A program made the translations under genes and the position numbers. DNA of 64,000 nt, from contig JAGWBR010000001.1 in assembly GCA_021295785.1 (NCBI GenBank), positions 1 through 64,000 on the forward strand, written 5' to 3'. Source of the stretch: Gemmatimonadota bacterium. Its GTDB lineage: Bacteria > Gemmatimonadota > Gemmatimonadetes > Palauibacterales > Palauibacteraceae. Under the pieces are notes generated by a model. That model was not told the DNA's origin. It searched no databases and saw nothing but the letters and a program-made list of their open reading frames with translations. Below, one piece after another: positions 1-64,000 of this stretch; position 1 is the first letter of the stretch, and every line of letters starts with the position of its first letter.

Positions 1-60
1 AACCCGGGCCGCTTGTGCGCCGCGTTCGTCACGCACAACCGACTTTCCCCCGAAAGCCCT

Positions 61-429
61 TTATCCACGGCCTGCTAGCTCCTCCAGCAACCAGCGGTTG
101 TTGGCTTCGTCTTCCCCCCACTGCTGTTTCCACTCAGGGGGCGCGAAACGACGGCTCCGCACTCCCGGCGCTCCCCCCAGGTGATCCACGCAGAGCCCGG
201 AATCGTCGGCCAGCGCCGGAATCCCGGCACGCACGTGGAAATAGCGGGCCTTGGACATGGCGTTCAGGGCGAAGGTGTCGAATGGTTCCAGTTCGTCTTC
301 TTCGTCGAGCAGGCGCAGTCCCAGATCGGACGGCGACAGAACCGACACGGGAACTCCGGCCAGAAGGCGGCGGATCTCGGCGAGTTTTCCGCGGTTCCTG
401 GTCGCCACCAAAACGGGCGGTCTGGTCAA
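61..429 (-). pseudogene. rdgB: Truncated RdgB/HAM1 purine NTP pyrophosphatase
   Basis: RdgB/HAM1 enzymes hydrolyse dITP, XTP and dUTP-like nucleotides to keep them out of DNA. The start is probably the TTG at 429, because the conserved N-terminus (VLVATRNRGKLAEIRRLL) begins a few residues later. The catalytic motif ADDSGLCVDHLGG is intact. The reading frame then stops at a TAA after the WLLEELAGRG segment, giving about 122 residues where the family normally has about 190-210. The second half, including the conserved Gly-Phe-Gly-Tyr-Asp-Pro region, is missing. An alternative frame stays open from about position 53 to the window edge, so a frameshift or sequencing error is possible. It lies just downstream of the duplicated membrane protein gene. 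Confidence 0.75.
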
Positions 430-476
430 CGACCGACCCCACGGTGCATTTGGAGCAGCGTCGGGCTGGGAGCCGG

Positions 477-1466
477 TCAGTCCCGCCAGACGGACTCTGA
501 CGTGAGTTGAGAAGCCAGGCCCGGGTAATACCGCTTCAAAAACACCATCATGGCCCCCGCCGAAAGGACGTTGCCGCACAGGATCGACCACCAAGCCAGT
601 TGCTCAAGGACCCAGTTACCCAGAATCGCCACCACGGCCACGAAAAACACTGCCGCAACCGCGAAAAGAATGAACAGGCCAAATATCAGTGGCGGAAACC
701 GGGAGACCTGCTCGGTCAGGCCCGACAGAATCACGCCGAACAACATGAACAGCAGCACATGAGCGACCGAATAGACCAATACAGGTTGCAGCCCAACCAC
801 AACGTCCGCCGCACCGTCGGCACCAAAGAACAGTACCGCGGCCAGGGCGGAGGGTGTGTACAGGGGCCGGCCGGTAACCGAATCCACTATCAGGAACCAG
901 ACGGCCAGTACGCCGGCGCCGATCAGCCCAGTGTAGATGCCGCTGCGCGTGACGTCGTGGGCCCCGAGGAAGGCCATGAGCCCCACCATGCCCGGTTCCC
1001 TTCCAACCCAGCGGAGGTAGGTGAACATGACCGCGCCCGCTGCCGCGTTGCCAAAGAACACGGCCGGCCAATCCGGAGCGGCCAGCACGGTATCGGCGGG
1101 AACACGCGCTACAAGCAGATAGAACAGGACCGAGCAGGCGAACATCCCGTAACCGACTCCAATGAACACGTTCCGCGCCAACCCGATCCACCGGGTAAGC
1201 AGCGAGGCGGCCACTCCCAGCCCGGCCCATGCGCCAAAGTGGATCACGCTGAAGCCCGCCACGACCGGGAAGGTGGGTTCCGTGTCCGCGCTGCCCGTCA
1301 CGGCGCCCCACAGAAACGCTGGGGTGCGCAGGGGGACTCCCTGGCCGAAGTCATAGAACAAGAAGAGAACAGCCAGCGAAGCCCCGGACAGCAGGCCGGC
1401 CTGAAGGCCGTGTCGGATTCGGCGATACAGGTCAGCCCTGTCCGCGCTTCCGTTTCCGGGGGTCAT
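477..1466 (-). CDS. Internally duplicated multi-pass membrane protein, unknown function
   Basis: I do not recognise a named family. The protein has about 329 residues and roughly ten hydrophobic segments. It appears to be two tandem copies of one unit: 'DFGQGVPLRTPAFL' in the first half matches 'DSVTGRPLYTPSAL' in the second. Each is followed by a conserved Ser-Val-Ile/Ala-His helix (FSVIHFGAW and YSVAHVLLF), then a Gly-Asn-containing helix (FFGNAAAGAVMF and LCGNVLSAGAMM). The ATG at 1466 is preferred over GTG 1475 because it forms an ATGA overlap with the stop of the upstream small gene. Its position at the end of the cytochrome oxidase operon suggests a respiratory or assembly role, which is inference. 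Confidence 0.8.
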   Translation of the reverse strand: MTPGNGSADRADLYRRIRHGLQAGLLSGASLAVLFLFYDFGQGVPLRTPAFLWGAVTGSADTEPTFPVVAGFSVIHFGAWAGLGVAASLLTRWIGLARNVFIGVGYGMFACSVLFYLLVARVPADTVLAAPDWPAVFFGNAAAGAVMFTYLRWVGREPGMVGLMAFLGAHDVTRSGIYTGLIGAGVLAVWFLIVDSVTGRPLYTPSALAAVLFFGADGAADVVVGLQPVLVYSVAHVLLFMLFGVILSGLTEQVSRFPPLIFGLFILFAVAAVFFVAVVAILGNWVLEQLAWWSILCGNVLSAGAMMVFLKRYYPGLASQLTSESVWRD

Positions 1467-1708
1467 GTCGACCACTCCGCATCCTCGCCCCGGGAGGCCG
1501 CCGCGGGCCCGCGGTCAGACAGTTCCCACGCTTGTTGCTCTCTCAAGGCGTCCTCCACTTCGCGCTGCCGCTGCCGCCGGATGGCTCGAAAAATCCCCCC
1601 GCCGACCACTGCAAGCAATATATACGGAGTCGCAGCCATTAGAACGAACATCAGGATGTATCCCAACTGTTCACCGGGTGCATGCGCGGCACTCTGGATC
1701 AGCAGCAT
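1463..1708 (-). CDS. Small single-span membrane protein downstream of ctaB
   Basis: This 81-residue protein has one hydrophobic segment at about residues 16-40 (LGYILMFVLMAATPYILLAVVGGG). A basic, charged tail follows (FRAIRRQRQREVEDALREQQ). The likely topology is a short periplasmic N-terminus and a cytoplasmic tail. The ATG start lies 22 bases beyond the ctaB stop, and the 3' end overlaps the next gene by four bases, so it is operon-encoded. I cannot assign a family. Small accessory subunits or assembly factors are common beside haem-copper oxidases, so an oxidase-associated role is plausible but unproven. Confidence 0.7.
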   Translation of the reverse strand: MLLIQSAAHAPGEQLGYILMFVLMAATPYILLAVVGGGIFRAIRRQRQREVEDALREQQAWELSDRGPAAASRGEDAEWST

Positions 1709-1730
1709 GTGACTGCCCGGACGCCTTGGT

Positions 1731-2687
1731 TCACGAGGTGTTCAGTGCCAACACGCCGAAAAGGAGCGGCACGTACAGGATCGTGAGACGGAAGAGCATG
1801 CGCGCGTTCCGGAGGGTCGCCCGCCGGAAGAACACGGCGGCCGCGACAAGCAGCCCGCCGCCCAGCGCCACGGCAGTGGCCGCGTACACCGCACCGCCCA
1901 GCCCAAGCAGGGCCGGCAGCAGGCTCATGGGCAGCAGCGCCAGCGAGAAGGTCAGCGCACTGCGCCCGGCGCTCCCCCGCCCCCGCTGGCCGGTGCCCAG
2001 CATCGGCATCCCGGCCGCCGCGTAGTCCGACCGGAGTATCCAGGCCAAAGCCAGGAAATGCGGAATCTGCCACACGAACATGATCCCGAACAGCGCCATC
2101 CCCCCGGGTCCGAGTCCCCCGGTCGCGGCCGTCCACCCGCCCAGCACGGGGAGCGCCCCAGGTACCGCGCCAACCAGCGTCGCCAGCGAGCTGATCCGCT
2201 TGAGGGGCGTGTAAACGAAGTCATAAATCACGAAGGTGGCCGCCGCCAGGCTGGCGGTGAGCAGGTTGACGGTCGCCGCCAAATACAAAACGCCGGCCCC
2301 GGCGAGCACGCCGGCAAGAACGCGGGCCGGTCCGGGCTCCAGGCGACCCGCGGGCAGGGGCCGGTGGCGGGTCCTGGCCATCAACCCGTCCACGTCTCGC
2401 TCGAGCACGTGGTTCATGGCGCTGGTGCCCGCGGCGACGAGCGCGGTACCCAGAAGCAAGTTGAACAGGGTGGAGAGCTGCGCGGTAAAGGAGTCGGTCG
2501 CGCCGCCCACTGCCCCTGCGGAGAGCCCCAGGGATCTCGTGCCGAGCAAAAACCCCGCCGCGGTGGTAACCAGCACCATCGCCGTGATCCGGGGCTTGGC
2601 AAGTTCCAGATAATCTCTCAAGGCCCCCGCGGAACCGCCCGAGCGCACCGCGCGGGCCGCAACCGGCGCGGTGGTTGTGCGGAACAT
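1731..2687 (-). CDS. ctaB: Protoheme IX farnesyltransferase (haem O synthase)
   Basis: CtaB/CyoE transfers a farnesyl group from farnesyl diphosphate to haem B, producing haem O, the precursor of haem A for the neighbouring aa3 oxidase. It is an integral membrane UbiA-family prenyltransferase. The first Asp-rich prenyl-diphosphate site is visible as NHVLERDVDGLMARTRHRPLP, followed by the YDFVYTPLKR motif typical of the family. About eight to nine hydrophobic helices are present, and the length (318 residues) is normal. It follows the subunit IV gene by nine bases in the cta operon. No CtaA (haem O to haem A) gene is present in the window. Confidence 0.95.
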   Translation of the reverse strand: MFRTTTAPVAARAVRSGGSAGALRDYLELAKPRITAMVLVTTAAGFLLGTRSLGLSAGAVGGATDSFTAQLSTLFNLLLGTALVAAGTSAMNHVLERDVDGLMARTRHRPLPAGRLEPGPARVLAGVLAGAGVLYLAATVNLLTASLAAATFVIYDFVYTPLKRISSLATLVGAVPGALPVLGGWTAATGGLGPGGMALFGIMFVWQIPHFLALAWILRSDYAAAGMPMLGTGQRGRGSAGRSALTFSLALLPMSLLPALLGLGGAVYAATAVALGGGLLVAAAVFFRRATLRNARMLFRLTILYVPLLFGVLALNTS

Positions 2688-2695
2688 GCCTTTTC

Positions 2696-2977
2696 CTACA
2701 CGTACTCCATCATGATGATGACAATCATGATCGCGACGGCCGGAAGCGGAGCCAGGGCGACCAGTCGCAACCGGTTTGGCTCAAACTTCAGGTGCATGTA
2801 GTAGAGGGCCACCAGCAGGGCCTTCCAGCTTGCCATGATCAGCAAGCTGGTGACGATCATCCATTTTTCGAGGAAGTCAAGGTAAATGACACCCACTTCC
2901 GCTGCAGTGAGGAGGGCCAGATACAGCCAAATGAGCATGTAGCGGGGGTGGGAGTGCTCGCCAGCTCCAGCAGTCAT
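2696..2977 (-). CDS. Cytochrome c oxidase subunit IV (prokaryotic type)
   Basis: This 93-residue protein has three hydrophobic segments (IWLYLALLTAAEVGVIYL, MIVTSLLIMASWKALLVAL and ALAPLPAVAIMIVIIMM). The motif YYMHLKFE is characteristic of bacterial COX4-type small subunits (CtaF/CoxD). The start is ATG 2977: it is preceded by AAGGAG at a suitable distance, and an upstream extension of the frame has no similarity to the family. The protein stabilises the aa3 oxidase core and is not catalytic. It lies between ctaE and ctaB in a collinear operon. Confidence 0.88.
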   Translation of the reverse strand: MTAGAGEHSHPRYMLIWLYLALLTAAEVGVIYLDFLEKWMIVTSLLIMASWKALLVALYYMHLKFEPNRLRLVALAPLPAVAIMIVIIMMEYV

Positions 2978-3048
2978 ACGATAGCTCCTTCGCCGGATCG
3001 GTTGGGCAGTTGCGTGTCGGCCGCGCAGTCGGAAATCGGCCAGCGCGC

Positions 3049-3684
3049 TCAGATCAGGTAAACGATGGTGAACAGGATAATCCAAACGAGGTCAACGAAA
3101 TGCCAATACAGGCCCAGGATTTCGATCCCGCGGGAATTCCCGCCGCTCCAGTGACCGCGGTAGGCCCGGATCGTGGCCCACCCCAGGCAAATCACGCCCA
3201 GAAGAACGTGGAACCCGTGAAACCCGGTCATGGTGTAGAAAGTTGAGCCGTAGAGGATTGAGCATGTCTCCTCTACGCCGTTGCGCACCACCACGCAGTT
3301 GGACGGCGTGAAGTGGTGGTTGATCAATTCGTTGTATTCGTAGACCTGCACGCCCAGGAAACCGGCCCCGATCAGGGTGGTGGCGAGGAGCCATTTCTTG
3401 ATGCCCTGGTCGTCGTGTGCCTGGGCCGCCGCAAAGGCCTTGACCATGGTTACCGAACTGCAAATCAGCAGGAAGGTGTTGAACGCCGTGATGTTCACGG
3501 CCAGCACTTCGGCGGGCTCGGGCCAGGTGTTCTCCAGCGCCCCGAACCGCAGGACGATATACGAACCGATCAGGCCCGCGAAGAACATCACTTCGGAGCA
3601 CAGGAACACCCACATCCCAACCTTCTGGGTGTAGACATCCAGTCCCCTCTCGGGGGGCCTGTTCACCGCCGCGGCATGCGCCAT
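3049..3684 (-). CDS. ctaE: Cytochrome c oxidase subunit III
   Basis: Subunit III (CoxC/CtaE) supports proton uptake and protects the catalytic core of aa3 oxidases. The 211-residue protein has about five helices, as expected for the shorter bacterial form. Family hallmarks are GMWVFLCSEVMFFAGLIGSY near the N-terminus, FYTMTGFHGFHVLLG, and a C-terminal YWHFVDLVWIILFTIVYL. It lies 48 bases downstream of ctaD and upstream of the subunit IV gene. An insertion with two cysteines (SNCVVVRNGVEETCS) in the loop before the GFHGFHV helix is unusual; it may form a periplasmic disulphide. Confidence 0.95.
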   Translation of the reverse strand: MAHAAAVNRPPERGLDVYTQKVGMWVFLCSEVMFFAGLIGSYIVLRFGALENTWPEPAEVLAVNITAFNTFLLICSSVTMVKAFAAAQAHDDQGIKKWLLATTLIGAGFLGVQVYEYNELINHHFTPSNCVVVRNGVEETCSILYGSTFYTMTGFHGFHVLLGVICLGWATIRAYRGHWSGGNSRGIEILGLYWHFVDLVWIILFTIVYLI

Positions 3685-3732
3685 AACGTCAGTTCCCTTT
3701 GCCTTGATTCAATGTGTGTTGCGTGTTACGGT

Positions 3733-5526
3733 TCAGTGCGAGCCCGCGGCCGGGGTCACCACGTCGGGCCGCTCGTTCTGTCCCAGCCAGTCCTTGTCGG
3801 TCACGTCGGGATGGCTGTACTCGTGCGGACCGTGGTAGACCACGGGGATCTCGGACCAGTTGCCGTGCTTCGGCGGCGACGGTACCGACCATTCCAGAGT
3901 GGAGGCACCCCACGGGTTGTCGGGGGCCTTCTCGCCCTTCCAGATGCTCCAGAAGAAGTTGAAGGCGAACAGGAACCCGGAAGCAAACAACCCGACGGCG
4001 GCGATCGTGATGATCTGGTTGGTGGCGCCGATCCCCTCCAGGTGCTGGTACCCGGTCCAGTCGTATATCCGCCGCATCATCCCCGCCATGCCCACTCCGT
4101 GCATGGGGAAGAACACGACGTTGAACAGGACCAGCGTGAGCCAGAAGTGGATCTTGCCCAGGGTCTCGTTCATCATCCTCCCGAACATCTTGGGGAACCA
4201 GAAATAGATGGCCCCGAAGAGCGCGAACAGGCTCCCGCCAAAAAGCACGTAGTGGATGTGGGCGACAATGAAGTAGGTGTCGTGGATGTAGATGTCGACC
4301 GGAGTCGAGGCCATGAACACGCCCGACAGCCCGCCGATCGCGAACATCGCGACGAAGCCCACCGCGAACAGCATGGCGGAGTGCAACTGCAGGTTCCCCC
4401 GCCACATTGTCCCCATCCAGTTGAACGTCTTAATGGCCGAGGGGACGGCGATGAACAGCGTGGAGACCGTGAACGCGAGCCCCAGAGCGGGGTTCATGCC
4501 GCTTTGGAACATGTGGTGGCCCCAAACGATGAACCCGAGGAACGCGATTGAAATGAGCGCCCAGACCATGGCCTTGTAACCGAACACCGGTTTGCGCGAC
4601 CCAACCGCGAGGATCTCGGACGTGAAACCCATCGCGGGGAGGATCAGGATGTACACCTCGGGGTGCCCGAAGAACCAGAAAAGGTGCTGCCACAGCAGTG
4701 GCTGGCCCGAAAGAGCGTCACCGGCCGCGTTGGACGGGATAAAGAAGCTTGTCCCGATGGTCTGGTCGAAGATCAGCATGATGCCCGCGGCCGACAGCAC
4801 GGGCATGGCCAGCAGGCCGAGGATCGCGGTGATGAACAGGGCCCACACGGTCAGCGGCATCCGGAACCACGTCATGCCCGGCGCCCGCATGTTGATGACC
4901 GTGGTGATGTAATTGACCGATCCCAGAATTGACGAGAGCCCCACAAACACGAGGGCGATCAGCCAGAGAATCTGCCCCATCTCCACACCGGTCAAGTCAG
5001 GACGGGCGCTGAGTGGTGCGTAAAGCGTCCAGCCGGCCCCCGCCGCCCCGCCCACCACGAAGAAGCTGGCCAGCGTCAGGATTCCGGCCGGCACCATGGT
5101 CCAGAACGAGAGCATGTTGAGCCGAGGGAACGCCATGTCGTGAGCGCCCAGCTGGAGCGGAATCAGGAAGTTGGCCCAAACGCCCACCAGCATCGGCATG
5201 ATGGCCAGAAACACCATCACGGAGCCGTGCATGGTGACCAGGGCGTTGTAGAACTCGGGCAACATGTATGCCCCGTCGGTGGCCTTGGCGACCATCGTTT
5301 CGGGCAGGATCCCGCCCAGCGTAAGCGGCTCGGTGGGCCAGGCGATCTGCTGGCGCATCAAGACGGCCAGCAATCCCCCGATCATCAAGAAGAACAGCGT
5401 GTAGAAGAGGAACTGGGCGGCGATGACCTTGTGGTCGGTCGAGAACAGGTATTTCCGGAGGAACGACTGTGGGTGCGCCTCCTCGATGACGGCGCGGCCC
5501 GTGGGTTCGGCTATCGCTGTCGCCAT
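3733..5526 (-). CDS. ctaD: Cytochrome c oxidase subunit I (A1-type haem-copper oxidase)
   Basis: The catalytic subunit reduces O2 to water and pumps protons. All cofactor ligands are visible: His100 for low-spin haem, His288 with Tyr292 in the GHPEVYILI motif (CuB and cross-linked Tyr), His337-His338 (WGHHMF, CuB), and His423 and His425 (VAHIHYV, haems a3 and a). Glu290 in HPEVY marks an A1-type D-channel; Asp130 and Lys318 occupy the D- and K-channel entrance positions. The start is ATG 5526, with GGAGG eight bases upstream and one base beyond the ctaC stop. The product of 597 residues ends in a normal C-terminal extension. Confidence 0.97.
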   Translation of the reverse strand: MATAIAEPTGRAVIEEAHPQSFLRKYLFSTDHKVIAAQFLFYTLFFLMIGGLLAVLMRQQIAWPTEPLTLGGILPETMVAKATDGAYMLPEFYNALVTMHGSVMVFLAIMPMLVGVWANFLIPLQLGAHDMAFPRLNMLSFWTMVPAGILTLASFFVVGGAAGAGWTLYAPLSARPDLTGVEMGQILWLIALVFVGLSSILGSVNYITTVINMRAPGMTWFRMPLTVWALFITAILGLLAMPVLSAAGIMLIFDQTIGTSFFIPSNAAGDALSGQPLLWQHLFWFFGHPEVYILILPAMGFTSEILAVGSRKPVFGYKAMVWALISIAFLGFIVWGHHMFQSGMNPALGLAFTVSTLFIAVPSAIKTFNWMGTMWRGNLQLHSAMLFAVGFVAMFAIGGLSGVFMASTPVDIYIHDTYFIVAHIHYVLFGGSLFALFGAIYFWFPKMFGRMMNETLGKIHFWLTLVLFNVVFFPMHGVGMAGMMRRIYDWTGYQHLEGIGATNQIITIAAVGLFASGFLFAFNFFWSIWKGEKAPDNPWGASTLEWSVPSPPKHGNWSEIPVVYHGPHEYSHPDVTDKDWLGQNERPDVVTPAAGSH

Positions 5527-5527
5527 G

Positions 5528-6205
5528 TCATTCGCCTCCGTTCTCGGCGACCTGGCTTGCTTGCCAGGCATCGAAATCAGCGCGAGCGTGGGCCGTCACG
5601 CTGGCCTCCATCCGGTAGTGGCCGAGCCCGCACAGCTCCGCGCAAGCTATCTCGAACTGCCCCGGTTCCCGCGAGTCAAACCAGATTCTGATGTTGTCCA
5701 TCCCGGGCACCGCGTCTTGTTTGACGCGTAGTTCCGGGATGAAGAACGAGTGAATCACGTCTTCCGACCGCAGGTTGACGATGACGTTTTCCCCGGCGGG
5801 AAAATGGAACTGGTTTCGCACCTCGAAGTCGTCGGAAGTGCCCAGCACCTCGTCGACCCCGGGATAGACCACGTTCCACTCGAACTGCTTGCCGATCACG
5901 GTGAATTCCAGTGCGTCTTCGGGAAACTTGTTCTCGTTCTTGATGTCGTCCCAGACCATCGCCGAGTAACCGCCAAGCACGACGATGATCACCGCGGGAA
6001 TCACGGTCCAGACTACTTCGAGTCGGTTGGAGCCGTGTGTGTAGTGCGCCCGGCGGGAAGGCGTCCCGCGGTAGCGAACGAGGAACCAGATGATTCCGCC
6101 CTCGACCAGGACGAATGCCAGGCCGGTAAGGCCCAGGATGATCCAAAACAGCTGATCGATCACGTCGCCGTGCGTCGAAAAATTGGGGGGAAGCGACCAA
6201 TCCAC
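5528..6205 (-). CDS. ctaC: Cytochrome c oxidase subunit II (CuA)
   Basis: CtaC accepts electrons from cytochrome c at a periplasmic binuclear CuA centre. The GTG at 6205 is chosen because AAAGGAG lies eight bases upstream and because the longer frame adds 29 residues unlike any subunit II. The 225-residue product has two transmembrane helices (about 17-43 and 64-86). A cupredoxin domain follows, with CuA ligands His152, Cys188, Glu190, Cys192, His196 and Met199 in the CAELCGLGHYRM motif. The aromatic QFEW electron-entry motif is present. There is no fused cytochrome c domain, so a separate cytochrome c donor is required; several are encoded just upstream. Confidence 0.95.
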   Translation of the reverse strand: MDWSLPPNFSTHGDVIDQLFWIILGLTGLAFVLVEGGIIWFLVRYRGTPSRRAHYTHGSNRLEVVWTVIPAVIIVVLGGYSAMVWDDIKNENKFPEDALEFTVIGKQFEWNVVYPGVDEVLGTSDDFEVRNQFHFPAGENVIVNLRSEDVIHSFFIPELRVKQDAVPGMDNIRIWFDSREPGQFEIACAELCGLGHYRMEASVTAHARADFDAWQASQVAENGGE

Positions 6206-6245
6206 GGGCTCTACTCCTTTGGGGCGAGTCCTGATTGAACCGGAG

Positions 6246-6295
6246 TCATGATGTGGTTGGGGGGCGGCGGCCGTGATGCCGCCGCCCCCCATGAC
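6246..6295 (-). other. Strong GC-rich inverted repeat between cupredoxin gene and ctaC
   Basis: Positions 6259-6270 (GGGGGGCGGCGG) pair perfectly with 6279-6290 (CCGCCGCCCCCC) around an eight-base loop. An outer GTCAT/ATGAC pair at 6245-6249 and 6291-6295 extends the symmetry. On the minus-strand transcript the hairpin falls right after the cupredoxin-like gene and before ctaC. No U-tract follows, so it is not a classical intrinsic terminator. It could stabilise the upstream mRNA 3' end, attenuate transcription, or separate the accessory cytochrome module from the oxidase genes. Confidence 0.6.
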
Positions 6296-6301
6296 TGTTC
6301 G

Positions 6302-7171
6302 TTACTGCTGAGCTCTGTTGAAGACCACTTCGTCGGAGCCGTGGTGGATCACCAGCGGTTCGCCGACCAGGTGTCCCGCCATCTGGAGCCCCGTATGGTC
6401 GAAATCGGCCATTGTGGTCTCGCCGGCAGTGACCGTGACTTCCATTCCCATGGTTCCGTACTGCTCGTGCCACGCGGTCATGGTGTACGTGCCGGCGGGG
6501 ACATTGGAGATGGTGAACATCCCGCCGTCGCCCGAGACGCCGAAGTACGGGTGATCAACTACTCCGACGAACGCCTCCATCCAACCGTGAACATCGCAGC
6601 GCAGGGGCACCATTACCTCCGCCACGGCAAACGACTGCCGACTGGTGATCCCCGCGCGGGGCTGGCTGATGTTGAATCCGCGGTTTTCGGTTGGAGTTGC
6701 ATTGATGTTGTGGAGCAGATTGTCGCTGTTTGTAATCTCGATGGTCTGCCCTGCCTGGACGCCCATGACGTGCGGCGCGTAGCGGCAGTTGGTCTGGTCC
6801 AGGGTTGCCGCGCCGTACGGGGCGGGAGCATCCATGACCCCGGCGCTCAGGTACACGAACACGTTGGCGAGTCCGCCGCCGTTTACGACGACCGACTGCA
6901 TCATCGGGCCTTCGTCTCCAAATCCGGCCGCACAGTCTGGCTCGGCCGACATGTCAATCGCCTCCATTGCAGGTGCGTCGCCCGAGAAGTTGATCGTGCC
7001 CGAAATCGTGCCGACCGTGGAGGGATCAATGGCGGCTACTTCGGCGGCGGCCTCACCCCCGCTCTCACCATTGCCTGCGTCTGCGTCGCCCCCGTCGCTT
7101 CCACCGCAAGCGGCGTAAAGCACACCCGTTAGAAGCGCCGCCGCGACCCTGCTCCGATAATCAAAACGCAT
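6302..7171 (-). CDS. Cupredoxin-like lipoprotein with possible blue-copper site
   Basis: The 289-residue protein begins at ATG 7171, preceded by a GGAGAGGA sequence. A signal peptide ends in a lipobox-like YAAC, so the protein is probably lipid-anchored and extracytoplasmic. An Asp/Gly/Glu-rich linker follows. The core resembles the plastocyanin-like/carboxypeptidase-regulatory domain family: possible type I copper ligands are His in NLLHNINA and Cys, His and Met in CDVHGWM. The spacing Cys-x2-His-x2-Met is shorter than in classical plastocyanin. A beta-sandwich (VPAGTYTMTAWHE) completes it. It sits between the c-type cytochrome genes and ctaC, so it may shuttle electrons between them; that role is inferred. 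Confidence 0.7.
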   Translation of the reverse strand: MRFDYRSRVAAALLTGVLYAACGGSDGGDADAGNGESGGEAAAEVAAIDPSTVGTISGTINFSGDAPAMEAIDMSAEPDCAAGFGDEGPMMQSVVVNGGGLANVFVYLSAGVMDAPAPYGAATLDQTNCRYAPHVMGVQAGQTIEITNSDNLLHNINATPTENRGFNISQPRAGITSRQSFAVAEVMVPLRCDVHGWMEAFVGVVDHPYFGVSGDGGMFTISNVPAGTYTMTAWHEQYGTMGMEVTVTAGETTMADFDHTGLQMAGHLVGEPLVIHHGSDEVVFNRAQQ

Positions 7172-7194
7172 GTATCCTCTCCGTCGTCTGTTGT

Positions 7195-8835
7195 TCAATC
7201 GCCGCTCTGGGCCCGGCGCACAAGCACCAGTCCGAAAGCACCGGTCAGCAGCATTGCGATCATTGGCGCCACCACCACCCGGTTCGATGCCGGCGGCTCC
7301 AGCAGAATATAATACCAAGTGCTAATTGAGCTGCGGCGCTCCGTCTCCCCGCTAGACCCGTCCCAGGCCTGGAACGCAACCGGGATGGTGGCCCCTTCCG
7401 CGAAGGTAATTCCGTCAGCTTCTGGGTCCGGGACCAGGGCGCGCCGCACGTACAAAGTCCAGCGGCCTTCGCTCCAGGTTGCCTGCCCCGCAACCGCGTC
7501 TTCGGGCAGTTCTTCGGCCGACGCCAGCCCGCGCCCGCGAGCCGCTCCCACGCCCTGCTCCGAATCCCAGGTCCAGAGGTAGACCGGGTTGCGGGCGTCT
7601 CCCATCAAGAAATACGGGCGCTGCGAACTGGTCGGGATCTCGAACGGGAACTGCACGTAGAACCGGTCTGGATAGCGGGGTACTTCCCCCTCGGCGTCGC
7701 CCCTCGGCTCGTCTTCCGTGATCTCTGCGTCCACCGCGGCCAGCGACGCGTCCAGGTCAAAGGCCCCGTCCATATCCAGGGTCTCGCTCACCTTCAGCTG
7801 CCATTCGTCCCACGAGGGGTCCGGACTCCGCGACGGATCGTTCCACTGGATCCTGAGCGCGACGTCGTTTCCGTCGTGGAGGCCCTGCACCCAAACACCG
7901 TCCACGGTGGGGGCGAAATTCCTCGGAGGCTCAATTACCTGACCGCCGAGCGGGAAATAGAAGGCCTCTGCCTGACCCCAGCTATCTGCGTCCCCGTCCC
8001 CGGGCAGCCCCGCTTCGGCGCGGCCCACGCGAACCACTTCGTTGAGCGGCGGGGCCTGCGAGGGGCCCAGCGACGCCACATAGTGCGCCAGGGCCCACAC
8101 TTCCTCCGGGGTCACCACCCCGGCGTTCATGGCGTCGCTGGCCGCCGGCATCGGAGTCCCGTCCAGGCCGGTCAGGACCCGGGTATGGATGTCGTCAACC
8201 GAGGAGCCTCCGTTGAACAACCAGACCTCGCTCAGGTCAGCTGCCCGTATCGGGAACCCGCGCCAGTCTTCCAGGGTGGGAGCTGACGCGCCGTCTCCCC
8301 TGCCCGAAGGCCCGTGGCAGGCCTCGCATTCCAGCGCCAGGTATGCGGCAGCCCCGGATTCGATGGCCGCCGGACCTCCGCCGGGGTCTGTGCCCAATTC
8401 CATTGGCTGTGGCGGGTCGCCCATGCCGAAGAACCTCGAGAAGCTCTTGAGGTAGGCTATGACGTCTTCGGTTTCCCGTGCTGACAGGTTGGGCCAGCCG
8501 GGCATGGTGGTGCCCGGAAGGCCATCGCGAATGGCTGCCCGGATATCGTCATCGGTGGGGAGCTGGCCGCTGCCAGTTCGCCGGATCTGGTACCGCGCCT
8601 GGGTGAAGTCGCGCGGGCGCGGCAGCATCGAGGCGGCCGCGGGACCGTCGCCAGCTCCGTTAACGCCGTGGCACTCCGCGCACCACAGGTCGTACACGAC
8701 CTTGCCCGCCTCCGCGTCCTGGGCCAGACCCTGCGCGGCAGCGGCGAGTTGAACAACCATACCGGCGAAAAGGGCAGATGCGAGGAAGACCGGGCCCGAC
8801 AGTCCGGTGCTGCCCCCGAGGCGATCGGATTTCAT
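7195..8835 (-). CDS. Dihaem cytochrome c with ethylbenzene-dehydrogenase-type haem domain
   Basis: The 546-residue protein starts at ATG 8835, which overlaps the upstream stop by one base (TGATG). It has a signal peptide or anchor, then two class I cytochrome c domains, each with one CxxCH motif (CAECHG and CEACHG). The second half resembles the haem b-binding gamma-subunit domain of ethylbenzene/DMSO dehydrogenases (WVQGLHDGNDVALRIQWND; WTLYVRRALVPD). A C-terminal membrane helix (MIAMLLTGAFGLVLVRR) anchors it. It would be a periplasmic multihaem electron carrier serving the CydA-like protein encoded upstream. Combining two c haems with such a domain in one polypeptide is uncommon. Confidence 0.85.
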   Translation of the reverse strand: MKSDRLGGSTGLSGPVFLASALFAGMVVQLAAAAQGLAQDAEAGKVVYDLWCAECHGVNGAGDGPAAASMLPRPRDFTQARYQIRRTGSGQLPTDDDIRAAIRDGLPGTTMPGWPNLSARETEDVIAYLKSFSRFFGMGDPPQPMELGTDPGGGPAAIESGAAAYLALECEACHGPSGRGDGASAPTLEDWRGFPIRAADLSEVWLFNGGSSVDDIHTRVLTGLDGTPMPAASDAMNAGVVTPEEVWALAHYVASLGPSQAPPLNEVVRVGRAEAGLPGDGDADSWGQAEAFYFPLGGQVIEPPRNFAPTVDGVWVQGLHDGNDVALRIQWNDPSRSPDPSWDEWQLKVSETLDMDGAFDLDASLAAVDAEITEDEPRGDAEGEVPRYPDRFYVQFPFEIPTSSQRPYFLMGDARNPVYLWTWDSEQGVGAARGRGLASAEELPEDAVAGQATWSEGRWTLYVRRALVPDPEADGITFAEGATIPVAFQAWDGSSGETERRSSISTWYYILLEPPASNRVVVAPMIAMLLTGAFGLVLVRRAQSGD

Positions 8836-9626
8836 CAGTGCGCCTCCCCTTCCGCTTCGTGCCAGGTGCGGGGGCTGAATCCGGTCTGCTCGTACAGGTA
8901 GATGATTGTGGCCCAGATCTCGTGCTGCTCCAGGATGTTCTCCCACGCCGGCATCGCCGAATCCCAGGGAGTCCCCTCCGTGGGCAGGCCCGGCCCGCCT
9001 TTGACGATTCGCCAGAAGACGAAACTCTCGGTGAGCTGCGGCAGCACGCCACCGCTGGTGAAATCGGCGGGCACCGGGTTGAAGGCCGGCGCGAAATGCC
9101 CCTCTCCGTCCATGCGGTCGCCGTGGCAGGGAACGCAGTTCACGGTGTAGATGCTCCGCCCCAGGGCGATGTGCTCTTCCATGGATCCCGAGCTTCGCAG
9201 CGGATTCTCCAGCCCCGTCAGGGTGATCGGCTCGCCCCGGAAGGTGATTTCACCCGGGGGTGCCGGGTGAATGCTGCGAAGGGTGGCCGGAGCGCCAAAG
9301 CTGAGGCGGACGTTCTGGTAGGTCATCCAGCCCGCCATTACCGGAATGGCGACCATCAAGAGCCCCCTGGGAACCCGGCGGTCCGGGAGAGTCAGGGTAT
9401 CGCGGACGGGTTGCATGAACGACTTCCACCGGGCCTCGTCGGCGCTGAAATAGACCAGCACCCCAACAATGACGATCGCCATGTACTGCAGGATCACCGT
9501 CTGCGGGACGGGTGCGCTGGATACACCGACGAGCGGCAGACCGTACCCGATCACGTATTCGAACAGGACATACGCGGCCACAAGTACCACCGCGGCCTGA
9601 ACGATTGGCTGCCTGCGCAGGTTCAC
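8835..9626 (-). CDS. Membrane-anchored monohaem cytochrome c
   Basis: The 263-residue protein has three hydrophobic segments (about residues 9-30, 43-60 and 88-104). One periplasmic cytochrome c domain follows, with haem motif Cys164-Val-Pro-Cys167-His168. The likely distal methionine lies in SAMPAWE, as in class I cytochromes (cbb3-CcoP-like). The start is an ATG overlapping the previous stop, and the stop overlaps the next start. It would tether electron transfer close to the CydA-like subunit and is encoded between two other c-type cytochromes. I know of no precise family name; the cytochrome c assignment itself is secure. Confidence 0.87.
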   Translation of the reverse strand: MNLRRQPIVQAAVVLVAAYVLFEYVIGYGLPLVGVSSAPVPQTVILQYMAIVIVGVLVYFSADEARWKSFMQPVRDTLTLPDRRVPRGLLMVAIPVMAGWMTYQNVRLSFGAPATLRSIHPAPPGEITFRGEPITLTGLENPLRSSGSMEEHIALGRSIYTVNCVPCHGDRMDGEGHFAPAFNPVPADFTSGGVLPQLTESFVFWRIVKGGPGLPTEGTPWDSAMPAWENILEQHEIWATIIYLYEQTGFSPRTWHEAEGEAH

Positions 9627-10459
9627 GGGCGGTCCTCCCCCGGAGGTGCGTCGTCCCCGACCGAGCCATCAGTCGAGCCGCCGGGCGCTCCCCCCTCCAT
9701 CAAGAACTGGATCAGGGCTTCCAGCTCGGCCGGCGCCAACTGGTCACCGTAGTAGGTCGGCATTACTCCCGCAAAGGGCTCGTAGCCCGCGGCGGTGTCC
9801 GCGTTCGGCTCCAGGATACCGCGTTCAATTTCTTCGTACGAGCGTCCGGTCAGCTCTTCAAGCGGCGGGCCGACCATGGCACCCTGCCCCCCGTAGGCGT
9901 GGCAGGCCAGACAGTGCACCCTCAGGATGCCCATTACGTCCACCGCCGATGGGTCCGTGGGAGGTGGTTCGGCCGCGGCGGCAAGGGCAGCCTCGTCGGC
10001 CGCGGCAGCAGCCGCGAAGTCGTCGGGGCCCACCGTTACTTCCCCGCCCTGCGCCTCAAGGAAGGCGACCAGCGTCCAGAGTTCGGCCTGCGACATGAGG
10101 CGGCTCTGGTCGAGCATGATCGGCTGGAAACCCTCGACGATGTAAGACACCGGAGACACCAGCGACTCCCAGAGGTATTCCTTGCAGGACTGCCCGGGGT
10201 TGCGGGTGGCGCACACCGTCCCGGCCACGCCCAGGATGTCGGGCGCGCGCGTACCCAGGCCGTGGCATGCAGTGCAGCCGCCCACGCCGAAGTACAGGGT
10301 CTCTCCGATTCCGACCAGCTCGTCGGGAGTCATGTCGGCCCGGATCTCGATTTCCTCGGGCACCGCCGACTGCACCTGCGGAATCACGTTGGCGATGAAC
10401 GTGAACACGGCCAGCGTCATCGCGACCGTGAACAGAATCTTGAGGTTCGTGCGAAGCAT
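9623..10459 (-). CDS. Membrane-anchored dihaem cytochrome c
   Basis: The 278-residue protein has an N-terminal membrane anchor (residues 6-28) and two cytochrome c domains. Their haem sites are Cys62-Thr-Ala-Cys65-His66 and Cys183-Leu-Ala-Cys186-His187. The domains are joined by an Ala-rich linker, and the C-terminus is Gly/Asp/Pro-rich. An extra cysteine pair (Cys83, Cys92) in the first domain may form a disulphide. It is encoded six bases after the CydA-like gene and overlaps the next cytochrome by four bases, so it is probably the first redox partner of that membrane protein. Confidence 0.88.
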   Translation of the reverse strand: MLRTNLKILFTVAMTLAVFTFIANVIPQVQSAVPEEIEIRADMTPDELVGIGETLYFGVGGCTACHGLGTRAPDILGVAGTVCATRNPGQSCKEYLWESLVSPVSYIVEGFQPIMLDQSRLMSQAELWTLVAFLEAQGGEVTVGPDDFAAAAAADEAALAAAAEPPPTDPSAVDVMGILRVHCLACHAYGGQGAMVGPPLEELTGRSYEEIERGILEPNADTAAGYEPFAGVMPTYYGDQLAPAELEALIQFLMEGGAPGGSTDGSVGDDAPPGEDRP

Positions 10460-10465
10460 GGCCCC

Positions 10466-12238
10466 TCAGCCCGTGCCCGCGGCTGTCGCGCCGGAGGGTT
10501 GGTCGGCGGATTTTTCGCTCAGTCCGCCCAGCCAGAAAATCATGCCCACAAGCCCAAAAAACAGCGCCACGCAAATCGAGATCATCGTGGCTGCCGGTCC
10601 AAGGGCAGGCGTGAATGCCTGTTCGCTGGTGTCCCGAATCACCTCGTACACGTGCCAGTGCTGGCGAATCCCGCTGCGAGCGAACCCCATCAGGCCCATC
10701 AGCCATGTGAAGGTGACCGCCAACACAAGCAGCGCGTACTGCGAACGCGGTGGCATGTGCCCCCAGCGGATGGTTCCCCGGGATCTGGCCCCCCGCAGCA
10801 TCAGCACGTCCAGCGCGGTCACGAACAGGATCGTGACCAGGACCGCGAGCACCTGGTACACCGAGAAGCCGATCCGCACGATGGCTTCCACGAAGTAGCC
10901 CCAGATTCCGTATGCCAACACCACCAGGGCACACACGGCGAACGCCAGGCCCTGCAACATGGTCGCCGCCCTGGCCCACGCCACGACCGGTTCGCGGTTT
11001 GCGCGCCGGTACATCAGGAACGACAGGAACGTCGTCAGGATCATCAGGTTGACGGCCGTGTTCTTGGCGCTCATCACGCCGAGCACGCCCAGGAACGGGT
11101 GATGGGTGCCCCCCATCGCCGCGATCTCGTCACGACTGGCGATCATTGTGTTGGGGGTGGCCCACACGATCACACCCAGCACCAACACCAGCAGCATCCA
11201 CTTGATGTAAGGCTGGAACCTCTCGGCTCCCGGAATACGGCCCATCCCGACCCACAGGTAGTAGTTGCCCGCCAGGAACAGGATACCGATCAGAAACGCC
11301 TGGATGATCCACAACCAGCTCATGAATCCGCCCATCATGGTGATTCCCATGGTTTGGCTGAACTCGTAGATCTCGCGGCCGAGCCAGTAGCCGGCGAAGG
11401 GCAGCACGATCAGCGCGCCGATCGCGATGAAGTTGCCGGTGTAGCCCATCCAGTCGTAGTGGGCCCGCTCATCGTCGGTCTTCGAGGTCAGGAAACGGTA
11501 CGCCGCGTAGGCACCGACGATGGCGCCGCCGAACACCACGTTGGCCAAAAGGCGGTGGATATTGATGGGCATCCAGGTGGCGTTGTTGATCGCACTCCAC
11601 AGCTCGATCTGGGGCGGCGCGGTCTCGGCGGTCACGCCCTCCGGCGGGCTCATCATGTAGGTGAGCCACCCGTTGGCGATGAACATTACCGCGGTGCCCC
11701 ACACGTTGAGCATGATCCCCAGGCCCCAGTGGAACTTCTTGGCGATTCCTTTCTTCCAGGCGTCCCACCCGTAGTAGTACAGGTACAGGGTGAAGGACTC
11801 GAAGAAGAACAGCCCCGCGTAGAGCCACATCGACGGGGCGAAGATCCCGGTCAGGTACGACCAGAAGTTGGGGTAGAGAGTGGAAAGGAAGAAAACCAGG
11901 ATCGCGCCCCAGATTGCGGTCGCGCTGTAGGCCACCAGCAGCAGGCGCGTGAACTCCTTGGCCAGTTTGTCGTAGCGCTGGTCGCCCCCGAACATCCCGA
12001 TCGCCTCGATGACGACCGCGAACATGGGAACCCCCAGCACGAAGGCCGCGAAGAGGAGGTGGAGCTGAGCGGCAATCCATATCGCGCCGCGGCGGTCGAG
12101 GCCGAACAGGGCGAACTCGCCGTATTCGGGGCCTGTGAACTGTTGCGCCAGGGCCGGTGCGGCCGCGAGAAAAGCTACCGCCGCGGCGCCCCATGCAATC
12201 CAGCCGTGTCTGGAGATTGCGCTGAGTTTCGAGTTCAA
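10466..12238 (-). CDS. CydA-like cytochrome bd-superfamily membrane protein, no CydB partner
   Basis: The 590-residue protein resembles cytochrome bd subunit I. His60 in the AQLHLLFAAFVLG helix matches the N-terminal haem ligand, Glu147 in FFFESF matches the conserved acidic channel residue, and His228 in NIHRLLANVVFGG matches the haem b558 ligand. Met297/Met301 fall where the other b558 ligand is expected. The GRQPW quinol-oxidase motif and its glutamate are not found, and extra C-terminal helices are present. No CydB gene is near; c-type cytochromes follow instead. It may take electrons from, or give them to, cytochrome c rather than quinol. Related bd-like proteins are known from Nitrospira-type bacteria. 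The N-terminus is signal-like. Confidence 0.82.
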   Translation of the reverse strand: MNSKLSAISRHGWIAWGAAAVAFLAAAPALAQQFTGPEYGEFALFGLDRRGAIWIAAQLHLLFAAFVLGVPMFAVVIEAIGMFGGDQRYDKLAKEFTRLLLVAYSATAIWGAILVFFLSTLYPNFWSYLTGIFAPSMWLYAGLFFFESFTLYLYYYGWDAWKKGIAKKFHWGLGIMLNVWGTAVMFIANGWLTYMMSPPEGVTAETAPPQIELWSAINNATWMPINIHRLLANVVFGGAIVGAYAAYRFLTSKTDDERAHYDWMGYTGNFIAIGALIVLPFAGYWLGREIYEFSQTMGITMMGGFMSWLWIIQAFLIGILFLAGNYYLWVGMGRIPGAERFQPYIKWMLLVLVLGVIVWATPNTMIASRDEIAAMGGTHHPFLGVLGVMSAKNTAVNLMILTTFLSFLMYRRANREPVVAWARAATMLQGLAFAVCALVVLAYGIWGYFVEAIVRIGFSVYQVLAVLVTILFVTALDVLMLRGARSRGTIRWGHMPPRSQYALLVLAVTFTWLMGLMGFARSGIRQHWHVYEVIRDTSEQAFTPALGPAATMISICVALFFGLVGMIFWLGGLSEKSADQPSGATAAGTG

Positions 12239-13593
12239 GGACGCCGCCGTCCGCGGGCGAAAAATGGAATTTTTTTGGAGAAATCCACGGGCATTGCCCG
12301 CCGCACATCGGACATGGATTCCAATGTGACTTCGGTGCCTCCTTTTTCGCGGACAAATTTCTCTACGCGCCCGGCAACCACTCCGCGCACGAAACTAGGG
12401 ATTGCCGCAAGCCGACGCTCAGCTTCGGGCGACCAGGTCATGGCGCGTTCGGCGGGTGATCCGTAGGCGACCGAGGAAGGCATGATTTCCTCGGCCTGAA
12501 AGGGTCCCGGTTCATACGCGCAGGACTCGTCAGGCCCCAGGAAATCGCCGTCCACTGCGTAGGCCCGCGCCCGGCAACCCCCGCAAATGCCCCGGAATTC
12601 GCACCGCCCGCATTTGCCGCCAAGTTCGCCGGTCCGCAGCAACCTGAACAGCGTGGAATTGTTCCAGATCTCGCCGAATGACTGCTCGCTCAGGTCACCC
12701 GCCACTTCTGGCATGTAAGGGCACGGCGTGACTTTCCCCTCGGGCGTAATCCGGCAGTACTGAACCCCGCAGGGGCACCGGGTCTTGTAGTTGAGCAGGG
12801 GCGACTCGGGGTCTTCTTCGTAGACGTGCCGCATCAGCTGGGGCTGGCACTTTGAGCGGATCATCATCCTGCCCCGGTACTCACGCTGCATCCGGGTGAT
12901 TTCGCGCAGTACCTCGTCGTTTTCGGCGGGAGTCATTCCTTTCATGCCCTCGCCGCGCCCGGTCTCGACCAGGAAATAGATGTTCAGGCACACAGCGCCC
13001 TTCCTGCAAGCCCACGCGGCGATGTTCGCGATCTCCGCACGGTTTCCCCGGGTGACCGTGGTCTGGACCAGGAAGTCCAGCTCCAAAGCGGCAAGCCGGT
13101 CGATAGCGGCGACGGTGGCCTCGAGAGACCCCTCTCCGTGACGGAACCGGTCGTGGTAACGCGGGTTGAGCGAGTCGATGCTGACGGCCACGCCCTGCAC
13201 GCCGGCGCGCATCAGCGAATCGATGCGATTTTCGTTGAGTCCGGTACCGTTGGTGCCAACGACCACCGTTGCCCCGCCCCGGGTGGCGTGCCCCGCAATT
13301 GCTTCAAGGTCATCCCGCACCAGCGGTTCCCCGCCGCTGAGAATCAGCAGCGGCGAAGGGCTGGCCTCGAGAATCTGGTCAACGATCCGGAGGCAGGCCG
13401 GGGTATCGAGTTCGCCGGCCGCTGCCTCCCAGGAGCCGGCCGAGATGTAACAGTGGGCGCATGCGAGGTTGCAGCGGCGGGTCAGGTTCCAGGCAACGAC
13501 ATGCGCAACGTCAACATCTGCCTGGCCCGGGAGCAGGGGTTCTGGCCAAACGGCACTGGTCGCCACGCCGCCCGCCGACCCCGGGGCCGTCAC
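12235..13593 (-). CDS. Radical SAM/SPASM protein with C-terminal PCP_red domain
   Basis: This 452-residue enzyme has the radical SAM cluster motif Cys41-x3-Cys45-x2-Cys48 (CNLACAHC) and the GGEP motif. A SPASM-like auxiliary Fe-S region contains about eight cysteines (CPCGVQYC; CPYM; CGRCEFRGICGGC). Its layout is closest to the AhbD/NirJ/PqqE group, several of which modify haem side chains. The last 60 residues (WSPEAERRLAAIPSFVRG...) form a PCP_red-like domain shared with two neighbouring proteins. Four-base overlaps join it to the CydA-like gene and the stress-protein gene. A role in haem modification or maturation of the CydA-like protein is inference. Confidence 0.85.
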   Translation of the reverse strand: MTAPGSAGGVATSAVWPEPLLPGQADVDVAHVVAWNLTRRCNLACAHCYISAGSWEAAAGELDTPACLRIVDQILEASPSPLLILSGGEPLVRDDLEAIAGHATRGGATVVVGTNGTGLNENRIDSLMRAGVQGVAVSIDSLNPRYHDRFRHGEGSLEATVAAIDRLAALELDFLVQTTVTRGNRAEIANIAAWACRKGAVCLNIYFLVETGRGEGMKGMTPAENDEVLREITRMQREYRGRMMIRSKCQPQLMRHVYEEDPESPLLNYKTRCPCGVQYCRITPEGKVTPCPYMPEVAGDLSEQSFGEIWNNSTLFRLLRTGELGGKCGRCEFRGICGGCRARAYAVDGDFLGPDESCAYEPGPFQAEEIMPSSVAYGSPAERAMTWSPEAERRLAAIPSFVRGVVAGRVEKFVREKGGTEVTLESMSDVRRAMPVDFSKKIPFFARGRRRP

Positions 13594-15713
13594 TCGCCCG
13601 AAGACTCCGCGAACTGCTTGATTGCTTCTTCCGCCTGATCGGGCGTCACCATCTTGAAATCCACCGGGCAGTCGGCAGCGGCCTGATCAATGTCTCTGAT
13701 GGGACACCGCGTCACCCCCGACGCCTTCGCCTCTTCAATGAACTTCTTCATCTCGTCGCTAATCGCGTCGTTGCCCGCTGCCTCGGCGCGGACCTGTTTG
13801 GCCTTGAGTTCGTTGAACATCACGAGCATGGTGTCCAGGTCGAACTCGTCGGCCGCGATCATCGCATCGCGGTTCTCGTCCATCACCCTGGTTGTTACCC
13901 GCCACAGGTCCAACTGCCGCGCAAACTTCTCGACGGTGTTCCTTGCAAGCGGACGGGCGATCAGAGGGACGCGGCCCAGGCGGTCGAACGCCTCGGTGGT
14001 CCACACCATCGCGTCGCTGGCGATGCGGTCGCGGACCAGTTCGTTGTCGGTAACGGGACAGCGGGTCACGACGGGGGGAGGTTCGTTGAACACGTCGTCG
14101 TCGCTGGTTTCAATGACCGTCCGCTGCATCGCCTCATTTGCCTTGACCTCGGCCAGCGCCAGCTCTTCGGCGTCGCCGATCCCCATGACCAACTGCATGT
14201 GCGTGGGCAGGAGTTTCTTGATGGCCTCGTCCAACCGGTCGCTGGTCACGGTGGGCAGCTCGGCGCGGTTCCACGGCAAATGCCGGTCGTCGGTTGCCGC
14301 TTCATCGCCCTCCGCGGGCAGCGGGGCCGCGACGGCAGCGTTACCGTTGTTGAAGCGCTTCTCGTCTTTCGGGTTGGGGACGAAAGCCGCGGCGTACCGG
14401 GACCCGGGGCCGTAGTGCTCCAACACGTACTCCTCCACTGCCTTGCGGGCGATTCCCAGCGCGAACGGCGGCACCCGCAGGATCCGCACTTCGGCGTCGG
14501 GGGCCCATTCGAGCCCGGTCTCGCCGTCTTCGTCGATCCATGGAATCTCTTCCGGCTTGACGTTTCCGGTCCCGATCAGGAGAACGTTGCCGGGTGCGAG
14601 CCGGACCAGGTTGTCGGCCTGCGAACCCAGGTCGGTGCCTTCGATTCGGTGGGATCCGTGGCGGGCAATCACCATCAACGAAGGTTCGACCTCTTCGGCC
14701 CACTGGAGCATCGCCTGAAATGGTTTGCCGACCAGTACCTGAGTTTCGACCTCCACCTCGGGGTAACCAGCCGCCATCACCATGGCGCGTTTGATGTTGG
14801 CCTTGCAGAGCCTCAGCAGGCCCTTGTCGATGATGTTGTTGTGGAGCTCTTCCTGTTCTTCAAACTTGAACACCTTCGAGGCCTGCACCGAGAGGACGTC
14901 TTTGATGTTGTGGAAGACCACATGGTGGTACTGGACGTCGAACGCGCTGCCGATGTAGAGCTTGGCCTCGTACTCCCTGGCCATCTCCAGGGCCAGACGG
15001 AGTCCCTTGTAGGCATATGCGGATCCGTCGACCCCGACCATCCAGTTCCCGCCCTCCAGCGGCCGGTCGTCCCTCACGACCAAAAGATCTTTCGATATTC
15101 CGCGGAGGGACCGCCCCACCACCCCCCCCAACTGGCTCTGGGGCTGTCGGCCGAGTCCGTGCGCGCCCAACACGATCAGATCGTAGTCCCGCTCGGTAGC
15201 TCCGGCGAGTTTCTCTTCTTCTTCCTCGTCCTCGGCCTGGAGCCGGCCGTCTTGGGAGACCGCCACGTCGGCGCGCTGCCTGTCGCTGCCGTCGTAGTTG
15301 CTGGCGATGTTCGGGTCGAACCCGATCAGGCTGGGCAGGCGCCCCGCCCCGCTGTTGGCCTCGTTCTGGATCTCTTCGTAGTTGATCCCTTCAAGGAGCT
15401 GCCGGGTGAAATTGACTCCGGCGTCGTTGCAGCGGCGGTGCAGGTGATCCAGAAAGCTGTCCGAGATGAGCTGGAGCCCTTTCTCGATCAGCTTGTCGTG
15501 GATCTTGCGCTGACGGCGGATCTCGGCGGGTTCCTGGAACTGGGCGGGAAGACCTATTTCCAGTTGCCGGAAACGCACGTCGTGGAGGCGGGCAGCGTAC
15601 ACATGGGACCCGGTAACTCGGCCCCCGGATTTTGAGCAAATCTCGATGGCGCGGTCAACGGCCCAGTCAGACTCCTGGGAATTGTCAACGGGCGCGAGCA
15701 CTTCCCTGTACAT
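13590..15713 (-). CDS. Tandem universal stress protein with two PCP_red-like domains
   Basis: The 707-residue protein begins MYREVLAPVDNS at ATG 15713; GGGAGG lies close upstream. Residues 1-215 form one UspA domain interrupted by an acidic insertion (EDEEEEE). Residues 224-382 form a second, with the nucleotide-binding pattern VGVDGSAYAYK and GSQADNLVRLAPGNVLLIG. PCP_red-like segments follow at about 401-435 (WAPDAEVRILRVPPFALG) and 570-615 (WTTEAFDRLGRVPLIARP). Two copies of a VTRCP motif lie near the C-terminus. The protein is cytoplasmic, so it cannot be a direct partner of the periplasmic cytochromes; a regulatory or cofactor-delivery role is possible. I know of no characterised protein with this architecture. 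Confidence 0.85.
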   Translation of the reverse strand: MYREVLAPVDNSQESDWAVDRAIEICSKSGGRVTGSHVYAARLHDVRFRQLEIGLPAQFQEPAEIRRQRKIHDKLIEKGLQLISDSFLDHLHRRCNDAGVNFTRQLLEGINYEEIQNEANSGAGRLPSLIGFDPNIASNYDGSDRQRADVAVSQDGRLQAEDEEEEEKLAGATERDYDLIVLGAHGLGRQPQSQLGGVVGRSLRGISKDLLVVRDDRPLEGGNWMVGVDGSAYAYKGLRLALEMAREYEAKLYIGSAFDVQYHHVVFHNIKDVLSVQASKVFKFEEQEELHNNIIDKGLLRLCKANIKRAMVMAAGYPEVEVETQVLVGKPFQAMLQWAEEVEPSLMVIARHGSHRIEGTDLGSQADNLVRLAPGNVLLIGTGNVKPEEIPWIDEDGETGLEWAPDAEVRILRVPPFALGIARKAVEEYVLEHYGPGSRYAAAFVPNPKDEKRFNNGNAAVAAPLPAEGDEAATDDRHLPWNRAELPTVTSDRLDEAIKKLLPTHMQLVMGIGDAEELALAEVKANEAMQRTVIETSDDDVFNEPPPVVTRCPVTDNELVRDRIASDAMVWTTEAFDRLGRVPLIARPLARNTVEKFARQLDLWRVTTRVMDENRDAMIAADEFDLDTMLVMFNELKAKQVRAEAAGNDAISDEMKKFIEEAKASGVTRCPIRDIDQAAADCPVDFKMVTPDQAEEAIKQFAESSGE

Positions 15714-15867
15714 GGTCCTCCCGACGGCTGGGATCTGTGGGATTGAGGGTGCGCCCGCCAACGCCATCAGCAGGCGCGCGAAGTTTGCTTCAGCCGCGGG
15801 GGCATGTCAAACGGCCAGACTGTCTCAATGGCCTGTCAGGCCGCGGTCCAATGTCCGCCGCCCGCGG

Positions 15868-16575
15868 TCAGCTGTTCGCCGGCCAGCGAAGGCGGCGACT
15901 CCAGCGGTTTGCGGTCAACACAGCCAGCGCGACCACCGATGCCAGGGTCAGGGCCGGCCGCAGCCAATCGCCCAGGTCCGGCGCAGGCCCCCCGGCACCG
16001 TGGGTCAGTGCCTCTTTGAGAGGTCGGTAGGGGCTCCAGTCGGCCGCAAGCGTGTCCCAGCCCTGCCTGGGCGGGCGGAAGAAACCGGCCAGGTGAATCA
16101 GACCCAGCGACACCGCGGCCGAGGCCAGTGCCGCCTCGGCCAGTGACCGGACAGTGGCGGCGATGGCCGCTCCCAGGATGCCGGCCATGAGAAGTGCAGC
16201 CATCAGGGCCGCCAAGACGTGCATCGATGCGTTGATGCTGCCGGTGGCCGCCAGCAGCATCAAGGCCGCCGGGGCGAGTTGCCACGTATCGATCAGAACC
16301 GATGCAGCGGCCGATTCAAGTAACCAGCGGCGGGGACCGAGACCGGCGGCAAACATCTCTTCAAGCCATCCGCCGCGGGCATCACGCACAGTGGGGATGG
16401 CGGACCCGAACGCCCCGAAGAAAACCAGAAACACTCCGTATACCACCACCCGGTGGGGGGCGGCGGCGGGGCTCAGGGCCACCGGAGTCAGCAGCAAGAG
16501 GGGCACGGCCACGTTCCAGGCAAACAGCCGGCGTCGCCGCAGCGCGGTCAGCCACGCGAGGTGCCACGCGGTCAT
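15868..16575 (-). CDS. ABC-2/CcmB-like transporter permease
   Basis: The 235-residue protein has about six hydrophobic helices and the Arg-rich start common in ABC-2 permeases (MTAWHLAWLTALRRRRLFAWN). A cytoplasmic coupling segment (RDARGGWLEEMFAAG) is visible. The ATG at 16575 is chosen because it overlaps the stop of the ATPase gene by four bases; the longer frame upstream is unsupported. Size and topology fit CcmB-like or NatB-like exporters. The substrate is unknown. Position beside cytochrome genes makes a haem or redox-cofactor exporter attractive but unproven. The 154 bases downstream of the gene carry a small palindrome (GGCCTGTCAGGCC) and no recognisable gene. Confidence 0.75.
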   Translation of the reverse strand: MTAWHLAWLTALRRRRLFAWNVAVPLLLLTPVALSPAAAPHRVVVYGVFLVFFGAFGSAIPTVRDARGGWLEEMFAAGLGPRRWLLESAAASVLIDTWQLAPAALMLLAATGSINASMHVLAALMAALLMAGILGAAIAATVRSLAEAALASAAVSLGLIHLAGFFRPPRQGWDTLAADWSPYRPLKEALTHGAGGPAPDLGDWLRPALTLASVVALAVLTANRWSRRLRWPANS

Positions 16576-17522
16576 CGGTGGTCCGCCGTCCGGCGCCGGG
16601 CCAAGGGGTGCCCGGCCAGCGCCCGGAAGACGTCTGCCAGCGTGGGTGAACGGACTTCCACCGAACGAACCGATGCACCCGCGGCGAACAGTGTTTGGAG
16701 CACCGCGGGCAGGGCCTCCGGAGGTTCTCGGACGACCAACGTCATCACCGGGTAGCCTGCCTCGGTGTCCGGGCCGTCCGGGCCAACGGTGATTCCCGGA
16801 GGGAAGTTCTGGGCGATGCCGGTGGGCGGGGGGGGACCGTCGAACCAGATCTCGATCCGGTAACCGTCTTCTACCGTCGCCATAAGAGCATCCGGGGTGT
16901 CCGCGGCGATACACACACCACCGAACAGGAACGCGGTCCTGTCGCATTGATCGGCCGCGTACTCGGGATCGTGAGTGGAAAAAACAGTGGTGGCGCCCCC
17001 GTCGCGGCGATCTCTCAGGGCGGTTGCCAGCGCGTCCCGGGCACCCGGGTCCAGTCCCGAAAGCGGTTCATCCAGCAGTAGCAGATCTGGTTCGGCCGCG
17101 AAACCGGCCGCCAGGGCGGTCCGGCGGCGCATCCCCCGGGAATACACTCCGAAAGGGCGGTCCACGAAATCGTGCGCGGGGCCCAGTGCGGCCAGCCACT
17201 CGGCAGCACGTTCTCTGGCCCGGAGCGGCGCGACGCCGTGGAGGCGGAGCAGCGTCTCAACGTTCTCCCTCCCGCTCAGCCAGGGGCGGAGCGCCGGCTC
17301 GTCGGGTACCAGCCATGTCCGCAGTCCGGTCTTGGCGCGGCGCGGGAGCAAGCGCAGCAGGGTGGTCTTCCCGCAGCCGTTCGGCCCTAGAAGGCCCAGG
17401 TTCTCGCCCCGACGCACGCCAAGGTCCATACCGCTCAGGGCCGCGGTCCCGTCGGGGTAGGACCACCGCAGGTCCCTTACCTCCAGCAGCGGGGCTTCAG
17501 CCACCTGCGTCAGGGGGGACAA
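16572..17522 (-). CDS. ABC transporter ATP-binding protein
   Basis: The 316-residue protein has Walker A (GPNGCGKTT), Walker B (LLLLDEP) with D-loop (SGLDPG), and an H-loop (STHDPE). The signature motif is degenerate: YSRGM in place of LSGGQ, as in several CcmA- and NatA-like proteins. A C-terminal domain of about 90 residues after position 215 may be regulatory. The start is uncertain: TTG 17522 has a weak GAGG three bases upstream, while GTG 17504 overlaps the ferredoxin stop less. It pairs with the permease encoded directly downstream. Confidence 0.85.
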   Translation of the reverse strand: MSPLTQVAEAPLLEVRDLRWSYPDGTAALSGMDLGVRRGENLGLLGPNGCGKTTLLRLLPRRAKTGLRTWLVPDEPALRPWLSGRENVETLLRLHGVAPLRARERAAEWLAALGPAHDFVDRPFGVYSRGMRRRTALAAGFAAEPDLLLLDEPLSGLDPGARDALATALRDRRDGGATTVFSTHDPEYAADQCDRTAFLFGGVCIAADTPDALMATVEDGYRIEIWFDGPPPPTGIAQNFPPGITVGPDGPDTEAGYPVMTLVVREPPEALPAVLQTLFAAGASVRSVEVRSPTLADVFRALAGHPLARRRTADHR

Positions 17523-17769
17523 TTACCTCGCCATCTTCCCACACGGTGATGGCGTCAACGGGGCAGGATTCGCACGCCTTGAGGAAGATCTCCCGCGAGG
17601 ACCGCTCGGGGCCCGTGAAGACTGCCACTCCTTCCTCGTCAAGGTCGAAGGCTAGCGGCGCCTCCTCGATGCAGTCTCCGAAGCCGACACAGAGGTCGCG
17701 GTCAATTTCGGCGCGGAGGCCGTGAACCTCGCGCTCAATCAGCGGTTCGCCGCCTTCGGCAGGGCTCAC
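17497..17769 (-). CDS. Small ferredoxin
   Basis: The 90-residue protein matches the single-cluster ferredoxins of the Fer4_15/P450-associated type: Cys27-x5-Cys33 (CVGFGDC), then Cys69-Pro (SCPVDAI). An additional Cys66 gives a four-cysteine set (ACESCP), so the cluster could be [4Fe-4S] rather than [3Fe-4S]. GTG at 17769 is the start and overlaps the preceding stop as ATGTGA. It is the likely cytoplasmic electron donor for the radical SAM enzyme or another enzyme of this cluster; that pairing is inferred from operon position. Confidence 0.85.
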   Translation of the reverse strand: MSPAEGGEPLIEREVHGLRAEIDRDLCVGFGDCIEEAPLAFDLDEEGVAVFTGPERSSREIFLKACESCPVDAITVWEDGEVIVPPDAGG

Positions 17770-18215
17770 ATACCCTCCAAACCGAGGTCTGACCTGGCCT
17801 GGTCCATGACCGCGGGGGTCATCCGTGCGATCCCCCGTTCCCTGGCGTAGTCGTTGTAGATCTTCTTGACCATTCCCCGCACGAACGACGGCACCAGACC
17901 GAGGCGCTCCACCGCCTCGGGCGACCAGCGCACGGGGCCTGCCGGTGGCGTAGCAGGCTCCCGGTCCTCGAATGCGTCGTCGCGGCCGGCGGTCACACCT
18001 CCGCGGATCCCCTCAAACTCTGCCTGGGGGACCGTCCGCCCTCCTACCTTCACCCCGAGAGAGCTCACCAGCTGTGTCTCCATCGGATTGGCCAGCATGG
18101 CCGTCATTCGTTCGCATTTCGGGCACCGGAACACGGCGGCCAGCGTTCCATCACCCGGCGTCTGCCGTTCCTCGAAGGTCATCTGCCGGTCGCAGGGTAC
18201 GCACAGGAATTTCAT
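17766..18215 (-). CDS. Zinc-ribbon protein with PCP_red domain
   Basis: The 149-residue protein has a rubredoxin/zinc-ribbon-like N-terminus with Cys5-x2-Cys8 and Cys31-x2-Cys34. A flexible middle follows, then a C-terminal PCP_red-like domain (about residues 95-149; WSPEAVERLGLVPSFVRGMVKKIY) nearly identical in pattern to that of the radical SAM protein. The four cysteines could bind zinc or a simple iron centre. The gene overlaps the Mrp-type ATPase upstream and the ferredoxin downstream, each by four bases. Its function is unknown; the shared domain implies that it acts with the radical SAM and tandem stress proteins. Confidence 0.8.
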   Translation of the reverse strand: MKFLCVPCDRQMTFEERQTPGDGTLAAVFRCPKCERMTAMLANPMETQLVSSLGVKVGGRTVPQAEFEGIRGGVTAGRDDAFEDREPATPPAGPVRWSPEAVERLGLVPSFVRGMVKKIYNDYARERGIARMTPAVMDQARSDLGLEGM

Positions 18216-19183
18216 CCTCCCGACCCTCCCCGGGGATGTTCCAATCGGAGACGCTGCAGTTCCTCCTCCGTGCGCAGGGCCAGCTGGCGCACCAGATCTC
18301 GCACGCTGCCGGCAGCGCCTTTCCTATCCGTCCAGTCCTCGACTCGGCCACCGTCGGCCGCGGCCGCCAGACCAGAGTCAAGCGGCAGGGCCCCCAGGAC
18401 CGGCACTCCAAACCGTGCGGCAAGGGCATCGGCCTCTCCTCCCTCGTGCACACGGGTTATCTCTCCGCACTCCGAACACACAACGCCGCTCATGTTCTCG
18501 ATCAGCCCCGCCACCGGCGCGCTCCGCGCCCGGGCCAGGTCGAGAGAGCGGGCCACCGCGTCCCGGGCGGAGCGGCCGGGGGCCGTGACGACCACAACGC
18601 CGGTCAGGTCCGGCACCATCGCGTGCAGGTCAGCGAGGCGCGGTCCCCCGGGCGGCAGGTCAATCACCATGATGTCCAACCTTCCCCAGGCGGTATCGGC
18701 CAGAAATTCGCGGAGTGCCCGGCGTTCCTGAGCGCCCCGCCATATGTAGCCCGAATCGCGGGGCTCTCTCCAGGAAAGGGCGGCGTCTTGGTCCAGAATA
18801 AGCGACATGGACATGATCCGGACGTCACCGCTGGACCGCGCCGGTTCGATCCCTTCCGGCCCGACGGCCAGCCCGTCCCCATCAACCCCGAGCAGGTGCG
18901 CGGTGCTGGGACCGTTGAGGTCGGCATCCAGGAGCCCCGTTTTCATGCCCCGTCGGGCGAACGAGGCCGCCAGCAGAGCCGAAACCATGCTCTTTCCCAC
19001 TCCCCCCTTCCCGCTCATTACGGCCAGGGTCATCTGAACGGTGTGGAGGCGGACAGCGACGCGTCGGGCGGCCTCGGCGACCTGGTCCGGCAAATTGGAC
19101 TCGGCCTCGGCGACCTGATTGTAGGTCCTGATTTTGAGATTCAACGGGTCATCCCGGGTTTCCCTTGAGTGCTGCCCTCGCAA
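18212..19183 (-). CDS. Mrp/NBP35-type Fe-S carrier P-loop ATPase
   Basis: The protein has the deviant Walker A GKGGVGKS (residues 58-65), a LLDADLNGPSTAHLLG switch region and IDLPPG. A CxxC pair (VVCSECGE) usually bridges an Fe-S cluster between two subunits of Mrp/ApbC. These proteins carry [4Fe-4S] clusters to apo-targets. Here the ferredoxin, radical SAM and zinc-ribbon proteins of the same operon are obvious clients. The start is uncertain: TTG 19183 is the longest frame, TTG 19144 is possible. It is the first gene of the minus-strand block, divergent from the plus-strand pair; the 60-base gap must hold both promoters. Confidence 0.85.
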   Translation of the reverse strand: MRGQHSRETRDDPLNLKIRTYNQVAEAESNLPDQVAEAARRVAVRLHTVQMTLAVMSGKGGVGKSMVSALLAASFARRGMKTGLLDADLNGPSTAHLLGVDGDGLAVGPEGIEPARSSGDVRIMSMSLILDQDAALSWREPRDSGYIWRGAQERRALREFLADTAWGRLDIMVIDLPPGGPRLADLHAMVPDLTGVVVVTAPGRSARDAVARSLDLARARSAPVAGLIENMSGVVCSECGEITRVHEGGEADALAARFGVPVLGALPLDSGLAAAADGGRVEDWTDRKGAAGSVRDLVRQLALRTEEELQRLRLEHPRGGSGG

Positions 19184-19243
19184 CGGGCCGCGTTACGGGC
19201 GGAAGAATAGCGCCGGAGGGCCGTTCGGTGTAGTGTTTGCGCC

Positions 19244-19450
19244 ATGTCTGTCATCAGTTTTCACAGGTTTCTCATCTCGGTCGCGATACTCTTCTGCCTG
19301 GTGTTCGCGGCATGGGCACTGGTCACGGCGGGGGGGCGTGCCGGCCTCTCGGCGCTCGGTATCGGTTTTCTGACGGGGGGCGCTCTTCTGGCCTACTATC
19401 TGGCCAATTTGGAGAGATTTCTGGGCAAGGAGCACTCGCGCCGGGAGTGA
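19244..19450 (+). CDS. Small two-helix membrane protein
   Basis: The 68-residue protein has two hydrophobic helices (about 8-28 and 33-53) and a charged C-terminus (NLERFLGKEHSRRE). No family is recognised. It starts with ATG 19244, and its stop overlaps the GTG start of the next gene (GTGA), so the two are translationally coupled. With its partner it is one of only three plus-strand genes in the window. No good Shine-Dalgarno sequence is visible. Confidence 0.65.
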   Translation: MSVISFHRFLISVAILFCLVFAAWALVTAGGRAGLSALGIGFLTGGALLAYYLANLERFLGKEHSRRE

Positions 19451-20073
19451 GAAACCCGCCCGTCGTGGAGCGGATCCCGGTATGGCTGTACCCCGTCGGC
19501 GGGATGTTCATGGTCGCCATGGTGTTGCTGGTGGCGGCGTCCGTGTCCCGTCCCGAGGTGCCCGAGTTCGAGCCCACCGAGCTGGTGCCCCGTGGCGTGC
19601 CGTCAGGATGGGCAACCGACACGGTGACGATCGATGCGCGAAACGGGGCCGAGTGGGCCCTTTTCGATCTGGAGACCCGGTCGATGGTTGAGGCTCCGGC
19701 CGGTGACTGGGACCTGGCCGTAAAGCGATTCCACATGGTCACCAATGGCGGGCCCGGCCTTTCCGGTGCCGGTGGCGCGGCGTTGTTGGACGGGGGGTGG
19801 GATGCAGTGACCGAGGCCCCGGCCAGCGGTTACGCGGTAACAGCGGGTGCGCTGGGGGACGGCGCGACTCACCCGGTGCTGGATCACTGGTACGTGTATG
19901 GTTTCTTTTCGCACATTCTGACACCCGCGCCGTTGGTGTACGCCTTGCGCACCGCCGAAGGTCGGTACGCCAAGTTCAGGATTCTGGGTTACTACTGTCC
20001 CGGTGCCAATCCAGGCTGCATGACGATCGAATACGCTGTTCAGGGAGACGGGACTCGTCAACTGGCCCCCTGA
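19447..20073 (+). CDS. HmuY-like membrane-anchored protein
   Basis: The 208-residue protein starts at GTG 19447. It has one N-terminal membrane anchor (about residues 11-35) followed by an extracytoplasmic domain. The pattern WALFDLETRSMVEA, WDLAVKRFHMVTNGG and YAKFRILGYY resembles the HmuY family, whose founder is a haem-binding lipoprotein of Porphyromonas. The anchor is a transmembrane helix rather than a lipobox. Haem ligands cannot be assigned by eye. The 3' end overlaps the convergent hemC gene by 16 bases. Its location between hemC and the cytochrome cluster fits a haem-handling role, which is inference. Confidence 0.72.
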   Translation: MRNPPVVERIPVWLYPVGGMFMVAMVLLVAASVSRPEVPEFEPTELVPRGVPSGWATDTVTIDARNGAEWALFDLETRSMVEAPAGDWDLAVKRFHMVTNGGPGLSGAGGAALLDGGWDAVTEAPASGYAVTAGALGDGATHPVLDHWYVYGFFSHILTPAPLVYALRTAEGRYAKFRILGYYCPGANPGCMTIEYAVQGDGTRQLAP

Positions 20074-21098
20074 TCCCGCGCCCTGGCCACATACTCTCCA
20101 CCACCGGCCTCAAGTAGCTCCATGGCCGCGGCCCTCCCCAGAGCACCCGGGGCATCCGTGGAACCGGTCATGGCAGCCGTGCCCTTCAGAGACACTGCTG
20201 CCGGTGGGCCTCCGCCGACATCGTAGACGGCGGCTCGAATCGTCAACGTGGCCGGCCCGGTTCCCGCCGTGGCCGTTGTGTCCGTGTCCACCCTGGCCCG
20301 GGCGGCCACCGGAGTTCGGCAGTCAGCACCCAGGCCCGCCGCCAGGGCCCGTTCGGCGAGCACTTCGGCGCGAGTCTCCTCGTGGTCCAGGTGTGCCGCC
20401 GCTGCCCACACTTCTCGCCGTGACGGCAGGCACTGCACGGCCAGAGCGCCCTGCCCCGGAGCCGGCAACCACTCGGGCCCGAACGCGGCGGCGGGCCGGT
20501 CCACGCCAAGACGCCTCAGGCCAGTCAGGGCCAGGACAAGGGCGTCAAAACGCCCTTCGTCAAGCTTGCTTAGACGGGTGCCGACATTGCCCCGCACCGG
20601 CCTGATCTGAATGTCGGGTCGCGCCCGCGTGATCTGGCATTCGCGGCGAAGCGAAGAGGTTCCGATCACTGCCCCCCGCGGGAGCAGCCGCAGGAGCTCT
20701 TCACCCGACGCCGAACCCCCGCCGCCTCCAGTCTCCAGCCCACCGCGGGGTAGCACCAAAGCCTCGCGGCCCGTCTCGCGGCGACCTACGGCGGCCAACG
20801 TGGCATCAACGCTCTGGCCCGTGGGCAGGTCTTTCAGGGAATGGACGGCAATGTCGATGTCGCCGGCAGCCAGCGCCCGTTCAAGGTCTTCGGTGAAGAG
20901 CCCTTTCCTGCCGATCTCCGCCAGTGGTCGGTCCGGGATTCGGTCGCCGCACCCGTCCAGAAAACGGTAGGAAACCCGGAGCCCGGGAAGGGCCGCCCCA
21001 AGGCCGACCCCAACGATCTGGGCCTGCTTGCGCGCCAACGGGGATGCGCGCGCCCCGATGACAAGTTCACGCTCTCCGGGCCGGGGAGTGCTGCCCAG
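20058..21098 (-). CDS. hemC: Porphobilinogen deaminase, probable CTG start
   Basis: HemC polymerises four porphobilinogens into hydroxymethylbilane for haem synthesis. Visible hallmarks are the GARASPLARKQA N-terminus, HSLKDLPT, GTSSLRRECQ, VRGNVGTRL, and the cofactor-binding Cys in GADCRTPVAA. The first ATG/GTG/TTG in frame is TTG 21038, inside PLARK, which would remove the conserved Ile-Gly-Ala-Arg-Ala-Ser-Pro strand. CTG 21098 is preceded by GGGAG at eight bases and gives 346 residues, so I place the start there. A sequence error upstream is the alternative. The gene lies 52 bases beyond the antiporter operon. Confidence 0.9.
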   Translation of the reverse strand: MGSTPRPGERELVIGARASPLARKQAQIVGVGLGAALPGLRVSYRFLDGCGDRIPDRPLAEIGRKGLFTEDLERALAAGDIDIAVHSLKDLPTGQSVDATLAAVGRRETGREALVLPRGGLETGGGGGSASGEELLRLLPRGAVIGTSSLRRECQITRARPDIQIRPVRGNVGTRLSKLDEGRFDALVLALTGLRRLGVDRPAAAFGPEWLPAPGQGALAVQCLPSRREVWAAAAHLDHEETRAEVLAERALAAGLGADCRTPVAARARVDTDTTATAGTGPATLTIRAAVYDVGGGPPAAVSLKGTAAMTGSTDAPGALGRAAAMELLEAGGGEYVARARDQGAS

Positions 21099-21150
21099 GC
21101 CGGCTACTCCCGGATTGCGCGCGAGGGGGCCGGAACCATGAGCGGTATTG

Positions 21151-22848
21151 TCAGCGGACGAAATACAAGATCAGTAAGAAGGCCAGCAGAGCAGCTGCCC
21201 AAAGAACCGAGACGCTGGTGGACCAGGTTCGCTCCAACACCCCGCCGGGTCCCGTTCGCCGCTCCGCCGTCCTCACCACCCGGTTCGTGACGGCCATCCC
21301 GCTTCGCACCACCAAACCCCGCAGAGCCATCCCCGCACCGCCCAGGGACAGGGCGAAACGCCGCAAGGGTCGCCTCACAATCCAATCCACGTCCAGGTTC
21401 ACGGAACGCAGCTCCGGTGGATAGAGCCCGGTCAGTTTGAGCCCGCAGAACGCGAGTGCGGAGAAGAACAGAATTTGAATCTGACTTATTACATGTGCTG
21501 ACGTAAACGGCTGATAAGTAACTTCATACGGCAGGTTGGGGTACAGAAACAGCGTGGGCCAGATCCCGTTTACCATGCTGAGGACGGCGGCCACCGTCAT
21601 CGCGATCAACATGCTGCCGGGCGCTTCCTTCACCCTGATTCCTGAATCGTGCGAGAAAAACGCAAAGAACGGGATCTTGATCCCGGCATGGTGGAACACG
21701 CCGGCCGAAGCGAACAACAACATCAGCCACACCACGTCGTACCCCTCGTACAACGCGGCCCCCATCACGAGAGACTTGCTGACGAAACCGCTGAAAAGTG
21801 GGAAAGCCGAAATCGAGGCCGCCCCGACCATGCAGAGCCCGGCGGTTTTGGGCATCGACTTGTAAAGCCCGCCCAGGTCGCTGCCGTTGATGTTCCCCGT
21901 CCGGTACAGCACGGCCCCCATCGACATGAACAGGAGACCCTTGAACAACACATCGTTGAAGGCGTGGGCCACTGCCCCGTTTACGGCCAGCTCGGTGCCA
22001 ATCCCGATTCCGCATACCATGAACCCCAGCTGGTTGATCATGCTGTATCCGAGCACCCGGCGGAGGTCGTTCTCGATCACGGCGTAGAAAATCGGGAACG
22101 ATGTCATGGCCGCGCCGACCCATACCAACACGTCTTCCCCGGCGAAACCGCGGGCCAGCGCGTAGACAGCGACCTTGGTGGTGAACGCGCTCAGGAACAC
22201 GGCACCGCTGAAGGTCGATTCAGGATATGCGTCGGTAAGCCAAGTGTGCAGCATGGGGAAGGCGGCCTTGATTCCGAAGGCCAGCATGATCAACCATCCG
22301 CCGGGAGAATCCAGGCCGATGTCTCCGAATGAGACCGATCCGGCGGCGTCGGCATAAACCAGGATTCCAACCAACAACAGGGCTCCCGAGCCGACTTGAG
22401 CTACCAGGTAGCGCATACCTGCCCTGAACGCGCGCTCGCCGGCACGGGCCCACACCAGGAAAACCGAGCTGACGGCCAGTATTTCCCAGAACACGAACAG
22501 GGTAATGAGATCGCCGGCCTGGACCGCGCCCACCGCGGCCCCGGCATAAACCAGCGCAACGGGATGTTCGATATTTCTGGGTGAGCGCAGGGCGAAAATG
22601 AGCCCGATGAACGCCGCGATGTGGAACAACCACCCAAACAACCTGCTCAGCCCGTCGATCCTGACCAGAGTCATATCGTAGCCGAACAGCGTGGTCTTGC
22701 CGAATTCCGTGTCTCCCATTGACAGGACCAGAGCCAGCCCGGCCAGTGGCAACGCCAGCACGTAGGCGGTCCTGAGCCGACCGCGCAGCAGGGGCACCAG
22801 TACGGCCCCCAGAATCATGACGGCGGCCGGGGGGATGCTACTCATCAT
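21151..22848 (-). CDS. Mrp antiporter large subunit D-like (third copy)
   Basis: The 565-residue membrane protein belongs to the MrpD/NuoLMN ion-translocating family. Conserved features include a helix-5-type glutamate in LFVFWEILAVSS, a charged helix with lysine in FGIKAAFPMLHTWLTDAYPE, and a channel lysine in FTTKVAVYAL. A further His lies in GAVAHAFNDVLFKGLLFM. The C-terminus is longer than usual, with an amphipathic, Arg-rich stretch and one more helix. It ends the antiporter operon and overlaps the preceding small gene by 11 bases. Three such subunits in one operon are more than the two of a standard Mrp complex. Confidence 0.88.
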   Translation of the reverse strand: MMSSIPPAAVMILGAVLVPLLRGRLRTAYVLALPLAGLALVLSMGDTEFGKTTLFGYDMTLVRIDGLSRLFGWLFHIAAFIGLIFALRSPRNIEHPVALVYAGAAVGAVQAGDLITLFVFWEILAVSSVFLVWARAGERAFRAGMRYLVAQVGSGALLLVGILVYADAAGSVSFGDIGLDSPGGWLIMLAFGIKAAFPMLHTWLTDAYPESTFSGAVFLSAFTTKVAVYALARGFAGEDVLVWVGAAMTSFPIFYAVIENDLRRVLGYSMINQLGFMVCGIGIGTELAVNGAVAHAFNDVLFKGLLFMSMGAVLYRTGNINGSDLGGLYKSMPKTAGLCMVGAASISAFPLFSGFVSKSLVMGAALYEGYDVVWLMLLFASAGVFHHAGIKIPFFAFFSHDSGIRVKEAPGSMLIAMTVAAVLSMVNGIWPTLFLYPNLPYEVTYQPFTSAHVISQIQILFFSALAFCGLKLTGLYPPELRSVNLDVDWIVRRPLRRFALSLGGAGMALRGLVVRSGMAVTNRVVRTAERRTGPGGVLERTWSTSVSVLWAAALLAFLLILYFVR

Positions 22849-23131
22849 CGTAGTATTCCTCGCGCCGCATCAAGACCTTGCGCATCTCGCGAGCAACGAG
22901 CACCAGGAGCACGCAGGCCACGAATCCGTAGAACGCGTAGAAACCCGGGAACCCCTCCCAGCCGCGTTCGGGGTGTCGCAGTTCGTGTGCGCCCGCCATG
23001 CCCTGAATCCAGCTCACGATGTCCAGGGCGAACACGACCGCGCAGACTGCATACAGCCCGTAAATGACCCGCTTGACGTTGCGCGGGTTGTCGAATACGC
23101 CCGGTTTTTCGTTCTGGTCGTGGTTTGCCAT
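22838..23131 (-). CDS. Small two-helix protein inside antiporter operon
   Basis: The 97-residue protein has two hydrophobic helices (about residues 24-44 and 63-82). They are separated by a Gly/Trp-rich loop (HPERGWEGFPGFYAFYGF), and the tail is strongly acidic (EEYYDDE). No standard Mrp subunit has this shape. It lies between two MrpD-like genes, four bases after one and overlapping the other, so it is probably a structural accessory subunit of the antiporter. I cannot name a family. Confidence 0.75.
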   Translation of the reverse strand: MANHDQNEKPGVFDNPRNVKRVIYGLYAVCAVVFALDIVSWIQGMAGAHELRHPERGWEGFPGFYAFYGFVACVLLVLVAREMRKVLMRREEYYDDE

Positions 23132-23135
23132 CGCT

Positions 23136-24614
23136 CTACCCTCCCGCCGCTGCCGCGGGGGCGGCTATCGGCTGAAGCAGCTGGTGTACGCGGTCTGCCC
23201 AGAATAGGAGTGCAATACAGCCCAGGGCTGTGATCGAGAGCGCAACCAGGCACCAGGCGGGAGCCTCTCGCAGTCCGCCCGCCTGCCCGGCAGGGTCACC
23301 TTCGGGCTTGGAGAAAAACGCCCTGATCGGGATCGGCACCAGATAGGCCACGTTCAGCAGCGTACTCACCACCAACGCCACCGCGAGGGCGATGTGTCCC
23401 GCGTCCAGCGTGGCTCCCAGCAGGTACCATTTGCTCACGCTGCCGGCCAGCGGCGGGATACCGATCACGCTCAGCGCGCCGATCAGAAAAGCAGTCATCG
23501 TGACCGGCATGGCCCGGCCCAACCCCCGCATCTCGGAGATCTCGGTCTTGTGGGCAGCCACGTATATGGCTCCGGCGCAGAAAAAGAGGGTGATCTTGCC
23601 GAACGCGTGGGTCAGGATGTGGAGCCCTCCCCCGATAAGTCCGAGAGCGTTGGCAAGTGCCGCGCCGAGCACCACATAGGCCAGCTGGCTAACGGTCGAA
23701 TACGCCAGCCGCCGCTTCAGGTTGTCCTGCCCCATGGCCACCAGCGACGCGAGCAACATGGTCGCTGCCGCCACGTAGAGCAGCCATTCCGACCCCGCTA
23801 TCTCCCGCAGTGTCTCTGCCCCGAAAATGTAGACCACGACCTTCAAGATCGTGAAAACGCCGGCCTTTACAACTGCCACCGCGTGCAGGAGCGCGCTCAC
23901 GGGTGTCGGGGCCACCATCGCCGCCGGAAGCCAGCGGTGGAAAGGCATTAGCGCTGCCTTGCCCGTACCGAATGCGTACAGGCCCAGCAGGACCAGCAGC
24001 GTCCCTCCGCCCGCCTGTCCGGCCAGGATTCCCCCCTCGCGGAAGTCCAGAGTGCCGGCGACTACCCATGTCCAGGCAACGGCAAGCAGCAGGAACGCCA
24101 CCGACGTGCCCATGAGAACGCCCAGATATGTGCGCGCCCCTTTCTTGGCGGCCGGGGTGCCGTGGTGCGACACCAGTGGGTAAGTCGACAGAGTCAGGAT
24201 TTCGTAGAAGATGAAGAGGGTCAGCATGTTGCCGGCCAGAGCCACGCCCATCGCGGCAGAAATCGAAAGGGCGAAACAAGCGTAGAACCGGGTCTGGTTT
24301 TCTTCTCCGTGGCCGCGCATGTAGCCGATTGCGTAGACGGAGGTCACCAACCACAGTCCTGACGCGATCAGGGCGAACATCATCCCAAGCGGTTCGAGCG
24401 TGAACTGGACCGGCAGGCCCGGGAAGACCTCGACCAACGTGAATGTCGGCCGTATCCCCGCCATCACGTCCCCAAGCAGCGAGAGCGCTGTCAGGAAGGT
24501 CCCCGCGCCGGCCGCGAGCGTCACGGTCTCCCGCACGTTGGGCGAGCGCCGCAGCAGCGCGACCACTCCTGCTCCAGCGAGGGGAATCAACAGGCACGCC
24601 AGTAGCGGGTTCAG
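23136..24614 (-). CDS. Mrp antiporter large subunit D-like (second copy), CTG start
   Basis: The protein is an MrpD/NuoLMN-type antiporter subunit of 492 residues. The helix-5-type glutamate is in LFIFYEILTLSTYPL; the channel lysines are in GTGKAALMPFHRWLP and AVVKAGVFTILK; a downstream histidine is in LTHAFGKITLFF. No ATG or GTG exists upstream of TTG 24590. CTG 24614 gives the natural N-terminus NPLLACLLIPLAGAG and overlaps the upstream stop as CTGA, exactly like the ATGA and GTGA overlaps elsewhere in this operon. I therefore take CTG as the initiation codon. Confidence 0.9.
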   Translation of the reverse strand: MNPLLACLLIPLAGAGVVALLRRSPNVRETVTLAAGAGTFLTALSLLGDVMAGIRPTFTLVEVFPGLPVQFTLEPLGMMFALIASGLWLVTSVYAIGYMRGHGEENQTRFYACFALSISAAMGVALAGNMLTLFIFYEILTLSTYPLVSHHGTPAAKKGARTYLGVLMGTSVAFLLLAVAWTWVVAGTLDFREGGILAGQAGGGTLLVLLGLYAFGTGKAALMPFHRWLPAAMVAPTPVSALLHAVAVVKAGVFTILKVVVYIFGAETLREIAGSEWLLYVAAATMLLASLVAMGQDNLKRRLAYSTVSQLAYVVLGAALANALGLIGGGLHILTHAFGKITLFFCAGAIYVAAHKTEISEMRGLGRAMPVTMTAFLIGALSVIGIPPLAGSVSKWYLLGATLDAGHIALAVALVVSTLLNVAYLVPIPIRAFFSKPEGDPAGQAGGLREAPAWCLVALSITALGCIALLFWADRVHQLLQPIAAPAAAAGG

Positions 24615-26104
24615 GAAGTACCGCCCATCAGCGCTCCCCCGAGCAGCGATTCAGCGGCCGCGCCGGCCGCTCCCGCGGGGAAATCCGTCCAGAACCCGAA
24701 GAACAGTGTCAGACCGATCACGACCAGCGTGGGGAGCAGCATCGACAGCGGCGCCTCGCGGGCGCCGACCCCAATTCCTGCGGGTTTCTTGAAGTATGCC
24801 TGCTCGACTACCCGCCAGACGTAGGCCACGGCCAGAAGCGAGCTCAGCAGGAGCAGTACCGCCAGCCAGACGTGACCCTGCTCCAGGGCGGCCTGCAACA
24901 GATACCACTTGCTCACGAATCCCGCCGTGCCGGGTACCCCGATCAGGCCCAGCCCGCCCAGGGTCCACGCCATCATGGTCCACGGCATGGTCTTGCCGAT
25001 CCCGGCGAGTTCGTCGCGTTCGACCGAGCCGGCACGCAGCAGAATGCACCCGGTGGCCATGAACATGCCGCCCTTGATAAGGCCGTGGTTGAACAGATGT
25101 ACAATGCCGCCGGTTAGCCCGGCCGTGCTGGCGAGGCTGATCCCCAGCACCATGTAGCCGATTTGGGCCACCGAGGAATAGGCCAGCATTCTCTTGAGGT
25201 TGCCCTGGAAAATCGCCGCGGCGGACGCGACGAACATGCCGACCACCGCCAGCACCATGAGGATCTGACCAACCCCCATCCCCCCAAACGCGAAATCCGC
25301 GCCGAACACCGAGAGGAAAAAGCGCAGCAGGATATAGACCGACACCTTGGTGGCCGTCGCCGCCAACAGCGCGCTCACCGTGGACGGCGCGTACGCGTAG
25401 GCGTCGGGCAGCCAGGCGTGCAGCGGGAAAAGCGCGGCTTTGAGGCTGATTCCCACGGTCAGGAATGCAAACGCGACCAGCACCGTGCGGTGGCCGTCCA
25501 CGGGCAGTCGGGTCGCCATGTCGGCCATGTTCAGCGTGCCCGTCATCATGTACATGAGGCCAATGCCGATCAGGATGAACGTCGCCCCGATCGTGCCCAT
25601 GATCAGGTACCTGAACGCCGCCGGCAGCGCTTTTCGCCGTCCGCCCAGCGCGATTAACCCGTAGGAAGAAAGCGCCGAGATCTCCAGGAACACGAATACG
25701 TTGAATAGATCTCCAGTGATGGCGATGCCCAAAAGGCCCGACAGGCAAAGCAGGTAGAGCGCCCAGAAAAGGTGCCGTTTGGACGGTGCCACTTCCGCCG
25801 CGAGGCCACGGGGTGCCCACGTTGCCACCACCGCCCCCATCCCGGCCACCAGGACCAGCACGAAACCGCTGAGCTGGTCCACGCGATACTCAATGCCCCA
25901 CGGTGCCACCCAGCCGCCCATGGCGTAGACGATATCGCCCGAGTCGGCGACCCGGATGAAAAGCGCCACGGCGCAAGCGAAGGTCAGCCAGGCCACGACG
26001 AAGGTCATCCCGTACACGGCCCTCGCGTTGCGGATCACCACGCACAGGGGTGCCGCCACCAGCGGAATCACGACCTGCAGAGCGGGGAGGTTGTGTTCTA
26101 TCAC
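24611..26104 (-). CDS. mrpD: Mrp antiporter large subunit D (first copy)
   Basis: The 497-residue membrane protein of the MrpD/NuoLMN family has about 14 helices. Key residues are the glutamate in NVFVFLEISALSSYGL, lysines in GISLKAALFPLHAWLPDAY and ATKVSVYILLR, and the conserved VHLFNHGLIKGGMFM helix. GTG 26104 starts the gene in a GTGA overlap with mrpC. It is the standard D subunit position (C-D order) and should form part of the proton path of the Na+/H+ antiporter. Confidence 0.92.
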   Translation of the reverse strand: MIEHNLPALQVVIPLVAAPLCVVIRNARAVYGMTFVVAWLTFACAVALFIRVADSGDIVYAMGGWVAPWGIEYRVDQLSGFVLVLVAGMGAVVATWAPRGLAAEVAPSKRHLFWALYLLCLSGLLGIAITGDLFNVFVFLEISALSSYGLIALGGRRKALPAAFRYLIMGTIGATFILIGIGLMYMMTGTLNMADMATRLPVDGHRTVLVAFAFLTVGISLKAALFPLHAWLPDAYAYAPSTVSALLAATATKVSVYILLRFFLSVFGADFAFGGMGVGQILMVLAVVGMFVASAAAIFQGNLKRMLAYSSVAQIGYMVLGISLASTAGLTGGIVHLFNHGLIKGGMFMATGCILLRAGSVERDELAGIGKTMPWTMMAWTLGGLGLIGVPGTAGFVSKWYLLQAALEQGHVWLAVLLLLSSLLAVAYVWRVVEQAYFKKPAGIGVGAREAPLSMLLPTLVVIGLTLFFGFWTDFPAGAAGAAAESLLGGALMGGTS

Positions 26105-26469
26105 GGACCCGCGCCCTGGGTCCTGATCTCGTCCTTGATTTCGTCTTCTTCGATTGTGTTGTAGGCCTCGCGGATGCGAACCACCAGCGCCAGCGCGACC
26201 GAGGTCGTGGCCACACCCACAACGATTGCGGTCAGAATCAACACGCTGGGCAGCGGGTTCCCGTAGACCTCGAAACCTTCGGCCGTGATTGGGGCCGTCG
26301 CCCCGCTCACCTTCCCGATCGAGATGTACAACAGAAAGACCGAACTCTGGAAGATGTTCAGCCCGATGACTTTCTTGATGAGGTTACCGCGCGAGATGAC
26401 GATGTAGAACCCGGTCATCATCAGGAAGATCACCACCCAGTAGGGATAGAGGCCCAGGAATTCGCTCAT
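26101..26469 (-). CDS. mrpC: Mrp antiporter subunit C (NuoK-like)
   Basis: The 122-residue protein has three helices like MrpC/NuoK. Conserved features are GFYIVISRGNLIKKVIGLNIFQSSVFLLYI and PSVLILTAIVVGVATTSVALALVVRI. ATG 26469 forms an ATGA overlap with mrpB; a longer open frame upstream lies within mrpB and is spurious. The C-terminal tail (IEEDEIKDEIRTQG) is acidic and somewhat longer than usual. Confidence 0.92.
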   Translation of the reverse strand: MSEFLGLYPYWVVIFLMMTGFYIVISRGNLIKKVIGLNIFQSSVFLLYISIGKVSGATAPITAEGFEVYGNPLPSVLILTAIVVGVATTSVALALVVRIREAYNTIEEDEIKDEIRTQGAGP

Positions 26470-26888
26470 GAGCGCCCTCGTCCCGCGAATGTCGAGTAGA
26501 TCAGCACCATGACGGCGGCGACGGTCACCCCGACCCCGAGCTCGATGATGATGATGCCCAGATGCTGTCCCTGGGCCGTGTAGTCCTGACTGAACGCCCC
26601 GTAGTTGAGGAACTCGCCCCCCGACAGCATGGCGGCTATCCCGGTGCCGGCGAAAATCAGGACTCCGACCGCCGAGATGAGTTCGACCGCCCGCTGGGGG
26701 GCCGCCCTCCGCAGGGCCGACAACCCGTAAATGAGGCCGTACAGAATGAACGCCGCGGCGAAGATCACGCCGGCCTGGAAACCGCCGCCCGGGCCGTAGT
26801 CTCCGTGGAACTGAACGTAAAGGGCGAACAGGAGCACGTAGGGAATGAGCAGTTTGCTCACGACCCGCAGGATGGCGTGTCCCCTCAT
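26466..26888 (-). CDS. mrpB: Mrp antiporter subunit B
   Basis: The 140-residue membrane protein matches MrpB/MnhB, with the family signature HGDYGPGGGFQAGVIFAAAFILYGL. About four helices are present. ATG 26888 overlaps the stop of the preceding gene (ATGA), and the stop overlaps the start of mrpC. It is a core membrane subunit of the antiporter and non-catalytic by itself. Confidence 0.92.
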   Translation of the reverse strand: MRGHAILRVVSKLLIPYVLLFALYVQFHGDYGPGGGFQAGVIFAAAFILYGLIYGLSALRRAAPQRAVELISAVGVLIFAGTGIAAMLSGGEFLNYGAFSQDYTAQGQHLGIIIIELGVGVTVAAVMVLIYSTFAGRGRS

Positions 26889-27514
26889 GCGGCCGGCTCC
26901 ACGCCGCGGGCCAGTTCATCTGGCTGGTCCCCGCCTTGCCCGTCGCCTGCGCGCCCGCCCGCCGGCCCCGTGTTCCTGACACTCACGGCCACGCCGCCAA
27001 TAAGTGCGAGCACGGCAATCCCGGCGGTGAAGATGACCACGGTTTCGCCCAGTGTGTCAAAACCCCGGTAACTGGCCAACACTGCAGTGACCACGTTGGG
27101 GATGTGGATGTCGTGGTCGGTCCGCTCCACGTACGACGGCACGGGGTATTTGCTGGCCGGAGCCGCCGGGTCTCCCACGCCGGGCGCGTCAGACATGCCG
27201 TAAACGAGGGCCGCCCCCGTGATGGTGACGATGACCAACGCGGGCCACGGTTTGCGGCTGCTGGTTTTGGCCCGTCTGGCAGTCAGGGCGAGCGCGGTAA
27301 GTCCCAGGATAGTGGACACGCCGGCCCCGACCGCTGCCTCGGTGAAGGCCACGTCCGGCGCATCGAGCACCAGCATCCAGGACGCCCCAAGCAAACTGAA
27401 GATGCCCATCAACATGAGGGCCGGAAACAGTCCCCGCATCCTCACCACGGCCACGGCGGTCCCCACCAGCAGGGTGAGTATCAGGGCGGTAAGCAGATCG
27501 GTTGAGGGAGTCAT
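26885..27514 (-). CDS. MbhD/MbhE-type subunit (MrpA C-terminal equivalent)
   Basis: The 209-residue protein joins an MbhD-like (DUF4040) domain with the motif APDVAFTEAAVGAGVSTIL to an MbhE-like region (YRGFDTLGETVVIFTAGIAVLALIG). In canonical Mrp these two parts form the C-terminus of the very large MrpA. Here they stand alone and no MrpA N-terminal antiporter domain is fused, resembling the split layout of Mbh/Mbx-type modules. The C-terminal tail is Gly/Asp-rich. ATG 27514 lies two bases after the mrpG stop. Confidence 0.87.
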   Translation of the reverse strand: MTPSTDLLTALILTLLVGTAVAVVRMRGLFPALMLMGIFSLLGASWMLVLDAPDVAFTEAAVGAGVSTILGLTALALTARRAKTSSRKPWPALVIVTITGAALVYGMSDAPGVGDPAAPASKYPVPSYVERTDHDIHIPNVVTAVLASYRGFDTLGETVVIFTAGIAVLALIGGVAVSVRNTGPAGGRAGDGQGGDQPDELARGVEPAA

Positions 27515-27516
27515 GA

Positions 27517-27855
27517 TCAGGTATCCCCTTCTTCCCCGTCATCGGCGGGGCCCGGCCCTGAGCTGACGCGGCGGGGGTCGAGGCCTGACAGGAGCGCCGC
27601 ATTGGCCAGGGCGTGCGACGCGGTCGGCCCGGCGATCCACAGGAAGGACAAGGCCCCGATCAGTTTGACTGTTACCAGCCAGCCGGGTGACAGGAGCATG
27701 AGGCCAATCAAGATGAGCCCTGCCCCCAGGGTGTCGGTTACGCCGGCCGCGTGGACTCTCGAGTAGAAGTCGGGCAGCCGCAGCATGCCGATGCCCCCCG
27801 TTACGGCGAAAACGGCGCCGCCCACGATCAGAACGCCGCCCGCCGCTTCGATCAC
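27517..27855 (-). CDS. mrpG: Mrp antiporter subunit G
   Basis: The 112-residue protein has three helices and the MrpG/MnhG/PhaG signature GGIGMLRLPDFYSRVHAAGVTDTLGAG, followed by LIGALSFLWIAGPTASHAL. GTG 27855 forms a GTGA overlap with mrpF. A charged tail (DDGEEGDT) ends the protein. The order E-F-G matches other Mrp operons. Confidence 0.92.
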   Translation of the reverse strand: MIEAAGGVLIVGGAVFAVTGGIGMLRLPDFYSRVHAAGVTDTLGAGLILIGLMLLSPGWLVTVKLIGALSFLWIAGPTASHALANAALLSGLDPRRVSSGPGPADDGEEGDT

Positions 27856-28151
27856 ACGCCCCGCCTCTCGGCGTCTCTCACCGGGTCCTCGTCCTGGAAG
27901 TGGCCGTACTTGGAGAAGCGGAGCACGGCGATGACCCCGATGAAATTGAGCAGCGCGTAGAGCAGAGCCAGGTCAAGGAAGTCCGGACGGCCCGTGAAGA
28001 ACCCGAGCACCGCGATAAGCAGCACGGTTTTGGTGCCAAACATGTTGAGCGCGAGGATCCGGTCGAACACGGTGGGTCCCCGCCAGGCCCGGACCAGTGC
28101 CATGCCCATGGTGACAACCACCGCACCCAGCGCCACGATCAGGATGTTCAA
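27852..28151 (-). CDS. mrpF: Mrp antiporter subunit F
   Basis: The 99-residue protein has three helices with the MrpF motif RAWRGPTVFDRILALNMFGTK and DLALLYALLNFIGVIAVLRF. TTG 28151 is the start, in a TTGA overlap with the stop of mrpE; the longer open frame upstream lies inside mrpE. Family length is normal. Confidence 0.9.
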   Translation of the reverse strand: MNILIVALGAVVVTMGMALVRAWRGPTVFDRILALNMFGTKTVLLIAVLGFFTGRPDFLDLALLYALLNFIGVIAVLRFSKYGHFQDEDPVRDAERRGV

Positions 28152-28678
28152 GTGGCGCTGCCTCCGTCTCCCGCGGCGGGGATCCCTTCGAGGCGGGTCA
28201 CGCGGCGATCCATCGTTCCATCCAAGACCTCGGCCGCGGAGGCCTCCGTAAGGGCGTGGACGGTGACCCGGCGCCCTTCCTTGTCGATGGACACCGTGCC
28301 CGGGGTCAGAGTAATCGAGTTCGCGTAAATGACTCGCCCCAGATCGGTGGCCTGCCCCGCCTCGACGGTAAACACTTGCGGGGCGATACGGAGGTGGCCG
28401 GGGCGCAGTATGGCCCATGCGACCGCGAAGTTGGCTTTGGCGATCCGCCAGGCCATCCACGGCAAGTAAACGGCGAGCCGCCCCGGAAGGCCGACGGGAA
28501 CGGTTTCGTCGTCCAGAATCCGCATCCGAACGACCGAGGCAACCACTACGGCTACCGAAACCGCCCCGAGCGACAGAAGAAGCAGATCGTAGTGACCGGA
28601 CCAGAACAGCCAAACCACGCCGAGCCAAAGGGCCAGGGCGACCACCCTGACCGCGGGGTGAATCGGTCCGGGGCTCAC
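28148..28678 (-). CDS. mrpE: Mrp antiporter subunit E
   Basis: The 176-residue protein matches MrpE: two N-terminal helices, a conserved LAVYLPWMAWRIAKANFAVAWAIL segment, then a cytoplasmic domain with ANSITLTPGTVSID and VHAL. GTG 28678 is preferred; the longer frame would run into the LptE-like gene. MrpE is needed for complex stability and assembly. It heads the antiporter genes, directly downstream of the envelope genes. Confidence 0.87.
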   Translation of the reverse strand: MSPGPIHPAVRVVALALWLGVVWLFWSGHYDLLLLSLGAVSVAVVVASVVRMRILDDETVPVGLPGRLAVYLPWMAWRIAKANFAVAWAILRPGHLRIAPQVFTVEAGQATDLGRVIYANSITLTPGTVSIDKEGRRVTVHALTEASAAEVLDGTMDRRVTRLEGIPAAGDGGSAT

Positions 28679-28688
28679 GGCCGGGGCA

Positions 28689-29186
28689 CTACCACTGGGA
28701 TTGGGCTCCGTCGACGATCTGCTGAACCAGGTTCTCCATCGCCACGCGCCATCCTGTCTCCTCAGTTTCGCCTCCGGGCTCGTACTCACCCGACCCGGAA
28801 AGCGATCCGTTCGACCAGATTATCAGGTTGTTGGCGACATCCAGTATCTCGACCGATGCCGAAATCGTTACCCGGCGCTGAAAAACATCAGCACCCACCC
28901 CGGTAACGGCATCGAAGTTCACGGCGTCGTCCGAATAACGGCGAATCGAGGCGACAATTATAGCGTCTGCTTCCCCTTCGGAGGCAAGCCGGAGACCGAG
29001 GCGCTGCCTGGCCGCGTCCAGAAGCTCTTCGGCCATGGCCTCCGCAAGGCCGAACTGGGTGCTCTGGTTGTCGACGGGCGCGACGTAGACCGTTCGCAGG
29101 TGATTGGGCAGTCCTCCGCCGCCCGAGAAGCTGTAGAGACACCCCGAACACAGGGCCAGCGCCGCGACTGCCGCAAGCCTTCTCAT
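28689..29186 (-). CDS. LptE-like outer-membrane lipoprotein
   Basis: The 165-residue protein starts at ATG 29186 in an ATGA overlap. It has a signal peptide with lipobox LCSGC. The mature part shows the LptE-like pattern: HLRTVYVAPVDNQSTQFGLAEAMAEEL near the N-terminus and VTISASVEILD with a C-terminal helix (WRVAMENLVQQIVDGA). LptE plugs the LptD barrel for lipopolysaccharide export; the family is divergent in sequence, so the symbol is withheld. It clusters with lpxH, supporting a lipopolysaccharide role. Confidence 0.75.
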   Translation of the reverse strand: MRRLAAVAALALCSGCLYSFSGGGGLPNHLRTVYVAPVDNQSTQFGLAEAMAEELLDAARQRLGLRLASEGEADAIIVASIRRYSDDAVNFDAVTGVGADVFQRRVTISASVEILDVANNLIIWSNGSLSGSGEYEPGGETEETGWRVAMENLVQQIVDGAQSQW

Positions 29187-29833
29187 TCCGGCACCACCCT
29201 TCCCCCGGGGATCACGAAAACCTCGTCCGGCCAGGGGGCGGCGGCCGGATCGACCAGTTGAATCCGCCACCTGACACCATTCTGGCGTTCGTCATCGCGG
29301 TAACGAGCCTCCGAAGGCCACGGTGAGTTCGAATCCCAGGATAGGTCGGCCCGCCGGATCAGCGTGCCGCGGTAGCGCTGTTCAACCCGGACGATCCGGC
29401 CGCCGCCGTCAAACCGGAAAACAACCGTTGAGTTGTCGGGTTCGAGAAGTTCGACCGAGCCGTCTGCCTGTGGCGGATCCTCGCCGGCGGAGGGCGCGTC
29501 GTTCCAGAACACGCCCGCCATGGCGTAAAGGAAGCGCGCCGGCGGAAGATCGAAATCCTGGATGTCGCTGTTGGCGGTCAACCGGCCGTCTACAAGGGCG
29601 GCGCTGAGGCTGCCGTCGGCTCCAGTGAACAGGTCGAGCCGGAAGCTGCCCGGGGGGTTTGCACGGGCCGCGCCGGAACCAGAGAGCGGACCCCTGTGGT
29701 CAGTGTATTCCCATTCGAACACGAGGCGGACAGGGTCCTGGGCCGAGTCCCGCAGGGGTGTCTCCACTCCCGCCGCAAGGCCGGTGGCGGCGAGCCCGGC
29801 GAGTCCCGTCACCGCGGCAGCCCTGCGGCTCAC
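29183..29833 (-). CDS. Possible LolA/LolB-fold periplasmic protein
   Basis: The 216-residue protein has a signal peptide (about residues 1-24). A beta-rich domain follows, with FRLDLFTGADGSLSAALVDGRL, a DLPPARFLYAMAGVF segment and a repeated Arg/Glu-rich strand pattern (GRIVRVEQRYRGTLIRRADL). This loosely resembles LolA/LolB-type lipoprotein-binding folds, but I cannot identify it firmly. It overlaps the thioesterase gene (GTGA) and the LptE-like gene (ATGA), pointing to an envelope function. Confidence 0.65.
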   Translation of the reverse strand: MSRRAAAVTGLAGLAATGLAAGVETPLRDSAQDPVRLVFEWEYTDHRGPLSGSGAARANPPGSFRLDLFTGADGSLSAALVDGRLTANSDIQDFDLPPARFLYAMAGVFWNDAPSAGEDPPQADGSVELLEPDNSTVVFRFDGGGRIVRVEQRYRGTLIRRADLSWDSNSPWPSEARYRDDERQNGVRWRIQLVDPAAAPWPDEVFVIPGGRVVPE

Positions 29834-30306
29834 GCGGAGTCCCGCGGGTCCGTGAGGAGGGCCTCCCTCAGGGAATCCGGGAGGGTTCGCGCACGTCCGT
29901 CCCTGTCCGTCGCCACCACGGTGGTCCTGGCCACGGCGGCGAGCAAACCCTCGCCGGTCCCTTCGGCCACTGTCATTCCGTGGGAAAATGTGATCATCCT
30001 GCTCCTGAACCGGAGGACCCGCGTCTCCACGCGAACCCGGCCGTCGTAGCCCAGTGGGGCCCTGAAGTCGATCTCCACCCTCGCAACCGGGAGCAGGATA
30101 CCGTCCGCTTCAATCGAACGATAGCTGCGGCCCCGGGAGCGCATGTACTCGGTCCGGCCAACTTCGCACCAGACAAGGTAACGGGCATGGTGCGCCCGCC
30201 CCATCTGGTCGGTATCGGCGTACCCGACCCGGTGGTGGGTAACGGTGACGGGGCTTTGTGCCGTGTCTCCCGCGGCCCCGCCCGTCCCAACCCCGCGCCC
30301 CGTCAA
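29830..30306 (-). CDS. Hotdog-fold acyl-CoA thioesterase (YbgC/4HBT type)
   Basis: The protein has the 4HBT active-site pattern YADTDQMGRAHHARYLVWCEVGRTEYMR, with the catalytic Asp in DTDQMG, followed by VARVEIDFRAPLGYDG. YbgC-like proteins hydrolyse short- to medium-chain acyl-CoA or acyl-ACP thioesters and often sit beside envelope genes. TTG 30306 is the likely start (158 residues; a G-rich tract precedes it). The longer frame would invade the divergent lpxH start. It shares an intergenic promoter region (about 60 bases) with lpxH. Confidence 0.82.
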   Translation of the reverse strand: MTGRGVGTGGAAGDTAQSPVTVTHHRVGYADTDQMGRAHHARYLVWCEVGRTEYMRSRGRSYRSIEADGILLPVARVEIDFRAPLGYDGRVRVETRVLRFRSRMITFSHGMTVAEGTGEGLLAAVARTTVVATDRDGRARTLPDSLREALLTDPRDSA

Positions 30307-30368
30307 ATCCCCCGCCCCGGTGCGCGTGGCGTTGCGCTCAAACCTGACCGTGCCAGATTTTGCCGCGC

Positions 30369-31112
30369 ATGGAACCACGAACAGTTGTCGTCTCGGACAT
30401 CCACTACGGCGCGTCGGCGGCGGAGGGCCAGTGTGCGTTTCTCTCGTTTTTGGACCGGGTACCGGAATTGTGCGACGATCTGTTGATCAACGGCGACATG
30501 TTCGACTATTGGTTCGAATACAGAGAGGCCATCCCACGCGGGTTCGTGCCGTTGTTGGGGCGCCTGCGGGCAGTCACCGACAGCGGCGTAACAGTCCGGT
30601 TCATCCCCGGAAACCACGACGCCTGGGCGGGCCCGGTGCTCGGCGAGGAGACCGGCATGAAAGTCCTCGCGGGGCCGGTCGGAGACCACGTGGGCGGACG
30701 CCGCGCCCTGATTGCCCACGGCGACGGGCTGGGCGGGGGCGACCTGAAGTACAGGATCCTGCGGTCCTGCATCAGATCGCGAGCAGTGGTGGGCCTGTTC
30801 CGGTGGATTCACCCCGATATCGGCATCCGAATCGCCCGGTCTGCGAGCCGGACATCCGCCCGCGGCCAGGGACCGGATTCCGCCGGGCGCTCCGGCCGGC
30901 TTGTCACCTATGCCCGGGATGCGCTCAGTACAGATGCCAAGCTTGAGCTTGTGGTTCTCGGCCACACGCACCGGCCAGAGGCGACCGAGTTGTTGCCGGG
31001 CCGCTGGTACCTGAACTCGGGCGACTGGGTCAGCAACCGCTCCTACGGCCTCGTTACTCCGCGTGAAGTGAGCATCAAATGGTGGGACCGGGACCACGTC
31101 AGGGGAACTTGA
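30369..31112 (+). CDS. lpxH: UDP-2,3-diacylglucosamine pyrophosphatase-like phosphoesterase
   Basis: The 247-residue metallophosphoesterase has all metal-binding motifs: Asp10-x-His12 (SDIHYG), Gly42-Asp43 (NGDMFDYW), Asn82-His83-Asp84, His117 (AHGDG) and Gly198-His199-Thr-His201. LpxH cleaves UDP-2,3-diacylglucosamine to lipid X in lipid A synthesis, at the inner face of the membrane. The AHGDG motif and the size favour LpxH-like over general phosphodiesterases. ATG 30369 is chosen over TTG 30360. The 3' end overlaps the convergent DUF5683-like gene by 14 bases. Confidence 0.85.
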   Translation: MEPRTVVVSDIHYGASAAEGQCAFLSFLDRVPELCDDLLINGDMFDYWFEYREAIPRGFVPLLGRLRAVTDSGVTVRFIPGNHDAWAGPVLGEETGMKVLAGPVGDHVGGRRALIAHGDGLGGGDLKYRILRSCIRSRAVVGLFRWIHPDIGIRIARSASRTSARGQGPDSAGRSGRLVTYARDALSTDAKLELVVLGHTHRPEATELLPGRWYLNSGDWVSNRSYGLVTPREVSIKWWDRDHVRGT

Positions 31113-31620
31113 CCGGTATCGACAGGGCGAGGCCCGGAGTCCCGTCCGGGGGAAGTCCGATGCGGGGCTCAAAATCCCAGAAATGCGTGGATACCCAGGC
31201 ATCCAGCCCGCTCAAAAACGCGATGAACCCGGCCAGCACCAGCCAGTTCTCGCGTTGCCGGGCGCGTGACTCCGCCAGGGTGCGCGGATCGCCGTCTTCC
31301 TGGGGGTCTTCCATGACCTCCTCGACCTCGCGCGCTGCTTTGAGCTTCTCGTTCGCCCGCAGCGCCATGAACATGAAAGTCCCTTCGGCAGCGAAATAGA
31401 ACGCCGCCCGCTGCGGGCGGCCTACGACCAGCTGACCCCAGCCCGGGAGCACCATTGATCTGAGCAGAGCCAGGAATGGGGTCGTGGGCGGGAGCGAGTC
31501 CGCGGCGGGGGGCGGAACCGGCATCTCTTCCACCAGTTCCGCGGTGGTCTCCCCCTCCCGCACAACTTGTGCGGCGGCGGGAGAAGCCTCAATCAGCCCA
31601 AGCGCGAGCGCCCCCGCCAG
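31099..31620 (-). CDS. DUF5683-like membrane protein, start uncertain
   Basis: The protein contains the DUF5683-type segment FLALLRSMVLPGWGQLVVGRPQRAAFYFAAEG and a second helix (ENWLVLAGFIAFLSGLDAW), with an Ala-rich signal-like N-terminus. The frame runs upstream through the tRNA-Sec gene, so the true start must lie after it. The only candidates are CTG 31620 or GTG 31563, the latter losing the signal sequence. I report CTG 31620 with low certainty. The gene directly follows the tRNA, so it may be co-transcribed with it. Confidence 0.6.
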   Translation of the reverse strand: MAGALALGLIEASPAAAQVVREGETTAELVEEMPVPPPAADSLPPTTPFLALLRSMVLPGWGQLVVGRPQRAAFYFAAEGTFMFMALRANEKLKAAREVEEVMEDPQEDGDPRTLAESRARQRENWLVLAGFIAFLSGLDAWVSTHFWDFEPRIGLPPDGTPGLALSIPVKFP

Positions 31621-31640
31621 CGAGGCACACGCGGCGAGCT

Positions 31641-31736
31641 TGGCGGGAACGTGTGGGAATCGAACCCACCCAGGACGAGCTAACGCCCCGCAGCGGTTTT
31701 GAAGACCGCGGGCAACACCAGTCACCATCCGCTCCC
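31641..31736 (-). tRNA. selC: tRNA-Sec (anticodon UCA)
   Basis: The 96-base gene has an acceptor stem GGGAGCG/CGTTCCC, discriminator G and an encoded CCA end. The anticodon arm GCGGT-CTTCAAA-ACCGC places UCA at 34-36, and the long variable arm and T-arm GTGGG/CCCAC with TTCGATT loop are typical of selenocysteine tRNA. The acceptor is seven pairs plus a G-A mismatch at position 8, where bacterial tRNA-Sec normally has eight pairs. Together with selB (40284-42215) it shows that UGA can encode selenocysteine here. Confidence 0.95.
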
Positions 31737-31792
31737 GTATCCCCTTCGTTCGTGTGCGCGCGCCAAGGGAGGCCTGGCCATGTTCCGGCAAA

Positions 31793-32185
31793 TCAGCCCC
31801 GGCAGGCTACGACATCGATTTCTACCCTGGCACCCTTGGGCAGCCCCTTCACCGCCACCGTGGACCGCGCCGGGTACGGCGGCTCGAAACTCTCTGCATA
31901 GACGGAGTTCATTGGCACGAAGTCATCCATATCGGTCAGGTAGACGTTGGTCTTGGTGACGTTGTTGAACCCCAGCCCGGCGGCCTTGAGCACGGCCTCC
32001 AGGTTGTTCATCACCTGGCGGGTCTGTTCTTCGGTGGTCCCCTGCCTCATCTCCCCGCTACCGGGTATCAGCGGAACCTGGCCCGCGGAGAAAAAGAAAT
32101 CCCCCGCCCAACGACCCTGCGAGTACGGCCCCACTGCTTCCGGCGCGGCGTCGGTCTGTACGGCTCCGGTCTGAGTCACAGCCAT
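31793..32185 (-). CDS. ridA: RidA family reactive-intermediate deaminase
   Basis: RidA hydrolyses reactive enamines and imines made by PLP enzymes, such as 2-aminoacrylate. The 130-residue protein shows AVGPYSQGRW, FFSAGQVPL, NNLEAVLKAAG, VTKTNVYLTDMDDFVPMNSVYAE, and the active-site arginine in PPYPARSTVAVKGLPKGARVEID. GAAGGAGG lies upstream of ATG 32185. It lies between the tRNA-Sec gene and greA. Confidence 0.95.
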   Translation of the reverse strand: MAVTQTGAVQTDAAPEAVGPYSQGRWAGDFFFSAGQVPLIPGSGEMRQGTTEEQTRQVMNNLEAVLKAAGLGFNNVTKTNVYLTDMDDFVPMNSVYAESFEPPYPARSTVAVKGLPKGARVEIDVVACRG

Positions 32186-32209
32186 GTTCGGCCTCCTTCG
32201 GTCCCGGGG

Positions 32210-32686
32210 TTACGAGGCTATATCGTCGTGAATAGTGGTGAACGAAACCACTTCCAACCACCGCTCGCCCGTCGGCAGTTCTACCGCGACTGCATCTCCG
32301 CTCTTCTGTCCCATCAGGGCCTGCCCCAGGGGCGACTCAATCGAAACTTCGTCAGAAGCAACGTCCATTTCATCGCCAAGGGTCAACACGAAACTCTCGA
32401 TTTGCCCGTCGTCTTCGTCGCGAACGGTCACCTTGGACCCAAACCCGATGCGGTCGCCGGGCACGTGCGCCGTGTCGAGCTCTCCCAGCCTGGCGATCCT
32501 CCCCATCAGGTAGTTCAGCCTGGCCTGGACGAAGCGCTGTCGCTCCAGCGCTGCCGAATATTCGGCGTTTTCTCGCAGATCGCCCTGCGCAACGGCCTTC
32601 TCGATCCCCTTCGGCAAGATCACGTTCAGTTCGTGCACAAGCGTCTCGACCTCGTCCGCCATGCGTTGTCTAATCTGGTCAAGCAT
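32210..32686 (-). CDS. greA: Transcription elongation factor GreA
   Basis: GreA rescues backtracked RNA polymerase by stimulating transcript cleavage. The 158-residue protein has the coiled-coil N-terminus with the conserved acidic tip motif DLRENAEYSAALERQ. The C-terminal FKBP-like domain shows SPLGQALMGQKSGDAVAVELPTG. Length is normal. It is followed by ridA and preceded by the tmRNA terminator. Confidence 0.96.
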   Translation of the reverse strand: MLDQIRQRMADEVETLVHELNVILPKGIEKAVAQGDLRENAEYSAALERQRFVQARLNYLMGRIARLGELDTAHVPGDRIGFGSKVTVRDEDDGQIESFVLTLGDEMDVASDEVSIESPLGQALMGQKSGDAVAVELPTGERWLEVVSFTTIHDDIAS

Positions 32687-32712
32687 GGTGTGATTCTCGG
32701 CGGGGCTGAGAT

Positions 32713-32741
32713 TAAAAAAAACGCGGCCGTGCAGGCCGCGC
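32713..32741 (-). terminator. Intrinsic terminator after tmRNA
   Basis: On the minus strand the sequence forms a stem GCGGCC-loop-GGCCGC with flanking CG pairs, immediately followed by eight T residues. It lies 16 bases beyond the tmRNA 3' end, so it ends the tmRNA transcript and separates it from greA. Confidence 0.9.
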
Positions 32742-32756
32742 GATTCGTGCTGATGA

Positions 32757-33121
32757 TGGAGGCGGCGGGAATCGAACCCGCGTCCGTGAGCTCGTCGGCT
32801 TCGGCGTCTACGTGCGTAGTTCGCGAATTGGTCTCGCCCCGGTGCCGGCCCGCGAACAGCCGGTCAGAGGCCCAGTCGCTCGGCTTCCGCCGTTATTCTC
32901 ACCGCCTCGGTTGCGACAAACTTCGGCGACCAGCCCGAATTTGCGTCGTCCGCGACAGTCGCCTCGGGCGGGCTCCTGCAGGGACGGACAGCGTTTGTTT
33001 ACGCTGCCAGAGCCAAGTCGTTGTTGGCAGTTGATGGTTTCGGGCGGGGATTAACGAGGTCCCCCGATCCTCGGCACGCTTCCTCAGCTTCAGAGGCACA
33101 CGTCGAAGCCGTGTCGCCCCC
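32757..33121 (-). ncRNA. ssrA: Transfer-messenger RNA (tmRNA)
   Basis: The 5' end GGGGGCGACACGGCTTCGAC and 3' end GGTTCGATTCCCGCCGCCTCCA are characteristic; the acceptor stem GGGGGCG/CGCCTCC includes one G-U pair. CCA is not encoded. The tag reading frame at 32999-33028 (minus strand) encodes A-N-N-D-L-A-L-A-A followed by TAA, a typical proteolysis tag. With SmpB it frees stalled ribosomes. The intact one-piece form, about 365 bases, is present. Confidence 0.97.
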
Positions 33122-33135
33122 GTTTCCGTGGCGTG

Positions 33136-33164
33136 ATTTTCGCGGTTTCGGCCTCTTGGCGCAA
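33136..33164 (-). promoter_or_regulatory. Candidate tmRNA promoter
   Basis: On the minus strand TTGCGC (33164-33159) is followed after 17 bases by GAAAAT (33141-33136), 14 bases before the mature tmRNA 5' end. Spacing fits a sigma-70-type promoter, but both boxes are weak matches. A TTGACA box at 33182-33177 lacks a partner at proper spacing. Confidence 0.35.
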
Positions 33165-33183
33165 GGTCGCCCGGCCTGTCAAC

Positions 33184-34239
33184 TCACGGACGAAAGCGAA
33201 TCCACTTGGTGATCCGCCGCTGAGACACCTCGGCCCCGTAAACGTTGCCGTCGCTGTCGACCGCCACCCCTTCGGGTCCACTGAACCCCATCACGTTGGC
33301 CCTGTCGTCGGGCAGGAAATGGTAGACCCACCCCTGGTTGGCGTCGCCAATGCGGATTCCTTTTTCCCAGCCGGCGTTGCGCTGCCCCGTGAATTCGTTG
33401 GGCGCGGGGCTCGATTCGGAGTCCGCCACGTAGATGTTGTCGTCAGCGTCGATGTACAGGCCACTGGGCCGCCCGAACTGCGTCCAGATCGCGAGAAACC
33501 TGCCTTCCTGGTCGAAGACCTGGATGCGGTTGTTGTAGCGGTCCCCTACGAAAACCCTGCCCTGCGAATCCATCGCCAGGGCATGGGGGTCGCGGAACTG
33601 GCCCGGCCCGTAGCCCAGTTCACCCCAGGTTTCGATGTAGGTCCCGTCGGCCTCGTACCGCACCACCCTGCCTCGGGTTCGGTCGTGGGAATCCACCACG
33701 TAGAACTGCCCGCTCGGCGCCACCAGAACGTCCGACGGGCGCGTGAGATGGGTCGGGGGGTCACCCGCTTCGCCCGGCACTCCGACGGTCATCAACAATT
33801 CACCTTCGGCGGAGAACTTGAGCACCGTGTGCCCGGTCTTGTCCGCCCCGTTGGCCCAAGCATCGGTCACCCACACGTTACCGTCGTGGTCCACGTCAAT
33901 TCCGTGCGGCCATGCAATCAGTCCGCCTCCGAAGGAACGCAGCAGGTTGCCTTCCTTGTCAAACAGCAGAATCGGATCCACATCGGATCCAACGCACGAG
34001 TTGGCCCCACACCGCTCGGCTACCCAGATATTCCCGTCCAGGGCGATTTCGATGGCGCTGGTGGAGCCCCACTCCCGGCCATCGGGGAGTTCGCCCCATC
34101 CGTAGACGGGCCTGAACGGATTCGTCGTCACCGACTGCGCTGAAACCGCCGCGGGCTCGCCGGCCAGGCCAAGCGCGGCCGCGAGGCACAAACCAGTCAG
34201 GTGTTTGGCGTACTGTTGTGTCATGTATACAAAGTGCAT
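33184..34239 (-). CDS. Secreted NHL-repeat beta-propeller protein
   Basis: The 351-residue protein has a signal peptide (about residues 1-35) and six NHL-type repeats, each with Pro-x-Gly/Asp-Val/Leu-x-Val-Asp and Asn-x-Val/Ile-Tyr-Val-Ala-Asp strands (WPHGIDVDHDGNVWVTDA; DPHALAMDSQGRVFVGDRYNNRIQVF; PEGVAVDSDGNVYGAEV). It resembles peptidyl-alpha-hydroxyglycine alpha-amidating lyase-like propellers, but catalysis cannot be claimed. It follows the RND efflux operon by 15 bases and ends just before the tmRNA promoter. Confidence 0.82.
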   Translation of the reverse strand: MHFVYMTQQYAKHLTGLCLAAALGLAGEPAAVSAQSVTTNPFRPVYGWGELPDGREWGSTSAIEIALDGNIWVAERCGANSCVGSDVDPILLFDKEGNLLRSFGGGLIAWPHGIDVDHDGNVWVTDAWANGADKTGHTVLKFSAEGELLMTVGVPGEAGDPPTHLTRPSDVLVAPSGQFYVVDSHDRTRGRVVRYEADGTYIETWGELGYGPGQFRDPHALAMDSQGRVFVGDRYNNRIQVFDQEGRFLAIWTQFGRPSGLYIDADDNIYVADSESSPAPNEFTGQRNAGWEKGIRIGDANQGWVYHFLPDDRANVMGFSGPEGVAVDSDGNVYGAEVSQRRITKWIRFRP

Positions 34240-34254
34240 TTGAGTCTCGGGGTT

Positions 34255-37200
34255 TTAGGCCGGGGCCGGGCGCCGGTGAGCGCGGGTTCTGCGGCGCAGC
34301 CTGAGCATGCCGGAAAGGCGCTTGGTCATCTCGTAGTCGACCATGGCCAGGGCAGGTACAACGACCATGATGACTGCAGCAACGAAGAGGACCCCGAACC
34401 CAAGGCTGGCGGCCATCGGCTTGAGAAACTGCGCCTGGGTGTCTTGCTCCAGAATGATCGGAAACACGCCCAGAAACGTGGTAAGCGAGGTCAGCATGAT
34501 GGGTCGGAAGCGGGCCTTCGCTCCGGACACGATCGCTTCCGGCATGGGCAGACCTGCCCGGCGCTCCTGGTTAATGAAATCAATCATGACCAGTGATCCG
34601 TTTACCGCGACCCCGGCCAGACCCACTATCCCAAACATGGAGAGCATGCCGAGCTCCATGTCCAGGAGCAGATGCGCCAGCGTCGCCCCCACCAACCCCA
34701 TTGGGATTGCCGCCATTGTCACGAGCGGCTGCGTGTACGAGCGGAACGGAATCGCCAGCAAAGCGAAGATGGCGAGAAGGGCGAGCAGGAATCCGCGGCC
34801 CAGCCCTGCGAACGCGTCGGCCTGCTCTCTCTGTTCCCCTCCGAACTCATAACGCAGCCCGGGGAAGGAGGCCCCTAACGCGGGCAAAATGTCCGTCCCC
34901 AATTCCCCGTTGACAATCCCCGGCGTTGTGACGGCTTCGTTGACGTCTGCCGTCACTGTGGCGATCCGCCTGCCGTCAATGCGGGAGATCGTGGTCGGCC
35001 CCGTCGCGAGGACAATGTCCGCGACCTCCGATAGAGGCGCCTCTCCCCCGCCGGGGGTACGGATACGAAAGTTCTGGAGGTCGGTGATGGCGTCGCGGTC
35101 TTCTTCGGGCAGGCGGACGAAAATCCTGACCTCTTCCCGTCCACGCTGAACGCGGCGCACTTCGTTGCCGTAAAACGCACCGCGCACCTGGCGCGCAAGA
35201 TCCTCCAGCGCGAGACCCAGTGTTCGGGCCGCGGGTTTGAGTTCAAGTTCGAGCTCTCGCGTGCCCGCCCGCTGATCGTTGCGCACATCTTCGACACCGG
35301 GTATCCGCTCCAGAATCCCCTGCAGGCGCGAGACAGCCATGTCGAGGCTTTCGAAGTCGGAGTGGGTCAATTCCACCACCACCGGGTCCCCAAAATCGAT
35401 CAGTTCGGCGGAGAAGGTCATTTCCTCAACGCCCGCCACGGGCCCGATCCTGTTGCGCCAGGCTTCGGCGATCTCTCCCGGCGCCACTGCCTGGTCGCGC
35501 GGCGGCACGAGGCGAAGGATCACCTCGGCGATGTTTGGGCGAATGGTAGTGACCTCAAAGCTTAGATCAGGGCCGCCTTGGGAGGGGCGTTCGCCAACAC
35601 TGACCAGCGCGGCCCGCACTTGTGGATCTGAGACGCCGGCGGCATTCTCGAGGCTATCCACCGTTTCCAGGCCGGTCCTTTCGAGCCGCCGGGCCACATC
35701 GATGGTGCGCTCGCTTGGCGTGCCATCCGCCAATTCGACATAAGCCACAACGAACTCGGCCTGAATGCTCGGCATCAAACTGCGGCGGACATGATTCCCG
35801 GCGATAACCCCGACCGTCAGCAGCATGACGGCGACCGCGCCTAGCAGAACCATCCCCGGCCTTCGGACGGAGTACCGGACGACGCGGTCAAGCGGACCCT
35901 CAATTAGCTCACGGGTACCTCGGCGGACCGCCTCCCGCATGCGCGCCGCAACCGACCGGAACTCAGCCGGCGCGGTGTTGGGGTCCGGCAAATGCGAGAG
36001 GTGGCGGGGCAGAATGAACAACCCTTCCACCAGGGACAGCAGCAAAACCGCGATTACAACAACCGGAATCACGTACAGGAACTTCCCCAAGGTCCCGGGC
36101 ACGAATAGCAGTGGAGAGAATGCCGCGACGGTTGTCAGAACGGCAAAAATCACCGGGGTCGACACCCGGATCGTTCCGTCGATGGCGGCTTGGAGCGGTG
36201 GAGCTCCCATTTCTCGTTCCCGGTAGATGTTCTCTCCGACAACTATTGCGTCGTCAACAACGATTCCAACGGCCAGGATGAACCCAAACAGCGACATCAT
36301 GTTGATCGACTCGCCAAGTGCCGAGAGAACAGCGAATACGCCGGCGAACGACAGAAACAACCCGACTCCTGTCCAGAACGCCAGGCGCGGATCGAGGAAC
36401 AGGCCAAGGGCCAGGAGAACCAGGGCCAGACCGAGCGCGCCGTTACGCAGCAGCAAACTGACGCGGTCCTCGAAATAGGTGGCTTCGCTCTGCCAGATGT
36501 CGTAGCTGACGCCCCGGGGTACCAGCAACGAGAGTTCGTCCTCGAGATAGGATCGGACGTCCGCCGCAATTGCACCGACCTGTTCATCTCCCGTTCTCTG
36601 GACCCGCACGAAAGCGGCCGGCTGTCCGTTGTACGAGTTGATCAAATCCGTGCTCTCGAACCCGTCCCGGATATCGGCGATGTCGGCCAAACGGAGCATG
36701 GATCCATCCAGGTCCGCCCGGACGATTATTTCGGCGAAATCGTTCCTCGTGTAGTTCTCTCCCCGGACCTGCACCCGAATGTTGTCGATTTCGGTTGCCA
36801 CGGTTCCGCCAGGGAGATCAACGCTGCCGCGGCGGACCGCGGCGGCTACCTCGTCGAGGGTCAGGCCGTGCGCCCTCAGCGTCTCCTGGGAGATCTCGAT
36901 GGACACCTCGTACCGGCGCACCCCGGATACCTCGACCAGTGATATCCCCGGGCGCGCAACCAAGTCGTCTTTGACCCTGCTCGCGAGTTCCTTCAAGGTG
37001 GTTTCAGACGCATCGCCGTAAATGGCGATGGTCATCACCATGCTGCTTCCTTCGACGGTCGCTACCAAGGGTTCTTCGGTGTCGGCGGGGAAAGTGGCGA
37101 TCCGGTCGACCGCCGCCTTGATGTTGTCGAGCGCCTCGTCGCGATCTGCGCCAAAGTCCAGCTCGGCCAGGACTGTTCCAACGTTTTCCGCCGCGGTCCC

Positions 37201-37446
37201 GCGCACGCGGTCAACACCACTGATCCCCGAAATCACTTCTTCCACGGGGCGGACTACCCCTGCTTCCACTTCCTCGGGAGACGCTCCCGGATAGGCCACG
37301 GTGATCCGGACCAAGTCCATTTCGATGCCGGGGAAAGTTTCTTGGGGCAAGGCCACGGCGCTCAAAAGGCCCGCGGCGATGATGATCGCCATCAACAGGT
37401 TGGCGGCCACCTTGTGGCCCGCCATCCAGGCGATGGCTCGCCTCAC
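34255..37446 (-). CDS. RND efflux transporter permease
   Basis: The 1063-residue protein is a full-length AcrB/MdtB-type resistance-nodulation-division pump in the inner membrane. The proton-relay pair Asp-Asp is present in VGIVVDDAIVVGEN (TM4). The expected TM10 lysine is replaced by Asn (GVAVNGSLVMIDFINQERR), a feature of a large subgroup of RND pumps. Two large periplasmic loops and the internal duplication are intact. ATG 37446 overlaps the adaptor stop by four bases. The substrate cannot be predicted. Confidence 0.93.
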   Translation of the reverse strand: MRRAIAWMAGHKVAANLLMAIIIAAGLLSAVALPQETFPGIEMDLVRITVAYPGASPEEVEAGVVRPVEEVISGISGVDRVRGTAAENVGTVLAELDFGADRDEALDNIKAAVDRIATFPADTEEPLVATVEGSSMVMTIAIYGDASETTLKELASRVKDDLVARPGISLVEVSGVRRYEVSIEISQETLRAHGLTLDEVAAAVRRGSVDLPGGTVATEIDNIRVQVRGENYTRNDFAEIIVRADLDGSMLRLADIADIRDGFESTDLINSYNGQPAAFVRVQRTGDEQVGAIAADVRSYLEDELSLLVPRGVSYDIWQSEATYFEDRVSLLLRNGALGLALVLLALGLFLDPRLAFWTGVGLFLSFAGVFAVLSALGESINMMSLFGFILAVGIVVDDAIVVGENIYREREMGAPPLQAAIDGTIRVSTPVIFAVLTTVAAFSPLLFVPGTLGKFLYVIPVVVIAVLLLSLVEGLFILPRHLSHLPDPNTAPAEFRSVAARMREAVRRGTRELIEGPLDRVVRYSVRRPGMVLLGAVAVMLLTVGVIAGNHVRRSLMPSIQAEFVVAYVELADGTPSERTIDVARRLERTGLETVDSLENAAGVSDPQVRAALVSVGERPSQGGPDLSFEVTTIRPNIAEVILRLVPPRDQAVAPGEIAEAWRNRIGPVAGVEEMTFSAELIDFGDPVVVELTHSDFESLDMAVSRLQGILERIPGVEDVRNDQRAGTRELELELKPAARTLGLALEDLARQVRGAFYGNEVRRVQRGREEVRIFVRLPEEDRDAITDLQNFRIRTPGGGEAPLSEVADIVLATGPTTISRIDGRRIATVTADVNEAVTTPGIVNGELGTDILPALGASFPGLRYEFGGEQREQADAFAGLGRGFLLALLAIFALLAIPFRSYTQPLVTMAAIPMGLVGATLAHLLLDMELGMLSMFGIVGLAGVAVNGSLVMIDFINQERRAGLPMPEAIVSGAKARFRPIMLTSLTTFLGVFPIILEQDTQAQFLKPMAASLGFGVLFVAAVIMVVVPALAMVDYEMTKRLSGMLRLRRRTRAHRRPAPA

Positions 37447-38639
37447 GGAGTCACGCGAGGGACCGGGCGCACGGTCATCCCGTCGGTATAGACCGGAAGG
37501 ATGGACACGATAACGGGTTGTCGGTCCCCGATCGAACCCTGCACCATTGCCAACTCGTCGACCTCTTGGATCACCGTTACATCCACGACTTGCAGTATGC
37601 TGTCGTTGGCAACGGTCCAGACAACGCTGCCGTCGCGGAGGGCAGATGACGGGATAACCGTGTACTGGTCGAGGCTTGTCCCTTCAATGTCAACCGTAGC
37701 GTAGGCACCGATGAGGAGCGGCGGCCGGTTGGAATCGCTGGCGGGTGGATCAAGCGGGTTTGGCACTCGGACCACTACCTGCACGGTGCGCGTCATTTCA
37801 CCCAACGCGACCTCGGCGCGGTCTACGTAGCCGTTCCATTCATGACGTGCCCCCCCGTATTCCGCGGTGACCAGGGCCGGAATCCTGGTGGCGGCCTGAC
37901 CGGCCCTCGCATCCCACAGGCTGCCAATCAACGCCGCGTCGTCGTCGCTCAGAGACACGACTATTTCGACCTCTTCGGTGGCGTACAGTTCGCCCACGGC
38001 CTGCCCCGGTGCGACGAATTGGCCCATGTCCACCGTCTCGCGCCGGACCACTGCATCGAACGGTGCCCTGACCCACGTCCTTTCGAGCGCCAGGCGGGCG
38101 TCATCGAGTCGCGCTTCCGCGCTGGCCACGGCGGCTCTGGCTGCGTCAAGCTGTGGTTGGCGGACGGTGAGAGGATTAGGCGGTTGGTCCCCGAGTTCTC
38201 CGCGACCGGAGGCACGGTCCCATTCGGAGCGAGCGATCCTGGTGTTCTCCTCCGCCTCCAGGAGAACCACATTTTGTTGGGCCACTTCCGCCTTGGCTGT
38301 CTCCACCGCGTTCTCGTAGTCAGCCGTCTCGATCCGCAGGATCGGGTCCCCCCGGTTGAACCTGCCGCCGCTAACCATGGCGGGAGAAAGCCATGCCACC
38401 TCTCCGCCTACTTGAGGCGCGACAGACACCTGGGCGCTGGGCCGAACGGTCCCCCCGCCGCGCACCATGATGGTTCCTTGCTGGCTGCGCGCCTCAACCG
38501 TCGTGACGGTTGGCACCACCCTTGCGGGTTCTACGAGTTCAGTGTCGGGTGGCAGGGCAATCAGGAGTGCGTAGCCGGCCACCCCCGCGCCGAGGACGGC
38601 AGCACCCTGGACCATCCTAGGCAGTCTGCCCTGGATCAT
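37443..38639 (-). CDS. RND efflux periplasmic adaptor
   Basis: The 398-residue membrane-fusion protein has an N-terminal anchor (residues 9-27) and a lipoyl-like half motif (GGTVRPSAQVSVAPQVGGEVAWLSP; VRAPFDAVVRRETVDMGQFVAPGQAVGELY). An alpha-hairpin of about 80 residues and a beta-barrel/membrane-proximal domain follow. It bridges the RND pump and the outer-membrane channel. It overlaps both neighbours by four bases. Confidence 0.93.
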   Translation of the reverse strand: MIQGRLPRMVQGAAVLGAGVAGYALLIALPPDTELVEPARVVPTVTTVEARSQQGTIMVRGGGTVRPSAQVSVAPQVGGEVAWLSPAMVSGGRFNRGDPILRIETADYENAVETAKAEVAQQNVVLLEAEENTRIARSEWDRASGRGELGDQPPNPLTVRQPQLDAARAAVASAEARLDDARLALERTWVRAPFDAVVRRETVDMGQFVAPGQAVGELYATEEVEIVVSLSDDDAALIGSLWDARAGQAATRIPALVTAEYGGARHEWNGYVDRAEVALGEMTRTVQVVVRVPNPLDPPASDSNRPPLLIGAYATVDIEGTSLDQYTVIPSSALRDGSVVWTVANDSILQVVDVTVIQEVDELAMVQGSIGDRQPVIVSILPVYTDGMTVRPVPRVTP

Positions 38640-40204
38640 TGGCCCTCGGCTCCGTTCCGGTTCGGTGCAGTCTCGTTTTCCGTCCAGGCCCCGCCGAGTG
38701 CCCTGTGCACCTGAAGCCGGGCCTCGCCGAGGGAGCGCAGGGCTTGCAGGCGAGCTGTCTCGGAGCGGTTGTAGTTCAGCCGTGCGTCTACGTAGGCCAC
38801 ATAGGGTGTAACGCCCGAGGTGTACCGTTCCAACTGCTCTTCCATTGATGCCAACGCCTCTTGGGAACCCCGTGCAACCCGCATGTACCGTTCGCGTTCG
38901 TTATCGAGCCGACTCAGGCTGACGTGTGCCTCACGGTAGGCGTTCAGGACGGTCCTGCTCCAGGCTGTCACCGCCTGTTCGTACTGCGCCCCCGCCACGC
39001 CCAGGTTGGCTCGCAACCGACCGCCCTGGAAAATGGGGGCGGTCAGACCACCGAGCAGGTTCATGAACCACTGATCAGGCCGGAGCAGGCTGGATGGTTC
39101 ACCGGACTGGAATCCTCCTGCCCCGCTGAGGGTCAACCTTGGCAGCATTTCGGCGCGCCGGGCACCGACTCGAAATCTGGCGGCTTCCATCCGCTCGTAC
39201 GCAGCCGCTACATCGGGCCTCTGCTCGAGAAGAGCCACCGGGAGCCCGGCCGGGATTCGCGCCAGGTCCGCGGAAGGTCGCAATTCGTCCGGCAGGAGCT
39301 CGCCAAGGGTTCCGGCGTGCTGTCCCAAGAGCACGGCCAGCCGGCCCTCCGCATCGGTTAGCGCGGTGCGGAGGTCGAACAGTTCGGACTCGGTGGTCAG
39401 AGAAGTCTGTCGCGTGCCGTACAACTCGAACGACCCCACCAGCCCTGCCCTGTAACGGGCCTCGGTCAGCTCGACGCGCTCCCGCATGAGCTCGTCGCTC
39501 TCCCGGGCCAGGGCCAGTTGGCCACGCAGTGCCGCTACCTCAAGGTATCCGGAGATGGTGGCCGCAATTACGGTGACCCGGACCGTTTCCGCGTCGCCGC
39601 GCGAGGCGAGAAAGTCTCTTACGGAGGCCCGGCTGTCGTTGCGAAGCCGTCCCCAGAAATCGAGCTCGTACGAAAACCCCAACGATGCCGAATAGGTGGT
39701 GAACTCGAATCGGTCGGGGAACTGGAACCCGCCCAGATCGTTGTCGCCCCCGATGGCTCCCCCAAGGCCGGTGTTGCTGGGAGCGTCAGACCGGTTACCG
39801 TCAATTCCAAGATTGACTGTCGGCATGAGATGTGACCGGGCAATCCGATATCTGTACCTGAGTTCCTCTAATCGCCAAATGGCCTCTTGCAGGTCCAGAT
39901 TGCCGACCAATGCGGTTTCCACCAGCCGGTTCAGCGCGGGATCTTGGAATCCCTCCCACCACTGCGCCGGTCTTGGTGCGGCTTCGTCGCCCGGTGCTTC
40001 GGGAGCGCCGCCGCCGGGCAGGTCGTAACTGTCGGGAAGGTCGGCCGCTGGTTCCGCCACCCGCGGCGGCGGAGCCAGCGAGCAGGCAGCGGCAAAGGCA
40101 GCCAGAGTCGCGGTGGCGGCTGACAGGGTCCGGGGTGCGGCTGGACGGCGGGCGGGCCCGAGAGTCAGCGGCGAGTCGCCGATTCGTGTTGCAGGTCTCT
40201 TCAA
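38636..40204 (-). CDS. NodT/TolC-family outer-membrane efflux lipoprotein
   Basis: The protein has an N-terminal signal region ending in a lipobox-like FAAACS. Two OEP domains follow, with the family motifs YDFWGRLRNDSRASVRDFLAS (here YELDFWGR), ARYRAGLVGSFELY, EQRPDVAAAYERMEAARFRVG and the repeat RYTSGVTPYVAYVDAR. NodT-type channels trimerise in the outer membrane. TTG 40204 is preferred over TTG 40240 because GAGGGG precedes it. It is the first gene of the efflux operon, 79 bases after selB. Confidence 0.9.
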   Translation of the reverse strand: MKRPATRIGDSPLTLGPARRPAAPRTLSAATATLAAFAAACSLAPPPRVAEPAADLPDSYDLPGGGAPEAPGDEAAPRPAQWWEGFQDPALNRLVETALVGNLDLQEAIWRLEELRYRYRIARSHLMPTVNLGIDGNRSDAPSNTGLGGAIGGDNDLGGFQFPDRFEFTTYSASLGFSYELDFWGRLRNDSRASVRDFLASRGDAETVRVTVIAATISGYLEVAALRGQLALARESDELMRERVELTEARYRAGLVGSFELYGTRQTSLTTESELFDLRTALTDAEGRLAVLLGQHAGTLGELLPDELRPSADLARIPAGLPVALLEQRPDVAAAYERMEAARFRVGARRAEMLPRLTLSGAGGFQSGEPSSLLRPDQWFMNLLGGLTAPIFQGGRLRANLGVAGAQYEQAVTAWSRTVLNAYREAHVSLSRLDNERERYMRVARGSQEALASMEEQLERYTSGVTPYVAYVDARLNYNRSETARLQALRSLGEARLQVHRALGGAWTENETAPNRNGAEGQ

Positions 40205-40283
40205 GTTCCCCTCACGCTCACGTATATCGGTTCCGAACAATTCCCGAAATCTACCCGCTCATGAACCTGGGGCAAGGGGCGGA

Positions 40284-42215
40284 TCATTGCCCTGCCCTCG
40301 CCGCCAGAGTCCTTCCCGCATCGGTTCTGGTCGTAACCCCTCTCCTGTCGAGGTGTTCCAGAAGTGGAATCAGGTATTTTCGAGAAAGACCGAATTCCTG
40401 CTTGAAGAGCGCGGGGGGTGCCGCGCGCCCGTCTGACAGCATTTCGATGGTCCGTTGTTCGAATGCCAGAAGGGTTTCGGTGGCCAGATCCAGCCCCAGT
40501 GCCACTGTCCGGATGCGTCCCTCTTCCCGCAGGTGGGCCAGCAGGTCGTCTGCCAGCTCCCGGGGGGCGTCCAGACCCGACAGAATCTCCGCGGTCCACG
40601 GTGGTTGCAGGCCGCCACCGGCGATCGCGGAGAACAGATCGCTCAGAACCGTCTGTTCCGTCTCCTGGAGGCAGGGTTCCCAATCGGCGAGCCTGATGCC
40701 CGGGCCGTGTTCCTTCAATCCCTCGCTGTCGACGAGGGCACGGATTGCTTCTTCGGCAAGCGCCTCGTCGCATCGCTCCGCCAGAGCGGCCCGCAGAGCC
40801 TCACGCGGCACCCTCCTGAGCCGGCGCCGCTGCCGGTGCAGGTCCAAGGTAGCCCGCAGGGCAAGCTCCTGAACCTCCTCCAGGGCCGTGCCCCGGAACA
40901 AACGGCCCGCGACCTCCGTCAGGGCAAGCTCCTCCGTCGCCCGCTCGACGTCCTGGCGGGACAACCCGGTGTTGACGGGTGCGGCGCCCGTGGCCATGCC
41001 GCGCAGGCCCGCCAGGCCGACCGCGGTCTCCAGCACGGCCGCCGGTTCTCCTTCCGCCAACACATTCCACGCGGCGGCGCGGTCTTCCCATCGATGAGGC
41101 GGGTCTGTTTCCGCCACCCGGGCACCCCCGATTGTCTCCAGGGGGGAATAGAACCGAATCACCGCCCGGTCCCCAACCCGGGCCAACAGGTCCGATTCCA
41201 GGTCAAGGACCATCCCGAAACGACTCCCCGGCGTCATCGCCTCGCGTTTGGGGGTGCGGGCCCTCGCCATCACCTCCCGCGTGCCCAGGTAGAAGCGGAC
41301 TCTCTGCCCGTGCTTGATAGAGCGGCGCGACCCGGGAAGGAGCTCCGCCCAAACCCCCAGCCTGGTGCAGGGTTTCCAGCCAGGGTCCGACACAAGTACC
41401 GATCCACGGCCGGTGGTCGCCGGGGCACCGACAAGCGCCGCGGCGCACCGCCTGCCCGCCCCCACCCGCCCCGCGGAACGCCCGTGGGATTCGAGGTTCC
41501 TGACGCGGACTCTGGCCCCCTCGGGCCAACAGACCGGCTGGTCGCCCACCGCCAGTGACCCGCTCCAAACGGTTCCCGTGACCACGGTTCCGGTCCCCCG
41601 CACCGTAAACGCCCTGTCCACCGGCATGCGGAACAGGTCGGCTTCCCGGCGGCGTTTGACCTTCGCGGTTACTTGGGCGATGGCGGTCCTGAGTTGGTCG
41701 ATGCCTTCCCCGGTCTGGACGGAGACCGGCACTACCGGCCAATCGGCCCAGGCGGAATGCGTTTCGGCCAGCAGGTCGTGCACCGTTTCTTTGGCCAGCC
41801 CCGCCCACTCGGCGTCGACCCGGTCCACCTTCGTCAACGCGACGACCCCAGTCGTAACGCCAAGCAGCCGGGCGATGGCAACGTGTTCCCAGGTTTGGGG
41901 CATCGGGCCTTCGTCCGCGGCCACCACCAGGAGGAGGGCGTCAATTCCGGTCGCCCCCGCCAGCATGTTCTTGATGAAATCCGCGTGGCCGGGTACATCC
42001 ACGATACCGATTCCGTCGACCGAATCGCCCTCTTGGTCTTCGGGCCCGGCCAGGCTCATAAGGGCGAACCCGATGTCGATGGTCAGCCCTCGTTCGCGCT
42101 CTTCCTTCCACCGGTCCGTCTCCGTTGCCGTGAGCGCGCGGACCAGAGAAGTCTTGCCGTGGTCCACGTGCCCGGCCGTTCCCAGGACCGCGCCGGGGCC
42201 GCGGTTGGTGTTCAG
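40284..42215 (-). CDS. selB: Selenocysteine-specific elongation factor SelB, CTG start
   Basis: SelB is a GTPase that brings Sec-tRNA to UGA codons marked by a SECIS hairpin. The G domain shows GTAGHVDHGKTSL, TIDIGFA, DVPGHADF and TKVD; domain II has FTVRGTGTVVTGTVWSG. The C-terminal third carries winged-helix repeats that bind SECIS RNA. The first ATG/GTG/TTG is a GTG inside GHVDHGK, which would destroy the P-loop. CTG 42215 restores LNTNRGPGAVLGTAG and overlaps the recO stop as CTGA; a TGA lies in frame just before it. The total is 643 residues. Confidence 0.95.
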   Translation of the reverse strand: MNTNRGPGAVLGTAGHVDHGKTSLVRALTATETDRWKEERERGLTIDIGFALMSLAGPEDQEGDSVDGIGIVDVPGHADFIKNMLAGATGIDALLLVVAADEGPMPQTWEHVAIARLLGVTTGVVALTKVDRVDAEWAGLAKETVHDLLAETHSAWADWPVVPVSVQTGEGIDQLRTAIAQVTAKVKRRREADLFRMPVDRAFTVRGTGTVVTGTVWSGSLAVGDQPVCWPEGARVRVRNLESHGRSAGRVGAGRRCAAALVGAPATTGRGSVLVSDPGWKPCTRLGVWAELLPGSRRSIKHGQRVRFYLGTREVMARARTPKREAMTPGSRFGMVLDLESDLLARVGDRAVIRFYSPLETIGGARVAETDPPHRWEDRAAAWNVLAEGEPAAVLETAVGLAGLRGMATGAAPVNTGLSRQDVERATEELALTEVAGRLFRGTALEEVQELALRATLDLHRQRRRLRRVPREALRAALAERCDEALAEEAIRALVDSEGLKEHGPGIRLADWEPCLQETEQTVLSDLFSAIAGGGLQPPWTAEILSGLDAPRELADDLLAHLREEGRIRTVALGLDLATETLLAFEQRTIEMLSDGRAAPPALFKQEFGLSRKYLIPLLEHLDRRGVTTRTDAGRTLAARAGQ

Positions 42216-42985
42216 TTCAGGGAAGTCAGAAACTCAAGCGAGTTGAGGCGTTCCCCCTCGGGCAGGTGCCGGCGGGCGAAAGCCGCGAGCAGCCGTTCGT
42301 GTTGGCCCGATTTGGGTTCGTCGTGCGTCCCGTCCGCGGCCGGGGTTCGTGCGGGGAGGCCGGAGAGGAGCCTGGTGAGCTCTGAGAACGCGGCCGGGGA
42401 GAGGTTGGTTCGGCCGGAGCAGCATGTCGGACAGCTTGCCCGGCCGCTGGCGAGATCCAGGCGGACCCCTTCGCCCGCCCGAAAGGACCCGCCGCACGAA
42501 CCGCAGACTCGGAGGTCCGGGCCGAACCCCAGTACGCTGAGCACGGACCAAACGTGCTCGAGACCGGCAGCCGGAGACTTGAGTTCGTCGCGTTCCTCGG
42601 CCCCGCGAAGAGCTTCGAGCCCCCTGCCGAGCGCGTCAAACAAATGCTCGTCGCGTTGTTCCGGTGCCCGGCGCATGACCAGCTCGCAGAGGGCCGCCGC
42701 GACCACGAACGAGCGCGATCCGCGCGCCAGCCCGAGCCGTGTCACATTTGGTTCAAACGAGGACAGCGTGTGCATTTCGCGGCCCTCTTTCACGAACAAC
42801 AGGGCCTCGCCTTCCGTGAAAGGTTCGAGCACGCTCCCGAACCGGCTCCTGGGCCGCAGCGCACCCTTCGCCATTGCGGTGCACGGCCCCATTTCGGCGG
42901 TCATCAGCTTGAGTATCTTGCTGGTCTCGCTGTACCGGTAACTGTGGAGCACGATGGCTCGGGTGCGCGTCAGCCCCACCTGCAA
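42212..42985 (-). CDS. recO: DNA repair protein RecO
   Basis: RecO anneals SSB-coated single strands and loads RecA with RecR. The 257-residue protein has the OB-fold N-terminus (TRAIVLHSYRYSETSKILKLMT; MAKGALRPRSRFGSVLEPF). A zinc finger with two CxxC pairs is present (CGSCGGSF; CPTCC). TTG 42985 is the start. It overlaps selB through CTGA. Confidence 0.93.
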   Translation of the reverse strand: MQVGLTRTRAIVLHSYRYSETSKILKLMTAEMGPCTAMAKGALRPRSRFGSVLEPFTEGEALLFVKEGREMHTLSSFEPNVTRLGLARGSRSFVVAAALCELVMRRAPEQRDEHLFDALGRGLEALRGAEERDELKSPAAGLEHVWSVLSVLGFGPDLRVCGSCGGSFRAGEGVRLDLASGRASCPTCCSGRTNLSPAAFSELTRLLSGLPARTPAADGTHDEPKSGQHERLLAAFARRHLPEGERLNSLEFLTSLN

Positions 42986-43026
42986 CCGTCAGTGCCTGCC
43001 ACGGGCGAGCACTGCCCTCCTGCTGT

Positions 43027-44304
43027 TTACCGCAGAATGATGTCGGTCAAACCCGCCCCGACCGACACGTGGTGCATGTACTGGCCGTCTTCCGTCAACA
43101 TGTACAAGCGATCGGATCCGGCTGCGTTGTCGGTGCCGCAGATCAATCTCCCGTCAAGCAGAGCCGTCGCGAAGCGGCAGTTGACGCGGTCACCGTTCTC
43201 GTCTTGGGGGGTCACGGGGTTGGCGGGACCGCGGTGCCAACTGCGTCTGAAGACGTCATAGCTCAACAGGTCCGTGTCCCGCCACGAGCCCGGCGTGGTT
43301 GTGCGCACCACCCAGAAGACGCGGTCCAGGCCCGCCTCGAAATGCACACCGTTTCCTTCCAGGTCGTGGGTGGTCAATATTTCTCGCCCGGGAAGGTTGA
43401 CGACGGCCAGGCTGCCGTTTCCGACGGGATTTCCCGTGACGGGATCGACGTCGCCCGTCCCGACCACGGTCAGCTCGTCGTTCAGGATAAGGCCGTCAAC
43501 GGCTCCAACCATATCGGGCACGCCGAATTCATCCAGGGTGCTGCCGTCATGCACCCAGTCGAGCCGGATGCGGGTGGATCCGATGGGCTGGGGAACGGGC
43601 AGCGAATCGTCGAGATTGGCGTCAATGGAAACGAAGAAGTTCCCCCAGGTCAGCAAGCGCGCTACGTGCACACCCCCGGGACCGGGCAGCGGACGTGGCG
43701 CGGTACCGTCGGGGAATGCCACGAACCGCCGGTTGAGCGACAACGACCAAACGATGCCGCCGCCGGACAGGTCAACAGTGGTCACCACAGTGGCCCTGGT
43801 CGGGTTGAAATCGACCGCCGGGTCGGGGAACGTCGACACAACCATCTCTCCGTCCGAGAATGCCCCGAAGACGATCTGATCTCCGGCGGGATTGTCGCCC
43901 GCTACTACCCACAGGTCCTGTAGGCCGTCCATGCCCTCCGCCCGCAACCCGGCCGGGAGGTTGTAGGTGGAGCCCCATTTGACCAGAGTGGAATCGGTAA
44001 AATAGAACTGTTCTATTGTCCCGGTTTCCGAGGCCAGCACGGCCATGCGGCTGACCGCGGGCTCCGGGTCGGGTGCGGGCGACTTGGGATCACCTCCGCA
44101 GGCCCCCGCGAACAAGGCGGATACAGCGATTGACAGGCGGGTGCCGGCTACCGGCAGCCACGTTGCGGCGGCCGGGCCGGGTTGGCCGATTCCGGTCCGT
44201 TTCCGGTTCTTGCTGATTGTCGAGTCTCCTGATCGGGTTTGTACGGGCGCGGGCCAACAACCGCCGGGCCCGAAAAATGCCACTGCATGCTGCCTAAACG
44301 TCAT
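43027..44304 (-). CDS. Predicted lipoprotein with beta-propeller-like repeats
   Basis: The protein has a hydrophobic signal ending in a lipobox (LFAGACGG). A beta-rich domain of about 370 residues follows, with repeated Trp/Val-Val-Gly and Asp-Leu patterns suggesting a propeller, but no catalytic motif. The N-terminal extension before the signal is unusually long (about 55 residues from ATG 44304), so a later unrecognised start is likely. It follows the BtuD-like ATPase gene, which its start overlaps by 11 bases. I cannot assign a function. Confidence 0.6.
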   Translation of the reverse strand: MTFRQHAVAFFGPGGCWPAPVQTRSGDSTISKNRKRTGIGQPGPAAATWLPVAGTRLSIAVSALFAGACGGDPKSPAPDPEPAVSRMAVLASETGTIEQFYFTDSTLVKWGSTYNLPAGLRAEGMDGLQDLWVVAGDNPAGDQIVFGAFSDGEMVVSTFPDPAVDFNPTRATVVTTVDLSGGGIVWSLSLNRRFVAFPDGTAPRPLPGPGGVHVARLLTWGNFFVSIDANLDDSLPVPQPIGSTRIRLDWVHDGSTLDEFGVPDMVGAVDGLILNDELTVVGTGDVDPVTGNPVGNGSLAVVNLPGREILTTHDLEGNGVHFEAGLDRVFWVVRTTTPGSWRDTDLLSYDVFRRSWHRGPANPVTPQDENGDRVNCRFATALLDGRLICGTDNAAGSDRLYMLTEDGQYMHHVSVGAGLTDIILR

Positions 44305-45136
44305 TCGTCGGCGCCCTTGAGACAATCCCGGGGGCCGCGGGGTCACCGCTACCGGCAACTACCGCCCTCCCCAGTTCGCCCAAGTCCGATACCGCCACGG
44401 CACAGCCGTAGGCCCGGCGCAACACATCCTCCCGCAGCACTTCCGCCGCGGTGCCAAGGGCCGCGGTCTCTCCCTCGCTGAGCAACAAGACCGAATCGGC
44501 GAAGCGACTAGCCAGGTTCAAATCGTGCGTGACGCACAGCACCGCCAAGCCTTCCGCTGCCAGCCCGGCAAGCTTCTCGAACACCCAGAGCGCGTGCCCA
44601 AAATCCAGGTGAGCCGACGGTTCGTCGAGCGCCAGCGCCCGCGGGGATTGCGCCAGCGCCCGGGCCAAACGGGCTCTTTGGCGTTCTCCGCCGGACAAGT
44701 TCACCGCTGGCCTGCCCGCGAGTTCCCTCAGGCTTGCCGTCTCAACGGACGCTTCCACGATCCGTTTGTCATCATCCCCAAGGCTGCGCCAGCGCCCCAC
44801 GTGCGGAGTGCGACCCAGTTCCACGTAGGAACGGACCGTCATGGGGAGCCCGGGAGGCGGCTCCTCCTGCCCGACCACCGCCAAACGCCGGGCGAGTTGT
44901 TTCCGGGGCCAGGATGTGGCCGGGCGGTCCCAGCAGAGCGCGGCTCCCTCTTCGGGAGCCACGGCACCGGTGGCCACTGCGAGGAGGGTCGATTTGCCCG
45001 CGCCGTTGGGGCCGATTACTGCTGTCAGCGAACCCGCACGGACCGTCAAATCCACTGACCGGAGCGCCCACGCGTCCCTACCGGGGTACTTGTATGATGC
45101 CGCCCGCAGCACAAGCACGCTAGATGCGGCCAGCAC
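44294..45136 (-). CDS. BtuD/HmuV-like ABC transporter ATPase
   Basis: The 280-residue ATPase has Walker A (GPNGAGKST), the signature NLSGGERQR, Walker B (ALALDEP) with SAHLDFG, and an H-loop (CVTHDLN). It belongs to the FepC/BtuD/HmuV group that powers uptake of siderophores, vitamin B12 or haem. The partner permease and binding protein are encoded directly upstream. The methylmalonyl-CoA mutase in this window needs cobalamin, so B12 is a reasonable substrate, but haem is not excluded. Confidence 0.9.
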   Translation of the reverse strand: MLAASSVLVLRAASYKYPGRDAWALRSVDLTVRAGSLTAVIGPNGAGKSTLLAVATGAVAPEEGAALCWDRPATSWPRKQLARRLAVVGQEEPPPGLPMTVRSYVELGRTPHVGRWRSLGDDDKRIVEASVETASLRELAGRPAVNLSGGERQRARLARALAQSPRALALDEPSAHLDFGHALWVFEKLAGLAAEGLAVLCVTHDLNLASRFADSVLLLSEGETAALGTAAEVLREDVLRRAYGCAVAVSDLGELGRAVVAGSGDPAAPGIVSRAPTNDV

Positions 45137-46145
45137 GGCGGGTGCGCCTCATCAGGTAAAGAAAGAACGGAACGCCGACGAGAGCGGTGATCACTCCCAC
45201 CGGGAGTTCGAGGGGGCGCAGGGCGGTACGGGCCAAAGCGTCGGAAGCGACCATGCCGGCGGCCCCGACCATCATGGAAACAGGAATCAGCGTTCGGTGG
45301 CCCGCACTCCAGACCATGCGGACCGCGTGAGGCACGACCAGTCCCACAAAACCCACTACGCCGGCCACCGTAACCGAAACGGCAGCCAGAAGCGAGGCCG
45401 CCACGTAGGCCAGCCGTTTGATGCCCTCGGTGTTGACCCCCAGGTGGCTCGCCGCCCGTTCCCCAAGCGCCAGAGCGTCCAGGTGCCTGGCAACCCCCAG
45501 AGCCACTGCTCCCACGAGGATAGCGCAGCCCGCGGTGAGAACGATTCCGCTGGTGTCGGCCCGGGCGAAACTGCCCATCATCCACATGACCGCCGCGTGG
45601 GCGGAGTCGCTCCGGGCCAGCGACAACAACAACATGACGCCCGCCCCGAAGAACGACGAGACCACAACCCCCGCCAGGATCAGGGTGTGCGTGTCCAGGC
45701 CGTCCACCGAAACCGCGACCCTGAATACGACGGCAATCGCCACCGCTGCACCGACGAAGGCCAGCACGGGGACTCCCGCGCCCGAGATTAGCTCCGCGGC
45801 GGCTCCGCTGACTGCTGCTCCCCCGGCCAGCGTGAGACCTGCCACCGCGCCCAGGGCAGCTCCCGACGACACTCCGAGGAGGAACGGTTCGGCGAGTGGA
45901 TTCCGCAGAAGCGCCTGAAACAGAGTCCCCGACAAGGCCAGAGACGCACCGGTCACCGCCGCCGCCCCAACCCGCTGGAGGCGGATCGACAGGATCGCCC
46001 GCACCGCCGCATCTTCGTTTCGCCCCAGAAGAGCCGCCCAGATATCGCCCACCGGTTGTGGAGAAGAGCCGAGGAAAACTCCCGCGGCAACGGAACCCGC
46101 AACCACAACGCCCAATATCAGGTAGTCGCGAACACCCTTGTTCAT
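45120..46145 (-). CDS. FecCD/BtuC-type ABC importer permease
   Basis: The protein has about ten helices, with hallmarks SLALSGTLFQALLRNPLAEPFLLGVSSGAALGA, MWMMGSFA and VGFVGLVVPHAVRM (family signature). ATG 46145 gives 341 residues; the longer frame would overlap the binding-protein gene. It forms the membrane channel of the importer together with the ATPase encoded downstream, whose gene it overlaps by 17 bases. Confidence 0.93.
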   Translation of the reverse strand: MNKGVRDYLILGVVVAGSVAAGVFLGSSPQPVGDIWAALLGRNEDAAVRAILSIRLQRVGAAAVTGASLALSGTLFQALLRNPLAEPFLLGVSSGAALGAVAGLTLAGGAAVSGAAAELISGAGVPVLAFVGAAVAIAVVFRVAVSVDGLDTHTLILAGVVVSSFFGAGVMLLLSLARSDSAHAAVMWMMGSFARADTSGIVLTAGCAILVGAVALGVARHLDALALGERAASHLGVNTEGIKRLAYVAASLLAAVSVTVAGVVGFVGLVVPHAVRMVWSAGHRTLIPVSMMVGAAGMVASDALARTALRPLELPVGVITALVGVPFFLYLMRRTRRAGRI

Positions 46146-46149
46146 CTGT

Positions 46150-47076
46150 TCACTGGGGGTCGCGGCCCGGGCACGCGCCCGCCGGCGCAACCAGCTCGGT
46201 TTGCGATTCGGGAAGCTCCAGTCCGGGGTGCAGAGCCTGTGCCAGGGCCCGGGCCGCGAGGGGGGTGCGGGGTCCGAGTATTCCCATGAGGTCGCCGTCC
46301 ACGGGGATTACGGCACCACGGTTCACTGCCGGTACCGCCTCCCATCCCGGACGGCGCAGCAACGTGGCGACCGCCCTCTGGCGCTTTTCTTCGTACGGGA
46401 GCTCTTCGTAGCCCGGCATCGTGGTAATGATATGATCGGGATCGCGGTCAATAATCGCCTCAAGGCTGACCACCGGAGACGGCAGGGTCAAATCTCCGAA
46501 CACGTTCTGGGCCCCGGCCATCGTCATGAGCGAATCGAGGTAGCTCCCGCGCCCGATCGTGTAAAGAGGTTCGGCCCAGGCATCCCAGTAAACGGTCATG
46601 GATGAACGTACACCGCCGACCGCCCCGGCCACCGCCTCCAGATCTGCCCGAACAGACTCCGCGAGGACCGCGGCCCGGTCAGGGCAGCCAAGCGCTTGCC
46701 CGATGGCTCTGATATTTTGATCCAGCTGTTCCAGGGTGTCGTGCCGGAGCCAGAGCACGCGAATGCCGGCCGCCTGCAATTGGTCTCGCTGCGCCGCGTT
46801 GGACCCCCCGGCGTACATCACAACCAGGTCGGGTCGCCGAGCTAGAACCGCCTCTACCGAGGGGCGCATCCCGTCTCCCACATCGGGTACCGACGCAACC
46901 CGCGGGGGAAACCGTGTCCACTTGCTCCGGCCCGCCAGTCGGTCCCCTGCCCCGATCGCGTAAATGATCTCGGCAGCCGGGGGTAGGAGCGTGACCACCC
47001 TTGCCGGGGAGTCGGCCCGCTGGGGCGTTCCTTCTCCGCCTACCCCACAGCCAAACAGCAACACCGCCGCCAGCAA
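46150..47076 (-). CDS. BtuF-like periplasmic binding protein
   Basis: The protein of about 308 residues is a cluster A-2 solute-binding protein with a lipobox (LLFGCG). It shows PARVVTLLPPAAEIIYAIGAGDRL, DVGDGMRPSVEAVLARRPDLVV and a helix-rich connector, features of BtuF/FhuD-type proteins. The TTG 47076 start gives a short signal peptide. AGGAAGG lies about 30 bases further upstream, so an unrecognised earlier start is possible. The order F-C-D is compact. Confidence 0.88.
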   Translation of the reverse strand: MLAAVLLFGCGVGGEGTPQRADSPARVVTLLPPAAEIIYAIGAGDRLAGRSKWTRFPPRVASVPDVGDGMRPSVEAVLARRPDLVVMYAGGSNAAQRDQLQAAGIRVLWLRHDTLEQLDQNIRAIGQALGCPDRAAVLAESVRADLEAVAGAVGGVRSSMTVYWDAWAEPLYTIGRGSYLDSLMTMAGAQNVFGDLTLPSPVVSLEAIIDRDPDHIITTMPGYEELPYEEKRQRAVATLLRRPGWEAVPAVNRGAVIPVDGDLMGILGPRTPLAARALAQALHPGLELPESQTELVAPAGACPGRDPQ

Positions 47077-47105
47077 GAAGATCGGTGCCGGAAAAGCGGT
47101 CCTTC

Positions 47106-47657
47106 CTAGGGATCGAACCGGCCGAGATCCTCCGGGCTGAGTCGCTGGATGTATTCGCTCAGCGACTCGCGCTTGCCCGGCTCGTCTTCGTCCAGGACCG
47201 AGGGAGCCGGAGAAAGTTCCGGCATGACATGCCCAAGAAGGCGATCCGCCACATAGATCGGAGACCCGGCCTTCAGCGCGGCCGCTATCCCGTCGCTCGG
47301 GCGGCAGTCAAGCTCCGACACGCCGTGTTCGCTCCTGAGAACCATGGCCGCGTAGAACGTGTCCTTCTTGACCCGCGGGATCTGCACCCGTACCAGGCTG
47401 GCCCGCAGTCCGTCAATGATCGAGACCAACAGATCCTGGGTCAGGGGCCGGCTCGCCTTGACGCCCGCCATCTCGAACGCAATCGCCGAGGCTTCGCCGT
47501 GGCCGATCCAGATAGGGAGAATGCGCTCTCCGCCCTTCTCGCGAAGGACCACCACGGGTGCCCCGGTGACCTGATCGATCCCCAGCGTGGCCACTTCGGT
47601 CTTTACCAGAGCCGTGCCATTGTCGGAGGCGTTTTCCGGCGGGGGTGGCGGCGTCAT
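47106..47657 (-). CDS. Bifunctional nuclease (BFN/DUF151) family protein
   Basis: The 183-residue protein has the BFN domain pattern VVVLREKGGERILPIWIGHGEASAIA and SRPLTQDLLVSIIDGLRA, and the highly conserved LDCRPSDGIAAALKAGSPIYVAD. Members are reported as DNase/RNase bifunctional nucleases; the role in bacteria is poorly known. The stop is TAG. ATG 47657 forms an ATGA overlap with metK. Confidence 0.9.
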   Translation of the reverse strand: MTPPPPPENASDNGTALVKTEVATLGIDQVTGAPVVVLREKGGERILPIWIGHGEASAIAFEMAGVKASRPLTQDLLVSIIDGLRASLVRVQIPRVKKDTFYAAMVLRSEHGVSELDCRPSDGIAAALKAGSPIYVADRLLGHVMPELSPAPSVLDEDEPGKRESLSEYIQRLSPEDLGRFDP

Positions 47658-48889
47658 TTCAGGAGTTCGTCGACCATGTCAGTTCGTTCCCACGAGAATT
47701 GATCCCCCTCGGCCTTCCGGCCGAAGTGTCCGTAGGTGGCGGTAGGAAGATAGATCGGTTTCGCCAGTCCAAGGCTGTCTTTGATTGCTTGCGGGCGAAG
47801 ATCGAAGACCGCGCCCACCTTTTCCTGCAGGACCTCATCCGGGGATCTGGCCTTTGTGCCCTCCGTCGTCGCGGTTCCAAAGGAATCCACCAGCAGGCTG
47901 ACCGGGTCCCTCTTGCCGATGGCGTAGGCAACCTGAATCTCCACTTTCGACGCAAGGCCGGCGGCCACCACGTTTTTCGCGATCCAGCGGGCGGCGTAGG
48001 CACCCGACCGGTCTACCTTGGTGGCGTCCTTCCCCGAAAACGCCCCCCCTCCGTGCCGTGCAGCACCCCCGTAGGTGTCAACGATGATCTTGCGCCCCGT
48101 CAGGCCAGCGTCAGCCTTGGGGCCGCCCTCCACGAAGACGCCCGTACCGTTGATGATCACATCGGCCCGGTCCTGGTCGTAAATGCCGGTTGGTGAGAGG
48201 GCACGCAACACGATCTTCTCCAAGATCGTCTGCCTTATTGCCGCGTCAGTGAGTTCGGCACCGCCCGCAAGCTCAATGCCCGGGGGGTGGTGCTGCGCCG
48301 CCACCACAACCCGGTCGATCGATACGGGTCGATCCCCGACATATTCCACGCTGACCTGGGCCTTCCCGTCGGGCCTGAGCCACTCGACCTCGCCCGATCC
48401 GCGGGCCTCGGCCAAACGCCGTGTGAGGCGGTGGGCCAGCATGATCGGCACCGGCATGAGGGCAAGATCGATCCCCAGCCCGGAGCCCTCGTCGGTAGCG
48501 TATCCGAACATCATCCCCTGGTCGCCGGCCCCACCGCCGTCAACACCCTGTCCGATTTCGGTGGATTGTTCGTCCAGTGTCCGAAGGACCTTGCAGCGAT
48601 CGGGATGGATGCCGTAGTCCTCGCTGGTGTAACCGGCGCGCCGCAGTGTTTGTCTGGCAATCCCCTCGGTGTCCAGGAACCCCCGGGTGGTCACTTCGCC
48701 CGTGATGTGAACAAGGCCGGTCGTTACCAGGGTCTCACAGGCGACTCTCGAATGCGGATCCTCCCGGAGCGCGGCGTCCAGCACGGCGTCGGAAATCTGG
48801 TCGGCCAGCTTGTCGGGGTGTCCCTCGGTGACGGATTCGGACGAGAAAACCCGCCGGTCCGTGGTTTTGCGCTCAACTGACCGGTTCAA
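47654..48889 (-). CDS. metK: S-adenosylmethionine synthetase
   Basis: MetK makes S-adenosylmethionine from methionine and ATP. The 411-residue protein has GHPDKLADQISDAVLDA, GDQGMMFGYATDEG (signature 1 region) and the signature-2 segment GGGAFSGKDATKVDRSGAY. A short N-terminal extension precedes RVFSSESVTEGHPDK; the TTG 48889 start is uncertain by a few residues. AdoMet is consumed by the radical SAM protein of this window, among many others. Confidence 0.97.
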   Translation of the reverse strand: MNRSVERKTTDRRVFSSESVTEGHPDKLADQISDAVLDAALREDPHSRVACETLVTTGLVHITGEVTTRGFLDTEGIARQTLRRAGYTSEDYGIHPDRCKVLRTLDEQSTEIGQGVDGGGAGDQGMMFGYATDEGSGLGIDLALMPVPIMLAHRLTRRLAEARGSGEVEWLRPDGKAQVSVEYVGDRPVSIDRVVVAAQHHPPGIELAGGAELTDAAIRQTILEKIVLRALSPTGIYDQDRADVIINGTGVFVEGGPKADAGLTGRKIIVDTYGGAARHGGGAFSGKDATKVDRSGAYAARWIAKNVVAAGLASKVEIQVAYAIGKRDPVSLLVDSFGTATTEGTKARSPDEVLQEKVGAVFDLRPQAIKDSLGLAKPIYLPTATYGHFGRKAEGDQFSWERTDMVDELLK

Positions 48890-48952
48890 CCGGACGCTCT
48901 CCTCATGTTCGTCTGTTGGTATTCGCTGGCGGACGGCCCCATCCGACCGGCG

Positions 48953-49819
48953 TCATCGCACCGCCCAGAGCAGGCATGCGACCATCGTCAAAGCCAAACC
49001 GACCACGCGGGCGGGGCGGGCAGCGGACAGCCCGAAGGCGGCGCCGGCGACCGTAACGGCTGCCCACAACCAAACCGCCGGCGGGGGAGCGGCCACGGCC
49101 CCGGCTGCACCGGACGCCTGCAGGTACAGGACTCCGCTCAGAACCGGGAACAGGGTGACGGCCCCGTCTTCGACCCGTCGTGCAGGGGACGCCAGCGCCC
49201 GGCCCCGGGTTCCGGCCAGCATCGCCAAGCCTGCTGCCGCGGCCAGCGGGGCGAACGTTCCCGGCTGATCGAGAGGACTCCCTCCGCCCGCATAGCGCAC
49301 GAAAATCGCCGCGGGCACGACCAGGGCAAGCGTCACGACGCCGCCGGCCACAGCAAAGACCAGAGGTGACTCCTGGCGGCGGAAGAACGGGATCGGAACA
49401 ACCACCCACGCCGCCACGAGTCCCGCCAAGAACGCACTCGGGAAGACCGCTGTTCGCGTTTCCGCCAGACCGGCGTACCCGGCCGGCAGTTCCGAGCCGG
49501 CGAAACCGCCGATGCTGATTGCCGCCACGGCTACGGCGGCACCACACACGACCCCGCCGGTGACCTCCGAGGCTCGCGGACGGGCTTGGTTTCCGGCCAG
49601 CCCGAGCACCTGGGTCCACAGTCCGGCTGTCAAACCGTGCCAGGGTGCCCCGAACAGCAGTCCCGCCGCCGCTCCAGCCACCAAAGGCGTGGCCGCCGCC
49701 CGGCTGAGCGCGGAAAACCACCGCCCCTCCCGCTCCCCGCTCCACCCGGCGAGCAGGACAAGCCCGGCCGCGGTCAGGGCAAGTGGAACAAGTCGCGACA
49801 GGACCCACTGAGTGTCCAC
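48953..49819 (-). CDS. Ala/Gly-rich multi-pass membrane protein, unknown
   Basis: The 288-residue protein has about eight to nine hydrophobic segments and almost no charged residues between them. One soluble loop (TRGRALASPARRVED) separates the last helices. A Trp-rich N-terminus (GTG 49819 start) and SRAAATPLVAGAAAGLLFGAPWHG are visible. No family is recognised. It lies between hpf and metK, 63 bases upstream of the latter, with no overlaps, unlike most genes here. Confidence 0.7.
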   Translation of the reverse strand: MDTQWVLSRLVPLALTAAGLVLLAGWSGEREGRWFSALSRAAATPLVAGAAAGLLFGAPWHGLTAGLWTQVLGLAGNQARPRASEVTGGVVCGAAVAVAAISIGGFAGSELPAGYAGLAETRTAVFPSAFLAGLVAAWVVVPIPFFRRQESPLVFAVAGGVVTLALVVPAAIFVRYAGGGSPLDQPGTFAPLAAAAGLAMLAGTRGRALASPARRVEDGAVTLFPVLSGVLYLQASGAAGAVAAPPPAVWLWAAVTVAGAAFGLSAARPARVVGLALTMVACLLWAVR

Positions 49820-49834
49820 CTGGCACCGGGCTTG

Positions 49835-50185
49835 TCAGCCGCCGCGCCGCGCCGTCGGGGAACCGAATCGACGAGCCTTCCGCCTGTCTCGTTGCTTGGT
49901 CAACTGCGCGCGCAGTTTCTCTTCGAGACGATCGAACGCGGTTCGGGGGTCACCGGCCGCCGCCCTTGCTCTCACGGACGGCTGCCGGTCAATCGTGGCA
50001 AGAGCTTCGGCGCGGAATCCGCGTTTGTCACTGGTGAAAACGGCGTCGACGCCCGAGACGAGCGGCTCGAACCGTCGCATGCGATCCAGTGCCGCTTCAA
50101 TACGCTTCGCCGTCGCCACGTCCAAATCGAATCCCCGGACAGTGACGCTGATCCTCACCGGTTCTCTGTCCGCGGGCTTGTTCAT
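49835..50185 (-). CDS. hpf: Ribosome hibernation promoting factor (short form)
   Basis: The 116-residue protein has the HPF/RaiA (S30AE) fold pattern ISVTVRGFDLDVATAKRIEAALDRMRRF, AVFTSDKRGFRAEALATIDRQP and DPRTAFDRLEEKLRAQLTKQRDRRKA. It lacks the C-terminal dimerisation domain of long HPF, so it is of the short type. HPF silences ribosomes in stationary phase. ATG 50185 forms an ATGA overlap with the RibH-NusB gene. Confidence 0.87.
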   Translation of the reverse strand: MNKPADREPVRISVTVRGFDLDVATAKRIEAALDRMRRFEPLVSGVDAVFTSDKRGFRAEALATIDRQPSVRARAAAGDPRTAFDRLEEKLRAQLTKQRDRRKARRFGSPTARRGG

Positions 50186-51186
50186 GCACTCCCTCCATCG
50201 CCGTTATCGTCCGTGGATACCGAGCCGGCTGCAGTCGGGGCTGCCGGCGACCCCCGTTTCCGGGCGGCGTCCAGTATGCCGTTCACAAACCGCGGGCTTC
50301 CCTTGCCCCCGTAGCGTTCCGCCAAATTCACCGCCTCGTCGATGGCCACGGCGGGCGGAACTTCGTCGAGCCAGAACAGCTCGGCCATCCCGATCCGAAT
50401 CACGTTGCGGTCGATGGCCCCCATCCGTTCGATTCGCCAGTTGTCCGCCACCTGTTCCAAGATTCGGTCGATCTGGTCCAGCCGTTCCTCCACCAGGCGC
50501 AGAACCCGCTCGGTATGCGGGCGGTAACGGGCGGAAATACGCCGAAAACTCAGTTCACGGCGCGCAAATTCGGTAAGGTTGGCGGGTCGGCCCGACAGAT
50601 CCCACGCGTAGAGAATTTGCAGCGCCCAGCTGCGGGCCCGCGAGTGGGCATGCCGCGTACCTCTGGCCCGCGCCGCTTTCGGCCCCCGGTCTTGGTCCTT
50701 GCCGGCTTCAACGGGATCGTCCGGAGCTAGTTGGGAACGCATCTTCTCGCGCAGCTCGGCCATCTCCAGGGCGGCATCCGCGGCGCTGGCACCCGCGTTG
50801 CCCACCACACCCCCCGACCTTGCCATGCCCTGCTCCAAGTTCTCCGGAGTCAAAAGCCCCTGGCCCACAGGCACTCCCGTCTCTTCCTGTACCCGCGCCA
50901 ACCCTTCCGCGGCCGCCCGCCACACCAGTTCAAAATGCGCGGTCTCTCCTCTCACCACACATCCGAGTGCCACGATTGCCTCGAACCCGGACTCTGCAGC
51001 AATCTTCGCCGCCAGCGGCAACTCCCAAGCTCCGGGCACCGTGACGGTTTCAATGTCTCCAGGTGATACCCCCCGGTCGGTGAGCCGTTCGTGTGCGCCC
51101 TGGCGCAAGCGGTCGGTGACAATGGCGTTGAAACGGCTCACCAGCACGCAGACGCGCCTCGCCCTGCCGGTCGGCTCACCCTTCAA
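50182..51186 (-). CDS. RibH-NusB fusion protein
   Basis: Residues 1 to about 150 are 6,7-dimethyl-8-ribityllumazine synthase (RVCVLVSRFNAIVTDRL; VPGAWELPLAAKIAA; GCVVRGETAHFELV with the catalytic His; VPVGQGLLTPENLEQGMAR). After a basic linker, residues 180-320 are antitermination factor NusB (ARSWALQILYAWDLSG; DRNVIRIGMAELFW; VPPAVAIDEAVNLAERYGGKGSPRFVNGIL). The genes are often adjacent in bacteria but normally separate. No stop or frameshift separates them. The protein would join riboflavin synthesis with rRNA transcription antitermination; whether it is cleaved is unknown. Confidence 0.95.
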   Translation of the reverse strand: MKGEPTGRARRVCVLVSRFNAIVTDRLRQGAHERLTDRGVSPGDIETVTVPGAWELPLAAKIAAESGFEAIVALGCVVRGETAHFELVWRAAAEGLARVQEETGVPVGQGLLTPENLEQGMARSGGVVGNAGASAADAALEMAELREKMRSQLAPDDPVEAGKDQDRGPKAARARGTRHAHSRARSWALQILYAWDLSGRPANLTEFARRELSFRRISARYRPHTERVLRLVEERLDQIDRILEQVADNWRIERMGAIDRNVIRIGMAELFWLDEVPPAVAIDEAVNLAERYGGKGSPRFVNGILDAARKRGSPAAPTAAGSVSTDDNGDGGSA

Positions 51187-52391
51187 GGGAGGTGGCCCAG
51201 CTTGTCCTGCTTGGTCTTGAGGTAGGAGGCGACTTCAGGGGGCGTTTCGCAATTCAGACGGACCCGACCGCGGACTTCCAGTCCGAACCCGTCTACGCCT
51301 GCGAGTTTCTTGGGGTTGTTGGTCAGGATGCGAATCGAACGGAGGCCCAGGTCGCGAAGAATCTGCGCGCCGATGCCGTAGCTCCTCAGATCCGGGGGGA
51401 ATCCGAGCATCTCGTTGGCTTCGACGGTATCGTGCCCGCGGTCCTGAAGCTCGTACGCCCGGAGTTTGTTCAGCAGGCCAATTCCCCGCCCTTCCTGGTC
51501 GAGGTAGACCACTACCCCGGCTCCTTCTTCCGCAACCTGCTGCATCGCGGCGTCCAGTTGAAGACCACAGTCGCACCTGCGCGACCGGAAAACGTCGCCG
51601 GTCAGACACTTGGAGTGCACCCGCACCAGAACGTCCTCGCGGCCGTCGACCTCCCCAAGGACCACGGCAACGTGCTCGCGGGAATCGACCTCGTTCCTGT
51701 ACCCCACCACCTCAAAATCGCCCCACGGGGTGGGCAACTGGGCTTCCGCCACCCGGTGCACCAGTGTCTCGGTCGAGAGACGACGGGCAACTACCTGGGC
51801 TACCGTAATGAAGGGCAGGTCGTGTTCCTGCGCGAAATCCCTCAGTTGCGGGCGGCGCGCCATGGTGCCGTCGTCGCTCAGAATCTCGCAGATCACACCC
51901 GCCGGTGCCCGTCCGGCCAGCCGCGCCAGGTCCACTGACGCCTCGGTTTGACCGACGCGCTGCAGCACGCCGCCGGGGCGCGCGCGGAGGGGAAACACGT
52001 GCCCGGGCCGGGCCAGGTCCTGTGGCGTGGTACGCGGATCCACGGCCAGCCGAATGGTCTTGGCCCGGTCGTGCGCCGAAATGCCCGTGGTGACGCCGAA
52101 ACTCCGCCGTGCGTCGATCGAGACGGTAAACGCCGTTTCGTCGGGGTTCCCCATTTTCCCGTCGGTCATCAAGGGAAGATCCAACCGGTCGGCAATCTCC
52201 GGGGGCAGCGCCAGGCAAATCAGCCCGCGACCGTGCGTGGCCATGAAATTGACCATTTCGGGAGTCACGGCATCCGCCGCGCACACCAGGTCGCCCTCGT
52301 TTTCTCTGTTGACGTCGTCGGCGACGATGATCATGCCGCCCCGCGCGACCCGGTCGACGGCCGCGCTGATATCGCTGTAGAGATCCCCCAC
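51183..52391 (-). CDS. ribBA: Bifunctional DHBP synthase / GTP cyclohydrolase II
   Basis: The 402-residue protein has an N-terminal 3,4-dihydroxy-2-butanone 4-phosphate synthase (MIIVADDVNRENEGDLVCAAD; TTGISAHDRAKTI). The C-terminal GTP cyclohydrolase II has the zinc cysteines HSKCLTGDVFRSRRCDCG and the catalytic YLDQEGRGIGLLNKLRAYELQ. It provides both precursors of riboflavin. It overlaps the RibH-NusB gene by four bases. Confidence 0.97.
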   Translation of the reverse strand: MGDLYSDISAAVDRVARGGMIIVADDVNRENEGDLVCAADAVTPEMVNFMATHGRGLICLALPPEIADRLDLPLMTDGKMGNPDETAFTVSIDARRSFGVTTGISAHDRAKTIRLAVDPRTTPQDLARPGHVFPLRARPGGVLQRVGQTEASVDLARLAGRAPAGVICEILSDDGTMARRPQLRDFAQEHDLPFITVAQVVARRLSTETLVHRVAEAQLPTPWGDFEVVGYRNEVDSREHVAVVLGEVDGREDVLVRVHSKCLTGDVFRSRRCDCGLQLDAAMQQVAEEGAGVVVYLDQEGRGIGLLNKLRAYELQDRGHDTVEANEMLGFPPDLRSYGIGAQILRDLGLRSIRILTNNPKKLAGVDGFGLEVRGRVRLNCETPPEVASYLKTKQDKLGHLP

Positions 52392-52396
52392 TGTGC

Positions 52397-53029
52397 TCAG
52401 CCGTCCCCCGTGTGCGGCCCGGTCCCGGCCAGACGCATGGCCCGGGCTACGTATTTGCCGATGATGTCGGCCTCGATGTTTACCCTTTCCCCGGGCGCGA
52501 GGGCACCCAACGTGGTGTGCGCCAGAGTATACGGGATGATGGCAAAAAGTGCAGTAACGCGACCCGGTTCCCGGGCGGCCAGTTCCTGGACAGTGAGACT
52601 AACGCCGTCCACCGCGGCCGACCCTTGCGGGACCAGCCCGTCGAGGTCTTCCGCCAACTCCAGCGCGAGCACTCCCTGTTCGGACGGTGCTTCGGTGACG
52701 ATAGCCGTGGCGTCAACGTGTCCCTGAACCATGTGTCCGCCCAGCGGAGAACCGGCTCTGAGTGCCGGTTCCAGGTTGACCGCCGTCCCGGTGTGCCAGT
52801 TTCCGATGGTTGTGCGGCCCAGAGTCTCGGGGACCACGTCAACCTCGAATTCCTGCCGTCGCTCGTCCACGCTGATGGCGGTCAGGCAGACTCCCGAAAC
52901 GGCTACCGAATCGCCCTCGCGCAAGCCCGCCGGAGCCGGCCCGATACGGAGTCGAAACCCTTTGCGCCGTTTGTCAATCTCTTTACGGACAATGATTTGC
53001 CCTGTAGTAATTACAATTCCTGTGAACAT
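52397..53029 (-). CDS. ribE: Riboflavin synthase alpha chain
   Basis: The 210-residue protein starts MFTGIV at ATG 53029. It contains two homologous lumazine-binding barrels (GDSVAVSGVCLTAI / GSAAVDGVSLTVQEL; GGHMVQGHVDAT), as in all RibE/RibC. It dismutates 6,7-dimethyl-8-ribityllumazine to riboflavin. It lies four bases after ribD. No FMN riboswitch precedes the operon, and there is no space for one. Confidence 0.96.
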   Translation of the reverse strand: MFTGIVITTGQIIVRKEIDKRRKGFRLRIGPAPAGLREGDSVAVSGVCLTAISVDERRQEFEVDVVPETLGRTTIGNWHTGTAVNLEPALRAGSPLGGHMVQGHVDATAIVTEAPSEQGVLALELAEDLDGLVPQGSAAVDGVSLTVQELAAREPGRVTALFAIIPYTLAHTTLGALAPGERVNIEADIIGKYVARAMRLAGTGPHTGDG

Positions 53030-53033
53030 CTGT

Positions 53034-54179
53034 TCAGCACCTGGCCAGCGTGCGCCGCAGGTCGGCGTGGTCAAAGGTCAGCGCGGTGTCCCGCCCGAGA
53101 GCGGTCCGGTCCGCCAGTACCCATTCGTCAATTGGCCGTGCACTCTGGAACGTGAACGCGGGCGTGGCGTCCTCGCCCAGGAACCGGGGGGCCAAGAGAA
53201 GATGCAGCCTCTGCACCAATCCGCTGTTCATCGCCGAGGTTGCCAGTCGGCCACCTCCCTCTATCAGCACCGAGTGAATTCCCTCCCCGGCCAGGACAGC
53301 CCAAACCTCGTCCAGATCAAGGCCGCGGCCCGTGCGCGCCGGGGCCACCTGGAAGAGCCGGACCCCCACGTCCAGAAGGGCCTGCCGCCGCGACTGGGCG
53401 TCCCCGCCGTGGAACACAAGAAGGGGTGCGTCGTCCACACTCCGGACCAGCGCGGAATCGCGCCGGAGGGCAAGCGAAGAGTCCAGCACTACTCGAACTG
53501 GCTGGCGCCGCGCCGCCGCCGCGCGCACCGTGAGCAAGGGATCATCAATGGTCGCGGTTCGGCCGCCGACCACAACCGCGTCGCATCCTCCGCGGAGCGA
53601 ATGGGTCCACACCTGCGCTTCATGCCCGGTCACCCGGGTTCTGCGACCAGGTTCGGCCAGGCCGCCGTCCAGGCTCACCGCCAGTTTGAGCTGGGTGAAC
53701 ACACCTGACCCCGCACTTTCCCTGGTACCGGAGTTCATCCACAAGAACGGTGCGTTGAGGCGCTTGGATGCGGCCTCTTCCACTCCACCGGTCACCTCGA
53801 TTCCAGCTCGGGCCAGGCGGTCCGCTCCGCCTTCTGCCTTCGGGTTGGGGTCTCGGCAGCCGTACACCACACGGGCAACGCCGGCCGAGAGTATGGCCTC
53901 CGTGCACGGGGGCGTTTTCCCGCGGTGGCTGCACGGCTCCAGATTCACATAGAGCGTGGCACCCCTGGCCCGCGCCGCGGCCGCGGCCAGCGCCCTCGGT
54001 TCGGCATGAGGGCCCCCGAACTCCTCGTGCCACCCCTCCCCCGCCACACGGTCCCGTTTGACCACGACCGCGCCAACCATCGGATTGGGGTGCACCCTGG
54101 TGCGGCCGCGCTCCGCCAACTCAAGAGTCCGGCGCATGAAGGCCCTGTCCACATCCCCGGTAGCCTCTCCGGGACCCAA
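53034..54179 (-). CDS. ribD: Riboflavin biosynthesis deaminase/reductase
   Basis: The 381-residue protein combines a cytidine-deaminase-like zinc domain (HAEPRALAAA and LEPCSHRGKTPPCTEAI) with a reductase domain (KLAVSLDGGLA; DAVVVGGRTATIDDPLLTVR; GGGRLATSAMNSGLV). TTG 54179 directly follows the PurM stop and has GGTGGA upstream; GTG 54152 is an alternative. It catalyses two successive steps on the pyrimidine intermediate. Confidence 0.95.
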   Translation of the reverse strand: MGPGEATGDVDRAFMRRTLELAERGRTRVHPNPMVGAVVVKRDRVAGEGWHEEFGGPHAEPRALAAAAARARGATLYVNLEPCSHRGKTPPCTEAILSAGVARVVYGCRDPNPKAEGGADRLARAGIEVTGGVEEAASKRLNAPFLWMNSGTRESAGSGVFTQLKLAVSLDGGLAEPGRRTRVTGHEAQVWTHSLRGGCDAVVVGGRTATIDDPLLTVRAAAARRQPVRVVLDSSLALRRDSALVRSVDDAPLLVFHGGDAQSRRQALLDVGVRLFQVAPARTGRGLDLDEVWAVLAGEGIHSVLIEGGGRLATSAMNSGLVQRLHLLLAPRFLGEDATPAFTFQSARPIDEWVLADRTALGRDTALTFDHADLRRTLARC

Positions 54180-56189
54180 CTACGGTTCCACCAGCCGAAC
54201 CTCGCCCCGTCCGGGTACCAGACTGCCGCAGGTCCATGCCTCGCATCCGGTGCTCTCGATTCCCGAGCGGACGCTCTCGGCGTGACGGCCATCCACAACC
54301 GCGATCATGCCGACTCCCATGTTGAACGTCTGGAACATCTCGCTCCGCTCGGCCCCGCTCAGCTCCTGGAGCGCCGCGAATTCCGGCGGCGGAGTCCAGG
54401 TATCGGTGTGAACAACCGCGTCAAGGGTGTCGGCCAAACTGCGGTCCAGGTTACCGGGGATTCCACCTCCGGTCACATGGGCAAGGGCCTTGACCACACC
54501 CTGCTCCAGCGCGTGGCGCAGAACGGGAAGGTAGGACCGGTGAACCCTCAGCAGCACATCGGCCACGGAAACACCTTCGGCCTCCATCCCGGGAAACGGG
54601 TCCGCGACGGCGAGGCCGGCCAGTTCGAAAATCACTTTCCGCGCGAAACTGTAGCCGTTGGTGTGGAGACCCGACGAGGCGAGCGCGACCAGTCTGTCTC
54701 CTTCGCGAAGGGACTCCGCGCCGCCCAGCTTGAACTCCGATTCGCCAACCATGAACCCCGCGAGATCGTATTCGCCGTCGGAATAGAAATCGGGCATTTC
54801 GGCTGTCTCACCGCCCAACAGCGCGCATCCGTTCTCCTGGCAGGCCCCCGCAAGCCCCGCCACGACCTGCGCCGTTACGTCGGGATCCAGCCGGCCACAG
54901 GCGAAATAGTCCATGAACACGAGCGGCACGGCACCCTCGACCAGGATGTCGTTGACGCAGTGATTGACCAGATCGGCACCGACCGTCCCGTGCCGGCCCG
55001 ACATGAACGCCAGCTTGAGTTTGGTACCCACGCCGTCGGCGGTGGCGATCAAATCCCGGCCTGTGCTGGCGCGAAACCGTCCCCCGAATCCCCCAAACCT
55101 CGAGAGGACGGCGTCGGTGCGGGTCCCGGCCACGAGAACACCGATCCTTTTCTTGGCCGCCCGCGCCGCATGCCTGTCAACCCCGGCATCGCTGTAGGTG
55201 AACCGGGCGGCGCGGGCGGCCTGCGTGGCCCGAGCAAGGGGTGCGGACCTGAGCTCAAAGTTGGTCATCTCCCGGATTTCCCGGACCCGGCCCTCGATCT
55301 CTTCCGTCGTCAGGGTGGCGGCGCGGCGCACGCCCGGTTCTTCGCACGCGAAAGCCCCCAACGCGACACCGTAGGCAAGCGCGCGCTTCATCGCATCGGG
55401 CCGGACAGACCGCGAACGCGCCAGCTCCCCCACGAATCCGGCCGCGAATGCATCTCCGGCCCCCGTCGGATCCACCACGTGCGATACCGGGTAACCCGGC
55501 ACCACAAACGTGCCGCCGGTCTCGGTGAACAGGGCCGCCCCGTATTCGCTCCTCGTGATCACAACCGCCGACGGCCCCTTCGCCAGAATTGCCGCTGCCG
55601 CCGCGGGAAGACTGCTCACGCCGGAGAGCATTCGGGCTTCTTCGTCGTTGATCAACAGCACGTCCACCCGGGACAGCACTTGCTCCAGCAGGTTCGGTGT
55701 AGTGTTGATCCAATAGTTCATGGTGTTGCAGACGGCGAGTTGGGGCCGGTCGGTCTGTTCCAACACGCCGAGTTGAAGCGACGGGTGGATGTTCCCGAGG
55801 AAAACCCACGGTGCCGGCCGGGCATGGGCGGGGATCTTGGGATCAAAGTGTTCGAAAACGCCGAGACGGGTGAAGGTCGTTTCCCGCGTGTTCATGTCTT
55901 CGGAATAACTGGCCCCCCACCGAAAACTCTCGCCGGGCAGTTGCGCCAGGCCGGACAGGTCAGTTCCCCTTTCCTTGAGGAAGTCGAGGCTCTCGAGAGG
56001 GAAATCCGCGCCCACGACCCCGACAACGGTCACCGGCGCGAAGAGCGATGCCCCGGCGGCGAAATGCACGGCGGCCCCGCCGACCTCTGATTTGACCTCG
56101 AAGGCGGGAGTCGCGATATCGTCGAGCGCCACGCTCCCGACCGCCAAGATGCGCCCTGGCTGAGCCGCCGCTCCGGCCTCGACGCTCAA
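54180..56189 (-). CDS. PfkB-family kinase fused to AIR synthase (PurM)
   Basis: Residues 1 to about 325 are a PfkB/ribokinase-type sugar or nucleoside kinase (ILAVGSVALDDIATP; GGAAVHFAAGASLF; catalytic VVDPTGAGDAFAAGFVGELA). Residues 330-669 are phosphoribosylformylglycinamidine cyclo-ligase (YSDAGVDRHAARAAKKRI; ADGVGTKLKLAF; LLGGETAEMPDFY; HVTGGGIPGNLDR), an enzyme of purine synthesis. The linker shows no break. TTG 56189 forms a TTGA overlap with argS. The kinase substrate is unknown. The symbol is withheld because of the fusion. Confidence 0.93.
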   Translation of the reverse strand: MSVEAGAAAQPGRILAVGSVALDDIATPAFEVKSEVGGAAVHFAAGASLFAPVTVVGVVGADFPLESLDFLKERGTDLSGLAQLPGESFRWGASYSEDMNTRETTFTRLGVFEHFDPKIPAHARPAPWVFLGNIHPSLQLGVLEQTDRPQLAVCNTMNYWINTTPNLLEQVLSRVDVLLINDEEARMLSGVSSLPAAAAAILAKGPSAVVITRSEYGAALFTETGGTFVVPGYPVSHVVDPTGAGDAFAAGFVGELARSRSVRPDAMKRALAYGVALGAFACEEPGVRRAATLTTEEIEGRVREIREMTNFELRSAPLARATQAARAARFTYSDAGVDRHAARAAKKRIGVLVAGTRTDAVLSRFGGFGGRFRASTGRDLIATADGVGTKLKLAFMSGRHGTVGADLVNHCVNDILVEGAVPLVFMDYFACGRLDPDVTAQVVAGLAGACQENGCALLGGETAEMPDFYSDGEYDLAGFMVGESEFKLGGAESLREGDRLVALASSGLHTNGYSFARKVIFELAGLAVADPFPGMEAEGVSVADVLLRVHRSYLPVLRHALEQGVVKALAHVTGGGIPGNLDRSLADTLDAVVHTDTWTPPPEFAALQELSGAERSEMFQTFNMGVGMIAVVDGRHAESVRSGIESTGCEAWTCGSLVPGRGEVRLVEP

Positions 56190-57925
56190 AGGTCTTGTTC
56201 CCGTTCCATGCGTTCGGGGGCGTCGATCCCCAAAACCATCAACCCGTTGCGCAGCGTGGTCTGCACCGCGCGGGCCAACTTCAGGCGACCGCGGCGGCCG
56301 CGTCCGTAGGTAAGGATGCGGGCCGACGGGTCAGGGCGTCCGGCTTGATACCAAGAGTTGGCAGCCCCCGCCAGAGTCTCCAGGTATGTGCACAGGATGT
56401 GTGGAGCGCGGATCTGGGCGGCTCGGCGCACCACCCCGGGCAGGCGGAGGGCGGCAAACGCCACGCCGCGCTCCTCGGGACGGGTCAACTCGCTGAATGC
56501 ATCCGGGTCGGGCGTGTCCAGCGGCAGCGCACCCGCGGCCCTCCAGGGCTGGGCCTCCGCCGCACGCTCCAAAACCCGGCACATGCGGGCGTGGGCATAC
56601 TGGATCTTGTAGACCGGGTTTGCATCGCTGGTGTCGAGTGCCAAATCGAGATCGAAGTTCAGGTGGACTTCCGACCGGCGCATCAGGAAGAAGTACCGGG
56701 CCACCGATGGGCCCGTCTCGGCCACAAGATCGCGGAGCCGAACAAATTTCCCGGTCCGCTTGCTCATCTTGGCCTCTTTGCCGTCGCGCGTGACGGTCAC
56801 CAGCTGGAGAATCAGTACTTCCAGCAGGCCCGGATAACCCAGTCCGGCCAGCGCCGCCTGCATGCGGTGTTCGTGCCCGTGATGGTCGGCTCCCCAAACG
56901 TCAATGGCGAGATCGAACCCGCGCTCGGCCTTCTCAAGGTGATAGGCCAGGTCGGGCAGGAAGTAGGTGTGCGCGCCGTCGGCCTTGATCAGCACCCTGT
57001 CTTTTTCGTCGCCGAACCGCGAGGTGCGCAGCCAGAGCGCGCCGTCGCGGGAGTAGGTGAGATCTCTCCCGGCCAGCCGCGCCAGGAGTTGGTCCACTGC
57101 ACCGGACTCCAGCACCTCCCGCTCCGAAGACCAGGTCTGCATTCGCACGCCGAACGCGGCCAGATCGTCGGCCTGATCTTGCTGCAGCCGTTTGACGGCT
57201 TCGTCCCGGAAACGAAGCCGGCGGGCGGCCGGGTCCAGCGAGGCCAGTTCTCCGGCACCCTCCGCGTCGGCAATGGAACGGGCCACATCCAGGATGTACT
57301 GACCGTGGTATCCGTCGGCCGGGACTTCGGCGCTCCCGCCCCCGAGTTCGGCAAAGCGTGCCTCTACGGATTCGGCCAACAGGTCGATCTGGCGCCCCGC
57401 GTCGTTCACATAGAACTCCCGCGTCACCTCGTCGCCCGCCCACTCCAGCAGCGAGGCAACCGCGTCCCCGATCGCGGCCCCCCTGCCATGGGCGATGTGC
57501 AGGGGGCCCGTCGGGTTGGCGGAGACGAATTCCACGTTCACGCGGCGCCCGGACGGGTCCGGCGAGCGCCCCCAGTCGGACCCCTGGTCCAGCACGGACT
57601 GGATCCCCTCCCAGAGGACGCTGTCGTCCAGTCGGAAATTCAGGAATCCGGGTCCGGCCACGCTGGCCCCGGCGATCCCGCCCTGGGCCAGGTCGAGCTC
57701 CTCGGACACGCGGGCCGCCAACTCTCGCGGGGCCGTGTCAAGTCGCTTGGCCAACACAAGCGCCCCGTTGGTGGACCAGTCTCCGTGTGACGGGTCCCTG
57801 GGGCGCTCCAAGATCGGCCGAAACCCGTCGGGGGCCCCTGCGCGGCCAAACGCCTCGGCCAGCGCAGCCTCCAGACGTTCGCGGCCGGGGTCCCCCAGTG
57901 GAGAGCCCGGGTCGGCCTTGCTCAG
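56186..57925 (-). CDS. argS: Arginyl-tRNA synthetase, CTG start
   Basis: This class I synthetase has an N-terminal tRNA-recognition domain, the HIGH-type motif LHIAHGRGAAIGDAV, and KMSKRTGKFVRLRDL near the KMSKS position. An anticodon-binding domain with the YAHARMCRVL motif follows. The first ordinary start (TTG 57811) would remove about 38 residues of the conserved N-terminal domain. CTG 57925 gives 579 residues and overlaps the fmdB-type gene stop as CTGA. There is no ATG, GTG or TTG between. Confidence 0.95.
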   Translation of the reverse strand: MSKADPGSPLGDPGRERLEAALAEAFGRAGAPDGFRPILERPRDPSHGDWSTNGALVLAKRLDTAPRELAARVSEELDLAQGGIAGASVAGPGFLNFRLDDSVLWEGIQSVLDQGSDWGRSPDPSGRRVNVEFVSANPTGPLHIAHGRGAAIGDAVASLLEWAGDEVTREFYVNDAGRQIDLLAESVEARFAELGGGSAEVPADGYHGQYILDVARSIADAEGAGELASLDPAARRLRFRDEAVKRLQQDQADDLAAFGVRMQTWSSEREVLESGAVDQLLARLAGRDLTYSRDGALWLRTSRFGDEKDRVLIKADGAHTYFLPDLAYHLEKAERGFDLAIDVWGADHHGHEHRMQAALAGLGYPGLLEVLILQLVTVTRDGKEAKMSKRTGKFVRLRDLVAETGPSVARYFFLMRRSEVHLNFDLDLALDTSDANPVYKIQYAHARMCRVLERAAEAQPWRAAGALPLDTPDPDAFSELTRPEERGVAFAALRLPGVVRRAAQIRAPHILCTYLETLAGAANSWYQAGRPDPSARILTYGRGRRGRLKLARAVQTTLRNGLMVLGIDAPERMEREQDL

Positions 57926-58266
57926 TTCTCCCGTCCCTTTCCTTTGCCGGCGCTGCCTTCGCCACTGCTTGACTTGGCGCCGCCGGCCGTGGATCCGTTG
58001 CCGGTCTTATCCTTGGATTCGCCGCCGGAGCCGCCTCCGCCACCGGAGTCATCTCCCGAGACCTTTGCGGAATCTGGCGGAGGATCGCGGTAATCCGTCG
58101 CGTAAAACCCGCTTCCCTTGAACACGATGCCGGCACCGGCGGAGATCAGCCGTTCAGCCGTGTCTTCCCCGCATACCCTGCACCGTCTCTCGGGCTGCGC
58201 GTTGATCGATTGGAACACATCAAAACGGCCGCCGCAATCGCCGCAGCGGTATTCATACGTTGGCAT
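57922..58266 (-). CDS. FmdB-type zinc ribbon protein
   Basis: The 114-residue protein has the FmdB/CxxC zinc ribbon PTYEYRCGDCGGRFDVFQ with a second pair RCRVCGED. An Ile-Ser-Ala-Gly-Ala-Gly patch and KGSGFYATDYR follow, the typical FmdB end. The last 50 residues are a low-complexity Gly/Ser/Lys tail. The family was named for putative regulation of formamidase; function is unknown. Its stop overlaps the argS CTG start. Confidence 0.9.
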   Translation of the reverse strand: MPTYEYRCGDCGGRFDVFQSINAQPERRCRVCGEDTAERLISAGAGIVFKGSGFYATDYRDPPPDSAKVSGDDSGGGGGSGGESKDKTGNGSTAGGAKSSSGEGSAGKGKGREN

Positions 58267-58292
58267 TACTGGTGTGCTCGATGTCCGTTCGG

Positions 58293-59819
58293 TTATGCAG
58301 TGCTCGCGGGTTGGCCGGGCCGGTAGACCCCCCAGACATCTCTGAGCGCATGGCTGATTTCGCCAACCGTTGCCCTTGCTTGTGCCGCCTCGATCACTGC
58401 CGGCATCAGATTGTCGTCAGTTTCGGCGGTACGGCGAATTTCGTTCAACGAGCGGTCCACGGCCGGGTTTGCCCGGGTGGCCTTCACCGACGCCAGCCGA
58501 TCCCGTTGTGTCGCCTCGACCGCCGCATAGTCGTCGGGAGCGGGGGCGGTCGGCGGTGATTCGTCGCCCGAATGGACGTTTACGCCGACTGTCTCTGTCT
58601 CTCCCCGTTCCACCGACAATTGGAACCGGTACGAAGTCTCGTGAATTTCGGCACGCATGTATTCTACGGCGCGGCTTGCCCCGCCAAGAGATTCCACGGT
58701 GGCCAGGCAAGCGCGGGCTTCTTCCTCGACCCGGTCGGTAAGTGCCTCAACCACATACGATCCCTGGAACGGGTCAGGCCAGTCGGCGACTCCCGTTTCA
58801 GAGGCGATAATCTGTTGAGTGCGCAACGCCAGGCGTGCCGAAGATTCGGTTGGCAGGGCCAGCGCCTCGTCATATCCGTTGGTGTGGAGCGACTGCGTGC
58901 CCCCCAGCACGGCGGACATGGCCTGGAGGGCGACCCGCACAACGTTGTTGAGCGGCTGCTGGGCAGTCAGGGCAGACCCCGCTGTCTGAGTGTGGAAACG
59001 CAAACGGCAGGCCTTGTCCGAAGCCCCGTAACGCTCTCTGAGCAGCGTGGCCCACATCCTCCGGGCTGCCCTGAATTTTGCGGTCTCCTCCAAGAAATCC
59101 CTGTCGGCCGAGAAGAAGAAACTGAGGCGTGGACCGAATTCATCGACGGCCATGCCCCGGCTGACCGCGCGGTTCACGTATTCGAGCCCGTTGGCCAGCG
59201 TGAAGCCGACCTCCTGCGCAGCTGTGGAACCGGCCTCGCGCATGTGGTAGCCGCTGATCGAAACAGGGTTCCACCGGGGCACTTCGCGCCGGCAGAAGTC
59301 GAACACGTCGGTCACGTACCGGAGGCTCGGTTCGACGGGATAGATGTAGGTGCCGCGTGCCACGAACTCCTTCAGTACGTCGTTTTGTATGGTCCCCCGC
59401 AGCACCGGCCAGGATGCCCCCTGCTCCCGCGCCGCCGCCAGGTAGAAGGCGAGCAGGACCGGAGCGGTGGCGTTGATGGTCATGGAAGTGGACACTTGGT
59501 CCAGCGGAATCGCCCGGAAGAGACGAATCATGTCTTCGACCGTGTCAATGGCCACGCCTACACGACCCACCTCGCCCAGCGCCAGATCGGCGTCGGAGTC
59601 CAGGCCCATTTGCGTCGGAAGATCGAAGGCCACCGAAAGCCCGGTCTGCCCCGATTCGAGCAGGTAACGGAAGCGCGCGTTCGTCTCCGAGGCGGACCCG
59701 AAACCCGCGTACTGGCGCATGGTCCAGAGCTTTTTCCGGTACATGCCGGGGTAAACGCCCGCCGTGTACGGGAAGACGCCCGGATCCAGGGGAGCATCGC
59801 CCGGGGAGTTGCCCGTCAT
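58293..59819 (-). CDS. Methylmalonyl-CoA mutase catalytic (large subunit N-terminal) domain
   Basis: The 508-residue protein carries the TIM-barrel of acyl-CoA mutases: [77 protein letters not shown] and [19 protein letters not shown]. It isomerises methylmalonyl-CoA to succinyl-CoA. The cobalamin-binding domain is missing from this polypeptide and is not found in the window; it may be encoded elsewhere as a small subunit. ATG 59819 overlaps the biotin carrier gene stop. With the carboxylase genes upstream this forms the propionyl-CoA route. Confidence 0.92.
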
Positions 59820-60370
59820 CCGGCCGCGGAGCCGGAGCCCGGCGGGCCGAGGGTCACAAGAAGGTCGCCGCGGTCCACCGCGTCGCCGGCGGAAACGTGG
59901 ACTTCGGCGGTATGGCCGCTGACGGGTGCGCGCAGCTCGTTCTGCATCTTCATCGCTTCCAGCACCACAAGGCCGTCTCCCTCGGTGACCTTGCGCCCCG
60001 GACTGGTCATCAGCCGGGAAACAAGGCCGGGCATCGGAGCTCGCAGCATTCCGGCGCGCCCGGAGCTCCCGCCGGTGCGTTTGGCGAGCCGGCCGATCAG
60101 AATGGCCCGTTCGTCCATCGTTTCAATGTCGAAGGCCCGGCCGCGGAGCGTGATTCGCCATCCGCTGTCGATTCTGGTGGCAGCCAACGGAACCGACCGA
60201 CCCGCGAGCCTCAGGACGAAAGTGTCGGATCCGGTGGCGCTGATGGAGCATTCCAACTGGTGTCCGTCCAGGGAAAGGCCGTCCGGCATACGATCTGCCC
60301 AGACGGGTTCCGCGCGGCCGGCCCGTGCTCCGGGCCCGAGCACGCGCAGTCGAAGCTTGCCTGGGTTCAC
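59816..60370 (-). CDS. Biotin carboxyl carrier subunit
   Basis: The 184-residue protein ends in a biotinyl domain with the AMKM motif ([10 protein letters not shown]; biotinyl-Lys141), preceded by PMPGLVSRL. The N-terminal half is a partner-binding beta-domain as in propionyl/3-methylcrotonyl-CoA carboxylase alpha chains. GTG 60370 lies 13 bases after the biotin carboxylase stop. In many relatives this domain is fused to the carboxylase; here it is separate. Confidence 0.9.
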
Positions 60371-60383
60371 GGCCGGGGTGGCC

Positions 60384-61940
60384 TCATTGGTGGCCAGCCA
60401 TAACCCAGGGAGACAGCCGTCTTGATCCCGTTGAGCTCGCAGCGCCGCAAGGATCCCTGGAGTCGGTGCTCCCGGTCGGGTCACTGCGCCGGCCCCGGGT
60501 CGCCACCCCGCCACCTGGCCGTCGGTCTAACTCCAGAAGTCCCGCTGCAGCCAGCGCCGCCTCTTCGAGAGCCGCGCGCCCGGGGTCGACAAGGTCCGGA
60601 TGCATCTCCAGGTAGCGAATTGAGATCTGGTTGGCCCGAAAATCGGGCTCCCGCAAAACCGCCAGGTGAAACGGCGCAGTGGTCGCGACCCCCTCGATCC
60701 GCAGCTCCTCCAGCGCCCGGAGCATGCGCGCGAGCGCGGCGGGACGGTCTTCCCCGTGGACGATCAACTTCCCCAGGAGCGGGTCATAGTGCAGGCCAAC
60801 CTCGGTGCCGCGGCGGATTCCGCCGTCCCACCTCACTCCGGGCCCGGTCGGTATCTCCACGGCGGTAACCACCCCGGTTGACGGCAAGAATCCGTTGGCG
60901 GGATCCTCGGCGCTGATTCGGCACTCCACCGCGTGGCCCCGCGGCCGCGGCGGTTCCTGACCTCCCAGCAGTGGCAGGCCCCTCGCGATCCGCAGTTGCT
61001 CCCGAACCAGGTCGACTCCCGTTATCATCTCGGTCACCGTATGCTCCACCTGGATGCGGGTGTTCATCTCCAGAAAGTAGAACCGCCCCGAGGAGCTCTC
61101 GCACCCCTCAGCCAGGAACTCGATTGTCCCCGCACCACGGTACCCAACCGCCTCGGCGGCCCGGACGGCCACTTCGCCCATGGCGGTCCGCACTTCGGGG
61201 TGAATGGTAGCCGCGGGGGCCTCTTCGATGAGCTTCTGGTGCCGGCGCTGGACGGAACATTCGCGCTCCCAGAGGTGCACCGAGCGCGAGGCATCCGAGA
61301 GGACCTGGACCTCTATGTGCCGTGGATCCTCCAGGAATTTCTCCAGGTAGACCCGGTCGTCCCCGAACGCCGTCGCGGCTTCTCCCCGGGCGCGTTTCAG
61401 CGCAGGCCCGACTTCTCTGGCGCCGCGGGCCAGATGCATCCCCTTCCCCCCTCCCCCGGCAACCGCCTTCAGCAGAACCGGGAATCCGATTTCTCCGGCG
61501 GCGGCCAGCGCCTCTTCGGAGGATGCAACAGGCTCGGAGCCCGAAATGACCGGGACACCCGCCGCATGCATTCGGGCGCGAGCGGTTGGCTTGTCGCCCA
61601 TGGCCTCCATCGCGGAGACGGGCGGCCCGACAAAGGCAAGCCCCGCATCGTCCACCGCCCGGGCGAACGCTGAGCTCTCGGAAAGGAAACCGTAGCCCGG
61701 GTGAATGGCTTCGGCGCCAGTCGAGCGGGCCGCACCCAGGAGTTTCTCAATCACCAGGTAACTCTCCGAAGACTGGGCGGGACCCAGCAGAACCGTCTCG
61801 TCGGCAAGCAGGACATGCGGGGCTGTCTTGTCCGCCTCCGAGCACACCGCCACTGACCGAAGTCCCTCTTCGCGGCAGGCCCGAATGATGCGCACCGCGA
61901 TTTCCCCGCGGTTGGCGATCAGGACCGATGAGAAACCCAT
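60384..61940 (-). CDS. accC: Biotin carboxylase subunit of acyl-CoA carboxylase
   Basis: The protein is of the ATP-grasp AccC/PccA type: SVLIANRGEIAVRIIRACRE, EAIHPGYGFLSES, AVAGGGGKGMHLA, ECSVQRRHQKLIEEAP, FLEMNTRIQVEHTVTE and AVECRISAEDPANGFLPS. It carboxylates biotin using ATP and bicarbonate. The last 50 residues are poorly conserved and Gly/Arg-rich. ATG 61940 overlaps the carboxyltransferase stop (TGATG). Confidence 0.95.
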   Translation of the reverse strand: MGFSSVLIANRGEIAVRIIRACREEGLRSVAVCSEADKTAPHVLLADETVLLGPAQSSESYLVIEKLLGAARSTGAEAIHPGYGFLSESSAFARAVDDAGLAFVGPPVSAMEAMGDKPTARARMHAAGVPVISGSEPVASSEEALAAAGEIGFPVLLKAVAGGGGKGMHLARGAREVGPALKRARGEAATAFGDDRVYLEKFLEDPRHIEVQVLSDASRSVHLWERECSVQRRHQKLIEEAPAATIHPEVRTAMGEVAVRAAEAVGYRGAGTIEFLAEGCESSSGRFYFLEMNTRIQVEHTVTEMITGVDLVREQLRIARGLPLLGGQEPPRPRGHAVECRISAEDPANGFLPSTGVVTAVEIPTGPGVRWDGGIRRGTEVGLHYDPLLGKLIVHGEDRPAALARMLRALEELRIEGVATTAPFHLAVLREPDFRANQISIRYLEMHPDLVDPGRAALEEAALAAAGLLELDRRPGGGVATRGRRSDPTGSTDSRDPCGAASSTGSRRLSPWVMAGHQ

Positions 61941-63490
61941 CAGAGCGGGATGTTGCCGTGTTTTTTGGGCGGGTTTCGGTCGCGTTTCTCCGCCAGGGCC
62001 TCCAGCGCGCTTATCAAGCGGCTCCGCGTGGTCCGTGGATCGACCACGTCGTCAAGGAAACCCAGCGCCGCGGCCCTGTAGGGATGCGCGAACCTCTCGC
62101 GGAAGGCATCTTCCAGTTCGGCGGCCCGTGCGGAAGGATCGTCGGCCGCGGCGATTTCCCGTCGGTGCAGAATGTTGACGGCCCCCTTCGCCCCCATCAC
62201 CGCGATTTCGGCCGTGGGCCAGGCCAGATTGAGGTCGCCCCGGATGTGCTTGGACGACATCACGTCGTAGGCACCGCCGTAGGCTTTCCGGAGGATGACC
62301 GTCAGTTTCGGAACAGTTGCTTCGCAGTATGCGTAAAGCAGCTTGGCTCCGTGCCTGATGATGCCCGAGTGTTCCTGATCCACGCCGGGCATGAACCCGG
62401 GCACGTCCTCGAACGTGACCAGGGGGATGTTGAAAGCGTCGCAGAACCGGATGAAGCGGGCCGCCTTCATGCTGGCGTCGATGTCCAGCACGCCGGCCAG
62501 CACAGCTGGTTGATTGGCGATCACGCCCGCCGAACGCCCGCCCAGGCGAACGAACGCGGTAACGATGTTTCTCGCAAACTCGGGCTGCACCTCCAGGACG
62601 CTCTCGGCGTCGGCCACGCGGCGGATCACGTCAAGCACGTCATACGATTTGCCCGGGTCGTCCGGTACAATATCGAGCAACTGCTCGGCGGATCCCGCGG
62701 GGGGCTCTGCAACGGGGGCGGAGGGCGGGGTCTCGTGGTTATTGGACGGGAGATAGCGGAGCAGGCGGCGCACGCCCAGAATCGCTTCGGCCTCGGTCGC
62801 CGACCGAAAATGCGCCACCCCCGACCGCGAGGCGTGCACCTCCGCGCCGCCCAACTCTTCGTGGGTGACTTCCTCGTGGGTCACCGTCTTCACGACATCG
62901 GGTCCGGTCACGAACATCTGGCTGATTCCGTCCACGACGAACACAAAGTCGGTGATCGCGGGCGAATAAACGGCTCCGCCGGCACACGGTCCCAGGATCA
63001 CGCTGACCTGCGGAACCACGCCCGAGGCCAGTGTGTTACGGAGGAACAGGTCGGCGTATCCCCCCAGCGAGGCAACGCCCTCCTGAATCCGGGCGCCCCC
63101 CGAATCGCAGAGTCCAATCACGGGCCGGCCGTTCCGGATCGCGAGGTCCATCACGTTCACGATCTTCTCGGCGTTGGCGCTCGAAAGAGAGCCCCCGAAC
63201 ACGGTAAAATCTTGGCTGAAAACGTGTACGGTGCGACCGTCAATGGTCCCGTGGCCGGCAACCACGCCATCACCGGACGGGCGGTTGTCCTGCAGCCCGA
63301 AGTCATGACACCGGTGTTCCACGAACCGGCCCAGCTCGGAAAACGATCCCGGATCAAGCAGGATCGCGACCCTCTCGCGGGCGGTGAGTTTGCCTTTTTC
63401 CCTCTGGGCCTTTGCACGGGCGGCCCCGCCCCCTTCTTCGGCGCGGCGGGCCCGCTCCTCAAGGTCGGCCAGCTTCTGGCGCATGGTCAC
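61940..63490 (-). CDS. Acyl-CoA carboxylase carboxyltransferase (PccB-like)
   Basis: The 516-residue protein has two crotonase-like domains. Motifs: LTARERVAILLDPGSFSELG, VHVFSQDFTVFGGSLSSANAEKI, VGVDQEHSGIIRHGAKLLYAY and KLTVILRKAYGGAYDVMSSKH. It transfers the carboxyl group from biotin to propionyl-CoA or a related acyl-CoA. The start GTG 63490 or ATG 63484 cannot be decided. Together with the biotin carboxylase and carrier it completes the enzyme. Confidence 0.95.
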   Translation of the reverse strand: MTMRQKLADLEERARRAEEGGGAARAKAQREKGKLTARERVAILLDPGSFSELGRFVEHRCHDFGLQDNRPSGDGVVAGHGTIDGRTVHVFSQDFTVFGGSLSSANAEKIVNVMDLAIRNGRPVIGLCDSGGARIQEGVASLGGYADLFLRNTLASGVVPQVSVILGPCAGGAVYSPAITDFVFVVDGISQMFVTGPDVVKTVTHEEVTHEELGGAEVHASRSGVAHFRSATEAEAILGVRRLLRYLPSNNHETPPSAPVAEPPAGSAEQLLDIVPDDPGKSYDVLDVIRRVADAESVLEVQPEFARNIVTAFVRLGGRSAGVIANQPAVLAGVLDIDASMKAARFIRFCDAFNIPLVTFEDVPGFMPGVDQEHSGIIRHGAKLLYAYCEATVPKLTVILRKAYGGAYDVMSSKHIRGDLNLAWPTAEIAVMGAKGAVNILHRREIAAADDPSARAAELEDAFRERFAHPYRAAALGFLDDVVDPRTTRSRLISALEALAEKRDRNPPKKHGNIPL

Positions 63491-63506
63491 GGCGGCGGGA
63501 AGCCTG

Positions 63507-64000
63507 TCAGGAGCCGGCTTGGTTATTCAACACCGTGTCACGCGGAGCCAGCGGCGGCGGCGCCGCCCGCACCTCCCGGAGCCAAGCGAGGATCTGGCCG
63601 GGGTCGGGCTCGGTCAGCGCGCCGTCCAGGATCATCCTGACCTGCGGGTCGCGCGAGACCGATGCGCGGTCCGGTTCAAGCACTATCTGCCCGGTCGCTC
63701 CGTGCATTTCCGTTCCTTCGGCCAGAACACGGGATATGCCCGCTCGATCAGGGTACCGGGCCTGGGCAAGGCTCTCAAGGATCAGTCGAGCTACGTCGTA
63801 ACCCAGCGCCGGGGGCATGCCCACCCGCAACGGCTTGTCGTAGGCGTTTTCGTAGGCGTGGCGGAACCGTTCCCATTCCGTGCTCGAAGAACTCTGATCC
63901 ATCCACAGGCCGACCACCCTGTAATCCGAGGCGAAGTCGCCTAGGCGCCTCAAAACGGTCGGGTCTCCCCAGGGCTGGTTCCCCAGAACCACCACGTCGT
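63507..64000 (-). CDS. Partial type I periplasmic binding protein (3' end)
   Basis: The 3' part of the gene (over 160 codons) reaches the window end still open. The sequence resembles the second lobe of LivK-like or PBP activator-type proteins: a Rossmann strand-helix (DYRVVGLWMDQ), GYDVARLILESLAQA, a GATGQIVLEPDR turn and a C-terminal proline-rich tail. The ligand is unknown. It lies 16 bases upstream of the carboxylase cluster. The N-terminus is off the window. Confidence 0.75.
   Translation of the reverse strand, partial: DVVVLGNQPWGDPTVLRRLGDFASDYRVVGLWMDQSSSSTEWERFRHAYENAYDKPLRVGMPPALGYDVARLILESLAQARYPDRAGISRVLAEGTEMHGATGQIVLEPDRASVSRDPQVRMILDGALTEPDPGQILAWLREVRAAPPPLAPRDTVLNNQAGS

Follow-up and report, generated by a model that had tools for sequence, protein, structure and literature searches.

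A cytochrome bd-like gene cluster of Gemmatimonadota and its coupling to a PCP_red module with a probable role in maturation

Introduction

Gene clusters coding for a cytochrome bd-like protein together with alt-NxrC are known from Nitrospira, Nitrospina, Kuenenia and anammox bacteria, where their function is unproven, and the homologues have been proposed to form either a complex III-like unit or a unit anchoring NXR (PMC3578206, PMC6606698). Relatives of cytochrome bd of the OR-N type have been proposed to act as cytochrome c-using O2 reductases (PMC10839748), and in cytochrome bd itself the roles of haem ligands are assigned to His19, His186, Met393 and Glu445 (PMC8585947). For more than ten years the complex has been described as enigmatic in key organisms of the nitrogen cycle, and in the open-licence literature no paper was found that shows its function or its haems.

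The window analysed here, a stretch of 64,000 nucleotides from a marine Gemmatimonadota genome, carries the genes of such a complex in one operon run with those of the main respiratory oxidase. An earlier note, made from the sequence alone, had taken this run for a candidate undescribed redox system. That does not apply to the structural core, which has been under discussion for over ten years in nitrite oxidisers and anammox bacteria (PMC3578206, PMC6606698). The adjoining PCP_red module and its coupling to this core, by contrast, are apparently undescribed, as neither a description of the module nor a relevant paper on PCP_red could be found in the open-licence literature.

Organisation of the operon

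The assembly searched comprises 2.18 Mb in 36 contigs and is 85% complete, and the nearest relatives are Gemmatimonadota, including Candidatus Palauibacter. Twelve genes, and not thirteen as originally counted, stand ahead of coxB on the minus strand and are followed by those for CoxB, CoxA, CoxC, a CoxD-like protein and CtaB (Table 1). The collinear layout running on into the aa3 oxidase genes is otherwise as first noted, and the overlaps by four bases are present at five junctions (Mrp/Zn, Zn/Fd, USP/rSAM, rSAM/CydA and diC/monoC), while the monoC/EBc junction overlaps by 1-4 bases, depending on the choice of start codon. Likewise, three of the cytosolic proteins, namely the zinc-ribbon, USP and radical SAM proteins, do carry a PCP_red domain. 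The CcmAB-like ABC pair, which had been counted among the cofactor genes, is present here but is accessory, being part of only some of the Gemmatimonadota loci.

Table 1. Features of the operon run, with positions in the window
Gene	Product	Position	Strand	Basis or remark
Mrp	Mrp/NBP35-type P-loop ATPase, iron-sulfur carrier type; first module gene	18212-19183	-	PF10609; Walker A GKGGVGKS conserved
ZnPCP	Zinc ribbon (C5 C8 C31 C34) with C-terminal PCP_red	17766-18215	-	NCBIfam BchB models, PF08369 scan, AF2 model
Fd	Small 4Fe-4S ferredoxin	17497-17769	-	
ABC	ABC ATPase, CcmA-like, accessory	16572-17522	-	in about 18 loci
ABC	ABC2-type membrane protein, CcmB-like, accessory	15868-16575	-	
USP	Tandem USP (universal stress protein) domains with PCP_red, one strong and one weak copy	13590-15767	-	Pfam
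rSAM	Radical SAM/SPASM protein, NirJ/AhbD neighbourhood, with C-terminal PCP_red	12235-13593	-	Pfam, NCBIfam, conserved cysteines
CydA	CydA-like membrane protein, 590 aa, without CydB partner	10466-12238	-	
diC	Membrane-anchored diheme cytochrome c	9623-10459	-	
monoC	Membrane-anchored monoheme cytochrome c	8835-9626	-	M225 conserved, likely axial
EBc	Diheme cytochrome c with EB_dh domain and C-terminal TM helix, alt-NxrC-like	7195 to about 8838	-	
Cup	Cupredoxin-like protein with C-terminal CarboxypepD_reg/fn3-like domain	6302 to about 7174	-	type-1 copper ligand set
CoxB	aa3 oxidase CoxB, run goes on	5528-6292	-	
CoxA	aa3 oxidase CoxA	3733-5526	-	
CoxC	aa3 oxidase CoxC	3049-3684	-	
CtaB	CtaB-like protoheme farnesyltransferase, end of oxidase run	1731-2687	-	assigned from reading the sequence

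Between the Mrp gene and hemC (20058-21038, identified by reading the sequence) lies, on the opposite strand, a gene for an HmuY-like haem-binding protein (19237-20073, plus strand; PF14064), and the module is therefore flanked by haem-related genes. Elsewhere in the window, positions 54180-56189 (minus strand) code for a PfkB-type kinase that is, unusually, fused to an AIR synthase-type domain, and ARAGORN assigns a tRNA-Sec to positions 31641-31736 (minus strand), with a tmRNA nearby at 32757-33121.

Conservation of gene order

A comparison across 80 loci of public genomes revealed that the order Mrp-ZnPCP-Fd-(ABC)-USP-rSAM-CydA-diC-monoC-EBc-Cup-CoxBAC is kept in most Gemmatimonadota contigs that are long enough, with Fd and Mrp, and likewise monoC and EBc, varying slightly in their position. 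With the same order in dozens of genomes this grouping is far above chance. A Rokubacterium (L051) shares the Gemmatimonadota order without the ABC pair, NC10 and SAR324 keep the module genes close to CydA in other arrangements, and in Thermoanaerobaculia EBc is followed by USP-PCP. In anammox-type genomes the module is split over several loci, with USP-PCP residing within the CydA-like cluster, and for those Rokubacteria loci without an adjacent module a whole-genome search located it at other loci of the genome. In general, module genes absent from the operon are found elsewhere in the same genome and are mostly grouped there, and their occurrence at such separate sites fits assembly factors. 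The search for conserved co-occurrence that the earlier note had proposed thus found CydA-like and PCP_red genes linked or co-occurring in at least seven phyla, which contradicts the possibility, also looked for, that no genome outside this strain pairs them.

Co-occurrence of PCP_red with the CydA-like gene

The CydA-like gene is present in 33 of 60 class-level Gemmatimonadota relatives, weak canonical CydA matches being left out of this count. PCP_red was found in 32 of these 33 genomes in contrast to 2 of the 27 without the gene (Fisher's test, 1.7e-13), and in 277 Acidobacteriota genomes in 27 of 28 with the gene in contrast to 4 of 249 without it (4e-32), where both values are indicative and overstate independence since genomes within a phylum share ancestry. 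The stronger point is that the pairing is repeated across phyla. As to the exceptions, the sole miss in the Gemmatimonadota (G053) has a mere fragment of CydA at a contig end, and the two genomes with PCP_red but without the CydA-like gene (G032, G036) both carry module genes, the contig of G032 stopping inside the rSAM gene, where cydA would come next. Of the four exceptional Acidobacteriota genomes three look, from reading the sequences, like those of phototrophs, their PCP_red genes being of the chlorophyll type with BchB- and BchZ-like products, and the fourth has a single frame of 112 aa.

PCP_red was also detected in all 25 genomes that had been chosen for their CydA-like gene (Rokubacteria, NC10, Chloroflexi, Myxococcota, Scalindua, Thermoanaerobaculia and SAR324) as compared to 1 of 14 controls, the usual set there being Mrp, Zn-PCP, USP-PCP and rSAM-PCP. 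Among 294 Planctomycetota genomes it occurs in 26, of which 19 have a PCP_red gene inside a CydA/cytochrome cluster, two have NIR_SIR-PCP only, two yield sub-threshold matches only, and three (G380, G441, G613) show module genes but no CydA-like gene in the locus stretches examined. In this sampling, which was made up without Nitrospirota genomes, the coupling of the module to the CydA-like gene is almost one-to-one, and that the module is found almost only where the complex is present suggests that the complex needs its own cofactor-making or assembly machinery.

The CydA-like protein

According to a profile alignment, a phmmer search of the PDB and an alignment of 33 sequences, residues H60, H228 and E147 correspond to His19, His186 and Glu107 of Escherichia coli, and all three are conserved. 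The AF2 model (pLDDT 78, pTM 0.79) gave ten top Foldseek matches that are all CydA (probability 1.0, TMt 0.42-0.57), and its significant PDB matches are CydA chains of cytochrome bd only. For Met393 and Glu445 no equivalents were found. Neither a Met nor a His is conserved in the helix that follows residue 452, where Met393 would be expected, and in place of GRQPW the sequence is IRQHW, which lacks the Glu. The mapping in this C-terminal part is weak (hhalign probability 53-73%) and was partly made by eye because only the GRQPW region of the C-terminal half aligned with canonical CydA. Judging from conservation, H170, H380, H529, M389 and M514, which are invariant beyond the canonical set, could be alternative haem ligands. 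There is no canonical Q-loop: the profile alignment with canonical CydA stops short of it, and predicted helices stand where it would be.

A CydA-like protein without CydB had been claimed from the start, and indeed no PF02322 match was obtained in its own genome or in 11 genomes of the same genus (G001-G011), the control being positive in 10 of 14. A second CydA-type partner (CydA′) was not found either in the 85% complete genome, which has one PF01654 match, as have most genomes of the genus. In two loci from Myxococcota and SAR324 (L069, L080) the CydA-diC-monoC-EBc cluster occurs twice per locus, and the second CydA, which is about 48% identical to the protein in the window and has an inserted region, is a possible CydA′ partner.

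Cytochromes c and cupredoxin

The EB-DH cytochrome retains both CxxCH sites, for which the axial ligands are likely M111 and M229, and its cytochrome half (residues 41-257) is homologous to chain B of PDB 6h5l (E 8.5e-48). This chain, listed in the PDB as a conserved hypothetical cytochrome protein and presumably from Kuenenia, has 226 residues and no EB_dh domain, whereas the protein described here has both parts. Binding of haem b in the EB_dh part is doubtful because no Met, Lys or His is near-invariant there among the homologues. The cupredoxin assignment was made from the set H155-C193-H196-M199, which is conserved in 58 homologues, and not via a Pfam cupredoxin hit.

The PCP_red module

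Pfam detects PCP_red in the radical SAM protein (1e-13) and the USP protein (4e-14), and for the zinc-ribbon protein the domain is supported by NCBIfam BchB models, the whole-genome PF08369 scan and an AF2 model that agrees with the NMR structure of PCP_red (2kru) at an rmsd of 1.1. PCP_red is the C-terminal domain of subunit B of DPOR (2kru, 2xdq), and outside the module it was found on DPOR subunit B, on a BchZ-like protein and on a NIR_SIR protein beside siroheme decarboxylases. A DPOR-like reductase was ruled out, the run being without the catalytic subunits. In the radical SAM protein the CX3CX2C and SPASM cysteines are all conserved in 53 homologues. Its highest NCBIfam scores are for NirJ2 (275 bits) and AhbD (267 bits), about half of the equivalog cut-offs of 500 bits, compared with 110-125 bits for PqqE and the mycofactocin maturase. 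Its best solved relative is PqqE, and PADLOC returned generic radical SAM (viperin) similarity only for the run.

The presence of PCP_red on tetrapyrrole enzymes, taken together with the class of the radical SAM protein, makes tetrapyrrole chemistry the leading reading, and as far as can be judged from the sequences the module probably acts on a tetrapyrrole. PCP_red could also be a plain protein-docking domain, and its up to five copies on the USP protein fit docking too. In Scalindua and anammox-type planctomycetes (L177, L236, L240, L241, L261, L262, L263) PCP_red is fused to a NIR_SIR/ferredoxin protein encoded next to siroheme decarboxylase genes, which suggests that the fusion is an undescribed part of a siroheme-to-haem route. 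In anammox-type genomes (L212-L225) the radical SAM protein has three PCP_red copies and is encoded away from the CydA-like cluster.

Proposed function and alternative explanations

The gene content, linkage, co-occurrence and ligand conservation established here are probably best explained by two linked units, a cytochrome c-linked bd-like complex and a dedicated cytosolic maturation module. A complex of this kind with its own module had been proposed in the earlier note and is still the best reading, and the genes do belong together; the haem modification included in that proposal is something that we infer, as are the maturation role, the tetrapyrrole chemistry and the route of the electrons. 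The first unit would consist of the CydA-like core, the membrane-anchored mono- and diheme cytochromes c, the EB-DH diheme cytochrome and the cupredoxin. Most likely it would exchange electrons via a haem-c/copper relay with the periplasmic pool used by aa3, because the Gemmatimonadota cluster immediately precedes the genes of the aa3 cytochrome c oxidase, and we favour the view that it works together with aa3 as a redox unit coupled to cytochrome c and copper. In the module, iron-sulfur clusters would be supplied or serviced by the Mrp ATPase and the ferredoxin, with the NirJ/AhbD-like radical SAM protein as the likely catalyst. Through their PCP_red domains the radical SAM, USP and zinc-ribbon proteins may bind to one another or to a tetrapyrrole substrate that they share. 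The CydA-like subunit would need the resulting product, which is probably a tetrapyrrole in modified form or a haem inserted in a special way. Only tentatively do we suggest that the module makes or inserts a new modified tetrapyrrole, such as a chlorin- or isobacteriochlorin-like haem, and that this cofactor defines the active centre of bd-like complexes in nitrite oxidisers and anammox bacteria as well as in many uncultured phyla.

The complex might alternatively be an OR-N-type enzyme that reduces O2 with electrons from cytochrome c and thus a second terminal oxidase beside aa3, a possible but rather doubtful reading. The lack of CydB in this genome and 11 of the same genus, the conserved H60, H228 and E147 and the cytochromes c encoded alongside would agree with it, as would the proposed use of cytochrome c by OR-N enzymes (PMC10839748, PMC12324825). 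However, the equivalents of Met393 and Glu445 were not found, the single PF01654 match leaves no CydA′ partner, and anammox bacteria, which are anaerobic, have the gene set too (PMC3578206), the cluster having been observed in Scalindua. That the complex acts like an alternative complex III, linking the quinone pool and cytochrome c by electron transfer in the forward or reverse direction, as was proposed for the Nitrospina and Kuenenia homologues (PMC3578206), seems unlikely. A bc-type cytochrome b is indeed rarer among the 60 relatives where the CydA-like gene is present (9/33 versus 18/27; one-sided Fisher 0.002), but this depletion is mostly due to one genus without bc-type cytochrome b, and the canonical Q-loop is absent from the CydA-like protein. 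Moreover, an ACIII set with MoCo/Fe-S, NrfD, ActD and cytochrome subunits is encoded elsewhere in the genome (contig C17), and ActD in 55 of the 60 relatives; therefore no quinol:cytochrome c reductase is missing in the lineage, and an assignment as bc1 substitute by elimination was rejected. Within the run itself none of the Act subunits (ActB MoCo/Fe-S, NrfD-type ActC, ActD) was found.

The module, for its part, could serve iron-sulfur/stress functions or cytochrome c maturation in general and travel along with the cluster, with no action on the CydA-like protein. The general roles of the Mrp, ferredoxin and USP families would be in line with this, and so would the CcmAB-like genes, which suggest export of haem for c-type cytochromes, but the whole-genome coupling holds also where the genes are not adjacent and PCP_red is missing from most genomes of the sampled phyla, which makes such hitchhiking improbable. 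It is far less probable still that the radical SAM protein is simply AhbD, making haem b, or NirJ, making haem d1. These two families do give its top NCBIfam scores, but ferrochelatase was found in all of 20 genomes, including this one, and among 30 genomes a convincing cytochrome cd1 was detected in G004 only and none in this genome, while the module is present in nearly all of the genus. With ferrochelatase present and cd1 missing, synthesis of ordinary haem b or of haem d1 is not a likely task of the protein, and both assignments, which also suffer from scores at about half of the cut-offs, are disfavoured. The dedicated maturation module remains the reading preferred here.

Implications and comparison with known systems

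As a near one-to-one marker, the module indicates that the CydA-like protein probably needs special maturation. If ordinary heterologous expression should fail, the module gives a concrete explanation and shows which genes to supply in addition, and it also opens a way to test the bd-like complex for an unusual haem. In addition, the complex is not tied to the neighbourhood of NXR, as many Gemmatimonadota have it in one run with the aa3 oxidase.

Among the known systems, canonical CydAB shares with the present protein the CydA fold and the equivalents of His19 and His186, but here no CydB, Q-loop or equivalents of Met393 and Glu445 were found. The OR-N enzymes (PMC10839748) are similar in having a CydA-type protein without CydB and without a quinol-binding loop, and cytochrome c as the likely partner, and differ by their CydAA′ pairing, as no CydA′ was found in this genome. 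With DPOR subunit B (BchB/ChlB) the run shares solely the small C-terminal PCP_red domain, and it contains neither the nitrogenase-like BchN/BchB domains nor BchL. NirJ and AhbD (PMC7242693, PMC12505453) are the closest radical SAM/SPASM models, from which the protein described here deviates by its extra PCP_red domain, by scores below the cut-offs and by a host that already has ferrochelatase.

In contrast to the bd-like_3/alt-NxrC_2 cluster known from Nitrospira, Nitrospina and Kuenenia, where NXR genes follow, the aa3 oxidase genes follow here and no NXR gene was found in the operon, and the cluster is preceded by the PCP_red module, which the main text of the respective papers does not mention (PMC3578206, PMC6606698). 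In all other respects compared, the cluster is like bd-like_3/alt-NxrC_2, with a bd-like protein in which membrane helices replace the Q-loop, mono- and diheme cytochromes c, an EB-DH-type subunit with two haems c and a TM helix, and cupredoxin-like proteins, and the same gene set of bd-like protein, mono- and diheme cytochromes c, EB-DH diheme cytochrome c with TM helix and cupredoxin is found in Scalindua (L176).
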